From positions 1-42,906 of the forward strand of contig NZ_NCJH01000026.1 of the NCBI RefSeq assembly GCF_002278925.1: a DNA stretch of 42,906 nt, given 5' to 3'. A model generated the notes under the pieces. That model worked only from the letters and a program-made list of their open reading frames with translations, did not search any database and was not told the DNA's origin. Below, piece after piece: positions 1-42,906 of the stretch; within the stretch, counting starts at the first letter, position 1, and every line of letters starts with the position of its first letter. Position numbers and translations under genes: made by a program. This DNA comes from Polaromonas sp. 39-63-25 (GTDB lineage Bacteria > Pseudomonadota > Gammaproteobacteria > Burkholderiales > Burkholderiaceae_C).

Positions 1-420
1 CTTCAGGACAACGCGCGCCTGCTGGGCGATTTGTCTCGCGCCCAGGGCGATCTGCACCAGGCCCACGAAGAGGTGCGCGGCCTGCGGCCGCTCAAGGATG
101 AACTGGGGTTTGCGCAGCGGCGCACCGAGGAATTGGGCCGGCGTCTGGTCGAGCAGGACGCCGCCGTCCAGCAGCTGAGCACCTCGAATGAGCAATTGCA
201 GGCCAAGGTCGACGAGCTGCTGACCGCAAAGCAGCAGTTGGAAGTGGCGCTGGCGACAGCTAGGTCATCCGTCACGGCACAAGAACAGGTGGTGGCCAGC
301 ATGCTGGAGCGCTTCAGTGCGTCGGCGCCTGGACCTGATTTGGCCGTGCAAAGCCCGGCTGCAGGAGCCAGTCGATCAGCCAAGAGAGAGGCGAAAAATC
401 CAACAGCGACAGGGACTTAG
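1..420 (+). CDS. C-terminal part of a coiled-coil protein, possibly KfrA-like (partial)
   Basis: The reading frame is open from the first base of the window to a TAG at 418-420, so only the C-terminal 139 residues are seen. Most of this is Ala/Glu/Gln/Leu-rich with heptad-like spacing of hydrophobic residues, which predicts a long coiled coil. The last 35 residues or so are a low-complexity Ala/Ser/Pro/Lys tail. Plasmid and ICE KfrA proteins have an N-terminal DNA-binding domain followed by a coiled coil of this kind, and a ParB-like remnant lies 1.9 kb downstream. That context is why I suggest KfrA. The DNA-binding end lies outside the window, so the family is not proven. Any coiled-coil protein would look similar. 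Confidence 0.45.
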   Translation, partial: LQDNARLLGDLSRAQGDLHQAHEEVRGLRPLKDELGFAQRRTEELGRRLVEQDAAVQQLSTSNEQLQAKVDELLTAKQQLEVALATARSSVTAQEQVVASMLERFSASAPGPDLAVQSPAAGASRSAKREAKNPTATGT

Positions 421-656
421 GCCTGTTTCTGCGAAATTTTCAGGAATCACGGCCGACCCTCATGCTGGAGCGGCTGACTTCGACGTCTGGCGCAGCCTGA
501 CTTGGCTGTAGCCAAGCTAGCAGCCGAGAGTTCAACCGGTTGAATCGCGCTCCTATGGAGAAAACAAACGTGTCAATCTGCACTCAAGGCGAGTTCGACG
601 AAAAATGCCGAATATCTAACTTGTTGTTTTATAAAGAGTATTTTGGCGCTGGCGTG
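421..656. other. Gene-free stretch between two gene remnants
   Basis: No convincing gene is seen here. A plus-strand reading frame from the ATG at 555 has no recognisable similarity and runs into the antisense of the truncated stress-protein gene, so I treat it as chance or debris. G+C falls in 590-650, unlike the flanks, which suits a join between unrelated pieces. Confidence 0.4.
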
Positions 657-845
657 TCAATCCGCATCAAAAGGACGAACACCCCTGTGGTCGGTGACCG
701 GTGCAGCACCTTCCTGGCGGTCGATCACGTGCAGCAGTTCCAGCGGTGCGCCCATGCGCAGGGCGGCCCAGGCCGCGGCATCGGTCACGTTGTCGGCGTA
801 GGGCGACTGGTCCACACAGGCCAGGACTTTGGGTTCGTTGTTCAT
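657..845 (-). pseudogene. Universal stress protein (UspA family), N-terminal remnant
   Basis: Only 62 residues remain. They begin MNNEPKVLACVDQSPYADNV, which is the first beta strand and the ATP-binding Asp region typical of Usp domains, followed by an AAAWAALRMGAPLELLHVID helix and strand. Usp proteins are normally about 140 to 280 residues, so the ORF is cut at about 657. I chose the ATG at 845 because a GGGAGA lies 7 bases before it. The gene sits just downstream of the SulP remnant on the same strand. Usp proteins often accompany SulP transporters, so the two were probably one operon. The family call is fairly secure. That it is a pseudogene is inferred from length. Confidence 0.65.
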
Positions 846-861
846 GTTGATATCTCCCACT

Positions 862-1835
862 TCAGTGACCCATCAGCATGTCTTCGGCGCCGTCCTTGTC
901 GTGCACAGCGAATTTGTCCACCATGGTGGCGCTGGCTTTATTCAGGCCCACCACCTCCACCTCGGTGCCCTCGCGGCGGAACTTCAGCACCACCTTGTCC
1001 AGTGAGCTTACGGCCGTTATGTCCCAGAAGTGCGCGCGGCTCACGTCGATGCGCACTTTGTCCACCACCTCCTTGTAGTCAAACGAGTTCGTGAATCGGT
1101 CGGCCGAGGCAAAGAACACCTGACCCAGGATCTGGTAAGTGCGCGTGCGGCCACCATCATCAGCGTGAGCGAGTACGGGAAGATGATCAGCAATGTCTCG
1201 AGGTTGAACGGGATCTGCGGGATCAGGAAGAACGGCAGGCTGTCGGGCAGCGCGCCCATGTCGGCCACGGTGCGGATGTCCATGTTCATGAAAATGGCTA
1301 CGGCGGTCAGTACTACGATGGTCACCAAGGGCGAGGGGATGGCCTTGGTGATGTAGGGGAAGCCGTAGATGATGGCGAGACCGGCGGCCGTCATGGCGTA
1401 CACGTGCCAGGTCACGTTGGTGAGCTCGGGCAATTGGGCCAGGAAGATCAGGATCGCCAGTGCGTTCACGAAGCCGGTGACCACCGAGCGGGATACAAAA
1501 CGCATGAGCACGCCCAGGCGCACCCAGCCGGCAATGATCTGCAACACGCCGGTGAGTACAGTGGCGGCCAACAGGTATTGCAGGCCATGGTCTTTGACAA
1601 GGGTGACCATGAGCAGCGCCATGGCGCCGGTGGCGGCCGAGATCATGCCGGGGCGCCCGCCGGTGAACGCGATCACCACGGAAATACAGAACGATGCATA
1701 CAGCCCGACCTTGGGGTCGACGCCGGCAATGATGGAAAACGCGATGGCTTCGGGGATGAGCGCGAGTGCAACGACGATGCCCGCGAGCAAGTCGCCACGG
1801 ATGTTGGACAGCCAGTCCTGCTGGAAAGATTTCAT
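862..1835 (-). pseudogene. SulP-family anion transporter with internal deletion and frameshift
   Basis: From the ATG at 1835 the protein reads as the first half of a SulP sulfate/bicarbonate-type permease. It opens with a [20 protein letters not shown] segment, and [15 protein letters not shown] and several membrane helices follow, as far as [10 protein letters not shown] near 1150. The frame then fails. In another frame, from about 1140 to 862, the sequence resumes with [11 protein letters not shown] and a STAS domain ending [18 protein letters not shown]. In intact SulP proteins roughly 200 residues of membrane domain separate these two parts, so the gene has lost them and shifted frame at about 1130-1150. 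Full-length members are about 500 residues or more. It cannot encode a working transporter. The UspA remnant directly downstream shares its fate. Confidence 0.85.
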
Positions 1836-2293
1836 GTGCGAAGAGAATGGGCTCGAGCTGGTGCCGCACCAAAGCGCGGGAAAGCGGAGCTGGGGAAAAC
1901 GAAGCGCTGTCGGGTGAAAGGTTCAACCGAGCCAACCCGTAGAGGGTGGGCCATCATGCGCCGGGCCAACTGCCAACTATCCTTCCGTGAGTGAACCCGG
2001 TGAGGAAGCAAGCGGTGATGGTCGACGTCGTTTTACAAGGGTATGTCCTGTGGTCTGTGGGCGACCAGAGTGGGTTCCGGCGCGTAGACAGATGAGGGAA
2101 AACCCTGAATTGTACAGGTTGTGGCCCCGGTATTCCTTGAAATTGAAATACTCGGAGCTGGCTCTCATGAGCCGCTGATGTCGTAGTCGAGATAAGTGAT
2201 ACGGCCGCGCACCGGCCAGGGGCCAAGGAAGAAGGTTTGACGGAATTCGGGTTGATCCGAGGCTGCTAACCCGGCTGCCTGCTCAGATATTGA
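1836..2293. other. Gene-free stretch upstream of the SulP remnant
   Basis: No supported gene was found. Short overlapping frames of 60 to 90 codons exist on both strands, but none has a good ribosome-binding site or a recognisable sequence. The segment presumably held the SulP promoter and the join to the plasmid-type remnant that follows. Confidence 0.4.
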
Positions 2294-2704
2294 CATTACC
2301 CCGAGGCCGAGGTGTTGCCCGACATGGTGGGCGAGCCTGCCGAGGTCTTCGCCCGTTTGCTGGCGCTGGATGAGTCGCAGCTGGTCAAGATTCTGGCGCT
2401 GTTCGTTGGGCGCTCCTACAACGTGATTTCGCAGGAGGCTAAGCGCTCGAACGCGCACGGTTTCGACGCCTCTGCCGCCATCGAGCAGGCCGTGGCCGTG
2501 GACATGGCCGATTGGTGGGAGCCGACAGAGGAAACATACCTGGGCGCTGTGTCCAAGGCCAAGATGATGGAGGCGGTGACCGAGGCGGGCAGCGATGCTG
2601 CCGACCTCGCCAGCATGAAGAAGGGGGATGCGATTACCACCGCGCAAAAGCGGTTGAATGGTCGGCGGTGGCTTCCCTCACCACTCAAGGCCTACCCGGT
2701 TTAA
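2294..2704 (+). pseudogene. C-terminal remnant of a ParB-like plasmid/ICE partition protein
   Basis: The frame opens after a TGA at 2291-2293 and gives about 136 residues. They include the segments DESQLVKILALFVGRSYN, VDMADWWEPTEETYLGAVSK and DAADLASMKKGDAITTAQKR, ending with RRWLPSPLKA. I recognise this as the C-terminal region of the large ParB/nuclease-type proteins carried by proteobacterial plasmids and ICEs, which are usually over 600 residues. The ParB N-terminal domain is absent and there is no proper start, so this is a truncated tail. A strong terminator follows at once. Its presence, with the coiled-coil remnant upstream and the SRAP remnant downstream, suggests former plasmid or ICE DNA. 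The family call is from memory of the type. Confidence 0.5.
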
Positions 2705-2722
2705 GGGGCAGCAGGGCGATCT

Positions 2723-2747
2723 GGCGGCCTTGGGGCCGCTTTTTTTC
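2723..2747 (+). terminator. Rho-independent terminator after the ParB remnant
   Basis: A perfect 6-bp stem, GCGGCC and GGCCGC with loop TTGG, is followed by seven T residues at 2740-2746. It lies 20 bases after the stop of the ParB-like remnant and would end transcription from that side. Confidence 0.85.
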
Positions 2748-2805
2748 GTTTCTGGTTTGCTTCCGTGCGTCGCCTTCTGCGCGCCTTCGGCGCTATGCTT
2801 AGTGC

Positions 2806-3455
2806 ATGTGCAACTTGTACGGTTCGACCAAGCTCGAAGGCATTCGCAGGCACTGGCAACCATCGGTTGCCGATCACCTCGTGTGGGAAGGCGGCGTTGT
2901 TGCACCGCGCAAGCCCGGTGCATCCGCCGCGCACGCGACGATGCCGGGTATTCACGCGAGCTGGTCGTGGGATGTTGGGGTCTGATACCGTGGTTTTCAA
3001 AGACTTTCAACATCAAGTATTTGACCAACAACGCCAGGTCCGAAGAGCTGACCAGCAAGGCCAGCTTCAAGCATCCGTGGGCATGAGGGCAGAGGTGCAT
3101 CATTCCCGCCGATTGGTTCAATGAACCGATTTGGGAGTCGGGGAAAAACGTCTGGTGACGGTTCAAACACGCCGATGGCGAGCCCTGGGGTCTGGCCGGT
3201 TTGTGGAATGCCTGGACCGACAAGGGTTCTCGAGTGGTGCATGAGAGCTACACGATGCTCACGCTGCATGCCAACAGTCACCCGCTGATGAGTCGCATAC
3301 ATAAGCCTGACCTGAATCCTGAAGCCAAGCTGCCGCTCCCGTTCGAACTACAGAACGTAGTGCTCGACCAGAACCAAGCACACCCGCAGGCGGTCACCGA
3401 TCTGTGCTATGCGGTGGTCGACGATGCGTCGCACATGATTAGGAGCCAATTGTGA
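2806..3455 (+). pseudogene. SOS-response-associated peptidase (SRAP/YedK family), decayed
   Basis: The ATG at 2806 starts MCNLY, the hallmark SRAP N-terminus in which Cys2 becomes the catalytic and DNA-crosslinking residue. The frame is lost near 2920-2935. The rest continues in another frame with GCWGLIPWFSKT, TNNARSEELTSKASF, CIIPADWFNEP, GLAGLWNAWTD and TLHANSHPLMSRIHKP. That frame carries in-frame TGA stops at 3084-3086 and 3156-3158; the second sits where a Trp is likely in homologues. SRAP proteins such as YedK shield abasic sites in single-stranded DNA. About 220 codons can be traced, the usual family length, so the decay is by point mutations rather than truncation. Confidence 0.88.
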
Positions 3456-3475
3456 AAGTTGAACGTTCTCTGTAG

Positions 3476-4042
3476 TTAGAGAACAGTTGATCTCAACATT
3501 CGCTCGCTTTTCCAATACACATCGTCACCGCCGTTCATGCGATTGAGCACGCGTGCCAGCACGAACATCAGGTCAGATAGGCGGTTCAGGTACTGGCGCG
3601 GCGTGTCCTTCATGGCTTCTTCAGTGCCCAATGCCACCACTGCACGTTCGGCCCTCCGCGCTACCGTGCGGCACACGTGGGCCTGGCTGGCGGCGCGGCT
3701 GCCCGCGGGCAGAATAAACTCTTGCAGGCGAGGCAACTGTTCGTTGTAGGTGACCAGCGCTTCGTCGAGCGCCAGCACCGCTTCGGGCTTGAGTAGCTCG
3801 AAGCCGGGGATGGACAGCTCGCCGCCCAGGTTGAAGAGCTGGTGCTGGATTTCCACTAGCACGGCACGTACGTCGTCGGCCATGTCTTCGCACAGCAACA
3901 CGCCGATGTGTGAATTCAGCTCGTCCACATCGCCCATGGCGTGCACGCGCAGGCTGTTCTTGGAAACGCGTGTGTTGTCGCCCAGGCCGGTGGTGCCGGC
4001 GTCACCTGTGCGGGTGGCGATCTGCGTGAGTCGGTTGCCCAT
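3476..4042 (-). CDS. Cob(I)alamin adenosyltransferase, PduO type
   Basis: This 188-residue protein transfers the adenosyl group of ATP to cob(I)alamin, making adenosylcobalamin. Family marks are the N-terminal ATP loop TRTGDAGTTGLGD at about residues 8-20, the VDELNSHIG helix at about 39-47, and the C-terminal CRTVARRAERAV and YLNRLSDLMFVLAR segments. Length is normal for PduO/MMAB enzymes. The start is the ATG at 4042, with a weak GGA before it. It is the last gene of the minus-strand transporter/ligase series, 74 bp after the PaaK-like gene. Its product is the cofactor needed by the acyl-CoA mutase encoded at 17936-20016 and handled by the MeaB chaperone, so the gene probably serves that pathway. 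Confidence 0.95.
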   Translation of the reverse strand: MGNRLTQIATRTGDAGTTGLGDNTRVSKNSLRVHAMGDVDELNSHIGVLLCEDMADDVRAVLVEIQHQLFNLGGELSIPGFELLKPEAVLALDEALVTYNEQLPRLQEFILPAGSRAASQAHVCRTVARRAERAVVALGTEEAMKDTPRQYLNRLSDLMFVLARVLNRMNGGDDVYWKSERMLRSTVL

Positions 4043-4116
4043 AAAATTCCATTTCGATATTGGCCTAGCGCAAAAGATTGCACGCTGCGAACTAACAAGT
4101 CGGATCGGGATTGTTT

Positions 4117-5379
4117 CTATGCTGGTCTGGATCGCAAGTCCTCAATCAGCTTGCCATCCATGGGCAAGCTACCGTGCTTCACGAGCTGGACATCGCCGCG
4201 CAACTTAGTCACGTCACGCATAGCAGTCTCAAGGAGGGCCCGCAATCCTTCGTCAGCAGGAGCTTCCTTGATTTCCGCATGCAGACACATCTGATCGTTG
4301 GCCATCTCGCCACTGACCACGAGTCGCGCGCGAAGAATCTCGGGGAAACGGCGCACGATCTCGGCCACTTGAGCGGGATGCACGAACATGCCCTTGACCT
4401 TGGTGGTCTGGTCCGCACGGCCCATCCAGCCCTTGATGCGCGGAGCGGTGCGCCCGGTGGGGCAGGGGCCCGGCAGCATGGCCGAGAGGTCGCCGGTGCC
4501 GAAGCGGATCAGCGGGTAGGCCGGATTGAGCGTGGTCACCACCAGTTCGCCCACTTCACCCTCTGGCACGGGATCGCCCGTGCCGGGCCGCACGATTTCC
4601 ACGATCACGCCTTCGTCCAGCACCAGGCCTTCGCGTGCAGCGGTCTCATACGCCACCAGCCCCAAGTCGGCGGTGGCGTAGGTCTGGTACACGGCCACAC
4701 CCTGTTGTTTGAACCAGGCGGTCAGGCTGGGTGGGCAGGCCTCACCGCCGACCGATGCCTTGGTCAGGCTGTGGATGTCGGTACCGGTTTCCACGGCTTT
4801 CTCGATCAGGATGCGAAGAAAGCTGGGTGTGCCGGTGTAGCCGTTGGGCTGCAGTTCGGTGATCGCATCGAGCTGCTGTTCGGTCTGGCCAGTGCCGGCC
4901 GGGAACACCGTGCAGCCCACGGCGTGGGCACCGGACTCCAGGATGAATGCGCCTGGCGTCATGTGGTAGCTGAAGGCGTTGTGCACCAGCTCGCCGGACC
5001 GGAACCCGGCGGCGTACAAGGCACGCCCGGCGCGCCAGTAGTCGCGCGTGCTGCCTTCGGGTTCGTAGATGGGGCCGGGGGAGGCGAACACCCGTGACAT
5101 CTGGGGGCCGCGCACCAGCGCAGAAAATCCCCCGAAAGGATCGCTCCCTGCCTCACGCGAGGCATTCTGCCGCTCCAGCAACTCGCTCTTGCGCGTCACG
5201 GGCAATCGGGCCAGGGCCTCACGGCTGTTCACATCGGCCGCGCGCACGCCATCGAGGATGCCCGCGTACGCCGCACTGTGTGCCTGTGCATGCGCCACCT
5301 GACCCGCCAGCGAAGCCATCAGCTCGGACTCACGCTGGTCAGGTGAGCGGGTTTCCAGTGCGTCAAAGTAGTCGGTCAT
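4117..5379 (-). CDS. Phenylacetate-CoA ligase-like AMP-forming acyl-CoA ligase (PaaK family)
   Basis: The 420-residue protein has the compact architecture of PaaK-type ligases, which adenylate a carboxylic acid and pass it to CoA. Visible marks are the TGTPSFL segment, VGGEACPPSL, the adenine-pocket-like YATADLG, and the RFGTGDLSA and GRADQTTKVKGMFVHPAQV segments that lead into the small C-terminal domain. Family length is about 400 to 440. It sits between livF and the adenosyltransferase gene on the same strand. Genes of this type often accompany branched-chain-type ABC transporters for aromatic or short organic acids. The substrate cannot be read from the sequence. Phenylacetate is only the family name, and a branched short-chain acid is possible here. 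The ATG at 5379 has no strong ribosome-binding site. Confidence 0.88.
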   Translation of the reverse strand: MTDYFDALETRSPDQRESELMASLAGQVAHAQAHSAAYAGILDGVRAADVNSREALARLPVTRKSELLERQNASREAGSDPFGGFSALVRGPQMSRVFASPGPIYEPEGSTRDYWRAGRALYAAGFRSGELVHNAFSYHMTPGAFILESGAHAVGCTVFPAGTGQTEQQLDAITELQPNGYTGTPSFLRILIEKAVETGTDIHSLTKASVGGEACPPSLTAWFKQQGVAVYQTYATADLGLVAYETAAREGLVLDEGVIVEIVRPGTGDPVPEGEVGELVVTTLNPAYPLIRFGTGDLSAMLPGPCPTGRTAPRIKGWMGRADQTTKVKGMFVHPAQVAEIVRRFPEILRARLVVSGEMANDQMCLHAEIKEAPADEGLRALLETAMRDVTKLRGDVQLVKHGSLPMDGKLIEDLRSRPA

Positions 5380-5424
5380 GGCGATTCAGAAACGTATGAG
5401 TAAGGGGGAGTGATCCAGAACGCG

Positions 5425-5496
5425 GTGGAACCGGCTTCGCCGGGCCACTCGCGTTGCCCCCTTGAGGGGGTGACGCCGCAGGCGGCGCGGGGGTGG
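5425..5496 (+). repeat. Intergenic repeat copy 1 (comamonad REP-like element)
   Basis: The 24-base core at 5425-5448 begins GTGGAACCGGCTTCGCC and ends GGGCCAC, and forms a short hairpin. It is followed by a CCCCCTTGAGGGGG palindrome and a G-rich tail. The same core with one or two changes recurs at 9035-9058 and, inverted, at 10131-10154, each in a gap between genes of the transporter series. Confidence 0.75.
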
Positions 5497-5497
5497 G

Positions 5498-6307
5498 CTA
5501 AGCCAACCAGCGTTTCCGGCGCTTGTAGCTCTTCACATCCTTGAAGCTCTTGCGTTCCCCCCCGCCCATGCCCAGGTAGAACTCCTTCACGTCTTCGTTG
5601 TTGCGAAGGTCTTCGGCCGCACCGTCCATCACGATCCGGCCCGACTCCATGATGTAGCCGTAATCCGCATAACGCAGCGCCATGTTGGTGTTCTGCTCGG
5701 CGAGCAGGAAGGTGACCTTTTCCTTGGTGTTGAGGTCTTTCACGATCTCGAACACTTCTTCCACGATCTGCGGCGCCAGGCCCATGGAGGGTTCGTCGAG
5801 CAGCATCACGCTGGGGTTGGTCATCAGGGCACGACCGATGGCGCACATCTGCTGCTCGCCGCCCGAGGTGTAGGCCGCCCGCGAGGTGCGGCGCGTCTTC
5901 AGGCGAGGGAAGTAGTTGTAGACCTTCTCCAGGTTCGCCGCGATCTCGCCCTTGTCCTTGCGGGTGTACGAGCCGGTGAGCAGGTTCTCTTCGATGGTGA
6001 GGTGGGCAAAGCAGTGCCGTCCTTCCATCACCTGCACCACCCCCCGGTTCACCAGATCGGCCGGCGTGAGGTTTTCAATGCGTTCGCCGCGCAGTTCAAT
6101 GCTGCCCTTGGTCACCTCCCCCCGCTCGGCCCTGAGCAGGTTGGAGATGGCACGCAGCGTGGTGGTCTTGCCGGCCCCGTTGCCACCCAGCACCGCCGCG
6201 ATCTTGCCCTGAGGCACGTTGAGCGAAACGCCCTTGAGCACCAGGATGACGTGGTTGTAGATGACCTCGATGCCGTTGACGTTGAGAACAATGTTGGGAG
6301 TACTCAT
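5498..6307 (-). CDS. livF: Branched-chain-type ABC transporter ATP-binding protein (LivF-like)
   Basis: This is one of the two ATPases of a HAAT-family importer. It has Walker A GGNGAGKTT near residue 40, the signature SGGEQQMCAIGRAL, Walker B VMLLDEPSMG, and the switch region LLAEQNTNMAL. LivF differs from LivG by this short QN(T)NMAL form. At 269 residues it is longer than typical LivF (about 235) because of a basic C-terminal tail. I chose the ATG at 6307, preceded by AAGGAA, over a longer frame that would begin at 6340. It lies between the substrate-binding protein gene and the PaaK-like ligase. The transporter probably imports the acid that the ligases activate. Confidence 0.95.
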   Translation of the reverse strand: MSTPNIVLNVNGIEVIYNHVILVLKGVSLNVPQGKIAAVLGGNGAGKTTTLRAISNLLRAERGEVTKGSIELRGERIENLTPADLVNRGVVQVMEGRHCFAHLTIEENLLTGSYTRKDKGEIAANLEKVYNYFPRLKTRRTSRAAYTSGGEQQMCAIGRALMTNPSVMLLDEPSMGLAPQIVEEVFEIVKDLNTKEKVTFLLAEQNTNMALRYADYGYIMESGRIVMDGAAEDLRNNEDVKEFYLGMGGGERKSFKDVKSYKRRKRWLA

Positions 6308-6507
6308 GTGTGTTCCTTCTGAGCCTTCGTTGAAGACCATTCACAAGACACGGCACGCCGGCCTTGTGAATGGCAGCTCGATTCAGTTGCTGGGGAAAGC
6401 CCCGCCGCAAATGCAGGCCCCTTCAAGGGATACCGCCGGACGGCGGGCACCGCCCCCAGGAGGAGGTAGCGCGCCGCAGGGGGCGCGGAGGTGGGTGAAG
6501 TTCCAGG

Positions 6508-7836
6508 TCAGGACTGGCAATCCGCAGGTGTGCGGCGCGTCAGCTTCTTCTCGCCTGCATACTTCTCCACGGCAGCTTTGAGCAGGGGCGTCAAAATTTT
6601 CGTATCGGCCTCAAGCCAGTCAGAGCTGGTTTCCCAACTTTTGCCGTTCCATGTGTACGCCCTCGCATACGACGGGCCCATGTGATCTTTGCAACTCGTG
6701 ACCACCGGCCGCATTACATCATCAAGGCCAAGCAACTGCAGCCGATTCTCATCGATGTTGAGGTTCTCATAACCCCAACGCGTTTGCGCAGCATTCATAA
6801 CCTGACCCTTCCCAAACTTCTCTTGTGCCCGCCAAACTCCCTCGACTGCTAGCATCGCATTCATGAGTCCCCTCATATACAGAGCGGACCCGACTTCATC
6901 CTTTGGCCCAGCCCCCTCTCCCTTGGCATGCAAGGTCGACAGCACCTCTTTTGCAATTTTTGAGTCGAAACCAGGGCCTGGCAAAACCAAGACTGCGCTG
7001 TACCCGTCTGCACCAGACACGCCTTTGACATCCGAGTCCGACCCAGAAGGCCACACACCCACGATTCGATCACGCCGAAACCCCGTAGATTGCGCCTCTT
7101 TTAATGCAGTCGAGTTCATCACTCCCCAACCCCAAAGGAGCACGTAGTCTGGTCTAGCCTGGCGTATTTGCAGCCACGCTGCTTTTTGGTCCACCCCGGG
7201 GTGTGACACCGGAATCGCTACGAGATCAAATCCGTGTTCCTTTGAACGCGCATTCATTACTGGAATTGCCTCTTTCCCGTAAGGACTGTCGTGATAGAGC
7301 AAGGTGATCTTTTTCCCCTTGAGCTTGTCTAACCCCCCGACCTTTTGACCCAGATATTGAATCTGCGTGTCAGCAGAGGTCCAGTGTGAGCCTGCGATTG
7401 GGAAACTCCACTTGAACACTTGTCCATCGGCGCTTTCGCTCAGGCCGTAGCCAGGTGTGAGTATGGGAATACCATCTGCCGCACCGCGCTCAGTCAAAGC
7501 CAAGGTGATACCTGTCGACATGGTCTGAAACACGGTGGCGCCACCATTCTTCCTCTTCAGACGTTCGTAGCATTCGACGCCACGATCAGTTGCATAGCCG
7601 GTTTCACATTCCTCCCAGAGAACGCTGACGCCGTTGATCCCTCCCTTCGCATTTACAAGCTTGAAGTAATCGACAAACCCATTGGCCCAAGGTGTTCCAC
7701 TAGGAGCGTACGGTCCTGTGCGAAAAGTTAGAAGTGGGAAAAACTGTTGCTTCTCCTGCGCGAAGCTGGTTACTGCGAAGCTGCCAAAAACGATTGCCGA
7801 AGCTGCGATTGCGATGATGCGACTTTTCGCGGTCAT
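6508..7836 (-). CDS. ABC transporter substrate-binding protein (branched-chain amino acid/organic acid type)
   Basis: The 442-residue precursor has a Sec signal peptide, with a basic start, a hydrophobic core and the probable cleavage site SFA-QE near residue 26. A periplasmic-binding-protein type I fold follows, with the segments FVDYFKLVNAKGGINGV, LLYHDSPYGKE and YVLLWGWGVMNSTALKE. It would bind the substrate in the periplasm and deliver it to LivH/LivM. The ATG at 7836 has GGAGAAC just before it. Base use differs from the neighbours: the gene body is near 50% G+C where sampled (for example 7201-7260), while livM next to it is about 67%. This suggests the gene was acquired or exchanged separately. 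The ligand is unknown. Confidence 0.93.
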   Translation of the reverse strand: MTAKSRIIAIAASAIVFGSFAVTSFAQEKQQFFPLLTFRTGPYAPSGTPWANGFVDYFKLVNAKGGINGVSVLWEECETGYATDRGVECYERLKRKNGGATVFQTMSTGITLALTERGAADGIPILTPGYGLSESADGQVFKWSFPIAGSHWTSADTQIQYLGQKVGGLDKLKGKKITLLYHDSPYGKEAIPVMNARSKEHGFDLVAIPVSHPGVDQKAAWLQIRQARPDYVLLWGWGVMNSTALKEAQSTGFRRDRIVGVWPSGSDSDVKGVSGADGYSAVLVLPGPGFDSKIAKEVLSTLHAKGEGAGPKDEVGSALYMRGLMNAMLAVEGVWRAQEKFGKGQVMNAAQTRWGYENLNIDENRLQLLGLDDVMRPVVTSCKDHMGPSYARAYTWNGKSWETSSDWLEADTKILTPLLKAAVEKYAGEKKLTRRTPADCQS

Positions 7837-7901
7837 ATGTTCTCCTGGTTGCTCGAATGTTTATACATAGCGTCTGAGTGGTTGACCCTTCTCTTGTTTT
7901 C

Positions 7902-8978
7902 TCAGTGCGGAAAGGGCCACAACCGCAACTTCTGTTTGGCGATGCTCCACAGCTTGGCCAGCCCATGGGGCTCCACGATGAGGAACCAGACGATGAGCGC
8001 ACCGAAGACCATGAACTCGATGTGCGAAATGGCAGCGGTGGAAATGGACAGACCCACCAGGCCGCCCAGCCAGGGCAGGAACTGGTTCAGGAAGATGGGC
8101 AGCACCACAATGAAGGCGGCGCCGAAGAAACTGCCCATGATCGAGCCCATGCCACCGATGATCACCATGAACAGCAGCTGGAACGAACGGTCGATGGAGA
8201 AGGAAGCCGGCTCCCACGAGCCCAGGTGAACAAAGCCCCACAAGCCACCGGCCACGCCGATGATGAAGGAGCTCACAGCGAAGGCGCTGAGCTTGGCGTA
8301 CATGGGGCGGATGCCGATCACGGCGGCGGCCACGTCCATGTCGCGAATGGCCATCCACTCGCGGCCAATGGCGGAGCGCACCAGATTCTTGGCCAGCAGT
8401 CCGAACACCACCAGGAACCCCAGGCAGAACAGGTATTTCTCCACCGGGGTGTTGATGGTCCAGCCCAGCACGTTGAGGTTGGACACCGACACCGAGCCCG
8501 AGGATGTGTTGTTGGTGAACCAGCCGATGCGCAGGAAGGCCCAGTCGCAGAAGAATTGCGCGGCCAGCGTGGCCACCGCCAGGTAAAGGCCCTTCACACG
8601 AAGACTGGGGATGCCAAAGAACATGCCCACCAGCGTGGCGAAGAAACCCCCGGCCAGCAGTGCCACGATCAGCGGCATGCCCTCGATGCGGATATAGGTG
8701 TTGTAGGCCATGTAGGCGCCCACCGCCATGAAGGCGCCTGAGCCCAGGCTGATCTGCCCGCAGTAGCCCACCAGGATGTTCACCCCCAGCGCCACCAGCG
8801 CCAGGATCAGGAACGGAATCAGGATGGCGCGGAACATGTATTCATCGACCAGCAGCGGCACGCCAACGAATGCGAAGGCGATCAAGGCCAGGATGAGCCA
8901 GCGGTCCTGCGCGATCGGGAAGATCTGCTGGTCGGTGCGGTAGGAGGTCTTGAACTGACCGTTTTCTCTGTAGAACAT
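7902..8978 (-). CDS. livM: Branched-chain-type ABC transporter permease (LivM-like)
   Basis: The 358-residue membrane protein has about ten hydrophobic segments. It contains the LivM signature regions NILVGYCGQISLGSGAFMAVGAY near residues 84-106 and RDMDVAAAVIGIRP, the cytoplasmic loop that contacts the ATPases. Length fits LivM. The ATG at 8978 is preceded by AAGGAA. It pairs with LivH, encoded 153 bp upstream, to form the transmembrane channel. The gap between the two holds a copy of the intergenic repeat. Confidence 0.95.
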   Translation of the reverse strand: MFYRENGQFKTSYRTDQQIFPIAQDRWLILALIAFAFVGVPLLVDEYMFRAILIPFLILALVALGVNILVGYCGQISLGSGAFMAVGAYMAYNTYIRIEGMPLIVALLAGGFFATLVGMFFGIPSLRVKGLYLAVATLAAQFFCDWAFLRIGWFTNNTSSGSVSVSNLNVLGWTINTPVEKYLFCLGFLVVFGLLAKNLVRSAIGREWMAIRDMDVAAAVIGIRPMYAKLSAFAVSSFIIGVAGGLWGFVHLGSWEPASFSIDRSFQLLFMVIIGGMGSIMGSFFGAAFIVVLPIFLNQFLPWLGGLVGLSISTAAISHIEFMVFGALIVWFLIVEPHGLAKLWSIAKQKLRLWPFPH

Positions 8979-9034
8979 CCGATTTTTCCTTTGTCTCAGC
9001 CTATCCGGCGAGAAGTGACTCGTCCCTGGCTTCC

Positions 9035-9122
9035 GTGGAACCGGCTCTGCCGGGCCACAGGGAGCGTCCCCCTCCCGCCGAAGGCGAGAGAGAGGGGGAA
9101 GACGCGAAGCGGCGCAGGGGGT
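9035..9122 (+). repeat. Intergenic repeat copy 2 (comamonad REP-like element)
   Basis: The core at 9035-9058 matches copy 1 except for a one- or two-base change in the loop. It is followed at 9067-9121 by a C-tract, a purine-rich stretch and a GCGAAGCGGCGCAGGGGG tail. It fills the gap between livH and livM. Confidence 0.75.
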
Positions 9123-9131
9123 GCTTCATCT

Positions 9132-10061
9132 CTAGACGCGGTCAATGATTTTTTCGCCGAACAGACCTTGTGGCCGGAACAGCAGAAAGACGAGTGCGAG
9201 CACATACGCAAACCAGATCTCGATGCCACCGCCCACGTAAGGGCCCAGGTACACCTCGGAGAGTTTTTCCCCCACACCGATGATCAGGCCGCCGATGATG
9301 GCGCCGGGTACCGAAGTCAGGCCGCCCAGGATGATCACGGGCAGGGCGCGAAGCGCCACCGTGGTCAGCGAAAACTGCACGCCCAGCTTGGAGCCCCAGA
9401 TCACACCAGCCACCAGCGCGGTGATGCCGGCCACGAACCACACGATCACCCAGATGCGGTTGAGTGGAATACCGATGGATTGGGCCGCCTGGTGGTCGTC
9501 GGCGACCGCGCGCAGCGCGCGGCCAGTGCCTGTCTTCTGGAAGAACAGCGAGAGCACGATCACCAGCAGCGCGGCCACGCAGGCGGCATACACGTCTTCC
9601 AGATTGATCAGCACACCACCTTCGAAAACGCCCTCGAACAGGAACACCGGATCCTTGGGCATGCCCACGTCGATCTGGTAAATGTCGCTGCCAAAGATGG
9701 TCTGGCCCAGGCCGTCGATGAAGTAGGTGATGCCCAGCGTGGCCATCAGCAGGGTCACGCCTTCCTGATTCACCAGGTGTCGCAACACCAGTCGCTCAAT
9801 CAGCCAGGCCATCACGAACATGAGGGCCGCTGCCACAACAAAGGCCAGCGCGTTGCCCAGGAACTTGTCCTCGATGCCGAGCCACTCGGGAATCCAGGTC
9901 GAGAAGCGGGCCATGGCCAGGGCGGCAAAGAGCACCATCGCCCCCTGGGCAAAGTTGAACACGCCCGACGCCTTGAAGATGAGCACGAAGCCCAGCGCCA
10001 CCAGCGAATAGAGCATGCCGGCCATGAGGCCGCCGAACAAGGTTTCAAGAAAGAACGCCAT
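9132..10061 (-). CDS. livH: Branched-chain-type ABC transporter permease (LivH-like)
   Basis: The 309-residue inner-membrane protein has eight or nine hydrophobic segments. It shows the LivH marks GLMAGMLYSLVALGFVLIFK at the N-terminus, the NFAQGAMVLFAA segment, and the ATPase-contact loop RALRAVADDHQAAQSIGI. The ATG at 10061 follows a GGGAGA at a good distance. The gene lies 160 bp downstream of livG, with an inverted copy of the intergenic repeat in that gap. Together with LivM it forms the membrane part of the importer. Confidence 0.95.
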   Translation of the reverse strand: MAFFLETLFGGLMAGMLYSLVALGFVLIFKASGVFNFAQGAMVLFAALAMARFSTWIPEWLGIEDKFLGNALAFVVAAALMFVMAWLIERLVLRHLVNQEGVTLLMATLGITYFIDGLGQTIFGSDIYQIDVGMPKDPVFLFEGVFEGGVLINLEDVYAACVAALLVIVLSLFFQKTGTGRALRAVADDHQAAQSIGIPLNRIWVIVWFVAGITALVAGVIWGSKLGVQFSLTTVALRALPVIILGGLTSVPGAIIGGLIIGVGEKLSEVYLGPYVGGGIEIWFAYVLALVFLLFRPQGLFGEKIIDRV

Positions 10062-10103
10062 GGTGGTTATCTCCCCCCCGTTGCTTGTTCATTGCGCGTG
10101 GCC

Positions 10104-10154
10104 TCATCCCCGCTTGAGGGGGCGATGTCTGTGGGCCCGCAAAGCCGGTTCCAC
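10104..10154 (-). repeat. Intergenic repeat copy 3, inverted
   Basis: The core at 10131-10154 is the reverse complement of the core of copies 1 and 2 with a few changes, and the CCCCGCTTGAGGGGG palindrome lies beside it. It occupies the livG-livH gap in the opposite orientation. Confidence 0.7.
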
Positions 10155-10221
10155 GACATCTGTGGAAGTGGCTTCTTCATGCGACGGTTTGTGGTTTTCT
10201 GCTGCATGGTGGTGATGTCCA

Positions 10222-11007
10222 TCAATGAGAGGTTCCGAGGTAGGCGCTGATCACCTCCTCGTTGTTGCGCACCTCTTCAGGTGTGCCGTCGCCGATCTTC
10301 TTGCCGTAGTCGAGCACCACGACGCGGTCGGAGATGTCCATGACCACACCCATGTCGTGTTCGATCAGCACGATGGTGGTGCCGAACTCGTCGTTCACGT
10401 CCAGGATGAAGCGGCTCATGTCCTGCTTCTCTTCCAGGTTCATGCCGGCCATGGGTTCGTCGAGCAACAGCACCTGCGGCTCCATCGCCAATGCGCGCCC
10501 AAGGTCCACGCGCTTCTGCAGGCCATAGGGCAACTGGCCCACCGGTGTCTTGCGGTGCGCCTGGATTTCGAGGAAATCGATGATGTGTTCGACGTACTCG
10601 CGGTGCTGCTCTTCTTCGCGCTGGGCCGGGCCAATGCGCAGTGCCTGCAGGAACAGGTTGCTCTTGATGCGCAGGTTGCGGCCCGTCATGATGTTGTCGA
10701 TCACGCTCATGCCTTTGAACAGCGCCAGGTTCTGGAAGGTGCGGGCGATGCCCATCTCGGCCACCTGCCGGCTGTTCATGTGCTTGAAAGTTTGGCCACG
10801 GAAGTTGATCGAACCCTCTTGCGGCTGGTAAACGCCGTTGATGCAGTTGAGCATCGAACTCTTGCCTGCACCGTTGGGTCCGATGATGGCGCGCACCTCG
10901 TGTTCGCGCACATCGAAGCTGATGTCGGTCAGTGCCTTGACGCCACCAAAGCGCAGGCTGATGTTGTGGACGTCCAGAATGACGTCGCCTATCTTCTTCT
11001 GGGTCAT
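10222..11007 (-). CDS. livG: Branched-chain-type ABC transporter ATP-binding protein (LivG-like)
   Basis: The second ATPase of the importer has 261 residues. It has Walker A GPNGAGKSS near residue 43, the signature variant LPYGLQKRVDLGRAL, Walker B LLLDEPMAGMN, and the switch IEHDMGVVMDISDRVVVLDYG, which is the long LivG form. The start at 11007 has GGAG upstream. It lies 91 bp downstream of the long acyl-CoA ligase, and both probably belong to one minus-strand transcription unit running toward the adenosyltransferase. Confidence 0.95.
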   Translation of the reverse strand: MTQKKIGDVILDVHNISLRFGGVKALTDISFDVREHEVRAIIGPNGAGKSSMLNCINGVYQPQEGSINFRGQTFKHMNSRQVAEMGIARTFQNLALFKGMSVIDNIMTGRNLRIKSNLFLQALRIGPAQREEEQHREYVEHIIDFLEIQAHRKTPVGQLPYGLQKRVDLGRALAMEPQVLLLDEPMAGMNLEEKQDMSRFILDVNDEFGTTIVLIEHDMGVVMDISDRVVVLDYGKKIGDGTPEEVRNNEEVISAYLGTSH

Positions 11008-11098
11008 TCAAAACTCCGTTCGCACTGAGCCGGTCGTTGTGCTCGCGAGATGGGGGTGCGGTGGGCCAGTTCCAGCAAAGGCACGGGGGAGCGCCAGT

Positions 11099-13045
11099 TC
11101 ATGCCGCTGCCTTCACGGGAGTGAATGTCCTGGCGTCGCCCACCTTGAGCGTGGCGCTCACGCTGCCGGTGCGGCCATCCTCGAACTTCACCTTCGTCTC
11201 GATGTATTGTTCGGTCTTGCCACTGTAGAGAGCATCCACCAGCTCGCTGTACCGGTCGCCAATGAAGCCACGGCGGACCTTGTTGGTGCGGGTGAGTTCG
11301 CCATCGTCGGCGTCGAGTTCCTTGTGCAGTACCAGGAAGCGGCTGATCTGGCTGCCCGCCAGCAATTCGTCGCGGCTGAGATCGGCGTTGACTTTCTCTA
11401 CCCCCTGGCGCACCAGCTCATGCACCTCGGGCTTTTGCGCCAGATCGGTGTAGCCGGCGTAGGGCAGGTTGCGCCGTTCGGCCCAGTTGCCCACGGCTTC
11501 AAAATCGATGTTGATCATCACGCACACTTTCTCGCGCTGGTCGCCATAGGCCACGGCTTCCTTGATGTGCGAGAAGAACTTGAGCTTGTTTTCCACGTAC
11601 TTGGGCGCGAACATCGCACCGTCGTGCGCGCCGCCCTTGATGCGGCCCACGTCTTTCACGCGGTCGATGATCTTCAGGTGACCCGATGCGTCGATGAAGC
11701 CAGCGTCGCTGGTGTGGTACCAGCCGTCGGCCGTGAGCACTTCGGCCGTGGCTTCCGGGTTCTTGTAGTAGCCCTTGAGCAGGCCGGGCGACTTCACCAG
11801 GATTTCCCCAGTCTCAGACAGTTTGATTTCCACGCCTTCGCAAGGCACACCCACGGTGTCGGCCCGGGCTTCGTTGTCGGGCTGCAGGCACACGAACACC
11901 GCGGTTTCGGTGGAGCCGTAGAGCTGCTTGAGGTTGATGCCGATGGAGCGGTAGAAGCTGAAGAGATCAGGGCCGATCGCCTCTCCGGCGGTGTAGGCCA
12001 CGCGCACGCGGCTGAAGCCCAGGCTGTTGCGCAACGGGCCGTACACCATGGCGTTGCCCAGCGCGTATTTAATCGAATCCACCAGCCCGACCGGTTTGCC
12101 GTCGAGCTTGTCCGGGCCCACGCGGCGTGCAACATCCATGAAGTAGTGGAACATCTTGCGCTTGATCAGGCCGGCGTCTTCCATGCGGATCATCACCGTG
12201 GTGAGCAGGCCTTCGAACACGCGCGGTGGCGCGAAGTAGTAGGTAGGCCCCACTTCCTTGAGGTCGATGGTGACGGTGGCGCCTGATTCCGGGCAGTTCA
12301 CCACGTAGCCGGCCACCAGCCATTGAGCGTACGAGAAGATGTTCTGGCCGATCCAGGCAGGGGGAAGATATGCAAACACCTCCTCTTTGTTGGTCAACCG
12401 GTCAAAGTTTGCGCCTGCATGGGCCCGATCAATCAATGTTCGGTGCGTGTGCATCACTCCCTTAGGGTTGCCGGTGGTGCCTGAAGTGAAAAACATCGCG
12501 GCCACGTCGTCGGGGCTGGCCATGGCCACCTGCTCGCGGAACACCTGCGGGTGCAGCTTGGCAAAGGCCTCGCCTGCGGCCATCAGTTCCTCCAGCGAAC
12601 TCAGGCCGGGCTGGTCGTAGTTGCGCAGGCCGCGAGGGTCGTCGAAATAGATGTGGGCGAGTTGCGGGCAGCGGTCGCGGATCTCCAGCATCTTGTCGAC
12701 CTGCTCCTGGTCTTCCACCACAGCGAAGCGCACGTCGGCATCGTTCACTGGGAAGACGTATTCGGCGCCCACCGCGTCCTGGTACAGCGGCACCGGAATG
12801 GCACCGATGGACTGCGCCGCCAGCATGGTGGCGTACAGACGCGGACGGTTCGCGCCGATCACCACCATGTGCTCGCCGCGCTGCAGGCCGGCCTGGTGCA
12901 GGCCACAGGCGATAGCCTCCACCAGACTGGCCATCGCAGCCCAGGTGGTGGTCTGCCAGATGCCGTATTCCTTCTCGCGCATGGCGGGATGGTTACCTCG
13001 CTCTGCGGCCTGCTTCAACATTAGTCTAGGGAATGTCGAGTTCAC
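11099..13045 (-). CDS. AMP-dependent long acyl-CoA synthetase/ligase
   Basis: The 648-residue enzyme forms an acyl-AMP and then the acyl-CoA. It shows the P-loop-like AMP motif MFFTSGTTGNPKGVMHTHR, the adenine motif LKQLYGSTETAVFVC, and YHTSDAGFIDASGHLKIIDRVKD. Its size and order of motifs fit the FadD15/long-chain-like branch. A GTG at 13045 with AAGGAC before it is the best start. An ATG at 13021 (Met9) is possible. It is the first gene of the minus-strand series and diverges from the isovaleryl-CoA dehydrogenase gene 211 bp away. Its real substrate may be a fatty, aromatic or branched acid. The sequence does not settle this. Confidence 0.9.
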   Translation of the reverse strand: MNSTFPRLMLKQAAERGNHPAMREKEYGIWQTTTWAAMASLVEAIACGLHQAGLQRGEHMVVIGANRPRLYATMLAAQSIGAIPVPLYQDAVGAEYVFPVNDADVRFAVVEDQEQVDKMLEIRDRCPQLAHIYFDDPRGLRNYDQPGLSSLEELMAAGEAFAKLHPQVFREQVAMASPDDVAAMFFTSGTTGNPKGVMHTHRTLIDRAHAGANFDRLTNKEEVFAYLPPAWIGQNIFSYAQWLVAGYVVNCPESGATVTIDLKEVGPTYYFAPPRVFEGLLTTVMIRMEDAGLIKRKMFHYFMDVARRVGPDKLDGKPVGLVDSIKYALGNAMVYGPLRNSLGFSRVRVAYTAGEAIGPDLFSFYRSIGINLKQLYGSTETAVFVCLQPDNEARADTVGVPCEGVEIKLSETGEILVKSPGLLKGYYKNPEATAEVLTADGWYHTSDAGFIDASGHLKIIDRVKDVGRIKGGAHDGAMFAPKYVENKLKFFSHIKEAVAYGDQREKVCVMINIDFEAVGNWAERRNLPYAGYTDLAQKPEVHELVRQGVEKVNADLSRDELLAGSQISRFLVLHKELDADDGELTRTNKVRRGFIGDRYSELVDALYSGKTEQYIETKVKFEDGRTGSVSATLKVGDARTFTPVKAAA

Positions 13046-13256
13046 TGTTCTTCGTCCTTTGCAGCGTTTAACTGGCTAAACCACAGGAAGCTGCAGGCAA
13101 AGCAGTGATGTAGTCTGCACATTTTTATACCAAGCAAGCGTTAGTTTAGTATAGTCTGCTGTACGAGCTACTCGATGTCAATGACGAGAGGGGGTGGGAA
13201 TTCCCTACCCTGCTTGCGCAAGTACTTCTTTTGAAAAATGCTTTGGAAACCTGAAC
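13046..13256. promoter_or_regulatory. Divergent promoter region between acyl-CoA ligase and isovaleryl-CoA dehydrogenase
   Basis: This 211-bp gap must hold start signals for both directions. A TATAGT at 13150-13155 could serve as the -10 for the dehydrogenase, and TATAAA on the minus strand (13124-13129) as the -10 for the ligase. No good -35 was seen for either, which would suit activator control or a weak promoter. The octamer TAGTCTGC occurs twice, at 13111-13118 and 13152-13159. The operator-like half-site at 13131 lies between the two -10 candidates. Confidence 0.6.
13131..13149. promoter_or_regulatory. Operator-like half-site CAAGCAAGCG shared with the mutase promoter
   Basis: CCAAGCAAGCG at 13130-13140 is identical over 11 bases to the left arm of the palindrome in the mutase promoter at 20235. 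The right arm here (TTAGTTTAG) is degenerate. This suggests a second, weaker site for the same regulator, plausibly the TetR protein encoded at 15153. The match is seen directly; regulator identity is inferred. Confidence 0.5.
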
Positions 13257-14435
13257 ATGCAGCTGCCCGGCCTCAACTTCCAGCTCGGTGAAGACATCGA
13301 CGCCCTGCGCGATGCGGTGCGCGACTTCGCCCAGGCCGAAATCGCGCCACGCGCGGCCGAGATCGATCGCAGCGACCAGTTCCCCATGGACTGCTGGCGC
13401 AAGATGGGTGAGCTCGGTGTGCTGGGCATCACCGTGCCCGAAGCAGACGGCGGGGCCGGCATGGGCTACCTGGCGCACATGGTGGCCATGGAAGAAATCA
13501 GCCGGGCCAGCGCTTCAGTGGGCCTGAGTTACGGTGCGCACAGCAACCTGTGCGTGAACCAGATCAACCGCAATGGCTCGCTCGAGCAGAAGGCCAGGTA
13601 CCTGCCCAAGCTGATCAGCGGCGAACACGTGGGTGCGCTGGCCATGAGCGAGCCGGGCGCGGGCTCCGACGTGATCAGCATGAAGCTGAAGGCCGAAGAC
13701 AAGGGTGGGTTCTACCTGCTCAACGGCAGCAAGATGTGGATCACCAACGGGCCGGACGCTGACACGCTGGTGGTCTACGCCAAGACCGAGCCCGAATTGG
13801 GCGCGCGCGGCGTGACGGCCTTCCTGATAGAGAAGGGCATGAAGGGCTTCAGCATCGCGCAGAAGCTGGACAAACTGGGCATGCGCGGCAGCCACACCGG
13901 CGAGCTGGTGTTCAACAACGTGGAAGTGCCGGCAGAAAACATCCTCGGTGGCCTGAACATGGGCGCCAAGGTACTGATGAGTGGGCTGGACTATGAACGC
14001 GCGGTGCTCACCGGCGGGCCACTGGGCATCATGCAGTCGGTGATGGACAACGTGGTGCCTTACATCCACGACCGCAAGCAGTTCGGCCAGAGCATTGGTG
14101 AGTTCCAGCTGATCCAGGGCAAGGTGGCCGACATGTACACCGTGCTGCAAGCGGCGCGCAGCTTCGCCTACACCGTGGCCAAGAACCTGGACCTGCTGGG
14201 CACCGACCACGTGCGCCAGGTGCGCAAGGACTGCGCATCCGTGATTCTCTGGACCGCCGAGAAGGCCACCTGGATGGCGGGTGAGGGGGTGCAGATCTTC
14301 GGGGGCAACGGCTACATCAACGAGTATCCGCTGGGCCGCCTCTGGCGCGATGCCAAGTTGTACGAGATCGGCGCCGGTACCAGCGAGATCCGCCGCATGC
14401 TGATCGGGCGTGAGCTTTTTGCCGAAACCTGCTAG
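13257..14435 (+). CDS. ivd: Isovaleryl-CoA dehydrogenase
   Basis: The 392-residue flavoprotein oxidises isovaleryl-CoA to 3-methylcrotonyl-CoA and passes electrons to ETF. Acyl-CoA dehydrogenase marks are [11 protein letters not shown] near residue 129 and [17 protein letters not shown]. Two features point to the isovaleryl-specific branch. The catalytic Glu is on helix G in [14 protein letters not shown] (Glu247, matching the human enzyme's Glu254). The usual C-terminal position reads [12 protein letters not shown], with Ala where medium-chain enzymes have the Glu base. I chose the ATG at 13257 rather than the longer frame from 13194 because family alignments start near MQLPGLNF. It is divergent from the ligase. 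No liuB/C/D/E genes follow, so the rest of leucine-type degradation must be encoded elsewhere. Confidence 0.93.
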
Positions 14436-15152
14436 TTTGCATACCCTAGAGTTGAATCCGCCCTGCATAAAACCAAACTGGATCCAACAAACAACCTGAT
14501 GGTGAAGGATCCTATGCGAACCAATACCAGACCGCTGCAAGTGCGAGCGGCAATGCCCCACGCGAAGCAGCCTACCAATGCGGACTAGCCACTGCCTCGT
14601 AAGCGATCCTGATACCAACGAGCCGTTTCAATGGGACGAACTCGAAATCAGAGTCCTTTCAACGACACAAGGGCTATTTTTCTGATTGAGAACCGCTGTC
14701 GTCGGCAATTGACAGCCATGAATAAGCAAGTGGAATAGCTGCTGAAAAGCAAGTTGTACTTATTGATAACAATGCACTTGAAATGTCACTAACTGGACCG
14801 CATATGGCACATTTGCGTTAAGGCGAGGTACAGCGACGGAATTTAGGCGCCATCATCAACCCAGCAAAAGACGTGGAGGAGCAATTAACAATTTCATTTC
14901 GTCGAGTGCCTATGGTCACTTGCAGTGCGAACGAATAGTCTACGACAGACCGATAAAAAAATGAGCACGTACCTAAGGAATCATTCCAAGGTGAATCGGG
15001 TAAAGCACAGCAGTTTCAAACTATGGCGAAGGATGAAAAACTCGAGACAAAAAGAACCACCAATGCCACTCCCTCGACAATGACAGAGATAGCAGCTCAC
15101 CTCCATGCAATAGGCTAGAGATAGAAACACACTACTAAATCCCAATCATTTT
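14436..15152. other. Gene-free, lower-G+C stretch
   Basis: These 717 bases between the convergent ends of the dehydrogenase and TetR genes hold no supported gene on either strand, and I see no clear terminator. Base composition is visibly lower in G+C than the dehydrogenase gene and matches the TetR and mutase side, so a composition boundary lies close to 14440. Confidence 0.5.
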
Positions 15153-15749
15153 CTATTCCATCGTGCAAGATGCATTTTTCAAGAGTTTCACGAATTCAGA
15201 GGCAATGGCAGCCGGTGTGTCCTGCCCAGGTCGGTACCAAATTCGAGACCAATTAAGTGCACCCAGAAGCAGCAATCTTAAAGATTTCCTCGGAATATCA
15301 GACGGCAGCGGCAGATCCTCAATAGCCTTTACAAAGATCATCTCGTATCTATCACGTAATTCTGTGAGCCTTGTCGATTCACTGGGGACATCTTCGGGCA
15401 TTATTTTGGTAATAACTTGTGCATAATTGTTGTCAACGAGAATGGCCTGAAGGTGGGCTGCACATGCACTCTCCAAGCGAACCCAGGGATCCGACTCACC
15501 CACTAGCGCTTGGTCAACAACATCTATAACGTGCTGCACGCCCACCTTGTAAACTGCAACAAGAAGGTCTTCCTTGGATGGAAAGTGGCAGTAGAGAGAG
15601 CCAGAAGGCATACCGAGTGACCCCATGATGTCTCGTGTAGAAGTGCCTCCATAGCCATTGGCAGCGAAAAGCTCCGCCGCCTTATCCAAGATCTGCGGCA
15701 ACCTACTAACCTGACCACTCGTTTTCTTTGCCATTTCTGTATTGTTCAT
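15153..15749 (-). CDS. TetR-family transcriptional regulator
   Basis: The protein has about 198 residues from the chosen ATG at 15749. The N-terminal DNA-binding domain is clear: ILDKAAELFAANGYGGTSTRDIMGSLGMPSGSLYCHFPSKEDLL is the TetR helix-turn-helix in standard order. The C-terminal ligand-binding domain is typical in length but not recognisable by ligand. Alternative starts are an ATG at 15788 and one at 15734 (MAKKT); none has a strong ribosome-binding site. It lies between the dehydrogenase gene and the mutase operon and is the only regulator in the catabolic block. I infer that it controls both through the CAAGCAAGCG-type sites. Such TetR proteins usually repress until an acyl-CoA binds. 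Confidence 0.9.
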   Translation of the reverse strand: MNNTEMAKKTSGQVSRLPQILDKAAELFAANGYGGTSTRDIMGSLGMPSGSLYCHFPSKEDLLVAVYKVGVQHVIDVVDQALVGESDPWVRLESACAAHLQAILVDNNYAQVITKIMPEDVPSESTRLTELRDRYEMIFVKAIEDLPLPSDIPRKSLRLLLLGALNWSRIWYRPGQDTPAAIASEFVKLLKNASCTME

Positions 15750-15754
15750 GGTAA

Positions 15755-15768
15755 AGACAGTTATGTCT
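15755..15768. promoter_or_regulatory. Small inverted repeat just upstream of the TetR start
   Basis: AGACA and TGTCT flank a GTTA spacer, six bases before the chosen start codon. It could be an autoregulatory site, but it differs from the CAAGCAAGCG-type operator and would lie inside the gene if the 15788 start is real. The support is weak. Confidence 0.3.
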
Positions 15769-15788
15769 CCATAACATCCTACCACCAT

Positions 15789-16389
15789 CCCAGTAGAACC
15801 TACGACCGTCAGAGTAGAACACTCCTCGGCACAGGGGTGGTATGTATCCTGTCTTGTGGGTCATCGAAACCATGTGAATCATGGCCACTACAAGAACACA
15901 AATGCCCGGCGGACGAGTACGACCGCAGCTGCTACTTGAAAAGCATGAGCACCTCATCCCAATATCAGTTGGGCAGTCCCGCAGAAGTTCAAGTTTACGC
16001 ACGGGGTATTGCTTGACATCCTGAATCGAGTAACAACTGAAAAGGATGCATACAGACTACCAGCCCTGCAGTTATCTGCCCGCGCGCATCTACACAGAAT
16101 TGCTTAGCAATTCGTGTTGGGATAATTTGATCACCTGAACATTCATGAGCCGAGAATCGTTTTCTGGTTTGGGGCCTCGTCCGCTCAAAGACAACAAATG
16201 TCGATTTAAGGATGGTAGCCTGGCCAAATATTTAGGCCATCAATAAATATCCGTGCAATCCAACAATTACACGAAACAGCCACGCCGAGTCAACCATTGA
16301 ACTTTCTGATGTAATAGCGAAATTTAACTCTTCGCGTATCGAGGCGTTCAAAACCCTAAAGCTTTAATCAATTCCTTACACATAGGCCT
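15789..16389. other. Gene-free, low-G+C stretch between the mutase operon and TetR gene
   Basis: About 600 bases lie downstream of the orphan gene at 16390 and upstream of the TetR gene. Short frames exist, but none is supported by a start signal or recognisable sequence. The one notable element is the palindrome at 16097-16113, listed separately. Confidence 0.45.
16097..16113. promoter_or_regulatory. Perfect 17-base palindrome, operator-like
   Basis: GAATTGCT and AGCAATTC flank a single central T, giving perfect 8-base arms. A one-base centre cannot form a stable hairpin loop, so this looks like a protein-binding site rather than a terminator. It lies about 350 bases upstream of the TetR start in an otherwise gene-free region. 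Its binder is unknown. Confidence 0.4.
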
Positions 16390-16737
16390 TTAACCTCCAA
16401 GCCTATTTCTATGCTTCTTACGCGAATACTCTTGCGCTTTCAAGAACTCTGAATGCAACTTCGAGTCCTCGCCAGACGCCACAACATTCCAACAGTAGGT
16501 CCAATGCACTTCCTCGATAGGGGCTCCAAGTTCAGCGGCCTCTTTAAGACGAAAAACAGCCAATCGGCGATGCTTGAACTTGATGCTTCGATCAAGAAAT
16601 GCCAATGCAATCGCCTGACTCTGGAGTTGGAGCGCGGGTGAGGCGCCAGTGCCGCTGCCCTGCCGTGCGAGGCGCTTGAGAGATCGGAGCCGCCGACGGC
16701 CCCGGCCATGCAGTGGTCCTTCTGAGAGCATACTCAT
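16390..16737 (-). CDS. Uncharacterised protein, last gene of the mutase operon
   Basis: This frame codes for 115 residues. Its ATG at 16737 overlaps the stop of the MeaB-thioesterase gene in an ATGA, which suggests translational coupling. The first 25 residues are Arg-rich. The middle reads as helical (AIALAFLDRSIKFKHRRLAVFRLKEAAELGA), with some resemblance to a tetratricopeptide-type helix pair, and the end is Lys/Arg-rich. I do not recognise a family. Its position after a mutase and its chaperone hints at a role in mutase handling, but that is a guess from context. It could also be a chance frame, since no independent start signal is present. Confidence 0.5.
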   Translation of the reverse strand: MSMLSEGPLHGRGRRRLRSLKRLARQGSGTGASPALQLQSQAIALAFLDRSIKFKHRRLAVFRLKEAAELGAPIEEVHWTYCWNVVASGEDSKLHSEFLKAQEYSRKKHRNRLGG

Positions 16738-17936
16738 GGCAGTTCAATGCCTTGTGGCACTTCCACCGGCTTGTCCAGCACGTAGACAGTTCCATGTAAA
16801 AGCGCAATATGTTCGTTATCACGCGCACGTGTGATTTGAACCTGATAGCTGCCGATTTTTCGCGATCGTGACACTTCTTGCGCATGGGCCACAAGCCACT
16901 CGCCCTCTTCAACCGCAGTTGAGATGCTCAATTGTCCATCGACTAGGGTGGCTATCCTTCCGTACGAATTGCAGGCTAGACCGAGTGCCATATCGCCCAA
17001 TGCAAACAGCGCTCCTCCATGGCATCGATTGTTGAAATTCATGTGAATTCGCTGCGTCTTCATTCGAAGTGTGGTGCTGCCCTTTGACGCGGAGACAAGT
17101 TCAATGCCGAGCAACTGGGCCATGTTGTCGCCCTCGATGCACTGGGAAACCAGGTTGTAAGCTGTCCTAGCGCCACCTTCCGCGTGGCGACGCCCGCGTT
17201 CACTTCGGGCATCAAGCCAATCAACCAGCGCATCTGTTCCTTCTTCACTTGGAGCAGACACGCATTTGACTTCTATCGCCGCACCCTTTGATCGCCTCAG
17301 AGACAACATGGCAAGTAGCTCGGATTCGGTCTTGCGTGCGTCAGGTAGATCAGCCTTAGTCACTACAAAAACATCCGCGATTTCCAGCATGCCTGCTTTT
17401 ATCGCTTGCACGTCATCTCCGAGTCCAGGTGGACAAACCACGACACGTGTGTCTGCAAAGCGTGTAATTTCTACCTCCGATTGGCCCGCGCCTACAGTCT
17501 CGACGATCACGACATCGAAGCCGGCCGCATCGAAGAGGTCGATCACATCGCCGGCGGAAACGGAGAGACCACCGAGATGGCCGCGAGAAGCCAACGACCG
17601 GATGAATACACCTTCATCACTTTGACGTTCACCCATGCGAATGCGGTCCCCAAGGACTGCTCCTCCAGTAAATGGGCTTGAGGGGTCGATAGCGACTACT
17701 GCGACAGTTCTCCCCTTTTTTCTCAACCCTTTTATCAGCACAGATACCAGAGTGGACTTCCCGCCACCTGGTGGCCCCGTCACGCCGATCACGTGCGCAC
17801 GTCCCTGAGATTTCGCGATGGCGCGGCGCACCTCGTATGCTGTCTCGCCGCCGTTCTCCAGCGCACTTATCGCTTGCGCGATTGATCGGCGATCGCCTCC
17901 CATTGCTTTCTGAATGTTCATGTTGCTCATATCCAT
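16734..17936 (-). CDS. MeaB-type G-protein chaperone fused to a PaaI-like hotdog thioesterase
   Basis: The protein has 400 residues in two parts. Residues 1 to about 255 are a MeaB/ArgK GTPase with P-loop GPPGGGKS at 54-61, IDPSSPFTGGAVLGDRIRM, switch region ETVGAGQSE near 146-154, and TKAD at 193-196. MeaB proteins gate cofactor loading and protect B12-dependent acyl-CoA mutases. Residues about 262-395 are a hotdog-fold domain with CHGGALFALGDMALGLACNS at 305-324, the PaaI-type active-site region; such enzymes hydrolyse acyl-CoA. The usual C-terminal MeaB dimerisation arm seems replaced by it. The ATG at 17936 overlaps the mutase stop as TGATG, so it is translationally coupled. The fusion is in a single intact frame. 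Confidence 0.9.
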   Translation of the reverse strand: MDMSNMNIQKAMGGDRRSIAQAISALENGGETAYEVRRAIAKSQGRAHVIGVTGPPGGGKSTLVSVLIKGLRKKGRTVAVVAIDPSSPFTGGAVLGDRIRMGERQSDEGVFIRSLASRGHLGGLSVSAGDVIDLFDAAGFDVVIVETVGAGQSEVEITRFADTRVVVCPPGLGDDVQAIKAGMLEIADVFVVTKADLPDARKTESELLAMLSLRRSKGAAIEVKCVSAPSEEGTDALVDWLDARSERGRRHAEGGARTAYNLVSQCIEGDNMAQLLGIELVSASKGSTTLRMKTQRIHMNFNNRCHGGALFALGDMALGLACNSYGRIATLVDGQLSISTAVEEGEWLVAHAQEVSRSRKIGSYQVQITRARDNEHIALLHGTVYVLDKPVEVPQGIELP

Positions 17937-19597
17937 CAGACCACAGTAAGAGGTTGCCCGAAACCCATTTCTCTCCGAAGAGTGCCGCATATCTCTCCGT
18001 GGGTTGCACCAACTTCGGCGGCCGCAACAACGTGTTCAAACACATTGGACTTGATATTGTTTGCCGATTTGGCTAGTGCACTAATAGCCTTTTCCACATC
18101 GTCTTTGGAACGAGATTTCTTGAAGTCGGCAAGACGCCGCAAGTACGACTTCATGCGCTCTGCATCGGGGTATTCCAGCGACGGATAAGTAACAGGATCT
18201 TCCTCGACTTGGTAGGCGTTGACACCCACAATGGTCTGTTCACCAGCATCTACCTTCCTCTGGAATGCCAACGCAGACTCACCAATCATTCGCTGAACGA
18301 TTCCCTTTTCGACTGCTTGGTACATGCCGCCTGCTTCGTCAATCATTGAGATTATCTCGTTAATCTTCATCTCAATGTCGTCGGTTAGCGACTCTACGTA
18401 ATACGAGCCTCCTAACGGATCGATGACGTCTGTCAGATGCGCCTCTTCCCGCAGGATATTCTGCGTAGCGACCGCGATCCGGGCTGCTTCAGCGGTGGGT
18501 GTTGAGAACGCCTCGTCGTAGCCGTCCGTGTGGAGAGACTGCAGGCCACCGAAGATTCCAGCCATTGCTTGTGCCGTGACTCGAGCAACGTTGTTAAGCG
18601 GCTGCTGTCGTGTTAGGTCTACGCCCGAGGTTTGCCCATGGAACTTGAAGCGCCAGGAGCGTGGGTCCTTGGCGCCGAAGCGATCTCTACATAGTCGAGC
18701 CCAAACTCGTCGGCCGGCTCGAAATTTGGCTACTTCCTCAAAGAAACTGATAGAAATGTCGAAAAAGAAGGTGAAACGCGGAAGAAACTGGTCTGGGTCC
18801 ATGCCGGCTGCGATGCAGTCTTCAGCGTACTGGATACCTGAGCAGAGCGTGAAGGCCATAGCTTCAGCCGGGGTTGCGCCTGCTTGCTGCATGTGTTGCC
18901 CGACGATCGATAGTGGGTTCCATCCCGGCACATGCTTATTCACGAAAGCAATGTGGTCCACGATCACCCGGCGCGCGCCCTGTAACGCCAGGCGAAAGAA
19001 CATGTGATTGGCTACGAAATGCGAAATGCAGTCGCTCTGATTTGAGGTGCCGGTGATCTTGGACCAAGGTACCCCACGTCTCTTGGCCACACCCAATTCA
19101 AAGGCGAGCAAAGTGAAAGGTGACGGGTCATTCATTGCAGTGGATAGGTCGCCAATGGGGACACCGTCCAGTGCGACACCCATGTCTTCCACATGATTAA
19201 TGACTGTTCCACAAGTACCAAGGAGCTCCGACGGCACTTCGTCAGCGTCGTAGCCTCGAAACACTGAGTTGCAGGGAATGAGCGACAGGGCGGACGCGCC
19301 CAATTCGAGAATTTCCTTGACCCGGAGGTTGTAATCCTCGGGCACTCCCAGCCCGATGAGCTGGCGCTGGGACCAACTACGGCCCCGGTACATGGTGGCA
19401 TAGATGCCACGGGTATATGGGTACTGCCCGGGGTAACCCAGCGTTTCCTCGTACTGCGTACCTTTTGTATCTTGCGGCGTATATAGGGGCCTTATGCCAA
19501 CCCCTGATCGGTTGTAAATAGTTGTTGCGCCCACTACGCTCTTGGCGAAATCGGCTTCCCAGCGAGCTTGCCCCTTGGAAGTTTGCTCTTTGTTCAT
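17936..19597 (-). CDS. B12-dependent acyl-CoA mutase, large catalytic subunit (not a methylmalonyl-CoA mutase by active-site residues)
   Basis: The 553-residue subunit is the TIM-barrel half of a two-subunit adenosylcobalamin mutase, without its own B12 domain. Conserved parts include [13 protein letters not shown] near 63-75, the [10 protein letters not shown] segment with His235 (His244 of Propionibacterium methylmalonyl-CoA mutase), and the [10 protein letters not shown] segment. The residue matching Tyr89 is Leu80, and the one matching Arg207 is Ala196 or Asn197 depending on one gap, so the carboxylate-binding pair of methylmalonyl-CoA mutase is missing. The Asp117 of 2-hydroxyisobutyryl-CoA mutase is also absent (IPCNSVF instead). 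With isovaleryl-CoA dehydrogenase nearby, pivalyl-CoA/isovaleryl-CoA mutase is a serious candidate. The ATG at 19597 overlaps the small-subunit stop and has AAGGAG upstream. Confidence 0.92.
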
Positions 19598-20016
19598 AGT
19601 GACGCTCCTTGCAATGTACGGCGCTTCTCACATAGTGATCGCACCGAAAGAACGACATCGTCCAAAGATGTGCCAGGATGAAATACCTGCGCTACACCGC
19701 ATTCCAGAAGCATCTTTTCGTCTTTTGCGGGAACGATACCGCCAACGATAACCTGTACATCGGACAGTCCAGCCTCGCGAAGCGCAGCAAGCAGCTTTGG
19801 CACTATTAGGTGATCTGTTGCCAGCGATGAAATGCCTATAACGTCTGCATCCTCTTCCATAGTGAGTTTGACGACCGTCGGTATCTCTTGCCACGGCGGG
19901 GTGTAAATCACTTCCATTCCTGCATCGCGGAGACATGCAGCGATCACCCTGCTACCCCGGTCATGCCCATCAAATCCAATTTTCGTCACGATCACCCTCG
20001 GTGGACGTTCAGCCAT
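19594..20016 (-). CDS. B12-dependent acyl-CoA mutase, small cobalamin-binding subunit
   Basis: The 140-residue protein is a stand-alone B12-binding domain. It has the DxHxxG motif as DGHDRG at 16-21, with His18 the expected lower cobalt ligand. It also has the ISSLATDH segment and [11 protein letters not shown] near residues 89-99, which hold the nucleotide tail of the cofactor. It pairs with the large subunit encoded directly downstream, whose ATG overlaps its TGA in an ATGA. It is the first gene of the mutase operon. The ATG at 20016 follows AAGGAA. A two-gene alpha/beta arrangement is known for isobutyryl-, 2-hydroxyisobutyryl- and pivalyl-CoA mutases and archaeal methylmalonyl-CoA mutases. 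Confidence 0.95.
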
Positions 20017-20227
20017 TTCGTAATTCCTTTTCTAGCCCCCACAAACCTTCGCTCGAGGACGCGTGGGGAGTCGCGACCTTCGGGGTGGAACCATTTCATT
20101 GCCCAGCTGTATGGCCCGCGGAGAACATCCATTTCAGAACCCCCCAGCAGGCGGCAAGAATGCAAGTCAGGTGACTCACGTGCAGGCGTTGAACATGGGC
20201 TTTCACTTGTGTACAAGAAAGTGGATC

Positions 20228-20256
20228 ATTATTCCAAGCAAGCGCTCGCTTGTCTA
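20228..20256 (-). promoter_or_regulatory. Mutase operon promoter with operator palindrome inside the spacer
   Basis: On the minus strand a -35 TAGACA (20251-20256) and a -10 AATAAT (20228-20233) are separated by exactly 17 bases. That spacer is filled by a near-perfect palindrome at 20235-20252, CAAGCAAGC and GCTCGCTTG, with a single pair of mismatched positions. A bound protein would block RNA polymerase, so repression is the likely mode. A second short palindrome, CTTGT-GT-ACAAG, lies just downstream at 20206-20217. The leader to the first ATG is about 200 bases. I saw no B12-box and no cobalamin riboswitch in it. Confidence 0.75.
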
Positions 20257-20640
20257 CTCAATTTTTTCTGCGACCCTTCATGGGGTCTGGGGAAGTGAAA
20301 TCTTTCAGGATGAATCTCTTTGCTGTGGGAGGTCGGTGGCGGGCGCTGGCGACGGGGCAGCGACCGGGGGCCGTTTTCGCTGGAACAGGGAGAGCATGCG
20401 GGTGTCCTCTGGGGGGCCGGCCGGGAGGCCTTTTCGCCTTTTCGAGGTAGGGCCTTTCCCCTTGCACCCCATTCCCTTGCCGTTTCGGCCCTTTGGCCTT
20501 TAACCGTTTCGGTATAGCCGGGCCTGGGTTGCGTCTCCAGCGTCAATGTGGAACCCGCACGAATGGATTGGACGGAGACCTGGCGCTGGCCCCTGCCTAT
20601 GCTGCGGGGACGCTACCCCCGGCAGGTAGGCTCTCGCTCA
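20257..20640. other. Gene-free junction between the catabolic island and the ICE module
   Basis: No gene is supported here. G+C rises sharply from about 20310 onward, with G-rich and C-rich runs, e.g. GGGGGGCCGGCCGGGAGGCC at 20412-20431. This is unlike the mutase side and like the conjugation block, so the join of the two DNAs probably falls around 20280-20310. No direct repeat, tRNA gene or IS end that would define the join was recognised. Confidence 0.5.
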
Positions 20641-20650
20641 GGCGACTAAG

Positions 20651-20679
20651 TTGACAAATGCGACAAGGGCGACTAGAGT
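20651..20679 (+). promoter_or_regulatory. Promoter of the RES toxin-antitoxin pair, with direct repeats
   Basis: TTGACA at 20651-20656 and TAGAGT at 20674-20679 are spaced by 17 bases. The octamer GGCGACTA occurs at 20641-20648 and again at 20669-20676, flanking the -35 and overlapping the -10. This is the position expected for autoregulation by the antitoxin. Confidence 0.7.
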
Positions 20680-20712
20680 GAATCCTGTCTCAAACCTGCT
20701 TGGGAGATGACC

Positions 20713-21339
20713 ATGCCCACCGCCATTGAATTCATTGCCGATCGTCTGCCGCGCGTCACCGTGGAGGACGTGCGCCGTTTCGCGGATACCGTTGAAATCC
20801 GGGATGCGCCGGCTTTCGCGGCCGAGTTGCAGGCGTTCATTCACGAGCGCGTGGAGGCGGTAAAACTGCCAGCCAACCTCGAAGGCGAAACGGTGGAGCA
20901 GGCCCTGGCGCGCAAGGCGGCCGCGCTGCGCACCGAAACGCGCTGGACCCCGACTGAAACCGACGTCCAGCGAGGCCGCGCCGTGTTGCTGGAATCCTTC
21001 AACCAGCCGCACAACCTGCCGATCCCCGAGTACGCCAAGCTGGCGGACAAGTCGCGCCAGCAGATCTACAAGGACATCCTCGCGCGCCGGCTGCTGGCGC
21101 TGAATGTGGGGCCGCGCGGCCAGAAGCTGCCCGACTGGCAGCTCGACCCGGTGAAGCAGCAGTTGACCCAAACCGTGCTTCAAGAGGTCGAGGGCATCGA
21201 CCACTGGACGATCTACCGCGCACTATCCGAACCGCTCGAAGGCTTGGGCGGACGCTCGCCGGTGGATGCGGTGACGCATGGCACGATCGATGACGTGGCC
21301 GAAGCGGTGTTCAACGTGCTGGGCGTCCAGGTGCATTGA
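20713..21339 (+). CDS. Xre/MbcA/ParS-type antitoxin of a RES toxin-antitoxin pair
   Basis: The protein has 208 residues. The middle contains a likely DNA-binding helical region (IPEYAKLADKSRQQIYKDILARRLLALNVG, about 101-130). The C-terminus, ALSEPLEGLGGRSPVDAVTHGTIDDVAEAVFNVLG, has the pattern of the DUF2384 toxin-binding domain, in which a product L-x-G-x-SP is followed by a short helix pair. It precedes the RES-domain gene by 12 bases, the standard order for RES/Xre pairs. I chose the second ATG at 20713 because the GGGAGA at 20702-20707 is well spaced for it and overlaps the ATG at 20707. It would neutralise the toxin and repress the pair. Confidence 0.8.
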   Translation: MPTAIEFIADRLPRVTVEDVRRFADTVEIRDAPAFAAELQAFIHERVEAVKLPANLEGETVEQALARKAAALRTETRWTPTETDVQRGRAVLLESFNQPHNLPIPEYAKLADKSRQQIYKDILARRLLALNVGPRGQKLPDWQLDPVKQQLTQTVLQEVEGIDHWTIYRALSEPLEGLGGRSPVDAVTHGTIDDVAEAVFNVLGVQVH

Positions 21340-21351
21340 GGCAAGACCGCC

Positions 21352-21984
21352 ATGAGCCGCGAACTGCCCTTGTTCTTGATCGATGCGGGTGAACTGCTCC
21401 AGCATGTGAGCCGCGTCGTCTATCGGGGCAGCCCGCTGTACTATGGCCGCAGCGGCACCAATCGCTACGACGACCCGGCGCGGACCTACGGCGTGCTCTA
21501 CCTGGGCCGCGACCTGTCCACGGCGCTGATGGAGTCGGTGTTTCACAAGCACCAGTGGCTGGCGGACGAGAAGCGCTCGATTGCGCTGAAGGAAGTCGAG
21601 AGCCGGCTCGTGCGGGCCGTGGGGGTCCTGGACGACGTGCGCTTGGCCGATCTCACGGCCGAGGGTGTCATGGCGGGTTACTTCGGCCTGAACCTGGAAC
21701 AGTTGGCCAGCCGCGACTACACGCACACGCAGCAGGTGTCCGCCCAGGTGCATGCGATGCTCGGCGATGATGGCCAGCCGCTGTTCGACGGGGTGCTCTA
21801 TCCGTCGCGCAACAACTATCCCGCCAAGAGCATCGCCCTGTTCGAGCGTGCGGCAGCAAGAGTCGGCGTTGTCGATGACATCGACCTGGTGGACCATGTG
21901 GACTGGCCGCGCTTCGTTGCCACGTATCGCGTCGGCGTGGAGCCTGATCCCGGGCCGGTGGAACCGGATGACGAAGCGTCCTGA
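21352..21984 (+). CDS. RES-domain toxin
   Basis: The 210-residue protein carries the RES fold, named for conserved Arg, Glu and Ser. Candidates here are Arg25 (VYRGSPLYYG), Glu61 (ALMESVFH) and Ser152 (LYPSRNN), with the LYLGRDLSTALMES segment typical of the family. RES toxins degrade NAD+ and arrest growth unless bound by their antitoxin. The C-terminal tail is acidic and Pro-rich. Spacing of 12 bases from the antitoxin gene indicates co-translation. The pair lies next to the ICE transfer genes and would stabilise the element by killing cells that lose it; that role is inferred from known toxin-antitoxin behaviour. Confidence 0.85.
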   Translation: MSRELPLFLIDAGELLQHVSRVVYRGSPLYYGRSGTNRYDDPARTYGVLYLGRDLSTALMESVFHKHQWLADEKRSIALKEVESRLVRAVGVLDDVRLADLTAEGVMAGYFGLNLEQLASRDYTHTQQVSAQVHAMLGDDGQPLFDGVLYPSRNNYPAKSIALFERAAARVGVVDDIDLVDHVDWPRFVATYRVGVEPDPGPVEPDDEAS

Positions 21985-22068
21985 AGCGGCAAGAGAGCAC
22001 ATTGAAGCCCCAAACAGAATGAAATGGACCAAACTGGAATAGGCATCCCTCTGTAGCAGGAGACGACC

Positions 22069-22434
22069 ATGAACACCACGACCCGCATCAGCACCGCAGA
22101 ACGCCTCGGCCGCACCTTTGGCCGCGGATGGCGCGCCTACGCGCGCGGCGAACGTCGGGCGTCGAACTGGTTGGTGTCCAAGGGGGTGCCGGCGGCCGTT
22201 GCCACCGCGCTCGTGTGGGTGGTCAAGCTGTCTGTGGTGGGATTGCTGCTCTACGTTGCTTTTTGGTTCGCACTCGTGTTGTTGGGCGTCGTGGCGGCGG
22301 CGTGGGCTGCTGCTGCCAATACCTCTGACGAGGACGAGTGGCCTTTCACCGATCTCACAGAACTGCGCAAGACACCGGGCTACGATCCCAATCTGTACAA
22401 CGATACGTCGCACGAGTTGTACACCGACGACTGA
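22069..22434 (+). CDS. DUF3742 family ICE-associated membrane protein
   Basis: This 121-residue protein has one long hydrophobic segment or hairpin at about 46-82 (AVATALVWVVKLSVVGLLLYVAFWFALVLLGVVAAAW). A basic N-terminus with RTFGRGWRAYARGERR precedes it, and an acidic tail with WPFTDLTELRKTPGYDPNLYND follows. I recognise the pattern as DUF3742, a protein of unknown role found beside the TraG-N gene in PAGI-2/ICEclc-type elements. The ATG at 22069 follows AGGAGA. It converges on the conjugation operon, with only 11 bases between the two stop codons. Confidence 0.85.
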   Translation: MNTTTRISTAERLGRTFGRGWRAYARGERRASNWLVSKGVPAAVATALVWVVKLSVVGLLLYVAFWFALVLLGVVAAAWAAAANTSDEDEWPFTDLTELRKTPGYDPNLYNDTSHELYTDD

Positions 22435-22445
22435 CGGACTCCGGG

Positions 22446-23966
22446 CTACTTCAGCTTGCCTCCCGTGAGTGCCCCAGGCCCCTTGCCCCCGGCTTGGCCG
22501 GCGCTCTTGCTGCCGTCCGACAACCCCTGAATGGCATGTCCCGCCCGAATTCCAACCCAGGTCAGGCTTGCCAGCCAGAATCCTGGCAGCACCAGGAACA
22601 TCGTGCCCGCGACGAACATCAAGAGCATGTCGCCGAACGCGTTGTTCAGCCCCACCAGTGGATCGAAGTTGGCGTGTGGCCGGTTCCAGCCGAAGCCCCA
22701 GCCATAAAGCGCATCGAGGATGGTGCTGTCGATCCAGCGCGCGAGCTGGAACCAGAAATCGACGAAGAACAGCGCGAACTGCACGACGCTCACGGTAACG
22801 ACCGTCTTCAAGTCATAGGTGCCCACAACCAGCACCAGCGGGATGCAGATGACCAGCGCCATCTTGAGCAAGCCGAGCACCATGGGCAGCGCTTGGCGCA
22901 CCACGTCCATGGCGGGAAACGCGGCAATCGCGCCGACAGCCATGCCGACGTCGCCCGTGGCCCGCGTCACGATGTTTGGCAGGGTCTTGTCGATTTGGCC
23001 GCCGTAGTCCGTATAGACGTTGCCCTGGTTCAGTTTCTGCTGCCGCGGCGAGGCGATGGTGCGGATTACCGAGTCGTCCACCTCGGCTCGGCTCAGAAAG
23101 CCGGCCCAGCCCGCCAGGCGATTCAGCAGGCTTGGGTCTACCTGCCCCAGCAGGCGTGCGCGCAGGCCATTGCTGCCATCGGCCCACCACTGCCTGCAGG
23201 ACGGATAGCCGCCACCGCTGGCCACCTGCGCAAGCCCGGCATCACGGTTGCTGTCGTAGGGCCAGTCATCGCGTGGTGTGCTGGAGCGATAGCTGTCGTA
23301 GTAGCCGCCGGTGTCCGTGAAGAAGCGCGAGCCGATCCAGGTCACGTCGTGCATTTGTGTCTCATCGAGGTCCGGGCGCTGCATGAAGAGCTTGGCGCGT
23401 GCCGGTCCGTAGCAGTCCCGCGAGAAATCCGCCACTTCCTGAGCCAATACCGGGTCGTCGATGCGCGTCGCGTCGATCTCCATGCGCATCTGCCGCAAGT
23501 CGGTGCCGCAGGGAATCGCCGCCACAGAGGCACCGGTCACTGCTCGCGAGAGTGTGTGCATAAAGGCCCACCAGACGGGCACCTTCGCCGACTGGTTGTT
23601 GATAGTGCTGAAGGACTGCGACCAGCCGGTATCGGTGGGCTGCGGCACGCTGACTTGGCATTGGGCCGAGCGCGAGCTGTCGTAGCGGATGGTGTTGAGA
23701 TCCACGTCGATGAATGGGATGCCGGCGAACATCACCACCACGATGGCGACGAACACCCGGTTCTCAATGCGCGCAGCCGAGAGCACGCCCTTGTTGCCTT
23801 CGTCGGCGCCCTCCGCACGGGCCTTCAGCCATTCCTGCACGATGATGGCAATGAAAGGCAGCGCGAATACGCCGCTCGCCACCAGCAGGGCCCAGATGCC
23901 GTTATGGACGATCCACGACACCAGCGTCAGGTAGTACTCCAAGTAGTCGGTGGTGAAAAGCGTCAT
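22446..23966 (-). CDS. Conjugal transfer protein with TraG N-terminal-like domain
   Basis: The 506-residue inner-membrane protein has hydrophobic segments near residues 12-45 and 70-85 and several from about 330 to 480. A large soluble loop between them contains many Trp, Tyr and Cys residues. This matches the TraG-N type proteins at the end of the transfer module in ICEs of this class, thought to act in mating-pair stabilisation and perhaps entry exclusion. It is the last gene of the minus-strand operon. The tail is Gly/Lys-rich. The start at 23966 gives MTLFTTDYLEYYLTL, typical of the family. Confidence 0.88.
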   Translation of the reverse strand: MTLFTTDYLEYYLTLVSWIVHNGIWALLVASGVFALPFIAIIVQEWLKARAEGADEGNKGVLSAARIENRVFVAIVVVMFAGIPFIDVDLNTIRYDSSRSAQCQVSVPQPTDTGWSQSFSTINNQSAKVPVWWAFMHTLSRAVTGASVAAIPCGTDLRQMRMEIDATRIDDPVLAQEVADFSRDCYGPARAKLFMQRPDLDETQMHDVTWIGSRFFTDTGGYYDSYRSSTPRDDWPYDSNRDAGLAQVASGGGYPSCRQWWADGSNGLRARLLGQVDPSLLNRLAGWAGFLSRAEVDDSVIRTIASPRQQKLNQGNVYTDYGGQIDKTLPNIVTRATGDVGMAVGAIAAFPAMDVVRQALPMVLGLLKMALVICIPLVLVVGTYDLKTVVTVSVVQFALFFVDFWFQLARWIDSTILDALYGWGFGWNRPHANFDPLVGLNNAFGDMLLMFVAGTMFLVLPGFWLASLTWVGIRAGHAIQGLSDGSKSAGQAGGKGPGALTGGKLK

Positions 23967-23978
23967 GTCCTCGCCCCT

Positions 23979-24350
23979 TCAAGCGGCCTGCATCAACAGG
24001 CTGGCTTCCAGCGCCACAATGGCGGCGACGCCGGCGATCTCGCTGCGCAGCAGGCGCCGTCGCGCCTGCCTATCAGCCCCGCGTTGGGCCTCACGCGCCA
24101 GCAGCCGGCGGCGCATCCAGACCCAGCCGTAGGCTGTCGCGCCGTACAGGCACATCCGCCACACTAGAAAGTAGCCTGCCGTGGCCGCCAGCCACCGCTC
24201 CCAGTTGGCAACGCTGCCGACGAGATAAATGCCGACGATGTTGGCGCCCACAGCGGCGGCAACGAGCAACACCGTCCACAGCAGCGCCTTCATCGCGCGC
24301 CGGTTGAACAGCCAGCGCGGGCGCAGCCAGCTGGCACGCGACGGGTTCAT
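23979..24350 (-). CDS. Small ICE-associated membrane protein, unknown function
   Basis: The 123-residue protein has about three hydrophobic segments (LLWTVLLVAAAVGANIVGIYLVG, WLAATAGYFLVWRMCLYGATAYG, and a C-terminal IAGVAAIVALEASLLM) with an Arg-rich stretch before the last. The ATG at 24350 overlaps the stop of the PFL_4711-type gene in an ATGA, so it is co-translated. A membrane protein of this size commonly sits here between PFL_4711 and TraG-N in related elements. No function is known to me. A much longer frame upstream in the same phase is a shadow of the previous gene. Confidence 0.75.
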   Translation of the reverse strand: MNPSRASWLRPRWLFNRRAMKALLWTVLLVAAAVGANIVGIYLVGSVANWERWLAATAGYFLVWRMCLYGATAYGWVWMRRRLLAREAQRGADRQARRRLLRSEIAGVAAIVALEASLLMQAA

Positions 24351-25753
24351 GGGTTGCCTCCCGGATTGCCCTTCTGGAGCCGGTCGAGGCGGTCGGGAAT
24401 GGGATCGCCTTCGTAGATGCCACGTGAGCCAGCCGCGCGTGTGCCATGGCGCTGGATGATGGCCATGGGCGAGTTGTTCGCCAGCTCGCGGCGCAGCTCC
24501 AGCTCGGTCTTGAGGTTGCGGATTTCCTGGTCGAGCGTGTCGCTCTCGTGGTTCACGGCCTCGACCGCCAACTGGTTCGCCGCGACGTTGGGCTCCTTCT
24601 TGCCGGTCAGCAGGGTGCGCTGGAGCAGCAATGCCTTCTCCAGCACCGACGCCAGCGCGACCTCCGAGGCCAGGCGCCGCGCCAGCAGGTCTTGATCCGG
24701 CTCGTCGCGCAGCGCCTCGATGACGCCGCGTGTGATGGGCAGCGAGGTGCTGCCAGCCGCACGCAGGTTCTCGAAGGTGGTGTTGCGCGTTCCCGAGACC
24801 AGTTCCTGCAAGGCTTCCAGCTTTGCCTCGTACTCCTCCTGGATCAGCGGCGTCAGCCCGACGCCGGGCACCGTTTCGGTCTTGGTGCAGGCATCGCAAG
24901 TGCGCTGCACCTGTTCGCCGAGAACCCGTGTGGCCCATTCGGTCGCCTGCTGTGGCGAGGTCCAGGTCTGGCAAGACAGACTCGCGCAACTGGCGGCAGC
25001 GATGGACGATGTGTCGGTCACGCTGCGGCCGTTGACCAGGTTGTAGCCTGCGCGGGTGACGTCGCCGACCACGCGGATGGCCGACTGGCCTGCGCCGCCC
25101 GCATTGCTACCACCCACCCAAGGCACGCCGTCGTTGCCGCGGCGCGTCTCCGCCTGTTCAATTGCCGACACGGCATCCGTGCTCGACACCGCATCGCGCA
25201 GTGCCATGCCTTCGGCCATCTGGCTCCAGCCGAGTTGTCCGCCCGCCGTGTCGGCCATCTTCTCGGCCATGGCACGGCAGGTCAGCTTGGAGCGGTCGAA
25301 ATCCAGGCGCGCCTGCAGCACGCCGTTGGTCAGCAGGTTGTACAGGCCGGGATCGGCGCGCTGGATGATCAGCGCAGGCAGCGATGCCACCGCGCTGGTG
25401 GCGCTCTGGATCACGTTGCTCATGATCTGCTGAAAGCCGTTGGTGACGCCGTTGAGCTGGTTGCGCAGCGTGGTCTGGATGCTCATGTCGCCGCAGATCA
25501 GGTTGCTGTTCCAGCCCACGCCAACGCCGATCGAGCGCATGCCGGCCGCGCGGCCCATGGACACCGCGCTGCCGCCGCCAATCGAATACATCACTTCGTC
25601 GCCGATCACGGAGCCGCCGGTCTGAAATCCGGCCTGCGCCCACGCCAGGCCGCCGCCAAGAACGAGTGCGCCAGCCAGCAGCCCAGCCAATACCGTGGGA
25701 CGCAGCAGGCGGCACGCCTTGGTGGAGAGGTTTGTCAGTTCAGGACGCTTCAT
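24347..25753 (-). CDS. ICE conjugation protein, PFL_4711 family (TIGR03755)
   Basis: This 468-residue exported protein has a signal peptide (LAGLLAGALVLGGGLAWAQA, cleaved near residue 40). It then has Gly-rich segments GDEVMYSIGGGSAVSMGRA and GVGVGWNSNLICGDMSI, a Cys pair in CASLSCQTW, another in CDACTK, and a long helical C-terminal part. It is a TraH-like or envelope-spanning component of the mating-pair formation machinery in this ICE class. I chose the ATG at 25753 (MKRPELTN) over the frame from 25819. It follows the TraU-like gene and overlaps the next gene by 4 bases. Confidence 0.85.
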   Translation of the reverse strand: MKRPELTNLSTKACRLLRPTVLAGLLAGALVLGGGLAWAQAGFQTGGSVIGDEVMYSIGGGSAVSMGRAAGMRSIGVGVGWNSNLICGDMSIQTTLRNQLNGVTNGFQQIMSNVIQSATSAVASLPALIIQRADPGLYNLLTNGVLQARLDFDRSKLTCRAMAEKMADTAGGQLGWSQMAEGMALRDAVSSTDAVSAIEQAETRRGNDGVPWVGGSNAGGAGQSAIRVVGDVTRAGYNLVNGRSVTDTSSIAAASCASLSCQTWTSPQQATEWATRVLGEQVQRTCDACTKTETVPGVGLTPLIQEEYEAKLEALQELVSGTRNTTFENLRAAGSTSLPITRGVIEALRDEPDQDLLARRLASEVALASVLEKALLLQRTLLTGKKEPNVAANQLAVEAVNHESDTLDQEIRNLKTELELRRELANNSPMAIIQRHGTRAAGSRGIYEGDPIPDRLDRLQKGNPGGNP

Positions 25754-25763
25754 CGCCGTACCC

Positions 25764-26711
25764 TCATTGGAAATCGACGCTGCCGAGGAATACCTGGCCG
25801 CGACGTTCGCAGCACGCATAGGGCCGCCACAGCGCCCAGGCGTAATCGCCCTGCTGCGCCTGGGTCAGGAAGCCGCTGCGCGGGAACACCGTGCAGGACG
25901 AGGACAGGACGGGCGTGAGTTCCTGCCACTTGCCCGTCGAGGCATCGCCTTCCATCAGCGCGCCGGCAGGCCAGTAACCGGGCCGCGAGTTGGCGAGCAG
26001 CGGCTGATAGACGTGAATCTGCCCACGGCGCGTGACGACATCGCCGGCGCGCTGGGCCACCACGGCGCCGGCCTTGTGGTCGTCGGCCTGGTGCAGGAAG
26101 CCGCCGCGTGGATAGACGTTGCCCCACAGGTTCATCGTGGTGCGCGCGCCGACCTCGCGCCTGCCCGGAATTAGTGCCTCCGGGTAGGCCATCTCCGGCA
26201 CGTTGTAGCGCCAGGCCAGTGTGTCCAGGGTGCTGAGCAGATACGGCATGAACGCCGTGCCCGCGCCCTCGCAGAAGTAGCCCGACGATGAGACGAACTG
26301 GTTGAACACCTCGACGCCGGGATGGCCGATGACGTCCGCGTTCTTGAACTTGGCGAGATTGTTTTCGTGGTCTTCGTTGGTGGTGCCGTCCCCGCCGGCC
26401 TGCGCGGATGGGTTGGGCGCGCTCATCGCCCGGACTTCGACCCAAGGGTTCTCGCCGGTGTTGCTGTAGCTGGAGACGACCGCATCGGGGATGTAGTGGC
26501 GGACCTTGATGGATGTGCGCACCGTGCAGCCCGTCCAGGTGCAGTAGAGCCAGTAGCAGATGCCGACGACGCGGTATTCGAGGCAGTCCGGCGATGCCAC
26601 TGAGCCAACGATGGTTGCGGTGTTGAGGGCGTAGCTGCCCGTGGCGCTGAGCAGCAGCACTGAGACCACGCCAGCACGCAGGCGGCGCATCCGCTCGAAG
26701 GGTCGGGTCAT
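25764..26711 (-). CDS. ICE conjugation protein, PFL_4710 family (TIGR03756), TraU-like
   Basis: The 315-residue exported protein has a signal peptide (GVVSVLLLSATGSYALN). The Cys/Trp-rich core includes VGICYWLYCTWTGCTV, and the C-terminus is YAWALWRPYACCERRGQVF. This Cys-rich pattern is that of TraU-type periplasmic mating-pair proteins, whose disulfides need a thiol oxidase; the DsbA-like gene of the same operon may serve it. The ATG at 26711 overlaps the stop of the upstream gene in an ATGA. The longer frame from 26831 is an artefact inside that gene. Confidence 0.87.
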   Translation of the reverse strand: MTRPFERMRRLRAGVVSVLLLSATGSYALNTATIVGSVASPDCLEYRVVGICYWLYCTWTGCTVRTSIKVRHYIPDAVVSSYSNTGENPWVEVRAMSAPNPSAQAGGDGTTNEDHENNLAKFKNADVIGHPGVEVFNQFVSSSGYFCEGAGTAFMPYLLSTLDTLAWRYNVPEMAYPEALIPGRREVGARTTMNLWGNVYPRGGFLHQADDHKAGAVVAQRAGDVVTRRGQIHVYQPLLANSRPGYWPAGALMEGDASTGKWQELTPVLSSSCTVFPRSGFLTQAQQGDYAWALWRPYACCERRGQVFLGSVDFQ

Positions 26712-27154
26712 GGCTGCGGCCTCCGGTGTTGCTCGATGCGCGCGACGGCACGGGCCACGTCCGGCTCGCCATAGACCACGTAACGCTGATCCACCACGAC
26801 CGCCGGGATGCTGGTGACGCCCAGGCTCCATGCGTCGGCGACGCCCTGGTATGCGGAAGCAATGCGGCGCTGGAGGTCGGCACCGCCGTTGTTCAGACGG
26901 CGCTTGACGATGGCCGTGGCCTGCTCAGGATCGGCGGGCAGCTGTGCGGAAAGCTCGGCTTCGATGCGCGGGCCTTCATCCAACTCGATAAACCGCTCGC
27001 CACCCATGGTCTTGACCGGGTGGCGGCTGTCGGTGACGACCACCACATCGGCGGCGAAGGTGGCTGGGCTGAAAACGGCCAAGGATGCCGGCAGTGCAAC
27101 GGCCAGGCCAAGGGTTCGCCAGCCGGATGCGAAGCGGAATAAAGATGCTGGCAT
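26708..27154 (-). CDS. ICE conjugation protein, PFL_4709 family (TIGR03757), thioredoxin-fold periplasmic
   Basis: The 148-residue exported protein has a signal peptide ending near SPATFAA. It then has VVVVTDSRHPVKTMGGERFIELDE and the segment VTSIPAVVVDQRYVVYGEPDVARA, where the cis-Pro loop of a thioredoxin-like fold is visible. There is no CxxC, so it is not an active oxidoreductase. TrbC-type pilus-assembly proteins have a similar layout. It is the first gene after a terminator that closes the radC gene, and it starts a run with overlapping stops and starts. Confidence 0.85.
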   Translation of the reverse strand: MPASLFRFASGWRTLGLAVALPASLAVFSPATFAADVVVVTDSRHPVKTMGGERFIELDEGPRIEAELSAQLPADPEQATAIVKRRLNNGGADLQRRIASAYQGVADAWSLGVTSIPAVVVDQRYVVYGEPDVARAVARIEQHRRPQP

Positions 27155-27267
27155 GTCGCGTGCCCTGGAAGTTGATCAGAGCCATAGTCGAACGCGAACC
27201 CGCTGCCGCCCCAACAAACAATGCGCATCGCGGGCACCCCGCATACCTGTTCGGTGCTGCCGCATGG

Positions 27268-27294
27268 AAAAAAGCGGAGGCCGAAGCCCCCGCT
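27268..27294 (-). terminator. Rho-independent terminator after the RadC-like gene
   Basis: Read on the minus strand, a 9-bp stem (AGCGGGGGC and GCCTCCGCT, one G-T pair) with a TTCG tetraloop is followed by a run of six T residues. It lies 25 bases beyond the radC-like stop. It should separate transcription of the PFL_4709-to-TraG-N genes from those upstream, so those genes need their own promoter or read-through. Confidence 0.9.
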
Positions 27295-27318
27295 GTGATC
27301 AGTGAACCACGGGCCTTC

Positions 27319-27813
27319 CTACAAAAGACCAGACTCGGCGAACGAGTACGGTGTGCCCTGACCAATCACGAAATGGTCAAGTACCCGCACGTCGATAAGC
27401 GCCAAGGCCGTCTTCAACTGCTCGGTCAGCAAGCGATCCGCATTGGATGGCTCGGTGGTGCCCGAGGGGTGCTGATGGGCGAAGATGACCGCAGCGGCGT
27501 TCAGTTGCAAAGCGCGTTGCAGCACGACACGCGGATAAACCGAGGTCGCATTGATCGTTCCATGGAACATCGGCTCCACGGCCAGCACGTCGTGCATGCT
27601 GTTCATGAACACGACGACGAATATCTCATTGGGCTCGGCGACCAGCTTCAAGCGAAGGTAGTCCCTGACCGCAGCGGGCCGTTCAAGACGTGGCCCTGCT
27701 TTGAAAACCCGTCGCTCCAGCAACACGATGGCTTGCTGGACGATCCAGTCCTCGTTCTGAACAGAAATATCGGAAAGCGACTCCAGGCAGGAGTCATTGA
27801 TGACGACAGACAT
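27319..27813 (-). CDS. radC: RadC-like JAB/MPN domain protein
   Basis: The 164-residue protein has the JAMM metal site as HQHPSG near 113-118 (His113, His115) with Asp126 in PSNAD, and the preceding VEPMFHGTINATSVYPR segment. It lacks the N-terminal helix-hairpin-helix half of chromosomal RadC (about 220 residues), as is usual for RadC-like proteins of plasmids and ICEs. Despite the name, a DNA-repair role is doubtful in the family. I chose the ATG at 27813 (MSVVIND). It sits within the transfer operon between the DsbA-like gene and a terminator, with a strong hairpin just upstream. Confidence 0.92.
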   Translation of the reverse strand: MSVVINDSCLESLSDISVQNEDWIVQQAIVLLERRVFKAGPRLERPAAVRDYLRLKLVAEPNEIFVVVFMNSMHDVLAVEPMFHGTINATSVYPRVVLQRALQLNAAAVIFAHQHPSGTTEPSNADRLLTEQLKTALALIDVRVLDHFVIGQGTPYSFAESGLL

Positions 27814-27852
27814 GGCGAACCTCCAGGCAGGGAAATCGGAGGGCGCACATGC

Positions 27853-27876
27853 CCCTGGAGGGCAGGCCCTCCAGGG
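27853..27876. repeat. Perfect 10-bp inverted repeat (hairpin) upstream of radC-like gene
   Basis: CCCTGGAGGG at 27853-27862 and CCCTCCAGGG at 27867-27876 are separated by CAGG. No T-run follows on either strand, so it is not a standard terminator. It lies in the leader 40 bases ahead of the radC-like start. It may act on messenger stability, as an attenuator, or as a protein-binding site. Confidence 0.7.
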
Positions 27877-27991
27877 AATGGAACAAGGTGCATCCATCAC
27901 CGCAGCAGCGGTGATCGTTCGCGGCCAAGATGCGGGGCGAACGGGTAGCGGTCAGCGCAGCGTGCTGCGCCGTAGCCTCAATGACCGCGGG

Positions 27992-28759
27992 CTACCTGGG
28001 CATGTCGCCGACGACGTCGGCAGGCATTTCCGATGTAGTAGGTGTGGCGGCGGGATCGCCGGCCGCGAGCATGTCCATGGCCGACAGCAAGGCATCGCCC
28101 TCGATCGGACCCTGCAGCAGGATAGCCTTGCCGGTTTCGCGATCGTGTAGCCGCAGCGACGGCGTGGCGGTCACGCCGCTGTTCGTGGCTTCCGCAGTTT
28201 GGGCGCGAATCGCCGCGTCGGGCCGCTCGCTCGCGATGCACTGCTCGATGGGTGGCGTAAGGTCGGGGTAGCGCAGGTCCTCGGGCAAGCCCTGACCGTC
28301 GCTGCGCGTGTGGGCATATACCCACTCGACGGCCTGCCAGAAGGCGGCATGACCGCTGGCTTGGCCCGCGCATTCCGCCAGGCGCGCTTCCGCGGACGCG
28401 GCCGGCTCATGCGCTGCCAACGGGAGGTGATGCCATTGCAAGGCCACGTCCGCATTGCCGGCCACCCAACGCTTGAGCACTGGGAAATAGGACCGGCAGA
28501 ACGGGCATTCGAGGTCCGCGTAGAGCGTCAGCGTGAAGCGTCCTTCCGGATTGCCCATCTGCCACGGAGGCCCAGCCACCTGCGTCTCGCTGACTGGCGC
28601 TGAAGTCTGAGGCGTGGACTGCCCGGGCCAACGGGACACGAGCCAGATCAGCAGCAGTGCAACCAGCGCTGCGGCCACTGTCCAAGGCCAGCTGGGCCGC
28701 CAGTGCCGACGGCGGAACGCCTGCACCTGCATCGGAATGGAAGGACGTTTCTGTTCCAT
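27992..28759 (-). CDS. DsbA/DsbC-like thiol-disulfide protein of the conjugation operon
   Basis: The 255-residue protein has one N-terminal membrane anchor at about 26-43 and a periplasmic thioredoxin-fold domain. The active site is Cys85-Pro-Phe-Cys88 in YADLECPFCRS, and the cis-Pro loop is GVTATPSLRL. The helical insert between them is as in DsbA-type proteins. It probably oxidises or isomerises the Cys-rich transfer proteins encoded beside it, such as the TraU-like one. The start at 28759 gives a short cytoplasmic basic segment before the anchor, which fits a membrane-tethered protein. Confidence 0.9.
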   Translation of the reverse strand: MEQKRPSIPMQVQAFRRRHWRPSWPWTVAAALVALLLIWLVSRWPGQSTPQTSAPVSETQVAGPPWQMGNPEGRFTLTLYADLECPFCRSYFPVLKRWVAGNADVALQWHHLPLAAHEPAASAEARLAECAGQASGHAAFWQAVEWVYAHTRSDGQGLPEDLRYPDLTPPIEQCIASERPDAAIRAQTAEATNSGVTATPSLRLHDRETGKAILLQGPIEGDALLSAMDMLAAGDPAATPTTSEMPADVVGDMPR

Positions 28760-28783
28760 GGCGTTCTCCGGTGTACGGCAGAT

Positions 28784-31666
28784 TCAGGGCAGGTCCAGGG
28801 TCGGCGACTCGATGCCACGTGCCCGGTCGATCTTCTCAGCCACCTTGAAGGCGGCATCCAGCTCGCTGACGCCGTGCTGCTGCATGAGTTGGTAGCGTTC
28901 TGCCTTCTCCTCGGGCTCGGTTTGCGCGAGCGCGAGGTAGAGACTTGGCGGCACGGCGCGGAACAGCACTTCCATGCTCTTGGAGAGGATGACGCCCTCG
29001 GTGAACTTGCCCGCTTCCTTGCGTGCGGAGAGCATCAGCGCCTTCTGCGCCGGCGAGAGTTCGCGGAAGCGCGCGATCTTCTCCACCTCGTCCGGCGGCA
29101 TCGACAGGCACACCCACCACTCGATCATGTTGAGCATCGGCTCCGCTGCACGTGGCAGGTCGTCGATGTTCTGCGTCGCCAGCCAGAACCAGGCGCCCAA
29201 CTTGCGCCACATTTTTGTAATTTTCACGACATAGGGCGCGAGCAGCGGGTTCTTGGTGATGATGTGACCTTCGTCGGTCACGTTGACGATCGGCCGTCCC
29301 AGGTACTGGTCGCGCTCGGCGATGTTGTTCACCGTGCTGATCAGGCTGATGTAGGCGATGGAGAGCTGCGCGTTGTAGCCCTCGCGGGCATAGGTCGCCA
29401 GATCGACCAGCGTGATGTCGGCCTCGGGCCACGGCGTGCCGTCGCGGTCGAACATCTCGCCGTCCGTGCCTTGGCAGAACATGTCCATCGCGTCCGCCAT
29501 CTCCAGCAGCCGCGCACGGCGCATCTCGGGCAACGTCGGGTCCTGGCCACGGATGCGCAGTGCATTGCGCACATCGCGCGTGAGCACGGTGCGCTTCTCC
29601 GCCACGCAATGTTCGGCGGCGTCGAGGATGCACTGGCGGATCAGCGAGCGGTCGGCCCGCGTCATCCGCGCTTCTTCCTTGTCTTCGCCGCCCGTGATCA
29701 TCAGCCGTGCCGTGATCTCCAGTTCGCCGAGCACGTCGCGCTGCTCATCCGCCTCCATGGCCGAGGCATCCGGTGGCTGGTCTTCGTCCAGGGCATCGGC
29801 ATCGAGCGTCTGCACGTCGCTGGGCGTTTCGATCAGCCGGCGTGCGTCGGCGAACGGCGCCAGGCTGATGCCCGATCCGGGGGCCAGCTTGACCCGGTTC
29901 ACGGTCAGGCCCAGGCGCCGCGCGAAGTCGCTGAACAGGCCGAAGCTGTTGCCGGCTTCCACGATGAAAAGCCGCGGCCGGTAGATGGCCGTCACCTGGT
30001 TCAGCAGGTTGTTGAGCGTGGCGGACTTGCCCGAGCCCGTAGGGCCAAACAGAAACAGATGGGCATTCATCTGCCGATCCAACCTGTTCAAGGGGTCGAA
30101 CGTAATCGGGCCGCCTCCGCGATTGAACATCGTGATGCCGGGGTGCCCCGTGCCCTGGGCGCGGCCCCACACCGGCGACAGGTTCGCCGCGTGCTGGGCG
30201 AACATCAGCTGCGTGTACCAGCGGCGCCGATCCTTGCCGGGGTTGTAGCAGCACGGCAGCCAGCGCAGGTAGCTGTTGAGCGGCGCCACCTCGTCGTCCT
30301 CGCGCACCGGTTGCAAGCCGGCGTTGAGCATGACGTTCGCCAGGTCCAGGCCGCGCCGATCCAGTTCCGCCTCGTCGCGCCCGCGCAGGTAGAACGCCAG
30401 CGTGCCCCGGTAGAGCTTGTGCGCGCTGCCGATCAGGGAGCGGGCCTCGTGCACGTCCTTGAGGGTCTGCTCCGACGCCAGCGTCTCGCCCACGGCCTTC
30501 TTCGCCAGGTGGTTCAGATCCGATTCCAGGACATCCTGCGGCGTGGCGACCATCGTGAGACACATCAAGGTGTCCTCGGGCATCTGGTCGAACAGCGTGT
30601 TGATCGCGTCCCCCTTGCGGGTCTCGCCGGTCAGGTGCCCCGTGCCGGGCGGCATGCGCAGCCGGTCGGTGATCAGCACGCGGTGCGGCATGCCGTCGAA
30701 GTACCAGGCCCCTTGCGCCACGTCCGAGCGCGGCTGCCCGAAGAACAACCGCTGGCTGAAATCCCGCCCGCTCGCCAACTCGATCTCGCCGGCCTCGGTC
30801 TCGTCCGGGTAGCGCGCCAGCGAGTAGAAGCGCTCCCGGTCCTCCGCCCCAGGACCGAGCAGCGTGGGGCGCGGGTTGAACCATCGCAGCAGCCAGTCGT
30901 GAACGTCCGCTGCAACCATGCGCCGGGCCTGGATGCCGGCATTCGCCAGCCCGCCGCACAGGCGATCGCAAACGATGCCCAGCATCTGCTCGGGTGTCTG
31001 GCCGCGGCGGTTTGCCTGTCCCTGACCGCTCGCGCGGCGGTACACCACCATGCGCACGCGCCGCGTCTGGCCGCGCCAGCGCAGCCGCGTGACCACCGTG
31101 TCCTCGAACAGGCCGCCGGGCTTGGCCACAGCGCGCATGTGGTGGCCGAAGAAGCGCAGGTAGAACTCGGTGAACGCCGAGCCGCGCGCACGTGGCTGCA
31201 CGTAGTCGCGCAGCGTCTGCATGTACTGGTCGAAGCTCGGTTCGTCCTGGGCATAGAGCTGGAGCACCCAGGGGTTCTCGTCCAGTTCATCGAAACTGTC
31301 TTGGAGTGCGTTTTCCAGGGCATCGCGGGCGTGGGCGAGCCAGCCAGGCTCCCGGCCTTCGGTGCCCAGCGGCACCAGCTCGAAGAACGCCGCCACCGAT
31401 TGGCCGTCCTCCAGGAGCATCGATTTCGACTCGGGCATGAACTCCACCCAGGGCAGCAGTTCCACGAAGGACGGCGCAACGTCGTACAGCGCCTGCTCGT
31501 CGGCCAGGGTCGCTGGCTTGCGGCCGTGGACTGCCGAACCGGGTTCGGGGATGCCGGCCTGGCGCAAGGCCTCGACGTGGCGCTGCCAGCTGTCCGGCTG
31601 CTCATCGCTGGCCGGGTTGCTAGAGCCGACGCCGGCCAGCTTCGGCCAGGGGAGTTTCCACCGCAT
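28784..31666 (-). CDS. Conjugative transfer ATPase, VirB4-like (PFL_4706 family, TIGR03744)
   Basis: The 960-residue protein is the large ATPase that powers assembly of the type IV secretion channel. The Walker A GPTGSGKSAT lies near residue 540 and a Walker B-like VTDEGHIITK about 250 residues later, followed by FWLATQNIDDLPR. This is the VirB4/TraC arrangement. Length matches the family. The ATG at 31666 overlaps the stop of the upstream lipoprotein gene as TGATG. A 989-codon open frame on the opposite strand is a composition shadow. It acts at the cytoplasmic face of the inner membrane. Confidence 0.95.
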   Translation of the reverse strand: MRWKLPWPKLAGVGSSNPASDEQPDSWQRHVEALRQAGIPEPGSAVHGRKPATLADEQALYDVAPSFVELLPWVEFMPESKSMLLEDGQSVAAFFELVPLGTEGREPGWLAHARDALENALQDSFDELDENPWVLQLYAQDEPSFDQYMQTLRDYVQPRARGSAFTEFYLRFFGHHMRAVAKPGGLFEDTVVTRLRWRGQTRRVRMVVYRRASGQGQANRRGQTPEQMLGIVCDRLCGGLANAGIQARRMVAADVHDWLLRWFNPRPTLLGPGAEDRERFYSLARYPDETEAGEIELASGRDFSQRLFFGQPRSDVAQGAWYFDGMPHRVLITDRLRMPPGTGHLTGETRKGDAINTLFDQMPEDTLMCLTMVATPQDVLESDLNHLAKKAVGETLASEQTLKDVHEARSLIGSAHKLYRGTLAFYLRGRDEAELDRRGLDLANVMLNAGLQPVREDDEVAPLNSYLRWLPCCYNPGKDRRRWYTQLMFAQHAANLSPVWGRAQGTGHPGITMFNRGGGPITFDPLNRLDRQMNAHLFLFGPTGSGKSATLNNLLNQVTAIYRPRLFIVEAGNSFGLFSDFARRLGLTVNRVKLAPGSGISLAPFADARRLIETPSDVQTLDADALDEDQPPDASAMEADEQRDVLGELEITARLMITGGEDKEEARMTRADRSLIRQCILDAAEHCVAEKRTVLTRDVRNALRIRGQDPTLPEMRRARLLEMADAMDMFCQGTDGEMFDRDGTPWPEADITLVDLATYAREGYNAQLSIAYISLISTVNNIAERDQYLGRPIVNVTDEGHIITKNPLLAPYVVKITKMWRKLGAWFWLATQNIDDLPRAAEPMLNMIEWWVCLSMPPDEVEKIARFRELSPAQKALMLSARKEAGKFTEGVILSKSMEVLFRAVPPSLYLALAQTEPEEKAERYQLMQQHGVSELDAAFKVAEKIDRARGIESPTLDLP

Positions 31667-32115
31667 CAGTAGTCCTCCACGCGCTCGCCCGGCATCGCGT
31701 ACTGGATGCGCTGGTAGAGCGGGAAGACGGTCGTGTAGCCGGGCACCGGCACGGGATCGGTGCCGGCCAGGTGCGGGTACACGTACATCACGAGATCGGG
31801 ATTGGGCAGGCGCTGGAACTGGCGGTGAACCTCATTGCGCGCGGTGCGCGTGTAGCGCATCTGCTCGACAGGTGCGGCCTGCACGTCGGCGTCGGTCAGG
31901 GGCCGACGCAGGCTCTGGCGCGCATCGAGCAACTGGCGGCCGGCGTTCCGTCCGGCTGCGCCACCGCCGTCGCCGGCCTCCTGCTGCCAGATGTCCATCA
32001 TCGTGCGGTCACCGTGGGTCAACAGCTTTTCCTTGCTGGTGGCGCAGCCGGCGAGCACCGCGACGGCGAGGGCCAGTGCTAGGCCACGGGCCAGGTTAGT
32101 CAAGTTCAAGGGCAT
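31666..32115 (-). CDS. ICE conjugation lipoprotein (TIGR03751 family)
   Basis: The 149-residue protein has a lipoprotein signal with lipobox LAGC (residues about 20-23) after ARGLALALAVAVLAGC. The rest contains Arg/Gln-rich segments and ends VPVPGYTTVFPLYQRIQYAMPGERVEDY, the family's conserved end. It would anchor in the outer membrane like VirB7/TraV-type proteins. I chose the ATG at 32115, which follows AGGAGA, over a frame that would start at 32400. It overlaps the end of the PFL_4705-type gene by 20 bases. Confidence 0.88.
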   Translation of the reverse strand: MPLNLTNLARGLALALAVAVLAGCATSKEKLLTHGDRTMMDIWQQEAGDGGGAAGRNAGRQLLDARQSLRRPLTDADVQAAPVEQMRYTRTARNEVHRQFQRLPNPDLVMYVYPHLAGTDPVPVPGYTTVFPLYQRIQYAMPGERVEDY

Positions 32116-33514
32116 GGCTTTCTCCTGCGCGGTGATCGACCTTGCGGCCTTCGGGATCGAAGTCGATGGCGAGCGGCTTTTCGAGGTGGACGGCAACCTT
32201 GGCGCCGGGTTGGACATAGACGGCGGCGAAGGCTTGGCCGTAGAGCTTGTTGACCCAGGCCGACATGTCCCGGACACCGCCCGCGAGAATCTGGCCGACC
32301 GCTTCTTGGCCGGTGATGCCCACGGTGCCGATGGAGCCGTCCGAGCCGACATAGGACATGCGGCCGCTGCCACTCTCGATGAGCGAGGCCACACCGGCAC
32401 CGGCCGCGGTGATTAGGGCCTGCGAGCCGAGGTATTGCTGGGCGTTGCTGCGCCGCTCGCCGCTGACGCAAGGAATGCCGTGGGGATCGCTGATCCAGCC
32501 CAAGCCGTCGCGCTGTTGGTTGTTCTGCTGGTTGCCCTCGCGGTCTTCGGGGATCGTGCGAATCGTGCCGTCGTTGAAGACGAACGTGATGCTGCGCACC
32601 TGACCTCGCACGCACGAGAGCGTCCAGTCGCCCGAGGCGGTGCCGCTGAACACGGCGCCGGCCACGTCGGGAATGTCGATGCCATTGGCGGTCAGGTTGT
32701 CCGGCCCGACCAGAACTTTGAACGGATAGGGATCGTTGACCGTGCCGTCGATCGGCACGCGGCCGATCAGGGCCGTCATCGCCACCGATCCCATTAGCGT
32801 CGAGTTGGTCGGCACGGTATAGACCGGCTTGGCATTCTTGACCCCGGCGGCGCGGGCGCCCGCGTTGGCCACGGTTTCAGCGGTGGTTTCGAGCGTGCTC
32901 TGCGCCGGGCCGAAGCTCGTGGGGAAGCTCATGCCGCCGCTCGCGCCACGCCCCCCGTTGCGCCCCTCGGCGGGCTTTGCGTCGTCCGGCTCGACCCACC
33001 GCACGCCGCCCTCCATGCCGGCCTCGTCGCCGCCCTGCAGCCCCAGGCCCACGGGCAGGTCCGCATGGCCGCCGCCGCGCCCGCCGATGCTGTCCAGGCG
33101 CCGCTGCAGGTCGGCGAGCAGCCCTTCGGTCTGCTGGCGCGCGCTGGCCGCCTGCTCTTGGTCGCGGCGCAGGTTGGACCGCTCGGATTCGAGCGCCGAG
33201 TTGATGCGCTGGTCGATGGAGTTCTCGCGCTGGCGCAGCCGCTGGTTCTCTTCACGCTGCGACTTGTTGTCCGAGAGCGCGGTCTGAAGCTCGGTGCGCA
33301 ACTGCTTCACTTGGGCAACGAGCGTCGCCACGGTGTCGCGCGGGGTGTCGCCTTCGATGCCCAGCGCCTTCATTTCCTCGGGCGTGAGCTGGGCGCCGTT
33401 GTCCGCCGCGGGTGGCGCCGTGCCGCCTCCACCCGAGAACAGCCGGATACCGGCGAACAGCACCAGGATGGCGACAGGGATCATCAGCCACTTGAGCAGG
33501 CCGTTACTGCGCAT
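32096..33514 (-). CDS. ICE conjugation protein, PFL_4705 family (TIGR03752), VirB10/TraB-like
   Basis: The 472-residue protein has an N-terminal membrane anchor (WLMIPVAILVLFAGIRLF), a coiled-coil segment at about 60-130, and a C-terminal beta-rich domain from about 215 on (VYTVPTNSTLMGSVAMTALIGRVPIDG, KVLVGPDNL, GAKVAVHLEKPLAIDFD). This is the layout of TraB/VirB10 proteins that span the envelope. It follows the PFL_4704-type gene with an 11-base overlap. Confidence 0.9.
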   Translation of the reverse strand: MRSNGLLKWLMIPVAILVLFAGIRLFSGGGGTAPPAADNGAQLTPEEMKALGIEGDTPRDTVATLVAQVKQLRTELQTALSDNKSQREENQRLRQRENSIDQRINSALESERSNLRRDQEQAASARQQTEGLLADLQRRLDSIGGRGGGHADLPVGLGLQGGDEAGMEGGVRWVEPDDAKPAEGRNGGRGASGGMSFPTSFGPAQSTLETTAETVANAGARAAGVKNAKPVYTVPTNSTLMGSVAMTALIGRVPIDGTVNDPYPFKVLVGPDNLTANGIDIPDVAGAVFSGTASGDWTLSCVRGQVRSITFVFNDGTIRTIPEDREGNQQNNQQRDGLGWISDPHGIPCVSGERRSNAQQYLGSQALITAAGAGVASLIESGSGRMSYVGSDGSIGTVGITGQEAVGQILAGGVRDMSAWVNKLYGQAFAAVYVQPGAKVAVHLEKPLAIDFDPEGRKVDHRAGESHALELD

Positions 33515-34415
33515 GGCGGGCCTCCTTGGCGTTCTCGTCGCCGTCCGGCTGCGGCAGATGCACGGCAGGGTCGAAGCGGTGAATCGCCGGCAGCAGCGAC
33601 TGCGCGAGGCCGCGGCCGCGCGTGACCAGGTACAGCACGGTCGTGTCCTCGGTCGTGCCGCGCGGGCCCAGCGCCTCGTGCTGGAAGGTGGCGGTGAGGA
33701 AATCGCCTTGTAGCACGCGCGGGTCGAGCGCGACCCAGTCGGCGCCGGTGTTGGTGAGGCGCACGGCAGTCACCCATTGGTCTTCCAGGCGCCACGACGC
33801 GAGCACGGCCGCGCGCACCGGCAGCGTTGGCATCAGTGTGTCCAGGTCGAGGTCGCGGGGAAGGTTGACCCGCATGACGCCCGGAAGCGGCTCGACGGTG
33901 CGCAGCGGTGCGTAGAGGTTCTGCGCGGCGAAGCGCGTCAGCACGACAGGGACCGGAGTTTCGCGCCGCGCGGTCCGCGCACCTGCCTGGCCCTGGGCGC
34001 GTGCCGGGGCCTCGGCACTGTCGGCCTGCTCGCCATAGCGTCCCGGTGCGCTGTCACCCTCGACGATGCGCACCGGCTCCAGCTCGGCTTCCCCGTCCTT
34101 GGGCGGTTCGGCTGCGATGTCCAGCAGGATCAGCGCGCCCGTGTCGGCGTCCTGCAGTTGCAACCGCGTGGGCTCGATCGGCTCGCTGGCACGCAGGTAC
34201 ACCGCGCCGCCCGCACTCTGCACGCGCAGGCGTTTGCCCACGCCTGCGGGCACGCCCACGCGCACGTTCCGGTCGATGAATACGATGCGTTCCTGACCGA
34301 CCTTCAGCGGCACTGCCAGTGGCATGCGTTCCCAACGCAGGATCTCCACCGCCTGGACGACGGGTGCCGCGGCCACGGCCAGTAGCCCCAGCAGCGCGAG
34401 TACAGGATGCTTCAT
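33504..34415 (-). CDS. ICE conjugation protein, PFL_4704 family (TIGR03749), TraK-like
   Basis: The 303-residue exported protein has a signal peptide (VLALLGLLAVAAAPVVQA) followed at once by EILRWERMPLAVPLKVGQERIVFID, the secretin-like opening seen in TraK-type proteins, and beta-rich segments throughout. It probably links the lipoprotein and the TraB-like protein in the outer-membrane core. The ATG at 34415 overlaps the stop of the upstream gene in an ATGA. Confidence 0.88.
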   Translation of the reverse strand: MKHPVLALLGLLAVAAAPVVQAVEILRWERMPLAVPLKVGQERIVFIDRNVRVGVPAGVGKRLRVQSAGGAVYLRASEPIEPTRLQLQDADTGALILLDIAAEPPKDGEAELEPVRIVEGDSAPGRYGEQADSAEAPARAQGQAGARTARRETPVPVVLTRFAAQNLYAPLRTVEPLPGVMRVNLPRDLDLDTLMPTLPVRAAVLASWRLEDQWVTAVRLTNTGADWVALDPRVLQGDFLTATFQHEALGPRGTTEDTTVLYLVTRGRGLAQSLLPAIHRFDPAVHLPQPDGDENAKEARHAQ

Positions 34416-35104
34416 GGGGTGTTTCCTCCTTGAGGCGCTTGCGGATTCAGGTCACTCGGCGCCGGGCGCGCCGGCTCCGGTGCACTGATGCGCTGGGGCG
34501 CGCCTTCGTAGCAGTCCAGCGCCAGGCCGAACGGGTTGCGGGCGGGATCGACGTCCACCCGCGTGACCTTGATCGGATAGCGCACCAGGGTGCGTTTGAC
34601 CTGCTCGGCGCCGTAGTACTCGTCCGCCGTGATGTCCAGCGTCACCACCCAGTCGCGATCGGATACGGTGCGCACGCGCGCCGTGGGGTCGTCGCCATAG
34701 CCGCGGCCGGGAATCTCGTAGATGCCGCGCACGCGCTGACGCAGCTCGCCCGTGGAGCGGCGGTAGTCATAGTCCGCCCGCAGGAAGGCCTGGCAGGACG
34801 GGGTGAGGTACGGCGAGAGCGTATGGAGGTTGCGCGAGTAGTCTTCTTCGCCATTGGTCGGCCAGCGGTTCAGCGTCTGGAACACGTAGAACGTGAACGC
34901 ATAGACCGATTCGGGCGGCACTTCCCACCACTTGCGGGTACTGCCAGAGCGCAGGTCGGGCGGGACGTGGATGGTCAGGTCGCGCGGCGCGCTCCACCAG
35001 CCGCCGCCCATGACCAGGGCGACAATGACCAGCGCGCCCGCGCCCAGGCGCAAGGTCTTGATGTGCGCCTGCAGGTGGGCGATCTCGTTCTTGAAGCGGC
35101 TCAT
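34412..35104 (-). CDS. ICE conjugation protein, PFL_4703 family (TIGR03746), TraE-like
   Basis: The 230-residue protein has one N-terminal membrane segment (GALVIVALVMGGGWW) and a periplasmic domain with VPPESVYAFTFYVFQTLNRW and GIYEIPGRGYG. This resembles VirB8/TraE proteins of the inner-membrane complex. The C-terminal 30 residues are Pro-rich. The ATG at 35104 overlaps the stop of the upstream gene in an ATGA. The longer frame starting at 35395 lies over that gene and is rejected. Confidence 0.88.
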   Translation of the reverse strand: MSRFKNEIAHLQAHIKTLRLGAGALVIVALVMGGGWWSAPRDLTIHVPPDLRSGSTRKWWEVPPESVYAFTFYVFQTLNRWPTNGEEDYSRNLHTLSPYLTPSCQAFLRADYDYRRSTGELRQRVRGIYEIPGRGYGDDPTARVRTVSDRDWVVTLDITADEYYGAEQVKRTLVRYPIKVTRVDVDPARNPFGLALDCYEGAPQRISAPEPARPAPSDLNPQAPQGGNTP

Positions 35105-35499
35105 CGCATGCTCCTGCGGGTGGACCAGAAGCCCGAGCGCGAGATCAGCACGTGGCCGCCCACCCAGCCGGCCATCAGCGGATGGCGCGTTGCGATGCGC
35201 CACTGCAACTGTCGATACAGCCAGGTGTCGGGGCGCCCACGCTTGAGGCGGCGCAGGATGCCGCCGCCGATGAACACGCCCAAGGCCACGCCCAGGACAA
35301 CGAACGTCGGTGCGATGGCGATCGTGCGGAACACCCACGAAAGCGGCGCGCCGACCAGCAGGCCGGCCGCGCCGGACAGGCCGCAGCAGATCCACAGCTC
35401 GTCGGCGGTGAGGCCGCGCACGACCACGGGATGGCGGTTGAGCCGGTGCGGAAGGAACGTGACCGTCCCGTCCGCACGGACGTGCTGCTGCTCGGACAT
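35101..35499 (-). CDS. ICE conjugation membrane protein (TIGR03750 family), TraL-like
   Basis: The 132-residue protein has two hydrophobic segments (WICCGLSGAAGLLVGAPLSWVF and IAPTFVVLGVALGVFIGGGIL), followed by LKRGRPDTWLYRQLQWRI. This is the conserved pattern of the TraL/VirB3-like family. I chose the ATG at 35499 (MSEQQHV). It lies 11 bases after the stop of the pilin-like gene. Confidence 0.88.
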   Translation of the reverse strand: MSEQQHVRADGTVTFLPHRLNRHPVVVRGLTADELWICCGLSGAAGLLVGAPLSWVFRTIAIAPTFVVLGVALGVFIGGGILRRLKRGRPDTWLYRQLQWRIATRHPLMAGWVGGHVLISRSGFWSTRRSMR

Positions 35500-35510
35500 A
35501 CCGGCCTCGC

Positions 35511-35870
35511 TTACAGGATGCCGGTGGCTTCGGTGAGCAGCCAGATGCCGATCACGAGCAGCACGGCGCCGATGGCGACCGTGAGGCCGAATTGGCCCCA
35601 CGTCTTGCGGCCGGTGTGGATCTCCGCGTAGGTGCCGTAGGCGTGGTAGCAGACGCCGATGAACATCGACGCCACCACCAGCAGGGCCACGAGCATGATG
35701 ATGTCGTAGCCGTAGTTGCGGATGGTCTCCATGATGCCGTTGCCGGTGCCGCGCGTCGGGTTCTCCAACTGCGGCAGACCTTGCGCGAACGACAGTGCGG
35801 GCAGCGCGGCGGCGCCCAGGGCCACGGCGGCGCGCTGGGCAAAACGGGAAGTGAGGTTGCGGTTGTGCAT
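35511..35870 (-). CDS. ICE pilin-like membrane protein, PFL_4702 family (TIGR03745)
   Basis: The 119-residue protein has a signal-like start (VALGAAALPALSFAQ), then LPQLENPTRGTGNGIMETIRNYGYD and two hydrophobic segments around a GTYAEIHTGRKTWGQFG loop. Size and layout fit VirB2/TrbC-type pilins, and it is probably the pilus subunit. I prefer the ATG at 35870, with AAAGG 8 bases before it, over the ATG at 35885, which abuts the previous stop. Confidence 0.87.
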   Translation of the reverse strand: MHNRNLTSRFAQRAAVALGAAALPALSFAQGLPQLENPTRGTGNGIMETIRNYGYDIIMLVALLVVASMFIGVCYHAYGTYAEIHTGRKTWGQFGLTVAIGAVLLVIGIWLLTEATGIL

Positions 35871-35886
35871 GGTCGGGCCTTTCATG

Positions 35887-36120
35887 TCAGGACAGGAGGA
35901 AGAAACTCAGGACGAGGTACATCGCGACGAAGCGGATGCAGACGCCGAGGAACTGGCGCTGGTTGAGGCGGCTCTCGGACCACCCCACATAGGCCGTTCG
36001 GATGGCCCAGACGCCCCACACGAGCAGGACCGCGAACACGACGCCGACCAGGACGGTCGCCATCGCGGAAGGCGCGATACCGCTGTTGGCTTGAAATGCC
36101 GAGACCTGGGCGCCGTTCAT
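35887..36120 (-). CDS. ICE conjugation small membrane protein, PFL_4701 family (TIGR03758)
   Basis: The 77-residue protein has two hydrophobic segments (MATVLVGVVFAVLLVWGVWAI and FVAMYLVLSFFLL) joined by a short polar loop with WSESRLNQRQFLGVCIR. Size and order fit the family found between RAQPRD and the pilin-like protein. The ATG at 36120 overlaps the RAQPRD gene stop in an ATGA. Confidence 0.87.
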   Translation of the reverse strand: MNGAQVSAFQANSGIAPSAMATVLVGVVFAVLLVWGVWAIRTAYVGWSESRLNQRQFLGVCIRFVAMYLVLSFFLLS

Positions 36121-36500
36121 TGCTCGCCCTCCGCAGTCGTCTTCGGCGATGGCGAAGCGGCCCGCTCGGTGCGGTAGTCGCCGGCCAGTTCGGAGGGGTC
36201 GCGCGGCTGAGCGCGTGATGGCGTCAGGTGGAACTGGATGCCGGCGCGCACGCGCGCCAGGTCAGCCAGCAGCCGTGGGTAATCGAAGTGGTAGCGCTCG
36301 CCCGGCTGGATGGGGGCATGCGCGGCGCTGTCCGCGACGGTGCGTTCCAGCGCGTCGAGCTGGCGCAGCGCGGCGACCAACTCCTGGCGCTGCGCCGGGG
36401 ACTCGGCCAATGCCATCGGGGACTGGCCCAGCACGAGGGCCGTCACGAAAAAAGTGGGCACGCCGCGATGCGCGGCGCGCAGCCAGATCGAAGCCACCAT
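36117..36500 (-). CDS. ICE RAQPRD family protein
   Basis: The 127-residue exported protein has a signal peptide (FFVTALVLGQSPMALA) and then the diagnostic motif RAQPRDPSELAGDY at about 101-114, which names the family. It is the first gene of the minus-strand transfer operon seen here. In related elements the TraD and TIGR03747 genes lie upstream. Here that place is taken by plus-strand defence genes. The ATG at 36500 follows AGGA. Confidence 0.92.
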   Translation of the reverse strand: MVASIWLRAAHRGVPTFFVTALVLGQSPMALAESPAQRQELVAALRQLDALERTVADSAAHAPIQPGERYHFDYPRLLADLARVRAGIQFHLTPSRAQPRDPSELAGDYRTERAASPSPKTTAEGEQ

Positions 36501-36640
36501 CGCGCCATTCCTGTGTGATCAGCAATGGGTTGATCGTGGAGATCAGGGCTGTTTCAGGCCGCAAACAATAGGAACTGGCGGACGACCGGATTGGGCATGC
36601 TGCGAGCGAACCTACAAAAGCCCGGGTCGCGCTTCGATTA

Positions 36641-36669
36641 TTGCGTTTTTCGAGTATTTCGAATATGAT
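36641..36669 (+). promoter_or_regulatory. Promoter of the PIN toxin-antitoxin/CBASS unit, with tandem repeats
   Basis: TTGCGT at 36641-36646 and TATGAT at 36664-36669 are 17 bases apart. Between them lies a tandem 9-base repeat, TTCGAGTAT (36649-36657) and TTCGAATAT (36658-36666), reaching into the -10. This is a natural binding place for the HTH antitoxin encoded 35 bases downstream. No other promoter is apparent before the CBASS genes. Confidence 0.72.
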
Positions 36670-36703
36670 CGGCTCTGCAACCGTTTTCGCTTAGGAGCTA
36701 CCC

Positions 36704-37174
36704 ATGACCACCGCCACTGCCCAATCCAAGATGACCCTTCCCGCCGCGGGAGAGGTGAAGGCAGCCGTCCAGGGTCAACGTGCCTTGGCGGCTTACCTCG
36801 CAACCCAGTTCGAGACGCAGCACATCCAGATCTTTGATGACCACAAACAGGCTCATCAGGTGGAACTGCCTACCTCGGCTTTACGCCTGCTGGTCGACAT
36901 CCTGGCCGAGTTGGCCGATGGCAATGCAGTAAAGGTGGTGCCCGTCCATGCAGAGCTGACGACCCAAGAGGCGGCGGACTTGCTCAACGTGTCCCGTCCC
37001 CATTTCGTCAAGCTGCTCGAAGATGGGGTGTTGGCATTTCATCGCACCGGCAAGCACCGCAGGGTGAGGTTCGCCGATCTGATGCAGTACAAGGAAGCGC
37101 GCGAGCGCGCCAGTGAGCAGGCGATGGCCGAACTCGCTCAGCAGTCGCAAGAGTTGGGAATGGGATACGAATGA
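36704..37174 (+). CDS. HTH antitoxin (excisionase-type DNA-binding domain) paired with PIN toxin
   Basis: The 156-residue protein has a C-terminal helix-turn-helix of the MerR/excisionase type at about 86-130 (LTTQEAADLLNVSRPHFVKLLEDGVL, then FHRTGKHRRVRFADLMQY). The N-terminal half is of unknown fold with a QVELPTSALRLLVDIL helix. The start follows AGGAG. Its TGA overlaps the next ATG, so it is co-translated with the PIN gene. It probably neutralises the PIN protein and represses the common promoter. The excisionase-like domain might be taken for an ICE Xis, but the PIN partner argues for an antitoxin. Confidence 0.85.
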   Translation: MTTATAQSKMTLPAAGEVKAAVQGQRALAAYLATQFETQHIQIFDDHKQAHQVELPTSALRLLVDILAELADGNAVKVVPVHAELTTQEAADLLNVSRPHFVKLLEDGVLAFHRTGKHRRVRFADLMQYKEARERASEQAMAELAQQSQELGMGYE

Positions 37175-37746
37175 GGCATTCCCCATTCACCGCCGTCTAC
37201 GACGCGTGCGTTCTATATCCCGCGCCACTGCGGGATTTCCTGATGTGGCTCGGCCTGTCTGGCCGCTTCCGGGCGCGGTGGAGCCAAGCCATTCATGAGG
37301 AGTGGAAACGCAACCTGTTGATCAACCGCCCCGATCTCACCCGGGTTCAGGTCGACAGGACGTCGGATCTCATGGACCGGGCAATTCCGGACGGCTTGGT
37401 GGAGGGCTACGAAGCGCTCGTGGCAGGCCTGACATTGCCCGATCCGGACGACCGGCACGTCCTGGCTGCGGCGATTCGCTGCGGTGCGAGCGTGATTGTG
37501 ACGTTCAACGAACGGGACTTCCCGAACGATCTGCTGGCTCCGTACGGCATCGAATCGCAGCACCCCGATGAGTTTGTGGACAACCTACTGGATCTGGACG
37601 CGGCCGCCGTGGTGTCGGCTGCGCAGCGCCAGCGTGCCCAACTCAAGCATCCGCCGATCGAGGTGGACCGCTATCTCGAAATCCTGCTGCGCCAAGGCCT
37701 TGTGCAAACGACCAAGGTGCTGGCGACCTATCGCACCATTCTCTGA
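37171..37746 (+). CDS. PIN-domain ribonuclease toxin
   Basis: The 191-residue protein has the PIN acidic residues. Asp11 (VYDACVLYP) is followed by Glu43/44 (HEEWKRN), Asp91-Asp94 (LPDPDDRHVLAAAI), and Asn113/Asp117 in VTFNERDFP. PIN toxins cut RNA, often tRNA or rRNA, when their antitoxin is lost. The gene overlaps the antitoxin by 4 bases. Its stop is only 17 bases before the CBASS ATPase gene, with no terminator between, so the toxin-antitoxin pair and CBASS probably share a transcript. Confidence 0.88.
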   Translation: MRHSPFTAVYDACVLYPAPLRDFLMWLGLSGRFRARWSQAIHEEWKRNLLINRPDLTRVQVDRTSDLMDRAIPDGLVEGYEALVAGLTLPDPDDRHVLAAAIRCGASVIVTFNERDFPNDLLAPYGIESQHPDEFVDNLLDLDAAAVVSAAQRQRAQLKHPPIEVDRYLEILLRQGLVQTTKVLATYRTIL

Positions 37747-37763
37747 CCCGCCGAGAGCCACGG

Positions 37764-38678
37764 ATGACCAAGAATCCTTCATCAGACGCCACTTTGCCGA
37801 AAGGCATCCATCGAAGCTGGAAGCTGCCGGACACGTCGCTGGGCGCCCTGTGGGATTCCATCGTCATGGACGAAGCTCTCAAGAAGCAGTTGCTGTCACA
37901 GGCGATCGTCAACTTCACGGTGCGCCCCAAGGTGGAGCGCACGGTACTCCCCCTGCACGGCGTGATCTTGTTGGTCGGCCCGCCGGGGACTGGGAAGACC
38001 TCCTTGGCACGGGGCTTGGCGCATCGTGTGGCCGAATCTTTTTCTTCTGCGAAGTTTCGATTGCTGGAAGTAGAGCCTCACACGCTGACGAGCTCTGCAA
38101 TGGGAAAGACTCAACGCGCCGTGGCAGACCTGTTCTCGCAATCGATCGCAGAATCCGCAGCGGCGGGCCCGACGATCGTCCTTCTGGACGAGGTCGAAAC
38201 GCTTGCGGCTGATCGAGCCAAGCTCAGCCTGGAAGCCAACCCGGTTGATGTGCACCGGGCCACCGACGCGGTGTTGGTGCAGTTGGACATGTTGGCCGAA
38301 CGCAACCCGCATCTGCTGTTCGTGGCCACCAGCAACTTCCCACAGGCCGTCGACAGTGCCTTCCTATCTCGTTGCGACATGGTGATGGAGGTGCCACTGC
38401 CCGGCAAGGATGCCTGCAAGCAGATCCTGGTGGACTGCCTGAATGGCCTGGCAAAGACATTTCCGGGGATTGGCAAGCTTTCCTCGGCTCACCAGTTCGA
38501 CGCGTGCGCTGGCGAGTGCGTCGGATTGGATGGTCGGGCCATTCGCAAGGTCGTAGCCAACGCCCTCGCGGCCGACCCGCAAGTGGCTATCGATCCGAAC
38601 AAGCTTTCCGTAGAGCACCTGCGCAGTGCGATACGACAGGCAACGCAAATGCGCCTTCAAGGAGGGAAGCAAAAATGA
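37764..38678 (+). CDS. cap6: Cap6, TRIP13/Pch2-like AAA+ ATPase of a type III CBASS
   Basis: The 304-residue protein is a single-domain AAA+ ATPase. Walker A GPPGTGKT is at 72-79 and Walker B IVLLDE at 138-143, followed by an ATSNFPQAVDSAFLSRCDM sensor region and GLDGRAIRKVVANAL in the lid. The stretch LWDSIVMDEALKKQLL before the P-loop is characteristic of bacterial TRIP13. In type III CBASS this enzyme remodels HORMA proteins and so switches off the nucleotide cyclase. It is the first CBASS gene here and overlaps the next by 4 bases. Confidence 0.93.
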   Translation: MTKNPSSDATLPKGIHRSWKLPDTSLGALWDSIVMDEALKKQLLSQAIVNFTVRPKVERTVLPLHGVILLVGPPGTGKTSLARGLAHRVAESFSSAKFRLLEVEPHTLTSSAMGKTQRAVADLFSQSIAESAAAGPTIVLLDEVETLAADRAKLSLEANPVDVHRATDAVLVQLDMLAERNPHLLFVATSNFPQAVDSAFLSRCDMVMEVPLPGKDACKQILVDCLNGLAKTFPGIGKLSSAHQFDACAGECVGLDGRAIRKVVANALAADPQVAIDPNKLSVEHLRSAIRQATQMRLQGGKQK

Positions 38679-39145
38679 CCACCGTTGTCAGCCGGACGTT
38701 TCGCAGCTCGCCGCACCGCGATGCGTTGCAGACGTGGGATGCCATTGTCGAACTGCTCACTCAGGGCAAGGACGGCACGGCTCGCTCTGAACTCAGGGCC
38801 GTGGCGGGCGTGGCCGCCAGCTTGATCGCCGACCAGGCACCCAAGAGCGCGCCCATCGTTGCGACATGCGATGGACCACGGACCAGGATCTACTGCCTCT
38901 TCGACGAAGACGCGATCGATGGTGATGATGCCAACGAAGAAGTCTTGGGGTTCGAGCCGTTGAAGGGAGACTGGGGAGTCTCGCTGCCGTGTCCGAAGGA
39001 GCAGCTCGGCTGGGTGCAAACCGCGCTCAAAAAGCACAGTTCTCGCATCATTGCACGGGACTTGAGCCAAGGAATTGCCACGCAGGCGCAGGCCGATGCT
39101 GGACAAGCGCTGTCGCTCGACCTCGGAGGTTTCCTCAAGTCATGA
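38675..39145 (+). CDS. Small CBASS-associated protein, unassigned; candidate second HORMA-class protein
   Basis: The 156-residue protein is encoded between Cap6 and the HORMA gene and overlaps both by 4 bases, so it is certainly translated with them. Visible features are a helical middle ([18 protein letters not shown]), a strongly acidic loop ([14 protein letters not shown] at about 75-88), and a C-terminal helix with [16 protein letters not shown] do not recognise HORMA motifs. Pseudomonas CBASS operons of a two-HORMA type carry an extra small protein in this position, so it may be the second HORMA or a HORMA partner. It has no nuclease or membrane features and is unlikely to be the effector. 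Confidence 0.7.
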
Positions 39146-39642
39146 GCACCGTCGCCACCTACTCGTACACGCACTCGGTTACCTATGTGACCGACAACAT
39201 CCTCAAGAGCTTGAAAGACATCATCCTGCTCAGTGGGCTGGACCCCGAGCACTTCGCGGATCGCTGGGAGAGCAATACCCGAGCCATCAAGACGTGGCTC
39301 GGGACCGGTGATCTGCGCAAGGTGATTCTGGAGATCTACAACCCGGCAACCGACAAACTCGTGACCCGATGGGATATCGACATCGTGTATGGGTGGTCCG
39401 ATGGCGACGGCAGCTTCTGGACAGATACCGAGCAGTTGAAGTACGCGATCAAGAAAGCTGGGCTGCTGCCATCGCAGGCCAAGTACAAGTTAATGCTCGA
39501 TACAAAGCCAGGGCGGCCTGATGTGGAGGGGTGGAGCAAAGGAAGTTATCGCTCGACGGATGGAATGGTCAAGCAGAGCCTAGGCTCGACTGTCGAACAC
39601 AGCGGCCTGGCGGGTCAGGCCGGATATTGGAGGCAACGCTGA
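39142..39642 (+). CDS. cap7: Bacterial HORMA-domain protein of a type III CBASS (Cap7-like)
   Basis: The 166-residue protein begins [20 protein letters not shown], followed by [15 protein letters not shown], the opening helix of the bacterial HORMA family 1. It continues with [43 protein letters not shown] and a C-terminal tail with [13 protein letters not shown], where the mobile safety-belt region lies. In CBASS the HORMA protein senses a peptide motif of phage proteins and then binds and activates the CD-NTase. The ATG overlaps the previous stop, and its own TGA overlaps the CD-NTase ATG as TGATG. Confidence 0.9.
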
Positions 39643-40544
39643 TGCTGTCGATCGATGAAGCTTTTCGCAAGTTCAAGTCGCGTCTGGAACTCAACGAACG
39701 CGAACAGAAGAATGCCTCGCAACGCCAGAACGAAGTGCGGGACTACCTGCAGACCAAGTTCGGCATTGCGCGCAGCTTCCTGACCGGGTCCTATGCTCGA
39801 TACACGAAGACGAAGCCGCTCAAGGATATCGACATCTTCTTCGTGCTGAAGGACTCGGAGAAGCATTACCACGGCAAGGCCGCATCGGTAGTGCTGGATG
39901 ATTTCCACTCTGCATTGGTGGAGAAATACGGTTCGGCGGCCGTGCGCAAACAGGCGCGCTCGATCAACGTGGATTTCGGTGTTCACATCGACGCGGAGGA
40001 CAACACGGACTACCGGGTGGTCAGCGTGGATGCGGTGCCCGCATTCGACACCGGCGACCAGTATGAGATCCCCGATACGGCGTCCGGAAAGTGGATCAAG
40101 ACGGACCCGGAGATCCATAAGGACAAGGCGACCGCAGCGCACCAAGCCTATGGCAATGAGTGGAAAGGTCTCGTGCGCATGGTGAAGTACTGGAACAACA
40201 ATCCCAAGCACGGCGATCAGAAGCCGGTGAAGCCCTCGTTCCTGATCGAGGTAATGGCCCTTGAGTGTCTTTACGGCGGCTGGGGAGGATCGTTCGATCG
40301 CGAGATCCAGTCGTTCTTTGCCACGCTTGCCGATCGTGTTCATGACGAGTGGCCGGATCCCGCCGGACTTGGCCCGGCGATCAGCAACGATATGGATGCC
40401 GCGCGCAAGCAGCGCGCGCAGCAGCTGCTGTTCCAGGCGAGCCAGGACGCAAGCATCGCCATCGACCACGCGCGTCGTGGTCGCAATATCGAAGCGCTTC
40501 GCGCCTGGCGCGCACTGTTTGGCCCCAAGTTCCCACTGTCCTGA
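39642..40544 (+). CDS. cdnD: CD-NTase (cGAS/DncV-like nucleotidyltransferase) of a type III CBASS, CdnC/CdnD type
   Basis: The 300-residue enzyme makes a cyclic oligonucleotide signal. The active site is seen as [21 protein letters not shown]: Gly49-Ser50, Asp62 and Asp64, with the third carboxylate Asp111 in SINVDFGVH. The second half holds the helical OAS-like domain ([13 protein letters not shown] and [16 protein letters not shown]). Partnership with NucC, which responds to cyclic triadenylate, predicts that this product is cA3. It is close to the type paired with HORMA and TRIP13 in Pseudomonas. Clade D is a recollection; clade C is the alternative. The ATG at 39642 overlaps the HORMA stop. 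Confidence 0.92.
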
Positions 40545-40582
40545 TTCCATCGGCTTCCATACACGTCCCATCGAGGTACAGC

Positions 40583-41308
40583 ATGTCCCAGTGGTCGCTT
40601 TCCCAGCTCCTGTCGTCCCTGCATGAAGACATCCAGCAGCGCTTGTCCGTAGTACGCAAGACCTTCGGTCACCCGGGTACGAAGGGGGATGCGAGCGAGA
40701 ACGTCTGGATCGACATGCTGGATACCTATCTGCCCAAACGGTACCAGGCGGCGAAGGCGCATGTGGTGGACAGCCTGGGGAACTTCAGCCAGCAGATCGA
40801 TGTGGTGGTGTTTGATCGGCAATATTCGCCTTTTATCTTCACCTACGAGAACGAGACGATCATTCCAGCCGAAAGCGTGTACGCCGTGTTCGAGGCCAAG
40901 CAGACGGCTGACGCGGGGCTTGTGGCCTATGCCCAGGAGAAGGTCGCCAGTGTGCGCAGGCTGCACCGCACGAGCCTGCCGATCCCGCACGCTGGCGGGA
41001 CCTACCCAGCGAAGCCGTTGATTCCGATTCTGGGTGGCTTGCTCACCTTCGAGAGCGAATGGAGTCCTGCATTGGGCCCATCCATGGACAAGGCGCTGAA
41101 CGCAAACCTCACCGAGGGGCGTCTGGACATCGGATGCGTTGCCGCCCACGGGCACTTTTTCTATGACCAAGCCAGCGGCGCGTACAGCTACACCAACGAA
41201 AACAAGCCGGCGACCGCGTTTCTTTTCAAGCTGATCGCGCAGCTTCAGTTCAGTGGAACGGTCCCCATGATCGATGTGGAGGCTTACGGTCAGTGGTTGA
41301 CCAAGTGA
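40583..41308 (+). CDS. nucC: NucC, cyclic-trinucleotide-activated DNA endonuclease (CBASS effector)
   Basis: The 241-residue protein has the same length as Escherichia coli NucC, and the PD-(D/E)xK catalytic residues fall at the same numbers: Asp73 (QQIDVVVFD) and Glu104-x-Lys106 (VFEAK). Other shared stretches are ASENVWIDMLDTYLP, RRLHRTSLPIPHAGGTYP, LGGLLTFESEWSPALG and KPATAFLFKLIAQLQFSGT. Known NucC forms trimers, binds cA3, assembles into hexamers and cuts double-stranded DNA, destroying the host chromosome before the phage matures. The ATG at 40583 gives the standard MSQWSLSQL start; a longer upstream frame overlaps the CD-NTase and is rejected. It lies 38 bases after the CD-NTase. Confidence 0.96.
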   Translation: MSQWSLSQLLSSLHEDIQQRLSVVRKTFGHPGTKGDASENVWIDMLDTYLPKRYQAAKAHVVDSLGNFSQQIDVVVFDRQYSPFIFTYENETIIPAESVYAVFEAKQTADAGLVAYAQEKVASVRRLHRTSLPIPHAGGTYPAKPLIPILGGLLTFESEWSPALGPSMDKALNANLTEGRLDIGCVAAHGHFFYDQASGAYSYTNENKPATAFLFKLIAQLQFSGTVPMIDVEAYGQWLTK

Positions 41309-41317
41309 GGGGTCGCT

Positions 41318-42880
41318 GTGGCAAGCATACGTTCGGAGTACCACCGGTTCCTGGCGCACTTGACGCAGCGGCACGTGCACGACGACGTGCGCCGGCTGGC
41401 GCACCTGGTGCTCGATCACCTGCAGCCACTGGCCGAGGTCGGTGCTGCACGCCGGGGGCGCTCCACGCGCTTGGCGCCGCTGGCCATCGCGCATCTGGCG
41501 CAGATGCCTGTCGCCTACGACGGGGACGCGCGCGGCCCCGAAAACGGGCCGGCGCTCGGGCGACTGCACCAGCTCGAAGTCGGGCCGTTTCGAGGATTCA
41601 TGCGGCAGGAGACGTTCGACCTCAGCCATGACATCACCTTGGTCTACGGTGCCAACGGCACCGGCAAGAGCAGCTTCTGCGAAGCCTTGGAAGTGGCGAT
41701 GCTCGGTTCGATCAGCGAAGCGCAGGCCAAGCGGGTCGACCAGCGGACGTACTGCAACAACGCTCGCCTGCGCCGCCACATCGTGCCAGTCCTGTCGTCT
41801 ACGGCGGCGGGCGAGGCGCAGGCCGTCCAGCCCGACGAAGCTGAGTATCGCTTCTGCTTCATCGAGAAGAACCGCCTCGACGATTTCGCCCGAATCGCCG
41901 CGCGGACCCCGAGCGATCAGCGCCAGCTCATCGCCACCCTGTTCGGCGTGGACCAGTTCAGCGAGTTCGTGCGCGGCTTCAACCCCTCGCTCGATCAGGA
42001 CCTGATGCTTGCCGGCGTGCAGGCGGCGCAGCTGGCGCAGCGTCGCCTGCAGTTGGCGAACTCCGAACAGACCATCGCCGCCTACCCGCAGAAGATCGCA
42101 GCGGTCGAGGGCCTGGAACAAGCTTTGGCGCAGCGCATGTCACCTGGCGCGACCTATCAAACCTGCGTGGACTGGCTGCTGGGTACGCCGCAGCAGCAAG
42201 GACGGCTACCGTATGTCCAGGCTCAGCTGGACGCCAACCCGCCTGCCATTCACGAGGTGACCCAGGCCCGCCTGCAAGCGTTGCTGGCAGAGGCCTACCG
42301 CGTCCAGGGACTGTGGCAAGCGTCTTCCGCGCAACTCGCGGCCCGCGCCGGCGAGGTGTCGTACGCGAAGCTCTACGAGGCCGTGCAAGCGTTGGCGGAC
42401 GGGGCGACCGCGTGTCCGGCATGTGGAACCGAACTGGCCGCCGTGGCGCAGGACCCGTTCGCCAGGGCGCGAATGGGCCTGGAGCAGCTCGCGCAACTGG
42501 CCGTCCTGCAGCAGCAGGAGGCCGGGCATCGGACGCAGTTGAGCGAGGCGGTCCGAGCGCTGTGTGACGAAATGCGCCGCGTGGTGGCGGCGGCTGGGGT
42601 CGCTTGTCCTGCCGAATCGCAGGCCGCGGGCCTGCCACTGCTGCCTCCCACGTCGGCGGGCAATTGGCTCGGCGGCGGGGTGAATGGGGACCAGCGCGCC
42701 TGGCAAGCCCTCTTACGGATCGCACAGATCATCGAAGGCTTCGACGCGCAGGCGCGCGACGTGAATGCCCAGCGCGGCGCGATGGCCCAGGAGCGGGACC
42801 GCCTGCAGGGGTCCCCTCGTTTTCAGTGCAATAACTGGCGGTACGCAAACCCAGCGTTGGCGCGGGGGTGGTGTGGGTAG
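41318..42880 (+). pseudogene. SMC/RecN-like ATPase with CxxC hook, truncated by a transposon end
   Basis: A GTG at 41318, after GAGGGG, starts a protein with Walker A GANGTGKS at 111-118, preceded by VGPFRGFMRQETFDLSHDITLVY. Long helical arms follow, with a zinc-hook-like Cys366-Pro-Ala-Cys369 pair in the middle. This is the N-terminal half of an SMC- or AAA-type coiled-coil ATPase. After residue about 496 the frame runs into the inverted repeat at 42808 and stops at 42880, so the returning coiled coil, signature motif and Walker B are missing. It follows nucC by 9 bases and is probably part of another defence or repair system, not a CBASS core gene. The native family cannot be named. Confidence 0.85.
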
Positions 42881-42906
42881 ATCGTTGATTTCATTGCTTT
42901 TCCTGT
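42808..42906. mobile_element. Inverted-repeat end of a Tn3-family element, IS1071-like
   Basis: The sequence begins GGGGTCCCCTCGTTTTCAGT at 42808 and continues with GCAATAACTGGCGGTACGC. A GGGG terminus is the rule for Tn3-family elements, and the CCTCGTTTTCAGTGCAATAA stretch resembles my recollection of the long IS1071 inverted repeat. The element extends beyond the window; no transposase is visible. It interrupts the SMC-like ATPase gene. IS1071 often flanks degradation genes in betaproteobacteria. The exact element name is uncertain. Confidence 0.7.

Follow-up and report, generated by a model that had tools for sequence, protein, structure and literature searches.

The gene cluster described here, found in a Polaromonas genome, can be understood as a catabolic regulon for pivalate that acts via a putative pivalyl-CoA/isovaleryl-CoA mutase, and we give this reading a probability of roughly three in four. 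It lies in a DNA stretch of 42.9 kb that was analysed as a whole and is called the window in the following. A quaternary carbon makes an acid resistant to beta-oxidation. If the reading is true, the host could feed on pivalic acid via a B12-dependent rearrangement to an intermediate of leucine breakdown, and the full regulated gene set provides a genetic route to test bacterial pivalate degradation. The enzyme type is already known; new here are the shared operator-like sites linking an isovaleryl-CoA dehydrogenase (IVD) to the mutase operon and the fusion of the chaperone MeaB to a thioesterase. In a literature search, with subscription journals mostly outside its scope, no publication on the genes of the Xanthobacter enzyme, on a pivalate gene cluster or on MeaB–thioesterase fusions was recognised. 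A sequence-only reading of the same DNA had already proposed the pivalyl-CoA/isovaleryl-CoA mutase and is supported by the phylogenetic grouping with Xaut_5043, by the residues, by the IVD and by the operator-like sites.

A two-subunit mutase of the Xaut_5043 type

The two subunits are encoded by separate genes in adjoining frames (17936-20016), as expected for the proposed two-subunit B12 mutase. The large subunit (17936..19597, minus strand) matches PF01642 with an E-value of 3.7e-166. The small subunit (19594..20016, minus strand) matches the B12-binding family PF02310 (E 3e-24) and shows the motif DGHDRG with D16, H18 and G21. Their identities to Xaut_5043 and to the Xaut_5044 frame of Xanthobacter autotrophicus are 65% and 66%, respectively, and we take this pair to be a proven pivalyl-CoA mutase; a pivalyl-CoA/isovaleryl-CoA mutase of X. 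autotrophicus Py2 was reportedly described by Kitanishi et al. in 2015. Identity of the large subunit is 27-37% to methylmalonyl-CoA mutase (MCM), 2-hydroxyisobutyryl-CoA mutase (HCM), IcmF, a candidate ethylmalonyl-CoA mutase (ECM) and a mutase of Diaphorobacter without an assigned name.

Typical residues of the large subunit are Leu80, Ile107, Ala196, Asn197 and His235. In the alignment Leu80 occupies the column of MCM Tyr89 and Ile107 that of HCM Asp117, so that both earlier statements on these positions hold. Either Ala196 or Asn197 had been offered as the replacement of MCM Arg207, and only Asn197 is found in this column, which contains Arg in MCM and Gln in HCM and IcmF; a HMMER alignment agrees. 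Leu80 and Asn197 stand against Tyr, Phe or Ile at the first position and Arg or Gln at the second in the related mutases compared, and the FD pair of these other enzymes is changed to PC (Pro108, Cys109). Among 81 rows (the window and 80 further loci) Leu80 and Cys109 are conserved in all, and Asn197, Ala196 and Pro108 in 80 each. Xaut_5043 shares Leu80, Ala196, Asn197, Pro108 and Cys109 as well as Gln234 and His235.

The phylogeny was reconstructed from 43 rows hand-picked out of 119. It contains a clade of 26 rows including Xaut_5043 with a support of 100/100 that is present in 100% of 200 bootstrap trees, and the rows of MCM, HCM and IcmF are grouped apart from it; ECM is represented by a single row with a very long branch that is presumed to be ECM from its length. 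The sequence-only reading had named a firm placement with an enzyme of other specificity as the argument against it, and the window protein grouped with Xaut_5043 and not with MCM, HCM or IcmF. As particular candidates, methylmalonyl-CoA mutase (Leu80 and Asn197 instead of Tyr89 and Arg207), 2-hydroxyisobutyryl-CoA mutase (Leu80 and Ile107 instead of Ile90 and Asp117) and isobutyryl-CoA mutase, compared as IcmF (Leu80 and Asn197 instead of Phe and Gln), were rejected, each being also apart in the tree. Two further mutase genes of the genome were read as MCM and IcmF; their frames have 740 and 1113 codons, and the longer one includes a MeaB part.

Extent of the unit and its operator-like sites

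The unit is larger than first described and covers about 3476-20256, including the importer, both CoA ligases and the adenosyltransferase, as in X. autotrophicus. The limits given before (13131 and 20256) match two copies of an inverted repeat, but the unit itself extends down to about 3476. It contains, all on the minus strand, a PduO-type cobalamin adenosyltransferase (3476..4042; TIGR00636 over cut-off; one of two detected in the genome), a PaaK-like acyl-CoA ligase (4117..5379; PF00501; 48% identity to the Xaut_5040 frame, PaaK models below cut-off), and five importer components with their identities to the counterparts of the Xaut locus: a LivF-type ABC ATPase (5498..6340; PF00005; 68%), a LivK-type substrate-binding protein (6508..7836; 51%), the LivM-type (7902..8978; 57%) and LivH-type (9132..10061; 63%) permeases and a LivG-type ABC ATPase (10222..11007; 67%). 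An AMP-forming acyl-CoA ligase (11099..13045; PF00501; 52% to the Xaut_5039 frame) follows, and neither ligase matches a curated family suited to pivalate, a point against the pivalate reading. In 62 of the 71 observable loci a homologue of the TetR-family regulator (15153..15788, minus strand; PF00440, PF17932) lies immediately 5' of the mutase genes. Family assignments confirm the adenosyltransferase, two ligases, importer and regulator named in the sequence-only reading.

The dehydrogenase (13257..14435, plus strand) was correctly recognised as IVD by its helix-G Glu247, according to both family scores and this residue. Its PDB matches are the IVD 4kto with 609 bits and human IVD with 519, and the best chain not named IVD reaches 299. 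Glu247 lies within LDYER, which aligns to LDLER of human IVD, and the segment YEIGAGTSE has no Glu at the base position usual in acyl-CoA dehydrogenases (the catalytic roles of both positions are presumed here). Of its description as an adjacent divergent gene one half is valid: it is divergent from the ligase operon, but it faces the TetR gene. The IVD copies in the window, on another contig of the same genome (C32) and in a Hydrogenophaga MAG (L026) are about equally distant from each other (91.5-92.1% identity), a pattern that fits a recent duplication as source of the cluster IVD no better than another origin. A candidate carboxylase gene for the leucine pathway, assigned by family, is present elsewhere in the genome.

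The inverted repeat at these limits turned out to be an operator-like palindrome of 16 bp that is conserved among relatives. One copy (13132..13147) between the ligase operon and the IVD gene is the top matrix match of the whole window with a score of 16.8, and the other (20236..20251), which precedes the mutase operon and lies within a pair of promoter-like hexamers (20256-20228), is the second best with 13.8; the third reaches 7.8. Within the region, promoter-like matches are not in excess over shuffles (2 vs 4.4). Of 76 regions 5' of the operon in relatives, 67 carry the palindrome at a score of at least 8 and 9 lack it, whereas an identical fit on shuffled regions gave 19-25 of 76; the matrix was fitted on the very 76 regions counted, with a seed word picked after viewing the window and its relatives, and many loci are near kin, so the counts are not independent events. 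The fair controls are this refit on shuffles and a half-split, in which a matrix trained on one half detected the palindrome in 32-34 of the 38 other regions vs 0-3 in their shuffles. The window itself contributed no counts to the matrix. Among 300 dinucleotide shuffles two contained two sites of at least 13.7 and nine contained one site of 16.8. When one mismatch was allowed, the looser pattern was unspecific across the genome, as its counts (5 and 5) did not exceed those of the reversed control (5 and 6). In the Hydrogenophaga MAG L026 the palindrome is located between divergent IVD and TetR genes. Since palindromes occur both at the mutase operon and in the gap between the ligase and IVD genes, the IVD is tied to the mutase, and these common sites are added evidence for isovaleryl-CoA as product. 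The operator matrix is also a means of seeking further members of the pathway.

Proposed pathway and alternative substrates

According to the pivalate reading the Liv-type ABC importer would take up the acid, and one or both ligases would form pivalyl-CoA. The adenosylcobalamin-dependent mutase, with a pocket that Leu80 and Asn197 would open, is predicted to convert it to isovaleryl-CoA; family and residues are observed, and the reaction is suggested by the presumably characterised homologue. The IVD, clear by family, would then produce 3-methylcrotonyl-CoA for the leucine pathway. The PduO enzyme would supply adenosylcobalamin, the MeaB domain may load it into the mutase, and the fused PaaI domain probably frees CoA by hydrolysing stalled acyl-CoA. 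The TetR repressor would occupy both palindromes, sites recognised by their conservation, until a build-up of pathway acyl-CoA allows expression of both operons and IVD.

The X. autotrophicus Py2 locus also has two mutase genes (65-66% identity), and it resembles the unit in having TetR, small and large subunit, MeaB, PaaI, PaaK-like ligase, ligase, liv genes and adenosyltransferase. It differs in that MeaB and PaaI are separate genes there and its 41.6-kb stretch is without an annotated acyl-CoA dehydrogenase, whereas the IVD is within the unit of the window. The HcmAB cluster of Methylibium petroleiphilum PM1 likewise combines a split mutase with a dedicated ligase, MeaB and adenosyltransferases, but has an Ile/Gln/Asp117 pocket, a GntR regulator and 36% identity to the window mutase. 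IcmF is likewise an acyl-CoA mutase with a G-protein chaperone of its own, but is a single chain with a Phe/Gln pocket and 30% identity. By its title, 5cjw is a crystal structure of IcmF with pivalyl-CoA. As IcmF is reported in PMC10481361 and PMC9974510 to interconvert pivalyl-CoA and isovaleryl-CoA, this chemistry is already known, and according to PMC2847961 mutase rearrangements were earlier proposed for the degradation of pivalic acid.

The neighbourhood in relatives was compared in 45 loci with at least 8.5 kb on both sides. An IVD (at least 60% identity) is linked in only 2 of them, MCC-type genes in 3 (two near-identical plasmids and a third at 40-49% identity) and a ligase or importer in only 12, and this rarity weakens the pivalate reading. 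In two plasmids of the Sulfitobacter group, genes for TetR, carboxyltransferase, crotonase, biotin carboxylase and a dehydrogenase come after the operon and are readable as steps past isovaleryl-CoA. Their carboxyltransferase has acetyl-/propionyl-CoA carboxylase AccD1 (612 bits) and a propionyl-CoA carboxylase (596) as its top two PDB chains, ahead of MCC beta (585-588), geranyl-CoA carboxylase (427) and other propionyl-CoA carboxylases (at most 260), and this ranking weakens the pivalate reading as well. A further point against it is the dehydrogenase of these plasmids, which has no more than 35% identity to the IVD on contig C32.

It is rather unlikely that the in vivo substrate is a larger quaternary-carbon acyl-CoA (e.g., one derived from branched naphthenic acids or from sterol side-chain acids) and that pivalyl-CoA is a side substrate only. 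The small pocket side chains and the change from FD to PC could make room for more than methyl, and some acyl-CoA dehydrogenase, mostly not IVD, is nearby in 17 of the 45 loci; nevertheless, in the window and in L026 it is an IVD with an operator-like site that belongs to the unit. Mutase reactions are reversible, and formation of pivalyl-CoA from isovaleryl-CoA would be conceivable in a biosynthetic route, but this direction is very improbable given that importer, two CoA ligases and IVD fit uptake and oxidation and that the Pfam scan of the 20 window proteins revealed no acyl-chain or polyketide synthase. That the enzyme is a methylmalonyl-, isobutyryl-, 2-hydroxyisobutyryl- or ethylmalonyl-CoA mutase is hardly credible: it belongs to the same superfamily, with 4r3u (a 2-hydroxyisobutyryl-CoA mutase, 357 bits) and human MCM (354 bits) as best PDB relatives of the large subunit, but tree and residues are unlike the MCM, HCM and IcmF rows, and the other two mutase genes of this genome are read as MCM and IcmF.

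A MeaB chaperone fused to a PaaI-type domain

The MeaB chaperone noted near the mutase is present as a G domain (PF03308 and TIGR00750 over cut-off) but not as a plain chaperone, as one gene (16734..17936, minus strand) encodes the MeaB GTPase together with a PaaI-type hotdog thioesterase, according to families, alignment and structure model. Known MeaB/MMAA chaperones share the GTPase domain and have a C-terminal dimerisation arm; in the window protein this arm is missing and the PaaI-type domain is found in its place, as both alignment and model indicate. The modelled domain has a hotdog fold with a TM-score of 0.96 (by target length) to Escherichia coli PaaI, and TIGR02286 matched below its cut-off. 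H306, G307 and G308 (HGG) and D315 are invariant across 29 rows, and we assume for them the roles known from PaaI-type thioesterases.

Among 77 MeaB ORFs of relatives, taken from stop-to-stop frames (mostly on contigs of MAGs) and assigned to PaaI at a BLAST limit of 1e-8, 38 are PaaI-fused and 24 of ordinary length (299-331 aa). Three are nitroreductase-like, two GalT-like and three short (251-277 aa); six are cut by contig ends and one is a stray second frame in locus L040. A G-domain tree of 67 rows, from which 8 cut or short ones had been left out, requires 4 changes of the PaaI label, 3 of them forced by starred branches; with the cut rows included it was 5 changes with 3 forced. One may speculate, with some reserve, that the MeaB arm in this mutase family is an exchangeable slot for a PaaI thioesterase, a nitroreductase/BluB-like flavin domain or a GalT-like domain, where the replacement module would dimerise and perform an extra task, for instance remove stalled acyl-CoA or reduce inactivated cobalamin again; one protein would then unite the chaperone of a B12 enzyme with its quality control. 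The arm is described in PMC9974510 and PMC10356863, the latter presenting it as the chaperone hinge in current models, and arm-less fusions are a test of such models.

This gene is followed by a conserved one for a helical protein of 115 aa (16390..16737, minus strand), which the sequence-only reading, like the fusion, had not noted. It is without Pfam or NCBIfam match, and its model has no fold match at E ≤ 0.001. Within ATGA, the start codon shares bases with the stop codon of the fusion gene, and relatives of the protein are present in 9 of 86 loci.

Identity and distribution of the mutase

The sequence-only reading had proposed a pivalyl-CoA/isovaleryl-CoA mutase, and this is supported as the best reading by a common residue pattern and by the grouping of the protein with Xaut_5043 of Xanthobacter autotrophicus Py2. 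In the tree proposed as a check, which comprised 43 hand-picked rows, the window mutase belongs to one fully supported group of 26 window-type rows, separate from methylmalonyl-CoA mutases (MCM), 2-hydroxyisobutyryl-CoA mutases (HCM) and fused isobutyryl-CoA mutases (IcmF). Leu80, Cys109 and His235 are found in all 81 rows compared (the window and 80 loci), Pro108, Ala196 and Asn197 in 80 each; an 82nd row, the second mutase of locus L048 with IcmF pattern, was excluded from these counts. The two specificity columns contain Tyr/Arg in MCM rows, Ile/Gln in HCM rows and Phe/Gln in IcmF rows.

The closest mutase loci are those of Hydrogenophaga (90-91% identity), which suggests this genus as the probable host, and the best annotated relatives are plasmid-borne, with six records of at least 60% identity among 426 with a match. 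Xaut_5043 on plasmid pXAUT01 shows 65% identity to the window large subunit. Kitanishi et al. (J Biol Chem, 2015) reportedly demonstrated an enzyme to be pivalyl-CoA mutase, which we take to be Xaut_5043/5044. The same plasmid has two mutase genes, and the residues of the one that is not Xaut_5043 are those of HCM, which would fit the assignment of Xaut_5043/5044. On pXAUT01, Xaut_5043 stands in a row with genes for TetR, small subunit, MeaB, PaaI, a PaaK-like ligase, a ligase and liv genes, and the adenosyltransferase Xaut_5023 is also nearby. The window mutase is a further member of an already known enzyme type.

This family is widespread, since the collection scan gave 280 relatives, of which 80 were retained. 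Among 399 sampled genomes of the window's taxonomic family a close match (E-value at most 1e-140) was found in 15, own genome counted, and in none of the five other sampled genomes of its genus; the mutase is an accessory trait. A second two-subunit mutase with a Tyr/Arg pocket occurs in Diaphorobacter (locus L020, 27641-29691), 11 kb from the first and accompanied by CoA transferase and enoyl-CoA hydratase genes; similar mutases are present in Hydrogenophaga 2FB.

Gene layout and a shared operator-like palindrome

The window corresponds to contig C17 of an assembly that totals 4.83 Mb in 54 contigs. Transcription on the minus strand runs from the mutase small subunit via the large subunit, a MeaB-PaaI fusion and a 115-aa gene to the TetR regulator, with stop/start overlaps linking the first four. 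The isovaleryl-CoA dehydrogenase (IVD) gene follows on the plus strand, and beyond it the minus strand again encodes a CoA ligase, a Liv-type importer in five genes, a second, PaaK-like ligase and an adenosyltransferase of the PduO type. The G+C content is 52-55% in the mutase genes, 48% in TetR, 61% in the ligase-importer block, 64% in IVD and 65% in the right part, and these block-wise differences suggest a mosaic. Right of the mutase operon, from about 20.7 kb, a RES-domain gene with a 210-aa neighbour (together 20707-21984; neighbour 20707-21339, which may be its partner) and the conjugation genes TraG, TraU and TraC (about 22446-31666) are found, an arrangement that suggests transfer by an integrative conjugative element. 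The conserved 115-aa protein (16390-16737, directly after the chaperone gene) is predicted to be helical, has no family match in Pfam or NCBIfam, and recurs in relatives' loci L025, L026, L027, L028, L030, L031, L044, L093 and L097; in L093 and L097 its gene comes after the importer genes, not the chaperone gene.

The limits set for the cluster by the sequence-only reading led to a repeated palindrome. Upstream regions were obtained for 76 of 86 loci, and a palindrome near AAACAAACGTTTGTTT (score at least 8) is present in 67 of them by a matrix fitted on these same 76 regions; scored with that matrix, a shuffled set yields 1.2 and a set of random positions 2.25. Refitting on shuffled regions gave 19-25 of 76 with a site, and matrices trained on one half detected 32-34 of the 38 regions of the other half versus 0-3 in their shuffles. 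In the window, which contributed no counts to the matrix, the two highest-scoring sites are those at 13132 (score 16.8) and 20236 (score 13.8), followed by one that scores 7.8. Among 300 dinucleotide shuffles of the window two sites of at least 13.7 arose in two and one site of 16.8 in nine, and with the six nearest kin excluded from the fit the window sites still scored 16.8 and 13.4. The distance from site 13132 is 87 bp to the start of the ligase gene and 110 bp to that of IVD, and site 20236 lies inside a promoter-like hexamer pair, 220 bp upstream of the small-subunit gene; promoter-like matches in this region show no excess over shuffles. In locus L026 the palindrome is situated between the IVD and TetR genes. 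From position and conservation we infer that the TetR protein would bind it. This regulon link and the chaperone fusions are the new aspects of the whole cluster. Contig C31 of the same genome has two near-matches to the operator, one (410009) adjacent to genes for a TetR paralogue and a carboxylase, the other (551209) next to a dehydrogenase gene near IcmF; they perhaps reflect related regulators, although the looser pattern is unspecific.

Chaperone fusions

The MeaB part of the fusion stops near residue 245 and is followed by a PaaI-type domain. In the alignment the C-terminal segment of unfused MeaB relatives, taken to be the dimerisation arm, is absent from fused ones. The AlphaFold model (29 input sequences, mean pLDDT 83.5) predicts a G domain and, after a linker, a hotdog with no more helices past it, and in Foldseek this model matches MeaB and, over its second part, E. 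coli PaaI. Passages in two papers describe the MeaB arm as dimerisation element and hinge (PMC9974510, PMC10356863).

PaaI fusions account for 38 of 77 MeaB ORFs. Three others have a nitroreductase-like domain replacing the arm (L050 11706-13169, L052 12102-13409, L078 1628-2932); of these, L050 and L052 also match BluB weakly. The ORFs of L045 (8375-10195) and L047 (6120-7949) contain about 350 extra residues, with a GalT-like domain in place of the arm; part of this region in L045 weakly matches GalT (E 2.5e-05), and that of L047 resembles it as judged by eye. Because PaaI-type hotdogs and nitroreductases are usually dimers or larger oligomers, either domain could stand in for the MeaB arm.

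Probable steps after isovaleryl-CoA

The dehydrogenase beside the mutase operon is an IVD, as had been claimed. A second IVD of this genome, on contig C32, has 92% identity to it, and about 20 kb away lies a gene with 53% identity to a Sulfitobacter carboxyltransferase, perhaps the beta subunit of methylcrotonyl-CoA carboxylase (MCC). In plasmids from Sulfitobacter and Pseudosulfitobacter, genes for TetR, a carboxyltransferase, a crotonase, a biotin carboxylase and an acyl-CoA dehydrogenase come after the mutase operon, and those beyond TetR likely include MCC and 3-methylglutaconyl-CoA hydratase. The Sulfitobacter carboxyltransferase scores 585-588 bits with MCC beta chains, 427 with geranyl-CoA carboxylase and 260 or less with many propionyl-CoA carboxylases. 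This reading is likely and not certain because two chains score higher, one named acetyl-/propionyl-CoA carboxylase (612 bits) and one propionyl-CoA carboxylase (596); the former, M. tuberculosis AccD1, is known as an MCC subunit.

Linkage of such genes to the mutase is rare: among 45 well-covered loci IVD at 60% identity or more is linked in two, MCC-type genes in three, and ligase plus importer in 12. The leucine pathway elsewhere in the genome would serve most hosts.
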